Source: Panopea generosa
Lineage: Eukaryota; Mollusca; Bivalvia; Adapedonta; Hiatellidae
DNA: 64,000 nt
Direction of reading: 5' to 3'
Assembly: GCA_029582155.1 (NCBI GenBank)
Contig: CM055901.1
Span: 38,678,616-38,742,615, forward strand
The position numbers and the translations under genes are program-made. Of the stretch, positions 1 to 64,000 are shown piece by piece (position 1 is the first letter of the stretch; every line of letters begins with the position of its first letter). Below the pieces are notes generated by a model. It ran no database searches. It was not told the origin of the DNA and saw only the letters and a list, made by a program, of their open reading frames with translations.

Positions 1-440
1 TATCCAGCATTGATAAACTGTATGTCTTGGTAAAAAATATAGATCAATGTACAAGAAATGGTATATTACCATATGGTTGGAATCGCAAACATTGATAAAT
101 TACTCTTGAAACAGAAGACCATCTCAACTAAAACTTACAATTTATTTTAAAATTATTGCTGGAATTATTTCAGGTAATGTTTAATTAGTATTTCTTGATA
201 TGCTTGACCAACCTATATTATTCTAGTCATGCAATTGTAGTATTAACATAATTATATGTATATATTGTGCCTTAAGTTAGGTATTGGCACACCTATTGTT
301 TTTTTTCAGTAATGGTTAATGAATTTATAAAGCAGTTTTAAAGTTTGAAAGACAGATGTAACTATTAATCAAATAATATTAAGGCAATACGAGTCATTCA
401 TTCACTGTTGTTTTAAAAAAAAACCAGAACTATTGATAAT
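1..440 (+). repeat. Dispersed repeat R1, left copy
   Basis: This stretch has no plausible ORF. It matches 29888-30320 in the same orientation over most of its length: shared landmarks include the text around 165-215 (GCTGGAATTATTTC) and around 275-295 (GGTATTGGCACACC). The two copies differ by many substitutions and small indels, so the duplication is old or the repeat is dispersed genome-wide. Its first bases also resemble 14207-14230. The family is not recognised. Confidence 0.6.
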
Positions 441-977
441 GAAAATAAATATTGTTGTTGAATTTTGCTAATTTAATTTTAACAGACAATCATTATACAA
501 CAGTTATAGCTTAACTTTACCACCACTGAGTTTTATATTAATTATCTTTCATTTGGTACTTCTTTCCTGAAAAAGCTCTCGTTTTAAAACAGCAATGAAA
601 TAGTCGAGGGTGATGTCCCTCCGACAGCTCTTGTTCTCATCTATAAGTTCTGCCTGGATAAATAAATTTGAAAAGAAGTGACAGGTGAAATAAAGTGAGC
701 CACTTACGTCCATTTTGGTCTCTTGTTCATCTTCAAGTCATTATTCCCCTTATCAATAAAATCGTTTCTTATTGATTCAAAAAAATTCTTATTTTAACTT
801 TTAGCCAGCTCTATTCTTTTGGAGTGGTGATGGTTGTACTCAAATCAATGCATATGTAAAACTTGAGGCCATGTATAATTTGATATGTGTTGTATATGGA
901 GATAACAACAGTCGTCATTTTCTTCTTTCAGGGAGTTCATAGTTCTATTTAAACTAGTCAATCGTAAGTATGATCTT
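441..977. other. Unique AT-rich intronic sequence
   Basis: I see no ORF, RNA gene or repeat structure in this stretch. It lies upstream of the first recognisable exon and is probably intron or 5' flank of the host gene. Confidence 0.4.
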
Positions 978-2545
978 TTTAAGCTCACCTGAGCTACAAG
1001 CTCACAGGTGAGCTTTTGTGGTCGCCCTTGTCCATCGTCCCTTGTCTGTCAATCAGTAACTTTCACTTCAAATGATTTCTTCTCTGAACCCACTTGACAG
1101 ATTAACTGTGTGAATTATTCTTGCATGACATTCTTTCAAATTTGTGCAATTCATGACCCTGGGGTCAAATTTGGCCAGCCCCAAGGATTTTTTTCTTCAA
1201 CATTTCAAAAGTCTGTGACCTGTGGTCACTTATCAATTTTTTAGCACATGGAAATCCTATTTAAAAATCTTGTTCCCAAGAACAGATAAACAATTTGTTC
1301 TTATTTGGTTTAAACAATCTCTATGAATGAGGGTTTCTAGTCTTTTCAAATAAAGAGGCTATGGCCTATTAGGGTTCAGTTATGGAACTTTGATTTTTGC
1401 ATAGGAATGTCATAGGGAAGCATTAACTCTGTATTTCTCATTTATTTTAGGAAACATTTTTATCATCTTGAGATCTTGAGTATTGTTTAGTCAACAGTTG
1501 AGAACTTGAGTATTATTTAGTCAACAGTAGAGAACTTGAGTATTGTTTAGTCAGTAGTTGAGAACTTGAGTATTGTTTAGTCAACAGTTGAGAACTTGAG
1601 TATTGTTTAGTCAGTAGTTGAGAACTTGAGTATTATTTAGTCAACAGTAGAGAACTTGAGTATTGTTTAGTCAACAGTTGAGAACTTGAGTATTGTTTAG
1701 TCAACAGTTGAGAACTTGAGTAGTGTTTAGTCAGCAGTTGAGATCTTGAGTATTGTTTAGTCAACAGTTGAGATCTTGAGTATTGTTTAGTCAACAGTTG
1801 AGAACTTGAGTATTGTTTAGTCAACAGTTGAGATCTTGAGTATTGTTTTGTCAACAGTTGAGAACTTGAGTATTGTTTAGTCAACAGTTGAGATCTTGAG
1901 TATTGTTTAGTCAACAGTTGAGAACTTGAGTATTGTTTAGTCAACAGTTGAGAACTTGAGTAGTGTTTAGTCAGCAGTTGAGATCTTGAGTATTGTTTAG
2001 TCAAGCAGTTGAGATCTTGAGTATTGTTTAGTCAACAGTTGAGAACTTGAGTATTGTTTAGTCAACAGTTGAGATCTTGAGTATTGTTTAGTCAACAGTT
2101 GAGAACTTGAGTATTGTTAAGTCAACAGTTGAGAACTTGAGTATTGTTTAGTCAGCAGTTGAGAACTTGAGTATTGTTTAGTCATCAGTTGAGAACTTGA
2201 GTATTGTTTAGTCAACAGTTGAGATCTTGAGTATTGTTTAGTCAACAGTTGAGAACTTGAGTATTGTTTAGTCAACAGTTGAGAACTTGAGACTAAGTCC
2301 TTTAAAGGAATTTAATATCTATAAGTGGTCAGTGAAGTGATAAAATTATGAATTTTCAAAACTGTTCTTCTCAAGAACCGACCAACCATATTTTTTTCAT
2401 ATTTGATTTCAGTGATCCCTATGAATCAATATTTCAAGTTTGTCCATACAAAGGGGCTAGGATCCATTGGTCACCTCTTGTTAAATGAATTTCAAGAACC
2501 TCATTCAGGGAGATGCATGTCAAAAGTTCGATAATTGAGTGCTGG
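978..2545 (+). mobile_element. Hairpin-ended bivalve-type repeat, degraded, hosting a minisatellite
   Basis: It starts with TTTTTAAGCTC and a near-perfect hairpin at 982-1013 (AGCTCACCTGAGC pairing with its complement around a short loop). TTTTGTGGTCGCC and a run of GTC-rich text follow, the same order seen at 12671. The body contains phrases shared with the other copies, such as a 'GACCCTGGGGTCAAA' box. No 3' hairpin is seen. A 30 bp tandem array (1467-2290) occupies its middle. It is non-coding and non-autonomous; the Helentron/HINE-like assignment is inference from terminal hairpins and T-rich junctions. Confidence 0.5.
1467..2290. repeat. 30 bp minisatellite, about 27 copies
   Basis: The unit is 30 bp, with core GAGTATTGTTTAGTCAACAG followed by TTGAGAACT. 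Units differ at a few recurrent positions (AGAACT/AGATCT, CAACAG/CAGCAG/CAGTAG) and some combinations recur in order, so blocks of several units have been copied together. One copy near 2004 carries a 1 bp insertion that shifts the phase of all later units. A long minus-strand ORF through it (repeating QLLTKQYSSS) exists only because 30 is divisible by 3 and the unit lacks a stop in that frame. Confidence 0.95.
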
Positions 2546-2777
2546 TGTTATTCATAGGCAATTATGTTTGATAGACTTCAATTAAGAAGATTCCTTTGAA
2601 GAATGCCACAGTTATATGGCTTTATAAACTTTGTTTAAGCTTTAGATGAATGGAGTCAAACATGTTGATTGGGGTTGCATTTGGATGGTGAATGTGTTAT
2701 TGTAAGAATTGTTCAATTTCAATTAAATTTTATACCACATAGATTTATTTTGTACCACATAGATTTATGACTTCCAG

Positions 2778-2893
2778 ATAGCATGGAGAATGGAGGCTTG
2801 CTGAACAAATGTCAGTGTAATCACAATGCAGAAGTCCACCAGAATGGTGATGCAGCTAGCGGAGATGTCACTATACTCAATCCCAGTGTTAAG
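2778..2893 (+). CDS. Host gene exon A (37 codons from a possible start codon)
   Basis: The exon is bounded by an acceptor (TGACTTCCAG, ending 2777) and a donor (AAG|GTAAAAG at 2894). It contains an ATG at 2783 followed by 37 open codons beginning MENGGLLNKCQC and ending at a codon boundary (phase 0). The sequence is less AT-rich than its surroundings and has ordinary codon use. It could be a start exon or an internal one, because the few bases before the ATG are also open. It is phase-compatible with the exon at 31331, which begins in phase 0. The residues (Cys/His/Asn-rich, then acidic and Gly-rich) show no domain I recognise. The next exon I can support is 28.4 kb downstream; further exons could be hidden in between. 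Confidence 0.6.
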
Positions 2894-2933
2894 GTAAAAG
2901 ATATTCAAATTTCATAAAAATTATATAGGAGGT

Positions 2934-3864
2934 AAAGTGCTCCATGGTTTTAAAGGTCTCTGAGAATTTCCAAATCAGTAATTTTATTTATTGAACAGTT
3001 ATAGAGGGGGTTATAGGTAACTCTCATTATGATAATAATAATAAAGACTTTATTTCAAGAGGTTACACAGTCCAAAGAATATCTTAATGAAAAGCAGTTT
3101 ACAATAAAGTTAAATTATATGATAATATCTCTTGGATATGTTGAATGGAGCAGTTATTCAAACTTGTTAAATACTATATTGATTTATGCTAAATATTTTA
3201 TCTGCAAAAATAAGTATGCAAAAACAATTCCCATATTTATCAATTTTATAAAATATTTAAAACATACTGAAAACATAGAAAGAATAATAGCAACAACAAA
3301 AGATAATCTTGAACAACATAACGGCAAATGGGAAAAGTTACAACTGTATTAATGACGTCATCAAACTAATTTCAGACTTAGAGTGTCGAGTATTCCTCCT
3401 CTTTATCTTAACCTCCATTTCCTTTTTTATTTCTTATCTACTCTCCATTATCTACTGTCTAAAAACACCAACTTATTTCTCAATTAATGCATAAAGTATA
3501 ATATACTTATAAAAACCATTGTGACAATGCTTCATTATAAAAACACTTACAATATTTATTGTTAACATATAAAAACAGCCTGAATAGACTTGTAAATCAG
3601 TTATATATCTTAACATGCTAGTATAATATCCACGCTAATCCTTCTTATTGTGTTATGTACAATGCGTTGCTATTTACTTGAATGTATATGTATTATGAGA
3701 AATAAAATATTTAAAGGCAAAAAAGTGCGGCCTGGTTTTAAAGGTCTCTGAGAATTTCCAAATCAGTAATTTTATTTATTGAACAGTTATAGAGGGAGTT
3801 ATAGGTAACTCTCATAATGATAATAATAATAAAGACTTTATTTCAAGAGGTTACACAGTCCAAA
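2934..3864. repeat. 143 bp direct repeats flanking a 645 bp segment
   Basis: Positions 2934-3076 and 3722-3864 are nearly identical direct copies at an offset of 788 bp. Each contains a run that reads on the minus strand as a LINE-type 3' tail (CTTGAAATAAAGTC followed by TTATTATTATC, at 3029-3076 and 3817-3864). The segment between them (3077-3721) is AT-rich, ends on the + strand in AATAAAATATTT and has no convincing protein. This looks like a tandem duplication of a fragment, or two insertions of one repeat, not a normal target-site duplication. Confidence 0.7.
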
Positions 3865-4189
3865 ATGATTGATCTTCCCTGCATGCCTCCACATTGTCCA
3901 TTATTGTTATCATCAGAGTCTAAAAGCAGATCCTTTTGTGAGTGAGTGAAGCCTTCAAAGTCTGGGGACAGATTGTTTGCCATTGTTGGATGATTGTTTG
4001 AAAATAAACATTTTGTGATTCTCAGTGTCAGTTGTTAGTCCATTGCTAAATTTTGCAACATACGACTTCTTCTATGAAACCGTTTTTCTCCAAAATTGGT
4101 GTGAAACATTGTTGTATGAAGCTCACACCAGTTTGTTCAAATCATGATTGTTAAGTCCTAGAGGCTTATCAGGTTGTTTCTTCTTGAGA
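3865..4189. other. Unassigned intronic sequence
   Basis: No ORF or repeat structure is seen between the second 143 bp direct repeat and the start of the endonuclease-coding LINE. Confidence 0.35.
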
Positions 4190-5680
4190 CCAGTAAATAA
4201 ACGCCGAGAAAGGACTCAATATTATTGTTTGGAACTGTAATGGACTAACTAATCTCAAACGAGAGAGTGCTGATTTTGTGAACATCTTGTTTAAAAATGA
4301 TAATATTATTCTGGCTGAAACTTGGACCTCAAAAGACAGTGAAATAGATTTCCCAGATTATCAGTGTTTAAATTTTTATAGGAATTTAGACACAGGAGAG
4401 CTAAATGGAACAGTGGTGGTATTGTTGTTTATGTAAAAAATAATATAAAAAATGGTATTTCTGTTGTTCGCAACCACCATGATACAATTATATGGTTAAA
4501 GCTGGATAAGCAATTTTTTGGTAATGATGATGATTTGTTTTTATATGGTGTTTATAATATGTGGAGTGAGGGTTCACTGGCTGCAAATCTTATTGATGCT
4601 GATCCAGGACGATATATACCATTTCGAGTCGTTGGGTAGGATATTTTTGGCAGGGGATTACAATGCAAGAGTTTCAAATAAAAATGACTTTATCACTTTA
4701 GACAGAAATATAGATAACATAGATTACTATGAATATGTGCCTGACAACCCTTTACAACGTATATCCGAAGATACGATAAATAACGCTCAAGGAAATAAAC
4801 TGTTAGATTTGTGTAAATCTACATCATTAAGATTGGTGAATGGGCGACTAGGTAAAGATCATGGAGTTGGAGGCATAACGTATGTAAATAGGCATAGGTC
4901 CAGTGTTATTGATTTTCTTTTGTTGAAAGAATGTGATTTTCCGTTAGTAAGTGATTTTCACATCGGCAATTTTAATCAGTTCAGTGATCACGCGCCGCTG
5001 ACATTTACAATCAGTAGTAATTAACAACGTAAACATAACCATTATAACCCAAATGTAAGTGAAACCTTAAAATGGGACAATGAAAAGAAACTTTTATTCT
5101 GTAACAAGATAATTGGTAAATTGCCGCATTTCAATAGTCTCTTACGTGATGTAGACTTGAATAACAATGATAGTATAAATAATCTTATTGTACAATTTTC
5201 AAATTCTTTACGTGAAGTAGCTGATCCTCTTTTTAAAAAAACACACAAGGTGTCGAGACTAAGCTTTTCTTTTCGTAATAGTGATTAAAAAAAATGGTTC
5301 GATCATGAGTGTATAGATGCAAAGAATAAATATAAAGAATCATTGCATAATTTTAATATATTGAAATCGTATGAAAATAGGGAATTACTTGCGAATCAGA
5401 AATTAACATATAAAAAGTTGCTTAAAAAAAAGAAACGCTCTTATAAATTCAAACAAATGAGAGAAATAGAAAAATTGCGTCATGCGAAGCTTCACAAAAT
5501 TTGGAAGAGTTTTGTTAAACGAAAACATATTACTCCTGATATTACTCTAAATGAATTTAATGCTTATTTTAACGAATTATTTAAGGAGATTTTAAAATTT
5601 CGGAAGATGCTGAATACTTCAATAGCAATAATGATTTTAATCAAAATGATCCCGTACTTGAAGAATTGGATACCTGTATA
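4190..5680 (+). mobile_element. LINE-1st copy, 5' part: APE-type endonuclease and linker
   Basis: This is a non-LTR retrotransposon whose coding strand is +. It reads as an apurinic endonuclease domain: an N-terminal 'IVWNCNGL' at about 4220, 'LAETW' (catalytic Glu) near 4311, 'AGDYNARV' near 4650, 'LVNGRLG' near 4835, 'SVIDFLLL' near 4903 and 'SDHAPL' near 4985. The best open piece is 4518-5024. A Lys-rich linker (5343-5680) follows. The endonuclease changes frame near 4620 and there are further breaks in 5020-5340, so it is dead. The reading frame stops abruptly at the TA where a DNA transposon is inserted (5681) and resumes at 9492, so both halves are one element. Clade (Jockey/CR1-like) is only suggested by motif style. 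Confidence 0.85.
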
Positions 5681-6715
5681 CAGACCCTAAACTGCTCAAG
5701 TACCCCAATTGCACGCAAACGGAGTGCACTCAGAGCGTAAGCGAAGCGCAGACGGAGCGCAGATTGAGCGCTGACGGAGCGGACCTGGACCGTAAGCAAA
5801 CGCTGGATTTTGAATAATAAACGCACTCCTGAACACATGAAGTAGATCGAGTGCACTCAGACACGCTGAATGCACTAAGAAACGCTGAGTGCACTCAGAT
5901 GCGCAGTATATGCAGTATACGCTAGACACTGTAAGATAACTGATAACAGAGCTATTCGTGCGCAACTGAGTGCACTCGTTCATTCGGATACACTCTTTTT
6001 CATTATTTGTTCGTGAAGTCGATACTTAAAATCGAGATAACAAAGAAATTTTCTTTCACATAAATATAAACCATGTAGTTTATATAAATGATTTATTGTA
6101 AAACGCATGATAAAACTTATTTTGGTCAACAATTTATCAATTATAACATAAATATCAATATTTAGCTGATCAATACAATAATGTTTAAAATACCTATTAT
6201 ACAATAGACGATACATCAATGGTTATCTACGGTTCCAAGGCTAATTTAGTTGCATGTTTAAGCATGATTTGGTTTGCGCAACAAAAATATAAATTATATA
6301 TATTGTGTAAATAACAATTCGAAAAGATGTAATATGAATTCACTATTTGCCGTATATTTCGATATAAATTAGTTATAGAACATACAAACATGTACTTTAT
6401 TTCGATTTAAGCGTATACTGCTCCAAATACAAAAATATCAAAGCATGGGTGAATCAAACAAAACATAGATATGCGGAAAATTATATGATTATGATTCTAT
6501 TTGTTTGGGTATTTCGGCAAAATAAAAATTACCAATTTTCAATTTAATTTGGACTTTAGTTTTATATTTTCCCCAAACATAGTTACACTGAGTTTTTGCT
6601 TAGTTGTGAACAAATCTACGTAAAACTATTATATTGCAATTAAAGTGGAAACATTTTACTCGTGCACATCTTATTAAGATAATAGTAATAAATTAATTGT
6701 ATTTTAAAATATAAA

Positions 6716-6790
6716 GTGGGTCAGTAGTAAAGCTGATAGGGTGCTGGCTTCAGACGGCAGAGGTCGCGAGTTTGACCCAGGCTCTACCCG
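6716..6790 (+). repeat. tRNA-like (SINE-type) pol III promoter remnant
   Basis: GGGTCAGTAGTAAAGCTGAT resembles a box A and GAGTTTGACCC about 35 bp later resembles a box B, in the spacing of a tRNA gene. The 3' half does not close into a good acceptor stem, and unrelated sequence follows. This is a tRNA-derived SINE head or decayed tRNA copy inside TE-C, not a working tRNA. Confidence 0.4.
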
Positions 6791-7203
6791 ACCTCTCGAA
6801 ACACAATTCAGTACCAGATCTAATAAGGGAATGCACTGGAGAATGCATAAGCTCCGAGCTTACTTCACAATCAAGCTAAATTAAATTAATGTAAAATAAA
6901 TGTATGTATGCCAAATTAACACGACAGACCGAAATAACACATTAGACACAGGAAATAAAAACTAGTAAACGTAAATTTCTAGATGACCTTTTTGAGGTTG
7001 TGATTTTATTTTGACTAAAGAACAGCTTTTGATCATGAGGAAGGTTTAAATAAACAAAAAAGAACATGTATTCACTGCCTATAAAATAGTAAATATATTA
7101 TTTTCCCGCTTTCCTACAAAATCGATACGCCTGATCACGTGCACGTAAGTACGTAACAATAAAGCCATTATTAAAGCTGTGAAAGGCGCAACAAGTAAGA
7201 AAT

Positions 7204-7400
7204 GACGACAATAATAATAAGAAGAAGAATAATAATAAAGAAGAAAAAATACTCAGATAATAATAATATAATAATATAATAATATAATAATAAAGTAATA
7301 TAGCAATAATAACAATAATATTAATAATAATAGTAATAAATAATAATAAAATATATAATAGATATTAATAATCATGAGGATAATAATAATATTATAAATA
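7204..7400. repeat. Simple sequence, AAT/AAG-rich microsatellite
   Basis: The stretch is dominated by AATAATAAT, AAGAAG and ATAATAATAT runs inside the AT-rich core of TE-C. It has no other content. Confidence 0.9.
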
Positions 7401-7435
7401 TCTGCATATTTTAGTATTGATTTTGACTATATATT

Positions 7436-8300
7436 TCTTATTCAATCACATGCCGCGGGTTAAATAAAGATTAATTCATCTGGCACAAATTATAATCAAA
7501 ATGAAAATTACGCACCGGCAGGGCTCTTCGTGATCAATGGACCGATAAATCACCAATTAACTATTAATTGACACACATGTGGTTCTCACGTTTTGATGAT
7601 TGCCATGCAACTCTGCCTTCATAATAGTAATTAAATTGTTTTATTAATTGTGAACGACTGACCAGATGCACGTACACACGTATCCAATATAAAAGTTGTG
7701 ACAAATCAATAAGTCAATATGTATATTATAATAATAGCTCCAATGATAATTATATTTAAAAAAAATAAAACAAATATTGAAAGTAAAAAATAATACAAAT
7801 AAAATACTACATTTTTACAAGGAATTATTTAGAGACATGTCTTTAATTTTTTTTTAGTTTTAAAATTGTAGAATTGTTTTATTTTGTAAATTAACAATTC
7901 TGATCTGTTTTTTATACGAAATCGCTATGGCAGCTGTGGTAAAATGACAGCCCTGAATATACATCCCTTAATACGTGTATGTCACACTTTCTACCATTCA
8001 TTCAGAACTGGCGTGGGGTTTTCGGTTCGTTAATTTAATGATATTAACATCATGATATTTACATACTTAAGCGTTCTGAAACTTCGAATAACCAATATCT
8101 TAAATGATTTTTTTATTTGTTGTTAATTGGCTGGCAGTTTTTCTTTTTTATCTTTTCTTTTTAATCACATAATGTTGGCTCAATTAAGATTCATCCATCT
8201 GGCACGAATTACAATCAAAATGAAATCATACATAACTTCCGTGGTCAATAGACCGATAAGTCACCGCTTTAGCATATAACTTAATTGACACGGCTCTCAC
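7436..8300. repeat. Internal direct duplication within TE-C
   Basis: Positions about 7436-7590 and 8150-8300 are diverged direct copies. Both carry 'CATCTGGCAC', 'ATCAAAATGAAA', 'CAATGGACCGATAA' or its variant, and 'TTAATTGACAC', in the same order. The spacer has no gene. The duplication belongs to the internal build of TE-C. Confidence 0.6.
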
Positions 8301-9491
8301 TGGCATGTGACATAACGTAATTAACACCACGGGTGTGTTGCTGCGTGTCATATAATTAGCGGTATAGCACAGTGGGTGTAGTTTCAAACAAGTTTAATAT
8401 AGTTTGTCATTTTAAATAATGTATTAACATAAAGCATACTATCAGTAAAAGAATAATTTGAGAAACCCACTGAAAAAAGTTCATTGTAAGTATATTTATA
8501 TACATAATGATAACGAAAATAATTATAAAAATCTTAAAATATCTTTTTTAAGTTTAGTGAAGCTACATTTGGACCCAAATCGAGAAAAACACTACAAGAT
8601 TATTATTTTTCAAAAATCATTTATTATAATGTCGAATTGCATCGCACGGATTATAATAAATATTTCATCACCCATGCAGTGCATATTATTGATTATAAAG
8701 CTTATTTTAGTTTGAACATTAATAAAACCAGTGATATATCCACATGTTGTTAAGTCACTGCTTACACTGAGCAGATTTATGGATTATTATAAGGCCAACG
8801 AGGTATCAACAGTATGGCATTATTAATTAAATTTAATTATTAATAACAATATATTTAGTTTATGTTGATGATGTATATGTAAATTTTGTGAACAAACTTT
8901 ATTGATTTCCTGTAACAAATGGCTAACGGCATATCAAAGAAGATACTGACGCAAACACATGTCGGTCTCGATGACAGAAGCCAGTATAACGTGCGATATT
9001 CTTTGATCACCCAGACCACTGATCACATATCAAAACATAGACACTTCCGTTAAACATGCCTACTATCGATACTAGTTCAACCTTTCGCCCAGCGGGTGAC
9101 ATGATATGTAGACAAACAATCGGATTATGAATTAATTTACCTTGACTAAATCCCATGGATACAATTTATTGCTCCATTGGAACAGATTAATTAAAAAGTC
9201 AACATAGAATTATTTTAAAGAGTTGAGATGTTGCGATTGGTTATGGGCCGGAAACCGAACTGAGCGAACTGAACGTTGAGTGAACGCTGAACGAAGCGAA
9301 CGCTAAGAGGAGTATTAAATAGAGCACTCAGCTATACAGCGCTCATGAGCAAATACTTGCGTTTGTGAGTGCATTAAATTAACCACGTTTAATCGAGTGC
9401 ACGCAAACTAAGCGCGAACGGAGCGCGAACGGAGTGCAAACTGAGCGCAAACGGATTGCAATTATGGGGTACTTGAGCGGTTTAGGGTCTG

Positions 9492-11635
9492 TAACAGTTA
9501 ATGAGGTCGAATCTACAATTCGCTCACTTAGCACAAACAAAGTGTCTAGTGTTAGTTTATTAAATGAGTTTTTCATTTCGACCTGCGATATATCTGGTCA
9601 TATAACCAATATTTTTAATCTCATTTTCAATACAGGGTGTTTTCCTGACAAATGGACAAAGGGGGTCATTATTCCGTTACACAAAAAAGGGGACAAAGAC
9701 GTAGTTAGCAATTATAGGGGCATAACTTTAGTTAGTTGTTTGAGAAAAATTTTCAACAGCATCTTGAACGCACATATTAACAAATGGTGTGAGGCAAATA
9801 GTATTATATCTGATGCACAGTTTGGCTTCAGAAAGGGTAGATCTACAACAGATGCTATTTTTATACTTCATAATATTATCGACAAAGTTTTAAATGAGAA
9901 AAAACGACTTTACTGTGCTTTTATCGATTTAAAAAAGCGTTTGATTTGGTTTAAAGAAATGCGCTGTGGCTCAAACTTTTTAAATTGGGTATTAACAGTT
10001 AAATGCTCAGAATTGTACGCTCATTGTATAGTACTGTTAAATCGTGTGTGAAACTTTGTGGTTCTTATTCAGATTTTTTTTATATATCAGTCGGTTTAAA
10101 GCAAGGGGAGATAATGTCGCCAGTTATGTTCGCTCTTTTTATCAAAGATTAAGAGCTTTATTTACAAAATAGAACTAAATGTGGCCTTAACTTAGATGAT
10201 ATTTCCCTTATATTACTGCTTTATGCTGATGACATGATTTTATTAGGTACCACTCCTGAAGACCTTTAAGAAAGCTTAAATAGGTTATATGAATATTGTG
10301 AAACTTGGGGGCTCGGTGTTAACACAGAAAAAACTAAGGTTGTTGTTTTTCCGAAGAGGGGTAGAGTAACAGTTTCTGAACAATGGGCATATAATAACGT
10401 AAATATAGATGTTGTTGATTATTTTAATTATCTAGGCGTTGTTTTTAATTACTCAGGTACATTCGCTTTAAATCAGAAGTCTCTTAGTGGCAAAGCGCTA
10501 AAGGCGATGAATCTTTTAACAGTTAGGATAAGAAAGCTTGAAGTGAATCCTAAGACATCGCTACAGTTATTTGATGCATTTGTAAGTTCGATTCTTAATT
10601 ATGCGTGCGAAGTATGGGGATTTACGAAATCAAAAGAATTAGAGCGCATTCACTTAAAATTTTGCAAAGCTATGCTGGGCGTAAAAGAAACTACTAGCAA
10701 TTCTGGTATTTATGGTGAAATAGGGCGTTATCTGATGTTTATTTCTCGATATTTTAAAATTGTTAAGTACTGGTTAAGATTATCAACAACTGATAATATA
10801 ATTTTAAGCAGTGTTTATAAGAACTCGTTAGCTGATTGTGATAAAGGATTGGATCTCAAAGGTTAAGTCCATCCTAAATAATTATGGTTTTATGTATGTA
10901 TGGTATAATACAACAAATATAAATAATAAATATTTTTCTTTCGATTTTTCGTAAGGGAATGATTGATAGTTTTATTCAAACTTGGATGTCAGATGTGGAG
11001 TCGAATAGAGTATTGAACCTGTTGTATAGAAATATAAAACTAACACATGGTTATGAAAGATATTTAGATTTGTTGTGTACTAAACAATTTCGCAGTGTTT
11101 TAACTAAATTAAGATTATCTTCACATTCATTAAGAATTGAAACAGGGAGATATGGGATAGAAAGAATAGAAAGACTATGCCAGATTTGTAATAATAATGA
11201 TATTGAAGATGAGTTTCACTTTGTTTTAATATGTTCTAACTATAATGAAATTAGAAAGAAGTATATCAAAAAGTTTTATTACACAAGACCAAATATGTTT
11301 AAGTTAATAACATTATTGCAATCTACAAATAAAAGAGAACTTCTAAATTTAAGTTAATTTATTTCCGAAGCTTTTGAAATAAGGCGATCAATTCCAAGTA
11401 TTATGTCTTAAAATGTGCTTTATTATGTTCATTCTCATGATTTTTGTTGATGACACAAATATTGATAATTTTTATGAAATTATTATAACATATTTTATTA
11501 CAGAGATTAATTTAAAGTAAAAAACATACCTGTCATGTAATGAAATATTTGTTAATTTATATATGTATATATATGTATATGATGACGAGAAACTGTATAT
11601 AGTTTAAGTCAATAAAATGTCTTATGTAAAGTGGA
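9492..11635 (+). mobile_element. LINE-1st copy, 3' part: reverse transcriptase and C-terminal domain
   Basis: It continues the LINE interrupted at 5680. Reverse transcriptase motifs run in order: 'GVIIPLHKKGD' and 'NYRGITLVSC' (about 9660-9740), 'AQFGFRKGRSTTDAI' (about 9815-9860), 'CAFIDLKK' (about 9915), 'LKQGEIMSP' (about 10095) and the catalytic 'YADDM' near 10205. The thumb and connector follow (10507-10866). A C-terminal segment at 10959-11357 has a Cys-His knuckle of the form CQIC…DEFHFVLIC. Several frameshifts and stops (for example a TAA just after the YADD motif, near 10267) split it. The 3' UTR ends at about 11635, after an AATAAA at 11611. Confidence 0.9.
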
Positions 11636-11877
11636 GCTTTTATATTTTGCTATAGTATCATCTAAACAGTTTCTCTTAGGTTTGTTCAAGTCATGATCCT
11701 AGGGTCAAAATTGACCCCGCCCCAGGTACTTATCAGTTTAACAGCTTAAAATTGTCATTTAAAAATAATGAAATTTTAAAAATCTTTATCTCAAGAACCA
11801 ACCAGTGAAATTTGTTTTCATAAGGGGACTTAGACTTTTACATAGGATTATAAAAGGAAAACAGTTAATTATGTTTT
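11636..11877. repeat. Fragment of hairpin-ended repeat body
   Basis: It contains the 'CCTAGGGTCAAAATTGACC' style box and the 'AAAAATCTTTATCTCAAGAACC' phrase found inside the hairpin-ended elements at 978 and 12671. It has no termini of its own and no coding capacity. Confidence 0.45.
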
Positions 11878-12670
11878 GATCTCACCTGATCATTCTGATC
11901 GCCCTGCGTTTGTCGTTCGTCGTCATCCATAAACTTTTTGTTGCATGCACTCTTAACACCTGCATTTTTCATTGGGTCTTCACCAAACTTATGTAGTTGT
12001 TATATAACCATAATATCTTGGACAAGTTCTTGACTTAGCACCCAAACTCCCACTTCAAAGGTTAAGGTCACAGTTTAACTTTGTTTGATAATACTTTCAG
12101 TCTGTTTGAGATTTCGTGTCCAGTCTGCAACTTTGTCACCTCAAAGGTCAAGGTCACACTTTGAGTTTGTATGACAACTCTTTGAGTCTGTTTGAGGTTT
12201 CAAGTCCATCCTGTAACTTTATTATACATGGATGGATTTCAAAAACACTTGGTTAAATTTATCAATTGATCAACATGACATGACAACGTGTCACATTAAG
12301 ACCCAGAACCTGACCTCAAGGTCACACTTTCAGTTTGTTTGATATTTCATTACTGTCTGGTCTGTAATTTTGTCTTACGTGGAGGGATTTAAAAATAACT
12401 TGACACAAATGATCAGCATGCCATGATGATGTGTCACCTGCATTTACCTGTAGAAATATCAAGACTGTTACATCAGATGTCTAGGTCAATGTTATACAAA
12501 GGTCAAGGTCATGCTTTAATGTAAAAGAACATGAGGTTGCATGTCTAGTCTGAAATGTCAGACCATTACTCTTGATATTCATGGATACATCGCTACCTAT
12601 TATTACATATACTGTTATTTTCAAAGACCATTTGGGGGGCATGGGACACTTACCAGTGACATTTCTTGTT
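11878..12670 (+). mobile_element. Hairpin-ended repeat, diverged member ending in CTTGTT
   Basis: It opens with CTCACCTGATCATTCTGATC and the GTCGTTCGTCGTC tract, has several 'CAAGGTCA' boxes inside, and ends in TTTCTTGTT directly against the TTTAGCTC start of the next element. It is non-coding. The head-to-tail junction with its neighbour helps define both ends. Confidence 0.5.
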
Positions 12671-14159
12671 TTTAGCTCACCTGAGCCAAAGGCTCACAGG
12701 TGAGCTTTTGTGATCGCCTGGTGTCCGTCGTCTGTCGTCCCTCCGCCGTTGTCTGTCGTCCGTCGTTAACTTTTAGCTTCTAACAACTTCTCCTCTGAAA
12801 CCACTGGGCCAATTTTGATATAACTTAACAGAAATGTTCCTTGGGTGACCCTCTACCAAGTTTGTTCAAGCTATCTTGATTCGTCAAAAAACATGGCCAC
12901 CAGGGGGCGGGGCAAGTTTAATTAGTAAAAACTTAAAAAATCTTCTTGTCAGAAACTACTGGCTCGATTTTAAAATAATTTCACAGAAATGTTCCTTGGA
13001 GGACCCTTCACCAAGTTTGTTCACACCGTAGTGATTCGTCAAAAACATGGCGGCCAGGGGGTGGGGTTAGTTTACTATATAAGCTATAGTAAAAACTTAA
13101 AAAACTTCTTGTCAGAAACTACTGGCTCGATTTTAAAATAATTTCACAGAAATGTTCCTTGGGTGACCCTCTACCAAGTTTGTTCAAGCCATCTTGATTC
13201 GTCAAAAAACATGGCCACCAGGGGGCGGGGCAAGTTTAATTAGTAAAAACTTAAAAAATATTCTTGTCAGAAAGTACTGGCTCGATTTTAAAATCATTTC
13301 ACAGAAATGTTCCTTGGGTGACCCTCTACCAAGTTTGTTCAAACCTTAGTGATTCGTCAAAAAACATAGCGGCCAGGGGTGGGGTTAGTTTACTGTATAA
13401 GCTATAGTAAAAACTTAAAAAATCTTCTTGTCAGAAACCTCTGGGCCAATTTTGATATAACGTCACAGAAATTTTCCTTGGGTGACCCTCTTCCAAATTT
13501 GTTCAAGTCATCTTGATTCTTCAAAAAACATGGCCGCCAGGGGGCGGGGCAAGTTTAATTAGTAAAAACTTAAAAAATCTTCTTGTCAGAAATTACTGGC
13601 TCGATTTTAAAATAATTTCACATAAATGTTCCTTGGAGGACCCTTCACCAAGTTTTTTCACACCGTAGTGATTCGTCAAAAAACATGGCGGCCAGGGGGT
13701 GGGGTTAGTTTACTATATAAGCTATAAGCTATAGTAAAAACTTAAAAAATCTTCTTGTCAGAAACTACTGGCTCGATTTTAAAATAATTTCACAGAAATG
13801 TTCCTTGGGTGACCCTCTACCAAGTTTTTCAAGCCATCTTGATTTGTCAAAAAACATGGCAGCCAGAGGGTGGGGTTAGTTTACTATATAAGCTATAGTA
13901 AAAACTTCAAAAGCCTTCTTGTCAGAATCTACTGACCTGATTTCGATGTAGTTTCACTGACATTTACCATGAAAGAACCTCTACCAAGTTTGAACTCTTC
14001 TACGCATCTGTTACATCTTCAAAACAAATGAAAATTCTAACTACTCGCCCATCTCGTTTTTCTGGAATTTTTAGTGTACATGTATTGTATAATCTACTTA
14101 AGTTGGGTGACTCAAGGTCAGTCAGATAAGTGATATAGGGCCATCTTGGCCCTCTTGTT
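12671..14159 (+). mobile_element. Hairpin-ended repeat with both terminal hairpins and internal tandem units
   Basis: The 5' hairpin is at 12674-12706 (AGCTCACCTGAGCC, AAA loop, complement). The 3' hairpin is at 14138-14152 (GGGCC ATCTT GGCCC), followed at once by TCTTGTT. The body is made of imperfect direct repeats of about 150-180 bp, alternating two versions (a 'CACCAGGGGGCGGGG' version and a 'GGCCAGGGGGTGGGG' version), so pairs of units were also duplicated. It has no ORF. A hairpin at each end, T-rich junctions and lack of coding are what one expects of Helentron-derived non-autonomous repeats; that classification is inference. Confidence 0.65.
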
Positions 14160-14246
14160 TTTTATTTTCATGACGGTTTCATTTCTTTCTCATTTTCATG
14201 AAAGGGTATCCAGCTGTGATAAACTGTACATGTATAAATAAATCAT

Positions 14247-15957
14247 ACTATCAGTAAAAAGTTTTTGTTAGTTTAATGAAGCCACTTTTAAACCGCATTT
14301 GGAAAAAAAAATGATATCATTCAAATTCAACTTTTGATGCATGTCATTATCACATTGTCAACTATTTCTTGCACCTATGCAAAACACTTTTTTATTCAAA
14401 TTCATTTAAGTCAACCTTCCAGCGCAAGGGTTATAATAAAACTCGCTGTTCTCTCGCAATGCATATTATTGATTATAAAGCCGATTTTATGTCGATTAAA
14501 TATCTTTAGAAAAAAATAAAGATTTTGATAATACAGACATTGGAAATAAACAAATCTAAACCGGTATTTACTTACATAATAGTAAATACATTGTTTGGTC
14601 ACGACTAACCACATACATGCATACACGTAACAATTTATCCAATATAAAAGCTGTGACAAATCAAGAAGTAACAAAAGGCAATATATATAATAAAAAAAGA
14701 TCCAATGATAATGATTTTTAAAACAAACAATAATCATGATAATACAAAAAACTTTAATAGTTTATTTGGGTGTCACATATAAAAGTTACATCAAAGTAAA
14801 ATCAAGTACACTCGGGTCCCGTTATAATGCAGATATTTGGGTCCACAAAAAAATACAGCATTTTACATGGACCGCGTTATAGAGATAATTACCTTGAAAA
14901 AAATCGATGTCGGTTATTCGCACCTATCGTGCTGTCCGACTCTTAAATGAATGTTTGCACTGTAACATGATACACCATGTTTTTGGTTACAACAGATACA
15001 CTTAGATATGTATATAATTAATAGGAACTAGGATCGACTCTTCTAGCATGTGTTTATGTTTATTTTTAATGCAATTTGTGTTAAATTAAATTATACTCTT
15101 ATTTTTTAAAATGTATACTCTGTTAGAATAAAACATTATTGTCAAACTAGTATTAAATTCATTGAACAAGATTCGCATCTAATGATCTAATGGAAGATAT
15201 TTAAAATGTAAAAACTTACCTTTCGACGAGATCTTATGACAAGCGAACACAAAATAATGTATTATTTTATTGTATGTATTAAATCAAGTACTTATATTTC
15301 AACGTATATATTGATTTTGCATATATGTATGACAATGAGCTGTAATGCTTAAGTTTAATAAAATATATGTTCTGTTCTATCTTTATATAAATCCTTGACA
15401 GAATGAAATAAAAAGTTTGGGTTTCTGCATTTCTGTGATGCGGTGTGACGTAACCGTGCGTCGGCAGATATCAAAGGAATAAAGTTACGTCGGCAGATGT
15501 CAAAGGAATAAAGTTACGTCGGCAGATGTCAAAGGAATAAAGTTACGTCGGTGAAATCAAGGACTTCTTAAGTTTCTTTGGTGAAATGTTCATGAAAGAA
15601 CTTGAAAGTGCCATGTTGACATCATTTGTTTTTAATGTTGTCGGATTGCGTAGTTGGGAAGAAACTATATCGAATCAGTGACTTTACACAGATTAAATTA
15701 ATGAATTATTGTTAAGCCAGTGACTAAAACGTTTAGAATTATTAATTACAAATACAATGTATTTAATTTCTGTTCATAATGTATCTGTTAATTTTGTGAA
15801 CAACTTTGTTTTGCTTTCCTGTAACAAACTGCTAACAATATATCAAAGAAATAACTGACATTTCAGTATGGGCAATAGAAGTCGACTGAAGGTGCGATAT
15901 TCTTTGATCACACAAATCAATGATCACACATCAAAAGATAGACTCTTCCGTTAAAGG
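14247..15957 (+). mobile_element. Partial copy of TE-C interior
   Basis: It is homologous to 8434-9055 of TE-C at its left ('CATACTATCAGTAAAA', 'GCATATTATTGATTATAAAG') and right ends ('TTCTTTGATCAC' and 'CTTCCGTTAAA'). About 1 kb of extra AT-rich sequence lies between. The 'CCAATATAAAAGCTGTGACA' phrase near 14640 matches TE-C near 7690. Neither inverted terminus is present. The extra 14.8-15.8 kb segment may be interior that the full copy has lost. Confidence 0.6.
15461..15550. repeat. 29 bp tandem repeat, three copies
   Basis: The unit opens GTCGGCAGATGTCAAAGGAA and closes TAAAGTTAC, with a start of a fourth copy before the pattern is lost. Confidence 0.9.
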
Positions 15958-17329
15958 GTACCGCATGTCAGAATATAAATGGCTATTTATCGTTAAATAG
16001 ACATGTAAATAACACAAAAATCAACAAATTTTAATTGAACGAAATTTATCAAATGAGAAAAATGATATTAAATATCATGATTTCAAGCATTTCATAAATA
16101 TAATGGGCACCGCCATTTTATAGCTCTTTTATTTTGGAGGTTCTTGTGACGTCATAGAAGCACCTCTGCTCTAGTTCTCGTGAAAATTTTATTGTGTCGT
16201 TAGTGACTGCTCTCTACTGAAACTCTTATGTATATACACTAATTTACATAAACAGTTTATAGATAGATATACAGTGCATTGGTGAACATCGAAGGAAGAC
16301 AATTAAACGCGAAAACGATTCTGAATTGAAGGACTTAACCCATAAACATTGTTTACTTCAGCAGAATAAGTGGGTGGAGTAATGTGATATGTTTTGTGGG
16401 CAGCGTTGTGTTTAGTTTTCCTAATATGTGATTTTACAGTGCCTCAGTGTCAAGCTTCTGGTGGGTCACGCGCAAAACGCTTATATACTTTGGGGTAGGA
16501 CCTAAGATTGCAGAATGAAGCGTAGCAATGCATTGGCGTACCACTACCCAGGCATACAATTGCTGCTGATTTCAGTATGAAGATTACCATATGCGACATA
16601 CATATAGACTTAGTGTATATTATCCAGTGGAAAGCTCTTAAAAAATGTGCCTATAACACTTAATAGCTCAACTGATTTCTGAAATTGAATTTGTAATTTT
16701 ATATACTCTTCCAAAATATTGTGAAATTAATAAATCAAACTTTCACAATGTTATAATTGCATGCTGATAATCCAATAAACAATAAAAAGAAGAGGTTAAT
16801 GCCAAAACAAAAGGTGTGAAAACGACATGGTATCTAAAATTTATTATTAAAATACAAATAAAAGCCATTTAATTGTGACGGGCCCGATTAGCTCAGTCAG
16901 TTACGTGTCTGATTATCAATCCAGGTGTTGTGATATTCAGTCAACCATTAATTGTTCATAAACTCATTTTATTAATTTTATAATCAATAAGCAATTTAGT
17001 TTATTGATATATGGCTTTTCGCAGACAGCTAGGTCATTATTCTTGAATAGACATTTGAACTACCTCTACTTCGTAATGAAAAAAGATAAATTAAAACCTT
17101 TGTTCCTTTATTTATTCATAAATATATGTATTAATTGTACTTTCATTAAATACAATACAATATCTTTTACATTAAATACAATACAATATCTTTTATTCAC
17201 TCAGTTCATAAAACATGAAATCATGAGGACATACATAATTGAAAATATGTAAAGGCTTGTATAAGATGGTTAGTAACAGTATTTCTTTGTTAATATTTGT
17301 ATATACTTCTCCAAAATTTGGTGGGAGAG
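15958..17329. other. Intronic sequence with no recognisable gene
   Basis: It contains no ORF with protein character. A CRE-like TGACGTCA sits at about 16148, and a short duplication (TTAAATACAATACAATATC, twice) at 17144-17192. Only the tRNA-like fragment at 16880 stands out. The right edge runs into the 3' UTR of the minus-strand LINE, whose exact end is uncertain. Confidence 0.4.
16880..16943 (+). repeat. tRNA-like fragment
   Basis: GGGCCCGATTAGCTCAGTCA matches the 5' acceptor plus box A of a tRNA gene. The region where box B should lie (TGTGATATTCAGTC) is badly degraded and the 3' acceptor strand is absent, so it is a decayed tRNA or a SINE head. Confidence 0.4.
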
Positions 17330-19818
17330 TTCCGTGTCATGTAAATCACCCGATATACTGATACCCTTCTCGCATACGCGCACACATATACACACATACT
17401 ATACATATGCATATACACTCACATGTATACTGACTTTGAGAAAAATAGTTATTTAAACTTACTGATTATCAGTTTGATTAATTCACGTAATTTTTTATAC
17501 TGGGCTTTATCTGATACGTTCATTATGCTTTTAAATTTAAGTATATTTTGTCGTACGTAGTACTTTGGTTTTAAGAATGTTTTGCGAGCAATAGTTAGTC
17601 CATTGCATACAAGTAAATAGTGGAATTCGTCACCAATATCTTGGTAACATATCGTACAGATCCTGTTTACTCTATTTATATTGTTCCATCTACCAACTAC
17701 AATTGGTAATTTATGATTTGCTGTTCTAAATTGTATAACATGTTTAAGGAATCGTGGTGGGGTAGTGATAAAGTATTTTTCAAAACAAAAACGTTATTTG
17801 AATAGTCTGTAAGTTGTGCAACTATCTGAATTTTCAATTGTACTGTACCATTCATTTAAAAAGAGATCTTTGAGCTTTTGATTTACTGATGCCTGGAGCC
17901 ATTTAACATTTGGAAAAAGATGGGTTTGTCATATAGCAATATGGCCACAATTAATTAAAATTGTTTTAATATGATCAAGCCAGCCAAAATGTTTTTTGTA
18001 GTTATTTCAGGTCGAGTATTATTATATTATTATATTGTGTGTACATGATGTTATAGATATTGAAAGATAATTTGTTTATGTTTTGTAGGACAATTTTAGA
18101 CCAGTATGAAATGGTTCTTATTTGTATGTCAACATAGATAGGCATGACACCTGTTTCTCCGTAAATAATACAATTTGGAGTAGAATTGTGTACATTAAGT
18201 ATATATTTTAAAAATCTTAGTTGTACTCATTCTATTATTTCATTTTTGCCATACCCCGATATTTCACATCCGTAGAGAAGAACTGGTTTTACAGTTTTAT
18301 TAAATATTTCTATTTGCATATCTATTGGTAGTGACAGACATTTAGCTTTTTTAATTAAACTATAGAGTGCCCTTGTACCTTGTTTTGCTATGTGTTTTTT
18401 AGCATTATAAAACGAGCCACTTCTGCTGAATAAAATGCCCAAATATTTATACTCTGTTACTATTTCTAAAGTTTGACCATGGTATGTGAAATGATAATTA
18501 GTTTGACGACCCTTTGAAAAAACTCGAACATTTGATTTGGTTATATTAACTGTTAACTTCCACAAATTACAATATTCTTGGTATGTATCTAAAGTGTTTT
18601 GAAGGTCGGTTGCAGTTTTGCAAACAATAACAGTGTCATCTGCATATAAAATAATAAATAATTTCAAAAAAGTATATAAAGTATCGTCATGGTCTGTTTG
18701 GTTTATGTTTACTCCATTTACAGTTCCACTATTTGCTATGTAATCATGTAGATCATTCAAGTAGAGGGAGAATAAAAAAGGTGAGAGGTTCTCCCCTTGT
18801 CTTACTCCAATATTGTAGGGAAAGCTATTTGAATATATACCTTTAACTGAAACGCTTGATTTAATATTATTGTACATATTTTTAATCAATTTCAAACATT
18901 TACCATTTATATCATATTTAATAAGTTTGGACCATAGTCCTAATCTCCATACTGTATCGAAAGCCCTTGTAAGGTCGATAAATGCACAGAGAAGTTTTTT
19001 CTTTTTATTATTTAATATTTGGATTAAAGAATGTAAAATAAAGATAATGTCAACAGTCGAAAATCCTTTCCGGAAACCAGCTTGATGTTCATTTATGATA
19101 TGGCTGTCAGCATATTTTTTCGATCTAGAATTTATAATTGACGTGAATAATTTACCCATACAACTTAGTAGGGTTATTGGTCTATAATTTTCAGCTTTAT
19201 GTGAGTCGCCTTTATTTTTAAATATTGGATTAATAATGCCATACGTCCATGCCCTAGGCACAATTCCAGTATCTAGGATTATGTTAAAAAATTTGACGTA
19301 TGTATAAATCAATGGTAATGTTGATTTTATGTGTTCATTTAATGTTTTGTCGATGCTGCATGACTTGTTCTTCCTTAAATTTATAGCATGTTTTTTTATT
19401 TCTTCTGCAGTTATAATACTATTATTTCCATATTGTCATTTTCGTCATTGTCATTATTATTCATATTTACATTGTACTGTTCATCCGTTCCACTTTCGTC
19501 AAAATTTACTTGTCTAAAATGGTCATACATATCGTTCAATGATGCTTTCACATCGTTTGTTTTATTACTGCTCAAGATGTTCCAGTATTTTTTCGAGTTT
19601 GACTTACCAAGAGCTTTTAGTTTGGAAATATTTTTGTTTATAAATTCAGAATTATATTTTCGTAAAGTCGATTTGTATGATCTACATTCGCTTTCCAAAT
19701 GTAATCTATTTGCTTCAGATTTATGCAATTTATATTGAAACTTGGCACGGTGGAATTTCTTTCAAGATTTGTTGCATTTACTACCAAACCAAGTAGGTAG
19801 TTTATTATTTGGGCCGTT
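17330..19818 (-). mobile_element. LINE-2nd copy, 3' part: reverse transcriptase and C-terminal domain
   Basis: This is a non-LTR retrotransposon on the minus strand. The linker (19728-19411) follows a 'PTWFGSKC' motif near 19790. The reverse transcriptase is open from 19312 to 18227, with 'NYRPITLLSC', 'HQAGFRKGFSTVDII', 'CAFIDLTRAFDTVW', 'GVRQGENLSPFLFSLYL' and catalytic 'YADDT'. After 18227 it continues in fragments to a C-terminal segment with 'NHKLPIVVGRW' and a CTIC…DEFHYLLVC knuckle, ending near 17452; the 3' UTR runs to roughly 17330. The RT core has an intact-looking 361-codon frame, while the rest is broken by stops and shifts. Its 5' side is cut by the DNA transposon at 19819 and continues at 24310-24526 and 28281-28600. 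Confidence 0.88.
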
Positions 19819-20628
19819 CTCCAGGAAAACCGGGCTTAATGACATTTTTTGACAATTTAGTTTCTTTTTATTTTCGTATTAAACAAAGTTTCCTGAACAT
19901 AAAACTGCTTTCATTTTTATTGTACGACAATTATTTTTTCTTATATCAATGTTTTCCTGTGAGAGGTATAATAATGCACGACGTCAATGTGCGACGCCAA
20001 TGTACGACGTTTTACGTTATGTTTCAGAAAAAAAATGACGTTATTTTGTGCGCGAACAATACTGCGATGGCAATAACAACTCTTAGTTATTCTGTATACC
20101 TTGATGATTGAAAAGAAATTAACACAACGTATCGAATCAAGCACAAATTCAAAGATATGAATAAAAAATAATCAAAACTGTACTTGTATTACTTCAACGA
20201 TCATAACTGTAGTTATATATAAACATACAAGATGACAATACATATAGGTTTTGCTGTTTATAATAACCAAAACACCATCAATGCTCAACATAATTTCACA
20301 TCAATTTACCCACTTATCTCATAGAAGGTAGATAACATTTAAGTCGGAAATCAAATATTTTCAAACTACCAAATGAAAGTTATAATGAATATACAATGAT
20401 AATGAACTTGCATAAATTTCACATTCAGATCATAACTACCCAATCGCGTAGAGGATGCTCATATACTCGATATAGTTATGTGTATGTTACTGACTTAATT
20501 CAAACGCTTATTTATAAATTAAAACATTGAAATGAATTATGTTTAATGTAGTTTTAATTGATATTGTTTTATTTTTAATGAAACCAAGTGATCATGGTGA
20601 CATTGGCCATACAAATTAGATAAACTTT

Positions 20629-23600
20629 TTAAAGTCTGTCAATAGGCGCTGGGCACGTTAAGTCCTGGTACGCTGGTCGAGCAAACGGTCTGACAACTCT
20701 ATGGAAGTAGTCTTGACGCTCCCTGGACAAGCCCTCGGGGGCGATAATATCTGACATAGCATCTTCTTCGAACGTGAAGTCACGAGACTTTAATAAATTC
20801 AATAAAGTCCCGTCAGCGTCAAAGGCTTTCTTTTCTTTCACAACACCGGGCTCTGCAGACGACATCATGAAGTACTGGTATTGCCTGTATGAATAGATTA
20901 TTTCAAACAATAAAAAAAATGCAATCTGGTGAAATAATCAAATTATATTTTCCATTTAAGATCCGTCGTTACAGCATTTATTTTGATAAAATAATATCAC
21001 TATTTTTTAAGTGATAAATCATGTCTTTATTTTTCATAAGGAATTCTCTCAATAAGGTCTATTTTATTTACATAAAATGTGTATTAAAATAGTAGCTATA
21101 TTTTTATAATATAATACCTGAATTTAGTTGTCGAACTTCACTTTTTAAACGACAAAGGTTAGTAGTCTAATGACATTTATTTTTCTGTCAAATCTATTAT
21201 TTCAGAAATGGTGATTCACTAAAAACTAATAAAAACATGTAACCTAAGTAACTAAAATTTAACACATGCGATGTTTATGTGTTTACAAGCGTTTAAGTAT
21301 TTTTCTTTTTTGGTTTTATGCTATTAAAATACCTTTTCTCATTACTCAGTATATAACTAGGAACACATACTGTGTGTATGAAGTAAATGTTTAGGTAAAC
21401 TATACCTTACTCCTCGTAACGGGCGGAATACTGGCCGAGAAACTATTTCCAGTCACGCCATTGCCAGGATGGATACCGGACCGCAACATTTGTTGACGAT
21501 GATCTGTTGACAACATCTTCAAGCTGACCTATGGTATCACAGTCAGTATGCCGATAGAGTTTCTTCAAAGAGGCAAAGCCACTGTCCACCGAACAGCGTG
21601 CATGGCCGGGCACTTGCATCATGTACTCTATGCGTTGGTGTTTTCCGGTCATTACTCGCCACATAAAATAACCAAGTACATACTGGTTTTTGTTCTGACC
21701 TGAAGTTAAAGTATGTGAAATAATAATTTATTTAAAATTAACATATTTTGTTAGTTCACTTATCATTAAATAATAGTGTTTTTCCTTGAAAACTTACAGG
21801 GTAAATTTACATGCATATTTCCAATTACATGTAGTTATAGTAATAGTGTAATACATTAGCCAATATGTTCATTGTACTCCAAGTTCATTATCATTGTATA
21901 CATTTATAGATAACATTAAGTCAAAATGAATTTTACATGCTAGATAGTAATGATGAAAAATAAGTCGGACATAAAAGAAAAAAATCAAAAATTTACCTGG
22001 GCAGTTGTCTGCATGTATAGTACAAGTTGTCTCGCCACTGCCGTGTGACTGTAAAGCCCAGTCGAACATCGATATTACAGAGTTCAGACCGTGAGTTGAT
22101 GTTCCATCTTTTCCAATCGTCTCGTTTTCATCGATTAAGAAATTCAATTGCCGGGGAACTCCGTCCAGACGAAATCCAAATATCTGTATTTTTCTAAGCG
22201 TTGTAAAATACAACAGGCCCATGTGCCTGGCGTGATGGGGTAAACATACATTTTGGCTGAAATCAAACGTATAGTGTACATATTTTTCTGCCTCAGAGAT
22301 GCCATTGGCTTGTTTGGCTAATTTAATACATGTGTTATATACTTCTCTTTCTGTTTGTGCCTGCAATATAATATGTTCTTTCATTTTGTTTGTAGATTCC
22401 AGCTTTTCTTCTTTAGTAACAGAATTGATTATGGCTTTTCTCATTTTCTCACAAGAAGCACATACATCGCCTCTAGGTGTCACTATTTTTACATGAGAAA
22501 GACATGTATTCCATAAATTGCAGAATGTGGTATATTTTACAGAACGGCATTCTGGGCTCTTTTCAATACAACCAGCAACATATTTTCATGGACACATTTT
22601 TTTGTTGTATCACTTGGCAAATAAATTGGAGGTATATTGTCCCGTCCCCTTGGAGCAGCTGGCTGTGGCATCCCAAATTTGTCTGCGTAATTTGAAATGA
22701 ATTGAACGACCTATTTGATGTCATCAAATTTAAGGGACTTAGCTGGTTTCCGTCCTGTATTTGCATGTGTTCTTGGGGTTGCGCCGTGTTTACTGATGTG
22801 TGTCATAATGTTTTGAAGGCTGTGTTTACCTATGTCAAAAACAAGTTTGAATGTGTTCCTACATACACGTTTTCCAAGAAAAAAATACTCATTTCTTACT
22901 CTCTGTCTTTTCTTTCCGCGTTTTGTTGATTCATTGTCTGAACAATCAACCAGTGTTGCCATAATGTGCATTTCTTTGTCACTTTTTTCAATTTCACGCA
23001 CATCCAATACGTGTTTGTAAATATCTCGCTCTTTAAAATATGTATGATAGTTGTAATGGCAACCACACCCAGTAAACATAAATTGCCTAATTCTCTGTAC
23101 ATCTTGGTCACCCTCTAACATTACATTATCATCTTGAGGGTCATGCTTTCTTTCATCGTCACTATCTGAATCCGCCCTTTCTTCACATATGGTTGCTAGA
23201 AAGTGTCTTGCTTGTTCATCAACATTCAGTTGCATGTCATTTTCATCAATGATACCATCATCATGAACGGCTTCATTGTCCTCACTGTCACTGGCTTGTG
23301 AAGCAAATGGGGTAGAAATTGGTGTTTTCCCAAAATGTTCGGAGAACAAACTCTCTAGCTCCTAAAAATAGAAACAAATAAAAGACTGATACAATATGTA
23401 ATCAAAATCGATAGTATGTTAGATGTGTTAACGAAACTCATAATCTATATTTTGGAATCAAATGCCACATATTAACATTTAAAATGAGTCATTATAAAAC
23501 TAATTAGGGTTTGAGATATGAAAAAAACGAAGAAAAAAAAAGAATTTGCATCTCACGGGATCCAAACTCGACTTTCCTGGACAACAGTCCATGGCTATAA

Positions 23601-24148
23601 CCACTACGCCACCACGCATATTACGTCAAAATGGAATCGTTAACGATTGATATTACGTACAGATGTAACGGTACGTCATAAATTCATATGCAGTTTCGTT
23701 TTTTCATTTTTTTTAATATATATGCATTACATTTACAATAAAAAATGTTCATTTAAAATCGTAACGATGGCACGATTTAACTTTCTACTAGGTCTAATGA
23801 ACACGTTTTTGTACATTTTACATACTGCATAGTTGGTGGGTGGGGAGTGCTAGGATTCATTATCATTTCAATGCCATTTTGAAATATTTTAGTGTCATTT
23901 AAAAGACAGTTTATATGTACATGATTTCAAATTGAATTCATTCCTTAGTTTATAATTTATCAGATAACATCGCAGATTTTTATTTTATAACAAACAATTT
24001 ACCATACATGTGTAAATGAATCGACAATTTACTGGCCAGTAATGCAAAGTGTAAAACACTATTAACATTAAAGTCCTTATGTAAAATTAAATATTTACTT
24101 AAAAAATACAAATGTTAACTGTTAGCTTACCTCTATATCACTGTCCAT
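20629..24148 (-). CDS. Transposase of the 19819-24309 element, four exons, disrupted
   Basis: Exons on the minus strand: 24148-24131 (MDSDIE, donor GTAAGC), 23361-21997 (acceptor TTTTTAG, donor GTAAAT), 21699-21411 (acceptor CTTCAG, donor GTAAGG) and 20884-20629 (acceptor ATACAG, stop TAA). Intron phases agree at each junction. The 21997/21699 junction rebuilds 'HADNCPGQNKN' and the 21411/20884 junction rebuilds 'YEEQYQYF'. The N-terminal half has a 'GCGCHYNYH' motif, a basic 'KRGKKRQRVRNEYF' stretch and 'TPRGDVCASCEKM'. The C-terminus has 'EGLSRERQDYF'. I know this protein type from memory as a repetitive family in molluscs and cnidarians; the Asp of HADN is a candidate catalytic residue. 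In-frame TAG codons at 22711-22713 and 21443-21445 and a frame change at about 22490-22560 make it a pseudogene unless the assembly is wrong. Confidence 0.75.
23545..23616 (-). repeat. tRNA-like SINE remnant in transposase intron 1
   Basis: On the minus strand TGGCGTAGTGGTTA (23600-23613) is a good box A and GAGTTTGGATCCC (about 23556-23568) a good box B, followed by an A/T-rich tail region. The stem ends do not pair well, so a tRNA-derived SINE or tRNA pseudogene is more likely than a functional tRNA. Confidence 0.5.
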
Positions 24149-24309
24149 CTAGAAAATCCGAATTATCCTTGATAAATTTATAATATAAAATTTAAAAAGA
24201 CACATTCCAAGTTTATATTAGCGAAATGTTACGTGTTTTATGACGTCGTTACTTTGGCCGGGATTTCCTCGACGTCATAACTATGTCAATAAGCCCGGTT
24301 TTCCTGGAG

Positions 24310-24526
24310 AGCTGCTCATTTATTGTTACATTTTTTTTATTTAAGAAGCCAAAACTTTTCTGAGCTGTGTCTTTAAAAAACGGAAGAAATATTATTTTCG
24401 ATATCATTAATATCATTTTGTGTTATCTCCATTTGGTTTTCAATATCACACAATTTGTTAAAAATAATATCTGTTTCCTCATTATTAACATTTATTTGGA
24501 AAATGTTGCTTTTAGTTTGGTCCCAT
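24310..24526 (-). mobile_element. LINE-2nd copy, linker fragment between two insertions
   Basis: The minus strand reads as LINE linker: 'LWDQTKSNIFQINV', then 'EETDIIFNKLCDIE', with a stop and frame change before 'KSFGFLNKKNVTINEQL'. It joins the endonuclease piece (28281-28600) to the linker/RT piece (below 19818). It is bounded on one side by the DNA transposon and on the other by the DIRS-like element. Confidence 0.75.
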
Positions 24527-24815
24527 AATTGACCAATTAAACGAAACTTACGTTGATGTTTGATGTTAATTTTGTTAGTCCTAATCTACCAAGAATCACA
24601 GGAGTGAGCGTGGTCACGTTCAAGAGAATATCAGACCAGAAAGAGATGGGACCATAATTCATAGGCAGTAAGAATCACTGGGTGGGTAATTGGGTGGGCC
24701 TGTGATTCTTGGTAGATTAGGACTAACAAAATTAACATCAACCATCAACGTAAGTTTGTTTCGTTTAATTTGTCAATTTTGTTATCCTAATCTACCAACC
24801 AGAATCCCAGGAGTT
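24527..24815. repeat. Inverted plus direct repeats at the end of the DIRS-like element
   Basis: The arms 24527-24602 and 24699-24778 are reverse complements over about 75 bp (landmarks AACTTACGTTGATG and TTAGTCCTAATCTACC). A diverged direct copy of the inner half of the left arm follows at 24770-24815. The loop (24603-24698) is unrelated sequence. Confidence 0.85.
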
Positions 24816-27800
24816 TTTAGAGTCCATGATTCATGGTCGTAAATTCTAATGATCAAATCATTATAAAGCAAATTTGAAATAAATAATCAATGTCAGATAT
24901 TTATTTAACTATATTCCTTTAATAAACAATCCATACATACAAGTATAATAACCTAGTAACAATCTAGATATGATAGATCAAAATATGAGACAATACATAT
25001 GTGTAAAACTGACTAGAATTTTTAAAAACATATATGAACAACTAAACATTTTCATATTTTAAAATATACAAAATGAGAAACAAACAATACGTGTTTATTC
25101 TGAAATTTGGCACAATGTCTTTTGAAATTTGGCACCTTTCTTATTATTTTTCTTGTTTTGTACATTCATTAATGAGTATTTGTGTCCATAGTTAAAATAG
25201 TTTTACTAAATGCACTATTGTTTGACACTTTCCTCTTGTAGAATTTTTGGAAAACACAATCTGTTTTCCAACCAGTAGTCCTCAACACTGTGTCAATTGG
25301 TACCTTTCCAGTCACTGCACTAGTTGACACCCCACTGGTACTTTGTGCACTGAAAATAGTCATGTCTATACCAGAATTTTTCAAAACTGCTTTAATCCAT
25401 TTTGAGATAGTAGAGATACTAACTCCCTTATGCGGTTTTTGGGAACTAAGAAACACCTTTGAAACATTATTTCTTAAAGTGTGCATTCTGTTTAAATATT
25501 CTTGAAATAACACGACCACACACAAATCTGTATTAAAAGGATATGCCTCAATGTAGATCTCTTCTAATTGATGGCCAGCCCTTGTTTGCTTTAGCAAATC
25601 CCCAAATCTAATTTTGATGTACCTTTCATTTATGTCAACATTTCTTATATCAATATAACACAGGGACTGACTTCTCTGTCCTGTAGTCAGTGCCAATAAC
25701 ATTGTTAACTTCATGTTTAATTGAAGTAATGATAGAGTAGTGTTTGGCTTCAGTGAACCTTAATAATGTAATACAACACTAACATCCCAAGTACAGTTGT
25801 ATTTTGGTAATGATGGTTTTAATTGAAAAATTCCTTTGTTTAATCAATATATGTGTCCCTATATGTATATTACTTAAAACATGCACAAAACTAGATACAG
25901 CAGATTTGGCTGTATTAATGACACTGTAACCCAGTCCTCTGTTATACAACTCAGTTAAGAACTGCACCACGTCCTTCACAGGTGGAGAAAATTTATTAAC
26001 TTTTTGTTCACCACAAAACAACAACCGTTTCGAGATATATGTCCCATATTGCTTTTGCGTGGTTGGTCTCCATGAAGAAATGATGATATCAGCAGCTTCT
26101 GATGAAAGGCCTTGATGACACATTCTTCCCTGAGATTTTGAAAACACATAATTGCAGTTTTTCCAATGGGTGATGTTGAAGTGTTTTCGGATGTGTCAAG
26201 ATTTGATTTCCCCTCGGTAATATGAATGGTAGAGCAATTACCATTTGTAACAACCGTGGAAACCATGGTTGGGTCGTAAAGAGTGGAGCAATCAATACTG
26301 CCCCCGCTTTGTCCTCCTTGATTTTTTGAAGTACTGCTCCCAGCACACTAAAAGGCGGAAACATATAAGCATTAAAATCATTCCAATTCAGCAAAAAACG
26401 CATTTATAGCAATTGATGCAGGGTCAGGTAAGTATGACTCATATCTCGGCATTCTACTGTTATTCGCAGCCTGCAAACATATCAATGTCACATTGGCCAT
26501 ACCTGTCCATAATAATGCTGAAAATGTCTTTGTCTAATGTCCATTCCATATCTGGATTTAGTTTTTGTCTACTCAGTACATCAGCATGAATGTTTAAACG
26601 ACCAGGTATGTGAAAAGCAGTAACATTATATTATGCCCTGCACACCACTCCCATATTTCTCTAGTGAGATCATTTAGGTCACTTTTCCTGCCCCCCATCT
26701 TGGAGATATATTTTAGTGCAGTTGTGTTATCTAAAAAGATTTGAACATGCTCATTTTTACGATTTGAATGGCGAGATATGCAGCCTTTAATTCTAAATAA
26801 CTTATATGATGTTTCTTGTCATCCTCAGACCAAATTCCACTAATGTCCTGCCCATTTGTAACATCTCGGGCCCCATATCCTGTTCTACTACTATCCGATT
26901 CAATTTTCATACTAGGTTTTCCTAAGATAATAGGTTTATAGGTTTTTCGCACATTATTAATCCACCATTTCAAACAATTTTTGCTAGAACTTGACAGTGT
27001 CATTGTATTATTAAAATTTACCCGTGCCTTTTTTAATTCCATATCTTTTTGTATTTCTAATGGTTTATAGTACAAAGGAGCATATAATACCCCAGCTTCA
27101 CTAGCTACTAATTTTCCAATTATTTGAGCAAATTCTCTAATTTTTATTTCTTTTTTCTTTAATATATTAGAACACTGATTAGCAATGTCTTCTGCCTTGC
27201 GTGTGGTTAGTCGTACGGTCATGTCTAAAGAGTACCTCAGATTTCTCGGGATGAGTTGTAAGGCCAATGCTGTCAACCAAGTCTATTGTGTCTTTCACAT
27301 TTTGTCTACAATCGTCAAAAGTGTCACTTTGAAGTAAAGCGTCATCAATATATGCAATGTTGATATGTCCAGCCTTTCGTGATGTTGAGAAAACAGGTTT
27401 CAACAGTTTTGTAAAAACTCTTGGTGCACTACTTAAACCATTTGGTAAGCATGTAAATTGATATAACCTGCCCTTCCATGTAAATCTTAGATATTTTCTA
27501 AATTGCTGTGCAATAGGTATACTGTAATAGGCATCTTTAAGGTCAATTTTTGCAAAGAAACAGTTTGGTTTCACTAAACTCAAGGCTAACTTTAATGTTT
27601 CCATTTTAAAATGTTTCTTCTCTATGTGTTCATTTAGATTACTAAGATTCAAAATTAATCTATGTGACCCATCATGTTTTGGTCTAATAAATATGTTTGA
27701 AATTATTTCTCCCTTGTCATGGACTGTTTCCTCAATAACATCCTTTTCTCTAAATGTAACTAATAATTTGTCAATTACGATATTTTCCTCCTCATTAAAG

Positions 27801-28280
27801 TGTATTTCTTTTCTGGAGCACTGACTGCAAGGGTCAGATTCAAATTCAATATGATACCCTTGACTAACCATTGCCAAAAAAGGGATGCATCGCTTGTAAT
27901 ACTTTTCCAATTTTCAACAAAATTTGCAATCTTTCCAGCCTGAAAAGTGGCTGGAGTATTACAAAGCTTCATAGTACTTAAATCAAATACTATTTCTGGT
28001 GTCCCTGATGTCCTTTCCTGAACTTCTTCTGTGTCGGGTAAGGGGGCTGTGTATGGCCTGCTTTCCATAAAAAAGAGCTCTGCTTTGATGCCTTTCCTTT
28101 GATGCCCAAATCTGCCAAAAGATTTTTCTCTTCTATCCCTTCTGTTATCCTTGTAGGGTTTATAGTTCGATTTCTGTGGCGTCTTAGATTTATATTGCAC
28201 CAAACTGTTGCCCAGTTTCCTACTATCATCAATGTCTTTCAACTGTTTGTTGATGTCGTAATTGGCGACGATTCGTTACA
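24527..28280 (-). mobile_element. DIRS-like tyrosine-recombinase retroelement, broken fossil
   Basis: The coding strand is minus. Parts in order: a basic N-terminal piece (about 28242-27775), a DIRS-type reverse transcriptase (about 27910-27179) with 'IDLKDAYYSIPI', 'YQFTCLPNGLSSAP' and a 'YIDDALL' catalytic box, an RNase H region (about 27276-26731), and a tyrosine recombinase/phage-integrase-like domain (about 26147-25169) with 'TTGQRSQSL' and a C-terminal Tyr region. At the low-coordinate end, 24527-24602 and 24699-24778 are inverted copies, and 24770-24815 repeats part of the same sequence directly. This fits the inverted terminal repeat plus internal complementary region of DIRS elements. 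No matching repeat is seen at the other end, so that end looks truncated. It is broken in several places and lies within the minus-strand LINE, so it is younger than that LINE. Confidence 0.8.
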
Positions 28281-28600
28281 CAGCACTCGATATTTAATTT
28301 GATATTTTGTGTATTGGTTTTATCATTGATGTCAGTTTGTTCGTAATCAAATTTAAAATATAATGAAACAGGACAATGCGCATCCGACAATAGGGGACAC
28401 ATGTCTAACACATTAAGCATATCAACATATGTAAATTAATTTGCAGAACAAATAAAATAATCAATTGTGCTAATGTATCACCTTTCGTTCTACCATTTAA
28501 CACAAATAAATTGTTGAATTGCAAAATGTCAATAAATTTTTATGAAAATGTATGTTTATTTTCCTTCTTATGCTTTGCTATTGTATGTAATTCAACAGCA
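28281..28600 (-). mobile_element. LINE-2nd copy, endonuclease C-terminal part
   Basis: The minus strand reads 'NNLFVLNGRTKGD' (about 28525-28480), then in another frame 'STIDYFICS' and 'CPLLSDAHCPVS' (about 28400-28360), followed by 'FDYEQTDINDKTN'. These are the LNGR, IDY and SDHxP signature positions of an APE endonuclease. At least one frameshift and one stop are present. The N-terminal half of the endonuclease is not recognisable upstream, so the LINE is 5'-truncated or eroded. Confidence 0.75.
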
Positions 28601-28803
28601 GAGTTTTGTTTTTACTGTTAAAATAGTGTACTGGTATACAATTTGTGAAAAATATACATAAAATCATATTACATGATAGTGCAGGCTCGCCTGGATCTAC
28701 ATCAACACTGACTGCAAAAATTGCTTTTGTTTTCTTTATCAAGCTAAGGCTAATTTTACTATTTAAAAATTCAATCATCAATGTCAGGCTACATGATAAG
28801 ATG
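28601..28803. other. Unassigned sequence upstream of the LINE fragment
   Basis: No clear feature is seen. The minus-strand ORF that crosses it has no protein-like motifs. Confidence 0.3.
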
Positions 28804-29171
28804 TCAGACTCGTGATTCATGGGTTTCGGGTTTGATCTCAAGTTCATTATCAATTTTTTGGGCGAAAGCTTTATATGACGTTGCTGTGTTTCTCTGTATT
28901 ATTTCTGTGATACATTCTAAATCATCTAAATTTCCAACAGTAAGGTCATTGCATCTGCAGCATGTATTTTCGTCAGACGAAGGCATCATTATACAGTTTT
29001 CACAGCTGCAAAAATCTTTCACATGTGTGAACGACTGTGTCATTTCACTATTTTTCTTGTTTTCTAATTCATTTAACTCTGCTTCCGTAAATTCTGGTTC
29101 AAAGTTTTATTATTCTTGCGAGTACTTTTGCTGGTGACTATAATTGCATGTTTCTTTATCTGTTGTAGCAT
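28804..29171 (-). pseudogene. Short ORF with P2X7 C-terminal-like cysteine domain
   Basis: The minus strand encodes 'FTEAELNELENKK', then 'CSCENCIMMP', 'ENTCCRC' and 'DDLECITE'. This matches the spacing of the cysteine-rich intracellular domain of P2X7-type proteins (P2RX7_C family: CxCGxC, MPT, E-CC, CIT), a zinc-binding domain also found in many stand-alone invertebrate proteins. A start codon at 29171 opens 'MLQQIKKHAIIVTSK', but a 1 bp frame difference near 29105 separates it from the cysteine part. The usual 'HPGF' after CIT is missing, and the frame runs on into unrelated text to a stop near 28804. It could be a decayed host gene copy or a fragment of a mobile element that carries this domain. 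Identification is from motif memory. Confidence 0.45.
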
Positions 29172-29188
29172 ATAAATTAATTTCCTTT

Positions 29189-29245
29189 TAAACCGGAAGT
29201 GCAGTTGTGACATCACGCAGGTGTCCAATATGGCGACTTCCACCA
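29189..29245. promoter_or_regulatory. Possible promoter: ETS, CRE-like and YY1-like sites
   Basis: Within 50 bp lie ACCGGAAGT (ETS-type site), TGACATCA (CRE-like) and CCAATATGGCGAC (YY1/CCAAT-like). They lie immediately upstream of the minus-strand ORF at 28804-29171. The clustering resembles a TATA-less animal promoter. This is pattern-based only. Confidence 0.3.
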
Positions 29246-29394
29246 TAAAGTCGATGTGCGAAAATGACCGTTACAAAACGAGCTGATATATCTTTATGGA
29301 CATGAATTTATGCATATTGATACTATTAATAGAAAGCTGAACTCATAGCTATTCATATTATCCTGTTTTATATACCTGGTTGCGTTCCCCTTTA

Positions 29395-29880
29395 AACTTC
29401 CCTACTATTGGTAATGGTTTATTCGAAATTGACATCCTTTTGCCCAGCAGATGACACAATATGCAAACAAACAATCGGATTATGAATCAAATTAGCTTGA
29501 CTAAGTCCCAAGAATAAATTTACTTATTGCCCAAAATGGACAGCTTAGATTAAAATTAAATATATAATCATTTTACGAGTTGAGATGTTGCGGTAAGTTA
29601 TGATCAGGAAACTGAACTGAGCGGGCTGAACGTTGAGCGAATGCTGAACGAACGCAGCAAATGCTAAACGGAGTATTAATTAAAGATAGATTAGAACACA
29701 CAGATATGCAGTTTGCATCGCTCATGAGCAAATGTATGCGTTTGTGAGTGCATTGAATTAACCGCACTTAAATGAGTGAACTCAAACGGAGCACTAACTG
29801 AGCGCGAAAGGAGTGCAAATTGAATGCAAATGGAGCGCATCCGGAGTGCAATAAGGGGTACTTAAGCGGTTTAGAGTGTG
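29395..29880 (+). mobile_element. TE-C right-end copy, 5'-truncated
   Basis: It matches 9057-9489 of the full TE-C: 'ACAAACAATCGGATTATGAAT', the GAGTTGAGATGTTGCG phrase, the GGAGCGCAAA-type subterminal motifs and a decayed terminus GGGGTACTTAAGCGGTTTAG. Sequence identity is moderate, so this is an older insertion than the full copy. Confidence 0.75.
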
Positions 29881-29887
29881 TATGTGT

Positions 29888-30320
29888 TGATACAAGAATT
29901 AAGATCCATTTACAAGAACTGGTATATTACTATATGATTTGACGGTAGTGCATATATCGCATATGTTAAACATTGGTATACTACTATATAAACAGAGCTT
30001 ACACTATATTTCAAATTCTTGCTGGAATTATTTCGGGTAATGTTAAATTAGTATTTCTTGATATGCTTGACCAACTTATATTGTTCTATTCATGCAGTTG
30101 TAATATTTAGGGTTATTATACATACCTGGTGTGCCTTCAGTTAGGTATTGGCACACCTATCAGGTTATTTGTCAGCAATGGTTAATGAATTTATAAAGCA
30201 ATTATAAAGTTTGAATAACAAATGTAACTAAATGCTAAATTGAATAATATTAAAGCAAAATAAGCCATCCATTCAATTTGTTGTTTTCAAAAAAACACTG
30301 TTGATACTTGAATAATCACA
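29888..30320 (+). repeat. Dispersed repeat R1, right copy
   Basis: It is the counterpart of 1-440 in the same orientation (see that entry). Shared text includes 'TATTTCTTGATATGCTTGACCAA' in shortened form and 'TAATGAATTTATAAAGCA'. Confidence 0.6.
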
Positions 30321-31150
30321 TTAGGAGTTATGGCCCTTGAAACATAAAAAATGCACTATTTGATCTTGAGTGCACTTTAACACCTGCATTCTAATTTGAT
30401 CCTCACCAACATACACAGTAGTTATATAACCATATCTCAGACAATTTCTTGAACTTGCCAAATCAGATAATTAATGTCAGAGTTATGGCCCTTGAAACAT
30501 GCACTATTTGACCTTGTGTGCACTCTAGCATGTGCATTTTTAGCTCAACTATTTGGTGAAAAAAAAGCTATTCTTCTCACCTGGGCATCGGTGTCGGTGT
30601 CACACCTTGGTTTGATAAAAACTTCACACAGTCATCAAACCTAATAAAATAATAAAGTTAGATAACTTTTGCATGTATATAATGCAAGTTATTGCTCTTG
30701 TTTGACTTAGAAATTCTAGTTAAAGCTTTGCGTGCAAGTACCATCAAGTCATCAAGTAACCATTTAATGTATTTGCTTGAAATTTCACACAAGACTTCCT
30801 AATCATCACACCTACTACAATAACAAAGTGAGGTAATTCTCATGATTATAATGAAAATTATGGCCCTTCATTTACTTAGAAGTTTTGGTTAAATTTTGCG
30901 TGCAAGTACCATCAAATACATGTCACAACAACCAGTCAATGTATTTGATTGAAACTTTATATATGACTTTATAGTCATGAAACCAACTAAATTAATAAAG
31001 TGGGATAACTCTTGCCAGATTTTTTTACAAATTATGGCCTTTGTTTGACCTAGAAATTCTATAACTCTGCAGTCACTGCATGTATTGGATTGAAGTGTCA
31101 TACAAGGTATTGCAGTTATAAGACATACTTCAAGTAAGTAAGTTAGATAA
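30321..31150 (+). repeat. Hairpin-ended repeat bodies with internal units
   Basis: It contains 'GTTATGGCCCTTGAAACAT' twice (30340s and 30480s). A TTTTTAGCTCAAC start at about 30538, with a poor hairpin and 'GGCATCGGTGTCGGTGTC', is followed by about three imperfect units of roughly 190 bp sharing 'GCGTGCAAGTACCATCAA'. These are typical bodies of non-coding bivalve repeats; no ORF is supported. Confidence 0.5.
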
Positions 31151-31330
31151 CTCTTGATTGCTTGGTTTTGTCATCCGTCTCAATCAAATTTGTACTTTTG
31201 TGACAAATATTTAGAGATGAAACTGCCAATAAAACTGTATCAAGGAGTGGTTAGGTTAACTAATTGCCTGTTAGCCCTCAGTGACATAAAATGCGTTAAA
31301 AATATTCAGTCAATATTTAATTAATTCCAG

Positions 31331-31403
31331 ACTTACTCTATGTTGGAGGCCCAGTACAGAGCAGTGATGAAGAAGCTGCAGTTCCAGACATGTGAAATTC
31401 CTG
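31331..31403 (+). CDS. Host gene exon B (24 codons plus one base)
   Basis: The acceptor is TTAATTCCAG (ends 31330) and the donor is the very strong CTG|GTAAGT at 31404. In phase 0, the phase left by exon A, it is fully open and reads TYSMLEAQYRAVMKKLQF…, ending with one base of a split codon (phase 1). That base completes a Val codon with exon C, so exons B and C encode 49 codons. The 'YRAVMKKLQF' stretch looks like an amphipathic helix. It reminds me of the segment just before the ubiquitin-conjugating core in BIRC6-type giant E2 proteins, but that is only a memory lead. The last 23 bases and the donor have been amplified into the array that follows. Confidence 0.7.
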
Positions 31404-34400
31404 GTAAGTGTGCTTACTGAGATTTGTAGCAAGTGATTGTTTATGTGATGTTGAATTGTTTGTCATGTTTCCAGATATGTGATATTCCTGGTAAGTGTGC
31501 TTACTGAGGATTTGTAGCAAGTGATTGTTTATGTGATGGTGAATTGTTTGTCATGGTTCCAGATATGTGATATTCCTGGTAAGTGTGCTTACTGAGATTT
31601 GTAGCAAGTGATTGTTTATGTGATGATGCATTGTTTGTCATGGTTCAAGGTATGTGATATTCCTGGTAAGTGTGCATAATGAGATTCGTAGCAAGTGTTT
31701 GTTTATGTGATGGTGCATTGTTTGGTCATGGTTCCAGACATGTGATATTACTGGTAAGTGTGCATACTGAGATTTGTAGCAAGTGTTTATGTGATGGTGC
31801 ATTGTTTGTCATGGTTCCAGATATGTGATATTCCTGGTAAGTGTGCTTACTAACATTTGTAGCAAGGGATTGTTTATGTGATGGTGCATTGTTTGTCATG
31901 GTTCCAGATATGTGATATTCCTGGTAAGTGTGCATACTGAAATTTGTAACACGTGATTGTTTATGTGATGGTGCATTGTTTGTCATGGTTCCAGACATGT
32001 GATATTCCTGGTGTGCATACTGAGATTTGTAGCTAGTGTTTGTTTATGTGATGGTGCATTGTTTGTCATGGTTCAAGGTATGTGATATTCCTGGTAAGTG
32101 TGCATACTGAGATTCGTAGCAAGTGTTTGTTTATGTGATGGTGCATTGTTTGGTCATGGTTCCAGACATGTGATATTCCTGGTAAGTGTGCATACTGAGA
32201 TTTGTAGCAAGTGTTTATGTGATGGTGCATTGTTTGTCATGGTTCCAGATATGTGATATTCCTGGTAAGTGTGCTTACTAAGATTTGTAGCAAGGGATTG
32301 TTTATGTGATGGTGCATTGTTTGTCATGGTTCCAGATATGTGATATTCCTGGTAAGTGTGCTTACTGAAATTTGTAACAAGTGATTGTTTATGTGATGGT
32401 GCATTGTTTGTCATGGTTCCAGACATGTGATATTCCTGGTAAGTTTGCTTACTGAGATTTGTAGCAAGTGATTGTTTATGTGATGGTGCATTGTTTGTCA
32501 TGGTTCCAGATAATGTGATATTCCTGGTAAGTGTGCATACTGAGATTTGTAGCAAGTGTTTATGTGATGGTGCATTGTTTGTCATGGTTCCAGATATGTG
32601 ATATTCCTGGTAAGTTTGCATACTGAGATTTGTAGCAAGTGTTTATGTGATGGTGCATTGTTTGTCATGGTTCCAGACATGTGATATTCCTGGTAAGTGT
32701 GCATACTGAGATTTGTAGCAAGTGTTTATGTGATGATGCATTGTTTGTCATGGTTCCAGATGTGATATTCCTGGTAAGTGTGCATACTGAGATTTGTAGC
32801 AAGTGTTTATGTGATGGTGCATTGTTTGTCATGGTTCCAGACATGTGATATTCCTGGTAAGTGTGCATAATGAGATTTGTAGCAAGTGTTTGTTTATGTG
32901 ATGGTGCATTGTTTGTCATGGTTCCAGATATGTGATATTCCTGGTAAGTGTGCATACTGAGATTTGTAACAAGTGTTTGTTTATGTGATGGTGCATTGTT
33001 TGTCATTGTTCCAGACATGTGATATTCCTGGTAAGTGTGCATACTGAGATTTGTAGCAAGTGTTTATGTGATGGTGCATTGTTTGTCATGGTTCCAGATA
33101 TGTGATATTCCTGGTAAGTGTGCATACTGAGATTTGTAGAAGGTGTTTATGTGATGGTGCATTGTTTGTCATGGTTCCAGATAATGTGATATTCCTGGTA
33201 AGTGTGCATACTGAGATTTGTAGCGAGTGTTTATGTGATGGTGCATTGTTTGTCATGGTTCCAGATATGTGATATTCCTGGTAAGTGTGCTTACTGAGAT
33301 TTGTAGCAAGTGTTTGGTTATGTGATGGTGCATTGTTTGTCATGGTTCCAGATATGTGATATTCCTTGTAAGTGTGCATATTGAGATTTGTAGCAAGTGT
33401 TTATGTGATGGTGCATTGTTTGTAATGGTTCAAGGCATGTGCTATTCCTTGTAAGTGTGCATACTGAGATTTGTAGCAAGTGTTTATGTGATGGTGCATT
33501 GTTTGTCATGGTTCCAGACATGTGATATTCCTGGTAATTGTGCAAACTGAGATTTGTAGCAAGCGTTTATATGATGGTGCATTGTTTATCATGGTTCCAG
33601 ATATGTGATATTCCTGGTAAGTGTGCATACTGAGATTTGTAGCAAGTGTTTATGTGATGGTGCATTGTTTGTCATGGTTCCAAATATGTGATATTCCTGG
33701 TAAGTGTGCATACTGAGATTTGAAGCAAGTGTTTATGTGATGGTGCATTGTTTGTCATGGTTACAGATATGTGATATTCCTGGTAAGTTTGCATACTGAG
33801 ATTTGTAACACATGTTTGTTGATTTGATGGTGCATTGTTTGTCATGGTTCCAGATAATGTTATATTCCTGGTAAGTGTGCATACTGAGATTTGTAGAAAG
33901 TGTCTATGTGATGGTGCATTGTTTGTCATGGTTCCAGATATGTGATATTCCTGGTAAGTTTGCATACTGAGATTTGTAACACATGTTTGTTGATTTGATG
34001 GTGCATTGTTTGTCATGGTTCCAGATAATGTTATATTCCTGGTAAGTGTGCATACTGAGATTTGTAGAAAGTGTTTATGTGATGGTGCATTGTTTTTCAT
34101 GGTTCCAGATATGTGATATTCCTGGTAAGTGTGCATACTGAGATTTGTAGCAAGTGTTTATGTGATGGTGCATTGTTTGTCATGGTTCCAGATATGTGAT
34201 ATTCCTGGTAAGTGTGCATACTGAGATTTGTAGCAAGTGTTTATGTGATGGTGCATTGTTTGTCATGGTTCCAGATATGTGATATTCCTGGTAAGTGTGC
34301 ATACTTAGATTTGTAACACTGTGTTTGGTTATGTGATGGTGCATTGTTTGTCATGGTTCCAGATGTGATATTCCTGGTAAGTGTGCATACTGAGATTTGT

Positions 34401-34580
34401 AGCAAGTGTTTATGTGATGGTGCATTGTTTGTCATGGTTCCAGACATGTGATATTCCTGGTAAGTGTGCATACTGAGATTTGTAGCAAGTGTTTATGTGA
34501 TGGTGCATTGTTTGTCATGGTTCCAGACATGTGATATTCCTAATAAGTGTGCATACTGAGATTTGTAACAAGTGTTTGTT
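31381..34580 (+). repeat. 83-87 bp minisatellite built from an exon end and splice donor, about 37 copies
   Basis: Each unit runs from GTTCCAGACATGTGATATTC through CTG and GTAAGTGTGC, then ACTGAGATTTGTAGCAAG, to a GTGCATTGTTTGTCATG end. The first unit is the true exon/intron boundary (31381-31403 exonic), with GAAATTCC where most copies read GATATTCC. Length varies by a 4 bp block (TGTTTATG versus TGTTTGTTTATG). Nearly every copy keeps CTGGTAAGT and an upstream TTCCAG, so it offers a donor and an AG acceptor 16 bases apart. Minus-strand ORFs here (TNNAPSHK repeats) are by-products of units whose length is 87 bp. Confidence 0.95.
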
Positions 34581-34675
34581 TAAGTGAATTATGGCGGATA
34601 ATACCCACCATATCTCGAATCATTGATGCATGCTAATTATTGTCTTGTTGATACTGTTTAACATTCAGCTTAAAG

Positions 34676-35631
34676 GTAGTTATAACCATTTGTGTCAAGA
34701 AATAGTTGCTTGATTGTAGGTTAGACCGTTGGTGTAAAGAAATAGTTGCTTGATTGTAGGTAAGACCATTGATGTAAAGAAATAGTTGCTGGATTGTAGG
34801 TTAAACCATTGGTGTAAAGAAATAGTTGCTTGATTGTAGGTTAGACCATTGGTGTAAAGAAATAGTTGCTTGATTGTAGGTTAGACCATTGGTGAAAAGA
34901 AATAGTTGCTTGATTGTAGGTTAGACCATTGGTGTAAAGAAATAGTTGCTTGATTGTAGGTTAGACCATTGGTGTAAAGAAATAGTTGCTTGATTGTAGG
35001 TTAGACCATTGGTGTAAAGAAATAGTTGCTGGATTGTAGGTTAGACCATTGGTGTAAAGAAATAGTTGCTTGATTGTAGGTTAGACTGTTTATAACCATT
35101 TGTGTGAAGAAATAGTTGCTGGATTGTAGGTTAGACCATTTATAACCATTGGTGTAAAGAAATAGTTGCTGGATTGTAGGTTAGACCATTTATAACCATT
35201 GGTGTAAAGAAATAGTTGCTGGATTGTAGGTTAGACCATTAATAACCATTTGTGTCAAGAAATAGTTGTTTGATTGTAGGTTAGACCATTAATAACCATT
35301 TGTGTCAAGAAATATTTGCTTGATTGTAGGTTAGACCATTTATAACCATTTGTGTCAAGAAATAGTTGCTTGATTGTAGGTTAGACCATTTATAACCATT
35401 GGTGTAAAGAAATAGTAGCTTGATTGTAGGTTAGACCATTAATAACCATTTGTGTCAAGAAATAGTTGTTTGATTGTAGGTTAGACCATTTATAACCATT
35501 TGTGTCAAGAAATAGTTGCTGGATTGTAGGTTAGACCATTTATAACCATTTGTGTCAAGAAATAGTTGCTTGATTGTAGGTTAGACCATTTATAACCATT
35601 TGTGTAAAGAAATAGTTGCTTGATTGTAGCT
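34676..35631. repeat. 40 bp and 50 bp minisatellite
   Basis: The core is AAGAAATAGTTGCTTGATTG with TAGGTTAGACCATT. The first half (34676-35090) uses a 40 bp unit. The second half uses a 50 bp unit formed by adding TATAACCATT or AATAACCATT. The array ends exactly where the truncated LINE begins (TTGATTGTAG|CTCC). About 20 units in all. Confidence 0.95.
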
Positions 35632-38460
35632 CCATCTTTGATAGTGATATTGATATTTATGCCCTAAACATGTCTAATGCCATAAAACCATTAGCTGAAG
35701 AAACGATACCGTCAAAAATTGTAAATATAAGACTGACCGTCCATGGCTTCATAATGAAATAAGAAAGAAAATGCGACTGAGAAAACGAACTTATGACAAA
35801 GCAAAAAAGACAAACATAGAAAATAATTGGCTAATTTACAGAAAAATATGCAACGAAGTCACATTATTAGAACGAAATAGTAAAAACAAATATTTTAACA
35901 AACTTGCACACAAACTCAAAATATCTCAAGCTCGGACTGGTGGAAAACACTAAAAACTTTTATCAAACCAAAACAATCAAATTCAATCCCAACATTAAAA
36001 AGGAACGACATATTATACACTGACGACTATGAAAAGGCTAACATTTTAAATGATTTCTTCACATCCCAAACTTTTCTTAACGATGAACATAAAGCCTTAC
36101 CTGATATTCCTATTTGTCAAACAAGACCTCAAATAAATACTATTAACATTACACCATTAGAGGTTAAATCTACTCTTCAAACGCTAAAACTGGGAAAGGC
36201 ATCTGGCCCAGACTCTATAAATAATTATTTACTCAAAGAGCTTTCACATGAATTATCTTTTCAACAGATCTATTCAAACATGTACTGTTCCAAAATTATG
36301 GAAAACTGCAAATGTTAGTGCAATTTTTAAAAAAAACGACCCTTACGATGTATCAAATTATCGTCCTATTTCTCTTCTTTGTTGCATTGAAAAAGTTATG
36401 GAAAAAATTATTCATAAACATATATTTAACTTTTTCACTAGACATAACATTATAACAGCACTTCAGTCTGGCTTTGTCCCGAACGATTCAACTGTTAACC
36501 AGTTAGTTATACAATACCTTTTGTAAGGCCCTGGATGAAGGTAAAGAAATACGTACTGTCTTTTGTGACATATCTAAAGCTTTTGACAGGGTTTGGCACA
36601 AGGGACTCCTTATTAAACTAAATGCTGTTGGAATAACAGGAACTCTCCTATTATGTTTATCTAATTACCTAGAAAATCGTAATCAATGTGTTGTCATATC
36701 CGGCTGTACATCCGATATGTCTAGTTTGAAAGCCGGGGTACCCCAGGAATCTCTATCCTATGGCCTCTGTTGTTCCTTGTCTATATAAATGATATTGTAG
36801 AAAATATAAGCTCATCCATAAAATTATTTGCTGATGATACTAGTCTTTTTATTATAGTAGAATCACCAGATCTTGCCGCTTCTATGTTAAGTTCTGATCT
36901 CAGAAAAATTCACAACTGGGCTGATAAATGGCTTGTTAATTTTAATCCAAATAAAACAAAATCGATGGTTATTACCCATAAAATCAACAAACCGATACAT
37001 CCAAATATTTCTATGAATCAAACTGTTATACAAGACGTTATTACTCATAAACATCTGGGCCTTACTTTTTCTAATAATGGATCATGGCATGAACACATTC
37101 AATACTATAAAAGAAAAGGCATGGAAAAGAAAAAACATTTTGCGACTTTTAAAATTTCAATTAGATAGAAAATCACTTGAGATTATATATACTACTTTTA
37201 AACGTCCAATTTTAGAATATGCTAACATTGTCTGGGATAATTGCACTTTGTATGAAGTTAATGAAATAAAAAAGATTCAGTTGGAAGCAGCAAGAATAGT
37301 AACAGGAGCAACAAAACTTGTTTCTATATTAGCTCTGTACAAAGAGACCTGTTGGGAATCTTTAAAAATAAGAAGACAAAAACACAAAGTTATCCTTTAT
37401 TACAAAATGCATAATGGATTATCTCCTTCATACCTATGTTCACTATTACCTGAAAATGTTGGGAATCTTGTTGGCTATAACATTCGAAATGCACAAGACC
37501 TTAGGACGTTTTCATGTAATACTCGATTATATTTTAATTCATTCTTACCTTCTTCTGTGCATGAATGGAATAATGTTCCTCACCTCATAAGAGAGTCACC
37601 TTCCCTTAATATATTCAAATCAAATATTTACGCTAATAAACAAAAGGTTCCAAATCATTATACAGGAAACCGAACTGCCCAAATATATCATACACAACTT
37701 CGTACAAATTGCAGTAACTTGAATCAACATTTATTCAATAAAAATATAGGTGCAAGTCCAAATTGTCTTTATGGTGAAATTGAGGACACATATTATTTAT
37801 TCAGGTGCAGACTATTTCACCAATATAGACAAAGAATGATGACTGAAATAAAATTAGCTTATCCACATGATCCTTCCTTGAATGATCTTCTGTATGGTAA
37901 TGAAAATCTTACACTAACTGACAACAACTCGATTTTCATGACAGTTCAAAATTATATTATAAAGACCAAACGTTTTGAGTATCGCAAACAGTTAAATAGA
38001 TAATGACTTGTTACGTTTTTTACTTACTTAATTATAACAACACGCCTCTATTTGATCTTGGATAGTAAGAAACAATGGTTAATGAATGGATTGGATTGAT
38101 AAACATAAACTTGCAAAATACCTATCCCCTGTATCTGAATGAACCGATAAAGAAAATAAAATCAGTGGAATCTCTTTCTTTCTTTCCTTCTCTTCAACCA
38201 ATACTCTCTTTTTTATTTTTTTAAATATTCTGAATAAACTATTATTTCTTTAATCAATATTTGCACATTTGGCCAAATTGAAATTATTTCTGAACAGTAT
38301 GATAAAGTCTATAAGAAATGTAAAATAACTGTTATGGAAGCAGATTTACACAAGCTTCTAAAGCTTTTTTCTGTATCCTTTCCACATAATTCGTTAAACG
38401 TATGACTTTATTGTTAAATGTATGCTAAATATATGTACTTATGTGAATAAAATATTGTTT
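35632..38460 (+). mobile_element. LINE-3rd copy, 5'-truncated, reverse transcriptase
   Basis: This is a non-LTR retrotransposon on the + strand, truncated at its 5' side into the minisatellite. It reads: linker 'PWLHNEIRKKMRLRKRTYD' (about 35740-35800), 'LKLGKASGPDSINN' (about 36190), RT motifs 'NYRPISLLCCIEKVMEKII' (36355-36415), 'ALQSGFVPNDSTVNQL' (36455-36505), 'VFCDISKAFDRVWHKGLL' (36560-36610) and catalytic 'FADDTSLF' near 36830. The C-terminal domain is one open frame at 37077-38003 ('YANIVWDNCT', 'YLFRCRLFHQYR'). Frames change near 35940, 36240-36260, 36525, 36745 and about 37100, so it is inactive. The 3' end, after an AATAAA near 38447, meets the next minisatellite at about 38460. 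Style is Jockey/CR1-like and different from the other two LINEs. Confidence 0.9.
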
Positions 38461-38465
38461 AAACT

Positions 38466-39335
38466 AATTATAAAGGGTGAGTACTGAGTGTTGTTTCCTG
38501 GGTAGAAGTAGTACTGAGTGTTGTTTCCTGGGTAGAACTAGTACTGAGTGTTGTTTCCTGGGTAGAAGTAGTACTGAGTGTTGTTTCCTGAGATGAACCA
38601 GTACTGAGTGTTGTTTCCTGGGTAGAACGAGTACTGAGTGTTGTTTCCTGGGTAGAAACAGTACTGAATGTTGTTTCCTGGGTAGAAGTAGTACTGAATG
38701 TTGTTTCCTGGGTAGAACTAGTACTGAGTGTTGTTTCCTGGGTAGAAGTAGTACTGAGTGTTGTTTCCTGAGATGAACCAGTACTGAGTGTTGTTTCCTG
38801 GGTAGAACGAGTACTGAGTGTTGTTTCCTGGGTAGAAACAGTACTGAATGTTGTTTCCTGGGTAGAAGTAGTACTGAATGTTGTTTCCTGGGTAGAAACA
38901 GTACTGAGTGTTGTTTCCTTGGTATAAGTAGTACTGAGTGTTGTTTTCTTGGTAAAACTAATACTGAGTGTTGTTTCCTGAGATGAACCAGTACTAAGTG
39001 TTGTTTCCTGAGATGAACCAGTACTGAGTGTTGTTTCCTGAATAGAAACAGTACTGAATGTTGTTTCCTGGGTAGAACTAGTACTGAATGTTGTTTCCTG
39101 CGTAAAACTAGTACTTAGTGTCATTTCCTGGATAGAATTAGTACTGAGTGTTGTTTCCTGAGTAGAAACAGTACTGAATGTTGTTTCCTGGGTAGAACTA
39201 GTACTGAATGTTGCTTCCTGCGTAAAACTTGTACTTAGTGTCATTTACTGGGTAGAATTAGTACTGAATGTTGTTTCCTGGGTAGAACTAGTATTTAGTG
39301 TTGTTTCCTGGGAAGAATTAGTTCTGAGTGTTGTT
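38466..39335. repeat. 30 bp minisatellite, segment 1
   Basis: The unit is GTACTGAGTGTTGTTTCCTG plus GGTAGAACTA (30 bp), about 29 copies, with variants that recur as 5-7-unit blocks (for example 38580-38700 and 38760-38880). The minus-strand Thr/Ser-rich ORF (repeating STQETTLSTS) spans it because the unit is a multiple of three. Confidence 0.95.
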
Positions 39336-41633
39336 TTTAGCTCTACTGGCCAAAGGCCAGAAGTGCTTATGCGATGACGCGTTGTCTGTCGTCCGTCGTC
39401 TGTCGTCAGACGTCTGTCGTCTGTTAGCAGCACTTTCTCTGAAACCACTAGGCCAATTAAACTGAAACTTCACATGGATGTTTCTATTGCATATGAGACT
39501 AAACAGAAGATTTTTTTTTTTTATCTGAAATTCAAGATGGCCACCATTACTAAAAATAGTCCAAAACTTAAAAAATCTTCTTCTCATGAATGGCCCAACA
39601 GATTTTCAAAATTTTTATGTAGTAATGATGACCAACTATAGTTTTGTTAGATTTGTTCAAATGCTGTTCCTAGGGTTAAATATGACCTCGCCCTGAGGGA
39701 TCAATTAGGGGACACATGTCATTATAATATTTTTTTTTTTTTTTATACCCCCGACAAACGAAGTTTGAGGGGGTATATTGGAGTCACCCTGTGGTCGGTC
39801 TGTCGGTCAGTCTGTCCGTTGCAATTTTCCTTGTCCGGAGCATCACTTGAAAAGTACTGGATGGAATTTCATGAAACGTCATACAATGGTAGAATATAAT
39901 GAGAGGAAGTGCAGTGTACAAGAAACATAACTCTATTCTTGCTATTTACAGAGTTATTGCCCTTTGATATATTTCCCTTGTCCGGAGCATTACTTTTAAA
40001 GTACTGGATGGAATTTCATCAAACTTCATACAATGGTAGAATATAATGACAGGAAGTGCAGTGTACAGGAAACATAACTCTATTCTTGCTAATTACAGAG
40101 TTATTGCCCTTTGATATATTTCCCTTGTCCGGAGCATTACTTTTAAAGTACTGGATGGAATTTCATCAAACTTCATACAATGGTAGAGTATAATGACAGG
40201 AAGTGCAGTGTACAGGAAACATAACATTTATTGATTGCCATGAAAGCTTATACACTGCACAATGATTAAAAAGACCGTTTTTAATTTTAACAAAACCATA
40301 AAAAAATTAACAATACAAAAAACTCAATCCATAACATTCTCTTTTATTAAGTTTTTTTTTTGTCTGGAGCATAACTTTAAAACTATTGGATATAATTTAA
40401 TAAAACTTCATACAATGGTAAACCATTTTCTGTCATGGCGGCGTTCGGGGGTATTCATCACCTTCAGTGATAGCTCTAGTTTTTTTTAAAATGGAAATGA
40501 TTTTGCCTATATCTTCACAGAAGCATTGTTTGGTGAAGGAGGTTCAGATTTGTAAAAATGACTGGGTTCCACTGTCTTAAGGGGTCAGGAGGGGCCCCAA
40601 AAGGGTAAAAATTGGGAATTACTAAATTTGTTTTTTTAAAGAACCGGTATGTCAGATTTGTTCATATTTTGCATAAATTATCCCTATGTGTAGGGGTTTG
40701 ATTGCAGATAAGAGTTTAGGGGCTAAAATTTATAGGGGCCCTGTAAGGGGACTTAGAATTTTACATAGGGATACTATGGGAAAACAGAAAATTTTCTTTT
40801 TCTTTCATTTGTTTTGAAACCACTAGGCCAATTAAACTGAAATTTCACACGCATGTTTCTTTTGCGTAGGAGACTATACAGAAGATTTTTTTTTTATCTG
40901 AAATTCAAGATGGCCGCTGTTACTAAAAAACTTAAAAAATCTTCTTCTCATGAACGGCCCAACAGATTTTCAAAATGTTTATGTAGTAATGATGACCAAC
41001 TATAGTTTTGTTAGATTTGTTCAAAAAGTGTCCCTAGGGTTAAATATGACCCCGCCCCGAGGGTTCAATTAGAGGACACATGTTATTATAATATTTTTTT
41101 TTTTTTTTTTTTATAAAATGGAAATGATTTTGCCTATATCTTCACAGAAGCATTGTTTGGTGAAGGAGGTTAAGATTTGTAAAAAATGACTGGGTTCCAC
41201 TGTCTTAAGGGGTCAGGAGGGGCTCCAAAAGGGTACAAATTGGGAATTACTAAATTTGTTTTCTTAAGAACCGGTATGTCAGATTTGTTCATATTTGGCA
41301 TAAATTATCCCTGTGTGTAGGGGTTTGATTGCAGATAAGAATTTAGGGGCTAAAATATATAGGGGCCCTGTAAAGGGGACTTAGAATTTTACGTAGGGAT
41401 ACTGTGGGAAAACAGAAAATTCTCTTTTTTTTCATTTATTCTGAAACCACTAGGCCAATTAAATTGAAACTTCACATGGATGTTTCTGTTGCATAGGAAA
41501 CTATACAAAAGATTTTTTTTTTCTATCTAAAATTCAAGATGGCTGATGTTTCTATGGCATAGTAGAATTTCAAAAAGTGCTATGGCCACTATGAGTCAGT
41601 AGAGCGTCCTCAGGCCCTCTTGGGCCTCTTGTT
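39336..41633 (+). mobile_element. Hairpin-ended element A inside the 30 bp array
   Basis: It starts TTTAGCTCTACTGGCC with hairpin CTGGCC AAA GGCCAG (39345-39359) and ends with AGTAGAGC (complement of the start GCTCTACT), hairpin AGGCCC TCTT GGGCCT and CTTGTT (41600-41633). The interior has two and a partial third unit of about 630 bp ('GAAACCACTAGGCCAATTAA' through 'GGAAAACAGAAAATT'), the first split by element B. It is non-coding. The 30 bp array resumes on the other side. Confidence 0.75.
39741..40482 (+). mobile_element. Hairpin-ended element B nested in element A
   Basis: It begins in a T-run with hairpin ATACCCCC…GGGGGTAT (39745-39776), followed by GTCGGTCTGTCGGTCAG. Three imperfect units of about 150-180 bp ('CCTTGTCCGGAGCAT', 'AAAGTACTGGATGGAATTTC') follow. 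It ends with hairpin ATCAC CTTCA GTGAT and AGCTCTAGTT (40456-40482). It is non-coding. It shares the two-hairpin, T-rich-junction design with element A but no sequence. Confidence 0.65.
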
Positions 41634-41635
41634 AT

Positions 41636-43512
41636 GGGTAGAAGTAGTACTGAGTGTTGTTTCCTGGGTAGAAGTAGTACTGAGTGTTGTTTCCAGGGTA
41701 AAACTAGTACTTAGTGTTGTTTCCTGGGCAGAACTGGTACTGAGTGTTGTTTCCTAAGTAGAACCAGTACTGGGTTGTTTCCTGGGACAACTGTTTAAAC
41801 AAGCCAAAATAATATATTGAAAAGGGATTTCCTAACTTCGGCTACATGCTTAGGTTAGACTAAAATAGATTTCCCGCTTAAAATTGCAACATATTTGTGA
41901 TGTGTCAAATTGGTCACATGATTTCATTTAATTTTAATTTGATCTGTTTTACAGGACTGGTTTACTCATGATAAACAATGTTTCATCTTAGAAAAAGTAC
42001 GAATGACGACACATAGGTCGTCGAACAGTATTTAAGTGCTTTCTATTTATAGAATGGGGATTTCGTTTGGACTTTACCAATCTAATTTAAATATCGATTT
42101 TGTCATGTTTTGGATGGTTTGACATACCAAACCATTGGGATTGTGTTATCTATGATAATCAGAGGCATTTTATCCATTTAAAAAATAATTTATTTTTTTT
42201 TATATATTTATAGCGTTTTTTTCTCATATACTCACTTTAAAATTATAATTGATCATCAAACTTTCACGACAGCACAATGACTAGTTACAGAGAAACAGGG
42301 CAATTCTCAGCCCATTTTCTGGGTAGAACCAGTACTGAGTGTTGTTTCCTGGGTAGAACCAGTACTGAGTGTTAGTGTTATTTCCTGAGTAGAACTGGTA
42401 CTGAATGTTATTTCCTGGGTAAAACTAGTACTGAGTGTTGTTTCCTGAGTAGAACCGGTACTGAGTGTTATTTCCTGGGTAAAACTAGTACTAAGTTTCA
42501 CTTCCTGGGTAGAATTAGTACTGAGTGTTGTTTCCTAAGTAGAACCAGTACTGGGTTGTTTCCTGGGTAGAAGTAGTACTGAGTGTTGTTTCCTGGATAA
42601 AACTAGTACTAAGTGTTGTTTCCAGGGTACAAGTAGTACTGAGTGTTGTTTCCTGGGTAGAAGTAGTACTAAGTGTTGTTTCCTGGGTAGAAACAGTACT
42701 GAGTGTTGTTTCCTGTGTAAAACTAGTACTAAGTGTTTTTTTCCTGAGTAGAACTAGTACTGAGTGTTGTTTCCTGCGTAGAAGTAGTACTGAGTGTTGT
42801 TTTCTGGGTAGAAGTAGTACTGAGTGTTGTTTTCATAGGGTAGAAGTAGTACTGAGTGTTGTTTCCTGGGTAGAAGTAGTACTGAGTGTTGTTTCCAGGG
42901 TAAAATAGTACTTAGTGTCGTTTCCTTGGCAGAATTAGTACTGAGTGTTGTTTCCTAAGTAGAACCAGTACTGGGTTGTTTCCTGGGACATCTGTTTAAA
43001 TATGCCAAAATAATATATTGAAAAGGGATTTCCTAACTTCGGCTATGTGCCTAGGTTAGACTAAATAGATTTCCCGCTCAAAATTGCAACATATTTGTGA
43101 TGTGTCAAATGGGTCACATGATTTCATTTGATTTTAATTTGATCTGTTTTACATGTTTACTCATGATAAACAATGTTTCATCTTAGAAAAAGTACGAATG
43201 ACGACACATAGGTCGTCGAACAGTATTTAAGTGCTTTCTATTTATAGAATGGGGATTTCGTTTGGACTTTACCAATCTAATTTAAATATCGATTTTGTCA
43301 TGTTTTGGACGGTTTGACATACCAAACCATTGGGATTGTGTTATCTATGATAATCAGAGGCATTTTATCCATTTTAAAAATAATTTTATTTTTTTATATA
43401 TTTATAGCGTTTTTTTCTCATATACTCCCTTTAAAATTATAATTGATCATCAAACTTTCATGACACCACAATGACTAGTTACAGAGAAACAGGGCAATTC
43501 CCAGCCAATTTC
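41636..43512. repeat. 30 bp array with two copies of a 525 bp spacer block (higher-order repeat)
   Basis: Minisatellite stretches at 41636-41786 and 42312-42986 alternate with non-minisatellite blocks 41787-42311 and 42987-43512. The blocks are near-identical ('GAAAAGGGATTTCCTAACTT', 'CATAGGTCGTCGAACAGTAT', 'GGTTTGACATACCAAACCAT'), differing by scattered substitutions and a few short indels. The repeat period is about 1.2 kb. The blocks have no ORF. Confidence 0.85.
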
Positions 43513-44053
43513 TGGGTAGAACCAGTACTGAGTGTTAGTGTTATTTCCTGAGTAGAACTGGTACTGAGTGTTATTTCCTGGGTAAAACTAGTACAAAGTG
43601 TCACTTCCTGGGTAGAAATAGTACTGAGTGTTGTTTCCTACGTAGAACCAGTACTGGGTTGTTTCCTGGGTAGAAGTAGTACTGAGTGTTGTTTCCTGGA
43701 TAGAACTAGTACTAAGTGTTGTTTCCAGGGTAGAAGTAGTACTGAGTGTTATTTCCTGGGTAGAAGTAGTACTAAGTGTTGTTTCCTGGGTAGAAACAGT
43801 ACTGAGTGTTGTTTCCTGGGTAGAACTAGTACTGAGTGTTGTTTCCTGAGTAGAACTAGTACTGAGTGTTGTTTCCTGGGTAGAATTAGTACTGATTGTT
43901 GTTTTCTGGGTAGAAGTAGTACTAAGTGTTGTTTCCTGAATAGAACTAGTACTGAGTGTTGTTTCCTGGGTAGAAGTAGTACTAAGTGTTGTTTCCTGAG
44001 TAGAGCTAGTACTGAGTGTTGTTTCCTGGGTAAAAGTAGTACTGAGTGTTGTT
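43513..44053. repeat. 30 bp minisatellite, segment 3
   Basis: It continues the same unit after the second spacer block, about 18 copies, up to the second copy of element A. Confidence 0.93.
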
Positions 44054-44416
44054 TTTAGCTCTACTGGCCAAAGGCCAGAAGTTCTTATGCGCCTTGTCTG
44101 TAGTCCTTCGTCTGTCGTCTGTTAGCAGCACTTTCTCTGAAACCACTTGGCCAATTAAACTGAAACTTCACATGCATGTTTCTGTTGCATAGTTAAAAAC
44201 GTAAAAAATCTTCTTCTCATGAACGGCCAAGCATATTTTCAAAATGTTTATGTAGTTATGATGACCAACTATAGTTTTGTTAGACTTGTTCAAATCTTGT
44301 CCCTAGGATTAAAAATGACCCTGCCCTGATATTTCTATTGCATAGGAGAATTTCAAAAAGTGCTATGACCACTATAAGTCAGTAGAGCGTCCTCAGGCCC
44401 TCTTGGGCCTCTTGTT
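44054..44416 (+). mobile_element. Short copy of hairpin-ended element A
   Basis: Its ends are identical to element A (TTTAGCTCTACTGGCC start; CTTGGGCCTCTTGTT end) but most of the interior is missing (362 bp versus 2.3 kb). It joins the 30 bp array at the same position of the unit as the long copy (…GTGTTGTTT|TTAGCTC). Confidence 0.75.
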
Positions 44417-44417
44417 C

Positions 44418-45205
44418 TGGGAATAACTAGTACTATGTGTTGTTTCCTGGGTAGAAGTAGTACTGATAGTTGTTTCTGGGTAGAAGTAGTACTAAGTGTT
44501 GTTTCCTTGGTAGAAACAGTACTGAGTGTTGTTTCCTGGGTAGAAGTTGTACTGAGTGTTGTTTCCTGGGTAGAAGTAGTACTGAGTGTTGTTTCCTGGG
44601 TAGAACTAGTACTGAGTGTTGTTTCCTGGGTAGAAGTAGTACTGAGTGTTGTTTTCTTGGTAGAAGTAGAACTAAGTGTTGTTTCCTTGGTAAAAACAGT
44701 ACTGAGTGTTGTCTACTGGGTAGAAGTAGTACTAAGTGTTGTTTCCTGAGTAGAACTAGTACTGAGTGTTGTTTCCTGGGTAAAAGTAGTACTGAGTGTT
44801 GTTTTCTGGGTAGAACTAGTACTATGTGTTGGTTTCCTGGATAGAAGTAGTACTAAGTGTTGTTTCCTGGGTAGAAACAGTACTGATTGTTGTTTCCTGG
44901 GTAGAAGTAGTACAGAGTGTTGTTTCCTGGGTAGAACTAGTACTAAGTGTTGTTTCCTGAGTTAAACCAGTACTGAGTGTTGCTTCCTGGGTAGAACCAA
45001 TACTGAGTGTTGTTTCCAGTACTGAGTGTTCTGGGTAGAAGTAGTACTAAGTGGTGTTTCCTGGGTAGAACTGTACTGAGTGTTGTTTATTGGTAGAACC
45101 AGTACTGAGAGTTGTTTCCTTGGTAGAAGTAGTACTAAGTGTTGTTTCCTGGGTAGAAACAGTACTGAGTGTTGTTTCCTTAGTAGAATCAGTACTAAGT
45201 GTTAT
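44418..45205. repeat. 30 bp minisatellite, segment 4
   Basis: About 26 units, becoming irregular after 44990, where partial units and indels appear before the array ends. The two overlapping + strand ORFs here (VVSWVEVVLS and CCFLGRSSTE repeats) are frame by-products of the 30 bp period. Confidence 0.93.
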
Positions 45206-45694
45206 TTTTGAGAGACCATCAGGTTGAGCTGTTGATCGAACTTGCAACGGGCAGTTGTTTTTGTTAGCCTGTTGATCTGCTGCTTTTACAAAAATGCAAA
45301 TTTTGTGGCGCAAATCACAGTTTGCGATGAAATTTTGTGTACACTATGATGTATAGATGTATGTGACATAAACAAATATTTTGTGTACAAGATTTGGTTA
45401 GTGTAAATAATCATCATAATGTGTGTGCCCTAGACCCGAACCATGAGGAGTTTTGGCCCGTAAACTTATATTTATCTGTTGATTGTCATACTGAAACTTG
45501 TGTTGCAAACTTCATCCATAGTTTGTGTTTCATTTCAATGAAACTTGGTGTACACTTTAAACATGATGGGCAGTTTTGTGTAACATGTATTTTTCCAGCT
45601 ATTTTTTCATTTCTTTATCTTTAAATCAAATTGGGTCATTTATTTTGAATTTATGGCTGAATCTATATTCAAAAGAACCTTAACTTGCTTCTTA
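45206..45694. other. Non-repetitive spacer between two arrays
   Basis: A short + strand ORF (45394-45624) has no recognisable motif. The minus strand near 45230-45250 has GCAAGTTCGATCAAC, box B-like, but no box A partner at tRNA spacing. Nothing firm is supported. Confidence 0.4.
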
Positions 45695-47899
45695 GGCTTA
45701 CTGCAGTGCTTTATCTTGATGGAGGCAATGAGGGGATAAAGATCATTTTCATTGATATGTTTACTTACTGCTTAGGCTTACTGCAGTGCTTCATTGTGAT
45801 GGAGGCATTGAGGGGATAAAGATCATTCTCATTGATATGTTTAAATGCTGCTTAGTCTTACTGCAGTGCTTCATTGTGATGGAGGCATTGAGGGGATAAA
45901 GATCATTCTCATTGATATGTTTAAATGCTGCTTAGTCTTACTGCAGTGCTTCATTGTGATGGGGGCATTGAGGGAGTATAGGTCATTCTGATTGATATGT
46001 TTACTTGCTGCTTAGGCATACTGCAGTGCTTCATTGTGATGGGGGCACTGAGGGAGTATAGGTCATTCTGATTGATATGTTTACTTACTGCTTAGGCTTA
46101 CTGCAGTGCTTCATTGTGATGGAGGCATTGAGGGGATATAGATCATTCTCATTGATATGTTTACTTGCTACTTTGGCTTACTGCAGTGCTTCATTGTGAT
46201 GGAGGCATTGAGGGGATATAGATCATTCTCATTGATATGTTTACTTGCTGCTTAACCTTACTGCAGTGCTTCATTGTGATGGGGGCATTGAGGGGGTGTA
46301 GATCATTCTCATTAATATGTTTACTTGCTGCTTAGGCTTACTGCAATGCTTCATTGTGATTGGGTCATTGAAGGGGTATAATTATTTCTCATTGATATGT
46401 TTACTTGCTGCTTAGGCTTACTGCAGTGCTTCATTGTGATATTGGCATTGAGGGGATATTGATAATGCTTATTGATATGTTTACTTGCTGCATAGGCTTT
46501 TCTGCAGTGCTTCATTGTGATGGGGGCATTGAGGGGATATAGATCATTCTCATTGATATGTTTACTTGCTGCTTAACCTTACTGCAGTGCTTCATTGTGA
46601 TGGGGGCATTGAGGGGGTGTAGATCATTCTCATTGATATGTTTACTTGCTGCTTAGACTTACTGCAGTGCTTCATTGTGATGGGGGCATCAAGGGGTGTA
46701 GATCAATCTCATTGATATGTTTACTTGCTGCTTAGGCTTACTGTTGTGCTTCATTGTGATGGAGGCATTGAGGGGATATAGATCATTCTCATTGATATGT
46801 TTACTTGCTCCTTAGACTTACTGCAGTGCTTCATTGTGATGGGGGCATCAAGGGGTGTAGATCAATCTCATTGATATGTTTACTTGCTGCTTAGGCTTAC
46901 TGTTGTGCTTCATTGTGATGGAGGCATTGAGGGGATATAGATCATTCTCATTGATATGTTTACTTGCTCCTTAGACTTACTGCAGTGCTTCATTGTGATG
47001 GGGGCATCAAGGGGTGTAGATCAATCTCATTGATATGTTTACTTGCTGCTTAGGTTTACTGCAGTGCTTTATTATGATGGGGGCATTGAAGGGGTATAGA
47101 TCATTCTCATTGATATGTTTACTTGCTTCTAAGACTTACTGCAGTGCTTCATTGTGATGGGGGCATCAAGGGGGTGCAGATCATTCTCATTGATATGTTT
47201 AGTTGCTGCTTAGGCTTACTGCAGTGCTTTATTGTGATGGGGGCTTTAAGGGGCTGTAGATCATTCTCATTGATATGTTTACTTGCTGCTTAGGCTAACT
47301 GCAGTGCTTCATTGTGATGGGGGGCTTTGAGGGGGTCTATATCATTACCATTGATATGTTTACTTGCTGTTAAGCTGACTGCAGTGCTTCATTGTGATGG
47401 GGGCATCGAGGGATGTAGATCATTCTCACTGATATGTTTACTTGCTGCTTAGGCTTACTGCAGTGCTTTATTGTGATGAGAGCATCGAGGGGGTATAGAT
47501 CATTCTCATTGATATGTTTACTTGCTGCGTAGGCTTATTGCAGTGATTCATTGTGATGGGGGCATTGAGGAGGTGTAGATTATTCTCATTGATATGTTTA
47601 CTTGCTGCTTAGACGTACTGCAGTGCTTCATTGTGATGGAGGCATTGATGGTTTGTAGATTATTCTCATTGGTATGTTTACATTCTGCTAAGGCTTACTG
47701 CAGTGCTTCATTGTGATGGAGGCATTGAGGGGGTGTAGATTATTCTCATTGATATGTTTACTTGCTGCTTAGGCTTACTGCAGTGCTTCATTGTGATGGA
47801 GGCATCGAGGGGGTGTAGATCATTCTCATTGATATGTTTACTTGCTGCTTAAGGATATTGCAGTGATTCATTGTGATGGGGGCATTGAGGAGGTGTAGA
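45695..47899. repeat. 80 bp minisatellite, block 1 (about 27 copies)
   Basis: The unit includes TTACTGCAGTGCTTCATTGT, GATGGGGGCATTGAGGGGG, TATAGATCATTCTCATTGAT and ATGTTTACTTGCTGCTTAGG. Units diverge by 5-15% and several 2-3-unit blocks are repeated in order (for example 46640-46860 and 46810-47010). Interrupted at 47900 by a DNA transposon. Confidence 0.95.
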
Positions 47900-50800
47900 G
47901 CGTAATCTAGAAATGGTTTTTTTCCCCCCCCCAGGGGCAATTTTGTAGACTATAATTTTTTGAAAGTCTATTTTATGACAACAATTTTAAGAAATGTTTA
48001 CGCACTGGCCGTTGGGGCGTTTGTAAATTACAGCATTTTAAAATATGTTACCTTAAAAAATTTAAAAAAAAAATCATACTTTTTACTTTAAAAAAAATGT
48101 CTTAAAATAAACAGTAAATGTAGGAAACTGTCTTATTTCAAATTTACAGGATGTATACAATAAAAGTAATTGTTTTCAGATAGAAATTATCTATTTTTCT
48201 CATGACTAAGAATGCTGTAGTTTACGTTACTGCTAAAATTGCTATTAATTTTGTTTAACAACAAGCATTAAAAGGATATGTCATTTATTATGGAAAAAAC
48301 TTTTAATAACAAATGAAGCTACATGCAATACTGATGAAAATGCCATCAACTCTATTCAAGTTTCACATGTATATAACATGTATATAACGTTGTTATAATA
48401 GTATAAAACTATGTTACATGTCATTTTTATTAAACAAAGAAAACACACACTGAGTATTTGTGGTCAATTAACAATATTTATTTTACATTAAACATAGCTT
48501 ATGACAACAAATCAAACCACATACATAATTAATGACAAAAATTTACATATTGGGACGAATGTGTATATAATAATACATTACCTTAAGCCCAAATTACGTT
48601 ACACCCAATTTTAATGTTAACAAGACTAGATACATTGACTGAATATTCTGCTCATTAATAATGCCATTTTTAACATGATAGAAAATGAGCAACACACCCT
48701 ACCTATGCAAATTACACGATGAAATGATAATGCTACAGTAAAAAATGTTACATAAAATACAAATAAAATGACTACATATATTGACTAGAAAATTATAACA
48801 CCGCTCATCACGATATTACATGCATTGATGGTTTAATACAAAATCATTCAAACACAATTACATATAAAACAGACTTACTGCTGCATGCAGATAACTGATT
48901 TACGTTGCCTTGATTAAGGAATGAATCTATATTAAGGAGATAAGTATCATTATTCAAATAAAATTTACCAATGTTTGAAAATTAAGGAGGAAAGAAGTTG
49001 TTTAGTAAAAATAAACAACTTATTAAATCATGTTCATATTGACACTCTTTAAAGTTTGTGTACTTTACATGATATAATACATGCAACGTTGTACCAGATG
49101 TTCCAAACAAAACACATCGACATAATACTGTAGTCAGTATCCAAGTCATCTTCAAAGACATGTCAGTCATATTATCAAGTTTTAATTCGTCATCTTCTTC
49201 AGACTCAGACTCATGGAGGGAGTAAACTCATGTCGATGCTGTTATACGAATCTAGAATATTGCCTCGTCCCTGGTTCTTTTTTTGCAGAACGTGTCAAAT
49301 CTTAATTTGTTTACATGTGTATACTTTGGTTTACCATACATACAGCAGACATACTTTTCAATGCCCTCAAGCAATTCATCAGTGCATTCGTGTTCTTCAC
49401 CTAGTTTAAACAGTGCAGAAATATATTCGGGGTACTTTTCTACGATTTTTAGGGGAAGTGTTTTCCCTCTTCTTACGAACACACTCGTTGTGTCACACCC
49501 CATGAAACTGTGAATTGCTGGTAGTATTGAACAGATGTCTTCTCCTTTGTTTTCAGCAATCTCATTAACATTGAGAAGTCGTCGCTTGTTTCCTACACCA
49601 GTATTAAATAAAACAGTCCTGCTTATTTCTCTGGAGTACTTTGTAAGCAACACCAAGACATCTGTATCTGGAGATCTTACTATGACCTGGACTGTTGCAG
49701 GCTCTTTATCTCTAATGTGTAGACAGTGAAGTATGATTCGAGTGTCTGCCTCTTCATAAGATGAGAACAAAGCTTCTTCGGGATGCACTTCAACCGTGGC
49801 ACCGTCATGACAAGAGAGACTGTTACACATTTCTCCAAGGACATAGTGGATATGTCGACCTTGAAGCTTTTTGGCATAATTTTCAGTTTTCCATTGGTCG
49901 AAGAGCAGACGTAACAATTGTGTTTTGTTGTCATCGTTGGCCATAAAAGCCTTCCAGTCCTTAGGAGTTCTTGTTTTTTGACCAGATAACAGAAAGTTTG
50001 GGTAGATCCCCTTCTCTTGCGCTCAAATGATTTGATTGATGTGGGGTAATAAGTATCGGTGACAATCAACCCAACCATATTTTGGAAGCAGATTGAATAC
50101 AGTTGTTGGTTCGATGGCTGATTCTAGCAAATGCATCAATTTCGCCTTGTCAGTTTTCACAGGCATTCTTCAGCTGTCGCTTAGGACCAAGGAACTGGGC
50201 CAAGAGGAAAGGATAGTGTTAACTCAAGATCGATGTCATGCTGCAAAGACAGAAGCACCAGTTGCCCGAAGATGTTTCGTTCTGCTTTAATCTGAGTGAT
50301 TTTGTCAAAAATTTTGTTAAGATCTGCCTCGCTATTTCGTATTTTTGCAGGCTGGAGTTATTTATGGACCGATGCCTCTTCGGAAGCCATGTCTGTTACC
50401 TGCAGGATTGCCTCGACATATTTGGCTCTGCAATGACGAGTTTTACACCAGCGGAGTAATTGCGACTGAAACCAATAATACCTCCTTGGCATTTCGCATG
50501 TTTGTTGATTGTTTGTTCGATGTTTATATCAACAGGGTTTCCGGAGTTAGGCACAGAGGACCTCGAAACACTAAATCAGTTGCGTTTTAGCAGCTCCATG
50601 GCCCTTGGATGTGTAGTATCCAAATTCATTAGAGTCATCAGATACACTGGAACATATCTGGCATAGTTGTGGTGGTCATAGGCAAAGAACAGAGGACACA
50701 GTCTGTAGAGTGCGGCTATATGTACCTCTAAGTTGTTTTCCTTAGTGGCCTTGATAAGTGTCAGTATCATATGGATGATGTCGATGTTACGTAACCAAAA

Positions 50801-51890
50801 CTGAGCAGTTTTGCTACTGTCACCATTTCTGATGGATTCTTTGAATTCAATGTAGCGCTCAAAATAGTCATTACATTGCTGGGATGCCAATACTTGTGCT
50901 AATTTGTACTCAGTAAGATCTTGAGCAAGGTCATATAGCATGGTGAGTGAATCTTCAGAAATATTTTCAATGCAAGGGTTAATGTTTTCAAAACGTTTCA
51001 TTAGCAAGCGTTCAAGACACTCGGTAACCAGTTTATGAACTCTCAGAGCAAATTTTTATTTTTCAATGTTTGTTAAATCTCTTTGCACAATTTATTGATT
51101 TTGGGTATAACCTGCTTTGATATGTGTTTTGACCAGAGACGTATTTATATATACATTATGTAAACGTCTTTCACTTTGTTTTGACATTTTGTTGACTAAT
51201 TTAATGTTAAACTATGCATTTTTATAATTTCAATTTAGGTAAGGTAAATCCGGTAACGAAGGTTATTTCAGTTTTTTTTTGTATTACATACTATATCAGA
51301 CTATTCATGCAGTAAAACTGCAATATTTTGTTCATTAAATATTTAAAACGGTAAAACATATACATCAACATGAAATGTAATAATGCAAGATATCACTAAA
51401 TGTAACGTAAATTACACAGACGTAAGCATCACAATTACAGAAAAGTTACATTTCTACTTTATTTGGCATCCAGTAAATAACACAATCCAGTATATCTCTT
51501 GGGATTATGTTACATTAATCGAATTTACTCTTGTGTGTAATATTTTGATTTAAAAAAAGAGTTATTTATGTAACGTAGTTCCAGTAACGTAATATACACC
51601 GACTCTTTTGATGTCACAATATCAGAAACTGATACAAAAACATAACTGCTATGAGAAAGTGAGTTTTTAGGATGAATACATACACTCTAATTGCATTTGT
51701 ATTTATACCAAGAATATGATATGAAAGAATAAGGGTAACGTATTTTAAATGTACGTTACGCACTAAAGCCCCAACGCTCAGTACGTAAACATGTCTCAAT
51801 TTCTGGCATTTTTCCTGAAGTTTAAGAAAATCATACCCAAATAAATTGCCCCTAGGGGGGGAGCAGGGTCTATTGGCCGATCAAAGTCTA
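47900..51890 (-). mobile_element. 4.0 kb DNA transposon with about 160 bp inverted ends and 7 bp target duplication
   Basis: GTGTAGA of the array unit occurs on both sides (47893-47899 and 51891-51897). The ends are imperfect inverted repeats over about 160 bp, sharing a C-tract, AGGGGCAATTT, ATGTTTACG, CGTTGGGGC and a GTTACC box (47900-48052 against 51728-51890). The very tips match poorly (CTAGA). The interior is AT-rich with many TAACGT/ACGTTA motifs near both ends, and holds one decayed minus-strand gene (49180-51010). Insertion is younger than the array. Confidence 0.75.
49180..51010 (-). pseudogene. Decayed gene of an invertebrate repetitive family with an SPDTDVLVLL nuclease-like motif
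   Basis: The minus strand reads, N to C: a helical region (51007-50576) with 'LVKATKENN'-like text and 'NYARYVPVYLMTLMNL'. Broken middle pieces follow. Then comes an open 230-codon segment (49944-49252) with 'EEADTRIILH', 'RSPDTDVLVLL', 'NKRRLLNVNEIA', 'IHSFMGCDTTSVF' and 'NKLRFDTFC'. Acidic residues in EADT, SPDTD and GCDTT are spaced like a PIN/FEN-type nuclease fold; that reading is inference. From memory, this protein type recurs in many bivalve and cnidarian assemblies as uncharacterised proteins. Several frame changes and stops between 50080 and 50580 break it. Being the only gene between the inverted ends, it is the candidate transposition protein. Confidence 0.65.
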
Positions 51891-54800
51891 GTGTAGATTA
51901 TTCTCATTGATATGTTTACTTGCTGCTTAGATGTACTGCAGTGCTTCATTGTGATGGAGGCATTGATGGGTTGTAGATTATTCTCATTGGTATGTTTACA
52001 TTCTGCTAAGGCTTACTGCAGTGCTTCATTGTGATGGAGGAATTGAGGGGGTGTAGATTATTCTCATTGATATGTTTACTTGCTGCTAAGGCTTACTGCA
52101 GTGCTTCATTGTGATGGAGGCATCGAGGGGGTGTAGATCATTCTCATTGATATGTTTACTTGCTGATTAGACTAACTGCAGTGCTTTATTGTGATGGGGG
52201 CATTGAGGGGGTATAGATCATTCTCATTGATATGTTTACTTGCTGCTTAGACTTACTGCAGTGCTTTTTTGTGATGGTTGCATTGAGGGGTTATAGATCA
52301 TTCTCATTGATATGTTTACTTGCTGCATAGGCTTTCTGCAGTGCTTCATTGTGTTATGGGGATTGAGGGGATATTGATCATTCTTATTGACATGTTTACT
52401 TGCTGCTTAGGCAGACTGCAGTGCTTCATTGTGATGGGGGCATTGAGGGGAAAAAGATCATTCTCATTGATATGTTTACTTGCTGCTAAGGCTTTCTGCA
52501 GTGCTTTATTGTGATGGGAGCATCGAGAGGGTGTAGATCATTCTCATTGATATGTTTACTTGCTGCTTAGGCTTACTGCAATGCTTCAATGTGATGGGGT
52601 CATTGAGGGGGTATAATTATTTCTCATTGATATGTTTACTTGCTGCTTAGGCCTACTGCAGTGCTTTATTGTGATGGGGGCTTTGAGGTTGTGTAGATCA
52701 TTCTCATTGATATGTTTACTTGTTGCTTAGGCTGACTGCAATGTTTCATTGTGATGGGGGACATCGAGGGGGTATAATTATTTCTTATTGATATGTTTAC
52801 TTGCTGCTTAGGCCTACTGCAGTGCTTTATTGTGATGGGGGCTTTGAGGTTGTGTAGATCATTCTCATTGATATGTTTACTTGCTGCTTAGGCAGACTGC
52901 AGTGCTTCATTGTGATGGGGGCATTGAGGGGGAAAAGATCATTCTCATAGATATGTTTACTTTCTGCTTAGGCTTACTGCAGTGCTTAATTTTGATGAGG
53001 GCATTGAGGGGGTGTAGATCATTCTCACTGATATGTTTACTTGCTGCTTAGGCTTACTGCAGTGCTTAATTGTGATGGGAGCATCAAGGGGATGTAGATC
53101 ATTCCCATTGATATGTTTACTTGCTGCTTAGGCTTACTGCAGTGCCGTATTGTGATGGGGGGCATCGTGGGGGTATAGATCATTCTCATTGATATGTTTA
53201 CTTACTGCTTAGGCTTACTGCAGTGCTTCATTATGATGGGGGCATTGAGGAGGTGTACATTATTCTCATTGATATGTTTAGTTGCTGCTTAGACTGACTG
53301 CAGTGCTTCATTGTGATGGAGGCAATGAGGGGGTGTAGATCATTCTCATTGATATGTTTACTTGCTGCTTAGGTTTACTGCAGTGCTTAATTGTGATGGG
53401 AGCATCGAGGGGGTGTAGATCATTCCCATTGATATGTTTACTTGCTGCTTATGGTTACTGCAGTGCTTCATTGTGATGGGGGCATTGAGGAGGTGTAGAT
53501 TATTCTCATTGATATGTTTATTTGCTGCTTTGACTGACTGCAGTGCTTCATTGTGATGGAGGCAATGAGGGGGTGTAGATCATTCTCATTGATATGTTTA
53601 CTTGCTGCTTAGGCTTACTGCAATGCTTCATTGTGATTGGGTCATTGAGGGGGTATAATTATTTCTCATTGATATGTTTACTTGCTGCTTAGGCTTACTG
53701 CAGTGCTTCATTGTGATATTGGCATTGACGGGATATTGATCATTCTTATTGATATGTTTACTTGCTGCATAGGCTTTCTGCAGTGCTTCATTGTGATGGG
53801 GGCATTGAGGGGGTGTAGATCATTCTCATAGATATGTTTACTTGCTGCTTAGGCTTACTGTTGTGCCTTATTGTGATGGAGGCATTGAGGGGATATAGAT
53901 CATTCTGATTGATATGTTTACTTGCTCCTTAGACTGACTGCAGTGCTTTATTGTGATGGGGGCATTTTGGGGGTATAGACCATTCTCATTGATATGTTTA
54001 CTTGCTGCTAAGACTTACTGCAGTGCTTCATTGTGATGGGGGCATCAAGGGGATGCAGATCATTCTCATTGATATGTTTACTTGCTGCTAAGACTTACTG
54101 CAGTGCTTAATTGTGATGGAGGCATTGAGGGGATGTAGATCATTCTCATTGATATGTTTACTTGCTGCTTAGGCTCACTGCAGTGCTTTATTGTGATGGA
54201 GGCTTTGAGGGTGTGTAGATCATTCTCATTGATATGTTTACTTGCTGCTTAGGCTAACTACAGTGCTTTATTGTGATTGAGGCTTTGAGGGTGTGTATAT
54301 CATTCTCATTGATATGTTTACATTCTGCTTAGGCTTACTGCAGTGCTTTATTGTGATGGGGGACTTTAAGGGGGTGTATATCATTCTCATTGATATGTTT
54401 ACTTGCTTGTTAGGCTGACTGCAGTGCTTCATTGTGATGGGGGCATCGAGGGGTGTAGATCATTCTCACTGATATGTTTACTTCCTGCTTAGGCTTACTG
54501 CAGTGCTTTATTGTGATGAGAGCATCAAGGGGTATAGATCATTCTCATTGATATGTTTACTTGCTGCTTAGGCTTACTGCAGTGCTTCATTGTGATGGGG
54601 GCATTGAGGAGGTGTAGATTATTATCATTGATATGTTTACTTGCTGCGTAGGCTTTCTGTAGTGCTTCATTGTGATGGGGGCATTGAGGGGGTGTAGATC
54701 ATTCTCATAGATATGTTTACTTTCTGCTTAGGCTTACTGTTGTGCTTTATTTTGATGGAGGCATTGAGTGAATATAGATCATTCTGATTGATATGTTTAC

Positions 54801-57800
54801 TTGCTCCTTAGACTTACTGCAGTGCTTTGTTGTGATGGGGGCATTGAGGGGGTATAGATCATTCTCATTGATATGTTTACTTGCTGCTAAAACTTACTGC
54901 AGTGCTTCATTGTGATGGGAGCATCAAGGGGGTGCAGATCATTCTCATTGATATGTTAACTTCCTGCTTAGGCTTACTGCAGTGCTTTATTGTGATGGGG
55001 GCTTTGAGTGGGTGTAGATCATTCTCATTGATATGTTTACTTGCTGTTAGGCTGACTGCATTGCTTCATTGTGATGGGGGGCATTGAGGGGTGTAGATCA
55101 TTCTCATTGATATGTTTACTTGCTGTTAGGCTGACTGCAGTGCTTCATTGTGATGGGGACATCGTGGGGTGTAGATCATTCTCACTGATATGTTTACTTG
55201 CTGCTTAGGCTGACTGCAGTGCTTTATTCTGATGATAACATCGAGGGGGGTATAGATCATTCTCATTGATGTGTTTACTTGCTCCTTAGGCTTACTGCAG
55301 TGCTTCATTGTGATTGGGGCATTGAGGAGGTGTAGTTTATTCTGATTGATATGTTTACTTGCTGCTTAGACATACTGCAGTGCTTCATTGTGATAGAGGA
55401 TGTTGCTTAGGCTTACTGCAGTGCTTCATTGTGATAGAGGTAATGAGGTGGTGTAGATCATTCTCATTGATATGATTACTTGCTGCTTAGACTTACTGCA
55501 GTGCTACATTATGATGGGGGCATTGAGGGGTATAGATCATTCTCATTGATATGTTTACTTGCTGCTTAGGCTTTCTGCAGTGCTTCTTTGTGATGGGGGC
55601 ATTGAGGAGGTGTAGTTTTTTCTCATTGATATGTTTGCTGGCTGCTTAGACGTACTGCAGTGCTTCATTGTGATAGAGGATGCTGCTAAGGCTGACTGCA
55701 GTGCTTCATTGTGATGGGTGACATCAAAGGGGTGTAGATCATTCTCATTGATATGTTAACTTGCTGCTTAGACTTACTGCAGTGCTTCATTGTAATGGAG
55801 GCATTGAGGGGTATAGATCATTCTCATTGATATGTTTACTTGCTGCTTAGACTAACTGCAGTGCTTTATTGTGATGGGGGCATTGAGGGGATATAGATCA
55901 TTCTCATTGGTATGTTTACTTGCTTCATAGGCTTTTTGCAGTGCTTCATTGTGATGGAGGCATTGATGGGTTGTAGATTATTCTCATTGGTATGTTAACA
56001 TGCTGCTTAGGCTTACTGCAGTGCTTCATTGAGATGGAGGCATTGAGAGGGTGTAGATTATTCTCAGTGATATGTGTACATGCTGCTTAGGCTTACTGCA
56101 GTGCTTCATGGTGATGGGGGACATCAATGGGGTGTAGATCATTTTCATTGATGTTTACTTGCTGCTTAGACTTACTGCAGTGCTTCATTATGATGGGGGC
56201 ATTAAGGTGTATAGATCATTCTCATTGATATGTTTACTTGCTGCTTAGGCAGACTGCAATGCTTCATTGTGATTGGGTCATTGAGGGGGTATAATTATTT
56301 CTCATTGATATGTTTACTTGCTGCTTAGGCTTACTGCAGTGCTTCATTGTGATATTGGCATTGACGGGATATTGATCATTCTTATTGATATGTTTACTTG
56401 CTGCATAGGCTTTCTGCAGTGCTTCATTGTGATGGGGGCATTGAGGGGGTGTAGATCATTCTCATAGATATGTTTACTTGCTGCTTAGGCTTACTGTTGT
56501 GCCTTATTGTGATGGAGGCATTGAGGGGATATAGATCATTCTGATTGATATGTCTACTTGCTCCTTAGACTTACTGCAGTGCTTTGTTGTGATGGGGGCA
56601 TTGAGGGGGTATAGATCATTCTCATTGATATGTTTACTTGCTGCTAAAACTTACTGCAGTGCTTCATTGTGATGGGAGCATCAAGGGGGTGCAGATCATT
56701 CTCATTGATATGTTAACTTCCTGCTTAGGCTTACTGCAGTGCTTTATTGTAATGGGGGCTTTGAGTGGGTGTAGATCATTCTCATTGATATGTTTACTTG
56801 CTGTTAGGCTGACTGCACTGCTTCATTGTGATGGGGGGCATTGAGGGGTGTAGATCATTCTCATTGATATGTTTACTTGCTGTTAGGCTGACTGCAGTGC
56901 TTCATTGTGATGGGGACATAGTGGGGTGTAGATCATTCTCACTGATATGTTTACTTGCTGCTTAGGCTGACTGCAGTGCTTTATTCTGATGATAACATCG
57001 AGGGGGGTATAGATCATTCTCATTGATATGTTTACTTGCTCCTTAGGCTTACTGCAGTGCTTCATTGTGATGGGGGCATTGAGGAGGTGTAGTTTATTCT
57101 GATTGATATATTTACTTGCTGCTTAGACATACTGCAGTGCTTCATTGTGATAGAGGATGTTGCTTAGGCTTACTGCAGTGCTTCATTGTGATAGAGGTAA
57201 TGAGGTGGTGTAGATCATTCTCATTGATATGATTACTTGCTGCTTAGACTTACTGCAGTGCTACATTATGATGGGGGCATTGAGGGGTATAGATCATTCT
57301 CATTGATATGTTTACTTGCTGCTTAGGCTTTCTGCAGTGCTTCTTTGTGATGGGGGCATTGAGGAGGTGTAGTTTTTTCTCATTGATATGTTTGCTGGCT
57401 GCTTAGACGTACTGCAGTGCTTCATTGTGATAGAGGATGCTGCTCAGGCTGACTGCAGTGCTTCATTGTGATGGGCGACATCAAGGGGGTGAAGATCATT
57501 CTCATTGATATGTTAACTTGCTGCTTAGACTTACTGCAGTGCTTCATTGTAATGGAGGCATTGAGGGGTATAGATCATTCTCATTGATATGTTAACTTGC
57601 TGCTTAGACTAACTGCAGTGCTTTATTGTGATGGGAGCATTGAGGGGATATAGATCATTCTCATTGGTATGTTTACTTGCTTCATAGGCTTTTTGCAGTG
57701 CTTCATTGTGATGGAGGCATTGATGGGTTGTAGATTATTCTCATTGGTATGTTAACATGCTGCTTAGGCTTACTGCAGTGCTTCATTGGGATGGAGGCAT

Positions 57801-58555
57801 TGAGAGGGTGTAGATTATTCTCAGTGATATGTTTACATGCTGCTTAGGCTTACTGCAGTGCTTCATGGTGATGGGGGACATCAATGGGGTGTAGATCATT
57901 TTCATTGATGTTTACTTGCTGCTTAGACTGACTGCAGTGCTTCATTATGATGGGGGCATTAAGGTGTATATATCATTCTCATTGATATGTTTACTTGCTG
58001 CTTAGATTCACTGCAGTGCTTCATTGTGATGGGGGCATTGAGTAGGTGTAGATTATTCTCATTGATATGTTTACTTGCTGCTTAGGCTAACTGCAGTGCT
58101 TCATTGTGATAGAGGTATTGAGGGAGTGTAGATCATTCTGATTGATATGTTTACTTGGTGCTTAAGCTTACTGTAGTGCTTCATTGTGATTGGGGCATTC
58201 AGGGGGTGTAGATAATTCTTATTGGTATGTTTTTTTTGCTGCTTAGGCTTTTTCCAGTACTTCATTGTGATGGTGGCAGTGAAGGTGTAAAGATCATTCT
58301 GATTGATATGTTACTTGCTGCTAAGGATATCTGTAGTGCTTCATTGTGATGGGGGCATTAAGGCGATAAAGGTCATTTTGATTGATATGTTTACTTGCTG
58401 CTTAGGCTTACTGCAGTTCTTCATTGTGATGGTGGCATTGAGGGGATATAGATCATTCTTATTGATATGTTTACTTGCTGCTTTACCTTACTGCAGTGCT
58501 TCATTGTGATGGTGGCATTGAGGGGATATAGATCATTCTCATTGATATGTTAACC
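51891..58555. repeat. 80 bp minisatellite, block 2 (about 83 copies) with a 1757 bp higher-order duplication
   Basis: Same unit as block 1. The first units (51891-52140) closely follow the order of 47567-47850 before the transposon. About 54640-56240 is repeated at 56397-57997 with a constant 1757 bp offset and very few differences, including irregular short units such as GATAGAGGATGTTGCTTAGG, showing a recent tandem duplication of about 22 units. Variation in unit ends (TTGAGG/ATCGAGG) is otherwise high. Confidence 0.93.
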
Positions 58556-59233
58556 AGGGCTTGAATTTAACTTTTTTGTGCATTGGCAATTTTGGCCAGT
58601 GCTTAAAATTTCAACTGGCCAAATTTGAAACTAACTAGCCAAACCAATTTTTGCAGAAACTTGTAATCCTAAATGTCTTAATAAACCCAAAATTAATTGT
58701 TTCAAAGCCTTCGTGTTATTTAATATGCATTATTAGCTTGTATTTATTTTATAGACAATGGTATCAAGGTTATTATATATGTTAGGGTACAATTCGAAGC
58801 AGTACTTTATGAAACAAAATATTTTAACATATAAAATTGTCTTTGTTATTTATTATTCTACCATAAATAAATGCATACAATGATATATCATAAATAAACA
58901 CTTTTAACTAAACAAAAATATGAATCATGGGTTCAACGATAACAAGTGTACAGAGACTGAGATTGAAACATACACACATTTCTATTTATAGAATTTATAT
59001 AGCCAATGGCCATTCATTTTAAAATTAGATCTGGCCAAGGACAATTGTTTAACATGTGTGTTAATGTTAAACTGTCACTCCCATTTCATTACAGTATTAA
59101 CGGAAGGATTATTTCTCTTTTTTCTTGTTGGGACTCCCTTTCATTTGTCAGTTCAATGGAGAAAAAGTTGTTATTTTAGCAGCTATTTTAACAGCTGACA
59201 AAATATGTAAACAATAAATTTGACGAGTTTCAA
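58556..59233. mobile_element. 678 bp non-tandem interruption of the 80 bp array
   Basis: It begins CCAGGGCTTGAATTTAACTT within a unit and ends AATTTGACGAGTTTCAAC before the array resumes at TTACTGCTTAGG. Near the start TGGCCAGTGC and ACTGGCCA form short inverted motifs. There is no ORF, and neither terminal repeats nor a target duplication are clear. Probably an inserted repeat fragment; family not recognised. Confidence 0.45.
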
Positions 59234-60355
59234 CTTACTGCTTAGGCTAATTGCAGTGCTTTATTGTGATGGGGGCATTGATGGGGTATAGTTCATTCTC
59301 ATTGATATGTTTACTTTCTGCTTAGACTGACTGCAGTGCTTCATTGATATTGGGGCATTGAGGGGGTATAGATCATTCTCATTGATATGTTTACTTGCTG
59401 CTTAGGCTAACTACAGTGCTTCATTGTGATGATGCCATTGAGGGGGTGTAGATCATTCTCATTGATATGTTTACTTGCTACTTTGGCTAACTGCAGTGCT
59501 TCATTGTGATGGGGCCATTGAGGAGGTATAGATCATTCTCATTGATATGTTTACTTGCTGCTTTGGCTGACTTCAGTGCTTCATTGTGATGGGGGCATTG
59601 ATGGGGTATATTTCATTCTCATTGATATGTTTACTTTCTGCTTAGACTGACTGCAGTGCTTCATTGTGATGGGGGTATTGAGGGGATATAGATCATTCTC
59701 ATTGATATGTTTACATGCTGCTTAGGCTTACTGCAGTGCTTCATTGTGATGAGGGACATCGAGGGGATGTATATCATTCTCATTGATATGTTTACTTGCT
59801 GCTTAGGCTTACTGCAGTGCTTCATTGTGATGGGGGGGCATTGAGTGGGTAAAGATCTTTCTCGTTGACATGTTTACTTACTGCTTAAGCTTACAGCAGT
59901 GCTTTATTGTGCCATTGGGTGGATGTAGATCATTCTCATTGATATGTTTACTTTCTGCTTAGGCTTACTGCAGTGCTGTTTTGTGATGGGGGCATTGAGG
60001 GGGTATAGATCATTCTCATTGATATGTTTACTTACTGCTTAGCTTACTGCAGTGCTTCATTGTGATGGGGGCATTGAGGGGGTATAGATCATTCTCATTG
60101 ATATGTTTACTTGCTGCTTAGGCTTACTGCAGTGCTTCATTGTGATGGGGGCATCGATGGGGGTATAGATCATTCTCATTGATATGTTTACTTACTGCTT
60201 AGCTTACTGCAGTGCTTCATTGTGATGGGGGCATCGAGGGGGTGTAGATCAATTCTCATTGTTATGTTTACTTACTGCTTAGGCTTACTGCAGTGCTTCA
60301 TTGTGATGGGGGGCATTGAGGGGGTATAGGTCATTCTCATTAATATATTTAGTTC
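59234..60355. repeat. 80 bp minisatellite, block 3 (about 14 copies)
   Basis: Same unit as blocks 1 and 2, ending about 125 bp before the third host exon. Confidence 0.93.
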
Positions 60356-60481
60356 ACATTTGTAATTGATGTCACTAATAATGTTAATCAGAGGTTTATT
60401 AATTTTATGAAATGAGGTGTTTTCCGAGGTAAATTTTTAGATTATTAAACAACAAAATTGATTTTGTTACTGTATTTTCAG

Positions 60482-60555
60482 TGGAAGGCGGTTATTGTCA
60501 TCATTATGCTAGTCTTTTGTCATCCAGTAATTCTCGCCAGTCAACAAAATCACAG
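60482..60555 (+). CDS. Host gene exon C (25 codons with the split codon)
   Basis: The acceptor is a strong CTGTATTTTCAG (ends 60481) and the donor is CACAG|GTAACA (60556). Its first two bases complete the codon split by exon B. It then reads VEGGYCHHYASLL followed by a Ser-rich tail (SSSNSRQSTKSQ) and ends in phase 0. Length 74 bp plus the 73 bp of exon B is exactly 49 codons. The Gly-Gly-Tyr-Cys-His-His patch and Ser-rich run give no firm family; a linker before a catalytic domain is possible. The rest of the gene lies beyond the window. Confidence 0.7.
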
Positions 60556-60714
60556 GTAACATAGCATTCCTTAATAGATTAAGTTTGTTTCAGTAATTTA
60601 TATATGAAATATTCTTTTACAAGTAACTAGAACATTTATAAAAGTTTATACAGATGATGAATACCAACAAAGGGGATTTTTTTCTTGAAATATTTCTAAA
60701 CTGTTCCCTCATCT

Positions 60715-63700
60715 GTTACGTTCTTAAAATAAGCATCAATCTTACATTGTGAGACTGCTCTACATAAAGACAAGCATCAACTTTACATTGTGAGACTGCT
60801 GTGCATAAAGACAAGCATAAACTTTACATTGTGAGACTACTCAACATAAAGACAAACAAAAAGACAAACATCAACCTTACACTGGGAGACTGCTCTTCAT
60901 AAAGACAAACATCAACTTTACATTGGGAGATTGCTTTACATAAAGACAAGGCTTAGCATAAACCTTACATTGTGATACTGCTCTACATAAAGACAAGCAT
61001 AAACCTTACATTGTGAGACTGCTCTACATAAAGACAAGCATAAACCTAACAGTGTGAGATTACTGTACATAAAGACAAGCATAAACGTTACATTGTGAGA
61101 CTGCTGTACATAAAGACAAGCATAAACCTAACAGTATAAGACTGCTCTACATAAAGACAAGCATAAACTTTACATCGTGAGTCTGCTCTACATAAAGACA
61201 AGCATAAACGTTACATTGGGAGACTGCTCTACATAAAGACAAGCATAAACCAGATATTGTGAGGCAGCTCTACATAAAGACAAGCATAAGCCTTACATTT
61301 TAAGGCTGCTCTACATTAAGACAAACATAAACCTTATATTGTGAGACTGCTCTTCATGAAGACAAACATCAGCTTTACATTGTGAGACTGCTCTACATAA
61401 AGACAAACATAAACCTTACATTGTGAGACTGCTGTGCATAAAGACAAACATAAAGACAGGCATAAACCTTATATGGGAGACTGCTCTTCATAAACACAAA
61501 CATAAACCTTACATTGTGAGACTGCTCTACATAAGGAAAAACATAAGCCTTACATTGTGAGACTTCTCTACATAAAGACAAACATAAAAACAAACATAAG
61601 CCTTACATTGGGAGATTGCTTTACATAAAGACAAACATAAACTTTACATTGGGAGACTGCTCTATATGAAGACAAACATAAGCCTTACTTTGTGAGACTG
61701 CTGTACATAAAGACAAACATAAAGCTTGCAATGTGAGACTGCTCTACATAAAGACAAACATAAACTTTACATTGGGAGAATCTCTACATAAAGACAAGCA
61801 TAAACCTTACATTATGAGACTGCTTTACATAAAGACAAGCATAAACCTTACATTGTGAGTCTGCTCTACATAAAGACAAACATAAACCTTATATTATGAG
61901 TCTGCTCTTCATAAAGACAAACATAAACCTTACATTGTGAGACTGCTCTACATAATAAAAACATAAACCTAACATTGTGAGTCTGCTCTACATAAAGACA
62001 AACATAAAGAGAAACATAAACCTTACATTGGGAGACTGCTTTACATAAAGAAAATCATTAACCTTACATTGTGAGACTGCTCTACATACAGACAAACATA
62101 AACCTTACATTGGGAGACTGCTCTACATCACGACAAAGATAAACCTCATATTGTGAGACTGCTTTACATGAAAACAAACATAAACCTTACATTGTGAGAC
62201 TGCTTTACATAAAGACAAATGTAAACCTTACATTGAGAGACTGCTCTTCATAATGACAAGCATAAACCATACATTGCGATACTGCTCTGCATAAAGACAA
62301 GCATAAACCTTATGTTGTGAGTCTGCTCTACATAAAGACAAACATGAACCTTATATTGTGATACTGCTCTTCATAAAGACAAACATCAACTTTACATTGG
62401 GAGACTGCTCTACATAAAGACAAACATAAACCTAACATTGTGAGACTGCTCTACATAAAGACAAGCATAAACCTTACATTGTGAGACTGCTCAACATAAA
62501 GACAAACATAAACCTTACATTATGAGACTGCTCTATATAAAGACAAGCATAAACCTTACATTGTTAGTCTGCTCTACATAAAGACAAACATAAACCTTAT
62601 ATTGTGAAACTGCTCTTCATAAAGACAAACATCAACTTGACATTGTGAGACTGCTCTACATAAATACAAGCATAAACCTTACATTGTGAGTCTGCTCTAC
62701 ATAGACAAACCTAAACCTTTTATTGTGAGACTGCTCTTCATAAAGACAAACATCAACTTTACATTGGGAGACTGCTCTACATAAAGACAAACATAAACCT
62801 AACATTGTCAGACTGCTCTTCATCAAGACAAACATAAAGACAAACATAAACCTTACATTGTGAGACTGCTCTACATAAGGACAAACATAAACCTTACATT
62901 GTAAGACTGCTCTACATAAAGACAAACATAAACCTTACATTGTGAAACTTCTCTACATAAAGACAATCTACATAAAGACAAGCATAAACCTTACATTGTG
63001 AGACTGCTCTACATCAAGACAAGCATAAACATTACATTGTGAGACTGCTCTACATAAAAACAAACATCAACCTTATATTGATAGACTGCTCTTCATAAAG
63101 ACAAACATCAACTTTACATTGAGAGACTTCTGTACATAACGACAAACATAAACCTAACATTGTGAGACTGCTATACATAAAGACAAACATAAAGACAAAC
63201 ATAAATCTTACATTGGGAGACTGCTTTACATAAAGACAAACATAAAACTTGCAATGTGAGACTGCTCTACATAAAGACAAACATAAACTTTACATTGGGA
63301 GACTGCTCTACATAAAGACAAGCATAAACCTTACATTATGAGACTGCTTTACATAAAGACAAGCATAAACCTTACATTATGAGTCTGCTCTACATAAAGA
63401 CAAACATAAACCTTATATTGTGAGACTGCTATTCTTGAAGACAAACATCAACTTTACATTGTGAGACTGCTCTACATAAAGACAAACATCAACCTAACAT
63501 TGTGAGACTGCTCTACATCACGACAAAGATAAACCTCATATTGTGAGACTGATCTACATAAAGACAAACATAAACTTTACATTGTGAGACTGCTCTACAT
63601 AAAGACAAGCATAAATCTTACATTGGGAGACTGCTCTACATAAAGACAGGCATATACCTTACATTGGGAGACTGCTCTACATGAAGACAAACATAAACCT

Positions 63701-64000
63701 TACATTTTGAGACTGCTTTACATAAAGACAAACATATACCTTACATTGAAAGACTGCTTTACATAAAGACAAACATTTCCCTTACATTGGGAGACTGCTC
63801 TACATAAAGACCAGCATAAACCTTGCATTGAGAGATTGTTTTCAGAAAGACATTCATCAACCTTACATTGTGTGACTTCTCTTCGTAAAGACAAACATAA
63901 ACCTGATATTGTGGGACTGCTCTTCATGAAGACAAACATAAAGACAAACATAAACCTTACATTGTGAGACTGCTCTACATAACATAAAGATAAACATAAA
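60715..64000. repeat. 41 bp minisatellite, about 80 copies, running off the window
   Basis: The unit is ATAAACCTTACATTGTGAGA plus CTGCTCTACATAAAGACAAGC (41 bp). Variants include GGGAGACTG, CAAACATCAACTTTAC and a short extra ACATAAAGAC insertion that recurs. The array starts about 160 bp after the exon C donor. Minus-strand ORFs with MFVFM/YVEQSHNV text are by-products. Confidence 0.95.

Follow-up and report, generated by a model that had tools for sequence, protein, structure and literature searches.

A tandem array resembling donor-spanning minisatellites at a predicted exon end of a putative BIRC6 homologue in the bivalve Panopea generosa

Introduction

Tandem repeats that reach across a 5′ splice site have been described in human genes. 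The VNTR of ABCA7 intron 18 begins at the exon 18 donor, whose GT supplies its first two bases (PMC5954066). The human reference has 23.7 of its 25-bp units, and people carry about 12 to 427. RNA shows that one unit can be retained through use of the next donor, giving a frameshifting minor product that makes up 2 ± 1% of isoforms across the tissues examined. This product is unchanged by VNTR length, and longer arrays show more exon 19 skipping and lower expression (PMC5954066). The 31-bp VNTR of human CBS bears the formal name c.1444_1467+7(16_21) (PMC2630376), which in our reading denotes 16–21 repeats of a unit with 24 exonic and 7 intronic bases. Internal tandem repeats at exon–intron boundaries have also changed the gene structure and splicing of human paralogues in segmental duplications (PMC2812944), and in the Rogers model of intron gain the tandem duplication of an exonic AGGT creates a new intron and does not alter the protein (PMC4974935). 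One search of open-licence PMC papers turned up no bivalve array of this sort. Here we describe an array of this appearance in a window of 64,000 nucleotides of Panopea generosa contig CM055901.1, to which all coordinates refer; it would show that the donor-spanning minisatellites of human ABCA7 and CBS have counterparts beyond mammals.

Results and discussion

Structure of the array

Tandem Repeats Finder (TRF) delimits the array at 31381–34577, with a period of 83, 37.7 copies, 91% matches and a score of 5045. Splitting the units at the TTCCAG-like anchor gives 38 of them: 37 full units of 81–88 nt and a last unit of 58 nt. The first unit (u01, 31381–31467, plus strand) includes the end of a predicted coding exon (31331–31403) and is the putative founder: it comprises the last 23 bases of the exon and the first 64 of the intron, with the exon's own donor CTG|GTAAGT at their junction. 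The predicted true 5′ splice site, GTAAGT at 31404–31409, adjoins the exon. Beyond the first unit lie 37 extra copies (31468–34577, plus strand), 36 full and one partial, most of which carry an acceptor-like TTCCAG, an exon relic of 14–17 nt and a decoy donor, as judged from TRF, segmentation and alignment. The amplification of an exon end and its donor about 37 times in tandem, which the original prediction had read from the sequence, is borne out by these counts.

The donor 9-mer CTGGTAAGT is intact in 33 of the 38 units, and so is TTCCAG, with 29 units holding both; the claim that most copies keep an intact donor and an upstream TTCCAG therefore stands. All 33 occurrences of the 9-mer in the window lie within the array; outside it, GTAAGT is found 12 times and TTCCAG 18 times. 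Since 32 of the 37 later units have the same nine bases, the true donor is indeed followed by dozens of near-identical decoys. Of the 37 later copies, 22 align with the whole of the last 23 exon bases (31381–31403), 21 or 22 positions being identical, at a limit of E 0.01; two further copies match over 15 and 22 bases, and 13 fall below the limit. An AG…GT arrangement is retained in 35 of the 37 later copies, u28 and u38 lacking either the AG or the GT. The potential microexon thus bounded was predicted to measure 16 bases, which holds for 29 of these 35 copies and fails for six, where its length is 17 nt (four copies) or 14 nt (two copies). At E 0.01, neither the unit consensus nor the first unit matches any part of the window beyond the array, and the 30-base core pattern of the array has no exact match in viral_contigs. 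An 11-base match between the 3′ flank and the part of the unit missing from the last copy, of the kind that erosion of that copy would leave, is weak: 76 of 2000 shuffles reach the same.

The array resembles the donor-spanning VNTRs of ABCA7 and CBS and appears, from this one sequence, to be of the same kind, although the original prediction knew of no named family of such repeats and both are already published (PMC5954066, PMC2630376). It is anchored at the exon–intron boundary, starting at 31381 inside the predicted exon, and the donor is copied in its units, of which 37 of 38 have GT in the donor position and 35 of 38 have GTAAGT after the exon end. As in ABCA7, the array includes the exon's own donor and runs to tens of units, but the ABCA7 unit has 25 bp and is intronic as described, whereas the units here have 81–88 bp and include 23 exon bases. 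For ABCA7, length variation and splicing effects have been measured; the array described here is known from its sequence, as is the acceptor-like TTCCAG of most units, an additional feature that may set it apart from the human repeats. The CBS unit likewise crosses the exon–intron boundary, to judge from its formal name, but is shorter, and its copies are fewer than here. Alternative donors are reportedly discussed for the CBS VNTR in Lievers 2001. The repeats of the segmental duplications are also minisatellites at exon–intron boundaries, but the published description gives them units of 30 bp and 4 copies on average, in human paralogues. In the Rogers model, as here, a tandem duplication that crosses an exon/intron boundary brings splice signals together; unlike an intron made from AGGT with the protein unchanged, the array places AG and GT 14–17 nt apart, and the inclusion of a single unit breaks the frame, none of 35 such inclusions being in frame.

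Consequences for the message and selection on splice motifs

When each of the 36 other GT donors is used to extend the exon, all 36 extensions meet the same TGA, at intron bases 15–17 after the true donor. Inclusion of a single microexon leads to a stop for 29 of the 35 candidates and to a frameshift for the other six. Splicing into the array would therefore be mostly non-productive, as far as the two exons in view show. We consider it probable that the array is a neutral minisatellite, which arose by tandem duplication of an exon–intron junction in a BIRC6 homologue and is tolerated with the first donor mostly used. This donor is the sole one joined to the whole exon and would be expected in most transcripts; occasional use of a decoy would give a frameshifted or early-stopped mRNA, as the stops and frames above indicate, which would then presumably be lost. 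Of the outcomes that the original prediction had considered, a tolerated array whose first donor wins is the one that fits best, on the supposition that this donor is in fact the one used, whereas a useful role for variable or recursive splicing is not supported: all 36 extensions meet the early TGA, and no single microexon is in frame. Strength alone cannot explain a choice of the first donor, because most decoys are identical to it. With 32 copies of its nine bases behind it at the head of a long intron, the predicted true donor makes the locus a natural experiment on 5′ splice-site choice and on how far exon context or position governs it.

The most serious competitor holds that the array is a dosage device, in which the decoys would bind U1 and send part of the transcripts into nonsense products, the amount of BIRC6 protein thereby depending on array length. 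Most of the decoy products examined are non-productive, as such a device would have them, and in the published account of ABCA7 the VNTR length is inversely related to expression and positively to exon 19 skipping (PMC5954066). Against it, neither donor nor acceptor shows a significant excess of conservation. The donor 9-mer survives intact in 32 of the 36 full extra copies. Of 75 nine-column stretches, however, 22 equal or surpass this figure, and the median is 28. Substitutions per column come to 0.33 in the donor, 0.83 in the acceptor, 1.19 in the microexon and 1.07 in the rest of the intron, against an average of 1.01. As few substitutions as in the donor are found in 20 of 83 circular shifts (38 of 83 with gaps counted), and the acceptor ranks 51st of 83 (46th of 83 with gaps counted). 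The donor columns tend to low change, but within what chance allows (not significant), and with 22 of 75 stretches as well kept and circular shifts at 20 of 83 for the donor and 51 of 83 for the acceptor, selection for the splice motifs is unsupported. The ABCA7 analogy also cuts the other way, since there the unit-retention product is reported as unaffected by length (PMC5954066). We regard the dosage device as unlikely. At the same time, longer ABCA7 arrays altered splicing and expression in that account (PMC5954066), so the full neutrality of the present array is not assured. A more elaborate proposal makes most units complete splicing cassettes of acceptor, 14–17 nt relic and donor, the whole forming a length-dependent sink to nonsense through which copy number tunes BIRC6. 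If true, a donor VNTR would here have turned into a two-sided microexon array that tunes an apoptosis regulator; we find this unlikely.

RNA structure was also considered for the array and rejected: the two-unit consensus folds at -34.7, no better than the mean of -35.5 for mononucleotide shuffles, and the exon with two units likewise folds no better than such shuffles. No inverted repeats of at least 14 bases (seed 9) were found in 31300–34700, and Rfam gave no match at gathering score in the whole window.

The host exon

The exon at 31331–31403 (plus strand) encodes TYSMLEAQYRAVMKKLQFQTCEIP plus one nucleotide and ends in a phase 1 donor. Among solved structures, the top phmmer match of its 24-residue peptide is human BIRC6 (Bruce/apollon) at E 0.14, with 13 of 20 aligned residues identical. 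In the reverse direction, an 88-residue stretch of human BIRC6, identical to two deposited chains, locates 31343–31399 by tblastn at E 0.002, the second-best place in the window having E 1.6, and the score of the exon against this segment is reached by none of 20000 shuffles. The predicted next coding exon (60482–60555, plus strand; VEGGYCHHYASLLSSSNSRQSTKSQ; donor GTAACA) is weaker by itself, as 190 of 20000 shuffles reach its score. The two exons join in phase 1 with no stop; no shuffle out of 20000 reaches the score of the joined sequence, and the top phmmer match of the joined 49-residue peptide is again human BIRC6 (E 0.1). The match, a short stretch with moderate E-values, falls just before the E2 (UBC) domain, whose exons in the BIRC6 homologue would lie beyond the end of the window. 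A study of oyster IAP genes describes, from two oysters, BIRC6-like proteins that combine a UBC domain with a BIRC6 domain (PMC8917759). The exon thus looks to be coding and to come from a BIRC6 homologue, a reading drawn from 49 codons with single-search E-values of 0.1–0.14, and its coding nature agrees with the original prediction, as the BIRC6 match of 31331–31403 is continued by an in-phase exon at 60482–60555.

An exon that is not real, or a gene copy that is dead, would deprive the donor motif of meaning. The 49 codons in view and the weak E-values against the PDB (0.14 and 0.1) leave some room for this, but 13 identities in 20 aligned residues with human BIRC6, the lack of a stop and an in-phase second exon that moderately matches the next part of BIRC6 make it improbable. 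Other matches were set aside: REH1 with the exon peptide (E 1.6) was taken as noise, spike glycoprotein chains with the joined peptide (E from 0.93 up, among the best 60 of 125 matches) as chance, and Pfam returned for the exon peptides one chance-level match, to the DNA polymerase II insertion domain (E 0.13).

Origin and direction of growth

The exon copy differs from the array at an informative place. A Glu codon (GAA) is present in u01 only, its A being replaced by T in the 36 other full units, and human BIRC6 also has Glu at this place. Identity to u01 is 0.943 in u02 and 0.954 in u03, a value shared by u13, and falls as low as 0.85–0.86 between u24 and u32, with exceptions. Over u02–u37 it drops along the array (Spearman -0.51, p 0.0014), and does so in the intron columns alone (Spearman -0.57, p 0.0003); without u04–u13 the gradient is weaker (Spearman -0.43, p 0.028). 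These p values are optimistic, because the units are not independent but related by later duplications: u04/u09, u05/u10 and u06/u11 differ by one position within each pair. The derivation of the array from exon end and donor, as first proposed, gains from both the Glu codon confined to u01 and the identity that declines with distance, and growth in this direction, and not the reverse, is most likely on the unit comparisons. The opposite order, in which the exon end would derive from a pre-existing array, can appeal to the 23 bases that exon and units have in common, which carry no direction by themselves; these bases, however, encode FQTCEI, aligned with human FDTFEM, the Glu codon is in the exon copy only and identity to u01 declines with distance from the exon, so we hold an array-first origin to be very improbable.

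We infer that a segment made up of the 23 terminal bases of the exon, the donor and 64 bases of intron underwent tandem duplication. Unequal exchange or slippage would then have expanded it to 38 copies, with homogenisation of those lying away from the exon. The units owe their acceptor-like motif to the duplication, which put the exon bases GTTCCAG behind the T-rich intron end TTGTTTGTCATG; most copies would thereby have come to resemble an acceptor with a microexon of 14–17 nt.

Microexon combinations and recursive splicing

Combinations of microexons were counted up to quadruples, with the frame judged on the two exons in view. Among ordered pairs, 54 of 595 are both in frame and open; for triples the count is 28 of 6545 and for quadruples 471 of 52360. 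By arithmetic from the segmentation, neighbouring units would be separated by introns of about 67–72 nt. A juxtaposed AG|GT (AGGTRWG), the hallmark of recursive splice sites, is found in two units, u04 at 31647 and u09 at 32075, where AAG|GTATGT is like a recursive splice point, and is not a general feature of the units; with this motif confined to u04 and u09, and donors not significantly better kept than other stretches, the recursive splicing originally envisaged is not upheld. That the units act as microexons or recursive splice points to generate protein variants is the least probable reading of all, for although AG…GT persists in 35 of 37 later units, some pairs stay open in frame and two units have AAG|GTATGT, no single inclusion is in frame, open triples and quadruples are as scarce as counted above, AG|GT is juxtaposed in those two units only and the introns between neighbouring units would span only about 67–72 nt.

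Intron context and neighbouring elements

The predicted intron (31404–60481, plus strand) spans 29,078 nt, of which 18,552 nt (63.8%) lie in nine tandem tracts taken from TRF rows. Arrays have thus grown in this intron generally, and one that touches the exon end would need no special cause. One 80-bp unit is common to the arrays at 45683–47899 and 51891–60351. The roughly 4 kb between them contain minus-strand reading frames at 49255–50022 and 50579–51055, which have no Pfam match at E 0.01; this stretch is possibly an element inserted into one array. A 30-bp repeat family (CTGGGTAGAACTAGTACTGAGTGTTGTTTC and rotations) forms four further arrays in the same intron, at 38480–39336, 41635–41786, 42315–42987 and 43537–45207. 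Past the exon at 60482–60555 a 41-bp array of about 76 copies (60734–63942) starts after 178 bases, so that this exon sits between two very long arrays.

Remains of non-LTR retrotransposons are found at 4500–5021 (plus strand), 9383–10048 (plus strand) and 18230–19435 (minus strand): an endonuclease match, whose E of 0.0001 lies below the Pfam cut-off, and two matches to reverse transcriptase. On the minus strand, at 25172–25759 and 27182–27913, matches to a tyrosine recombinase (phage integrase family) and to a reverse transcriptase lie near each other, an arrangement known from DIRS-like elements.
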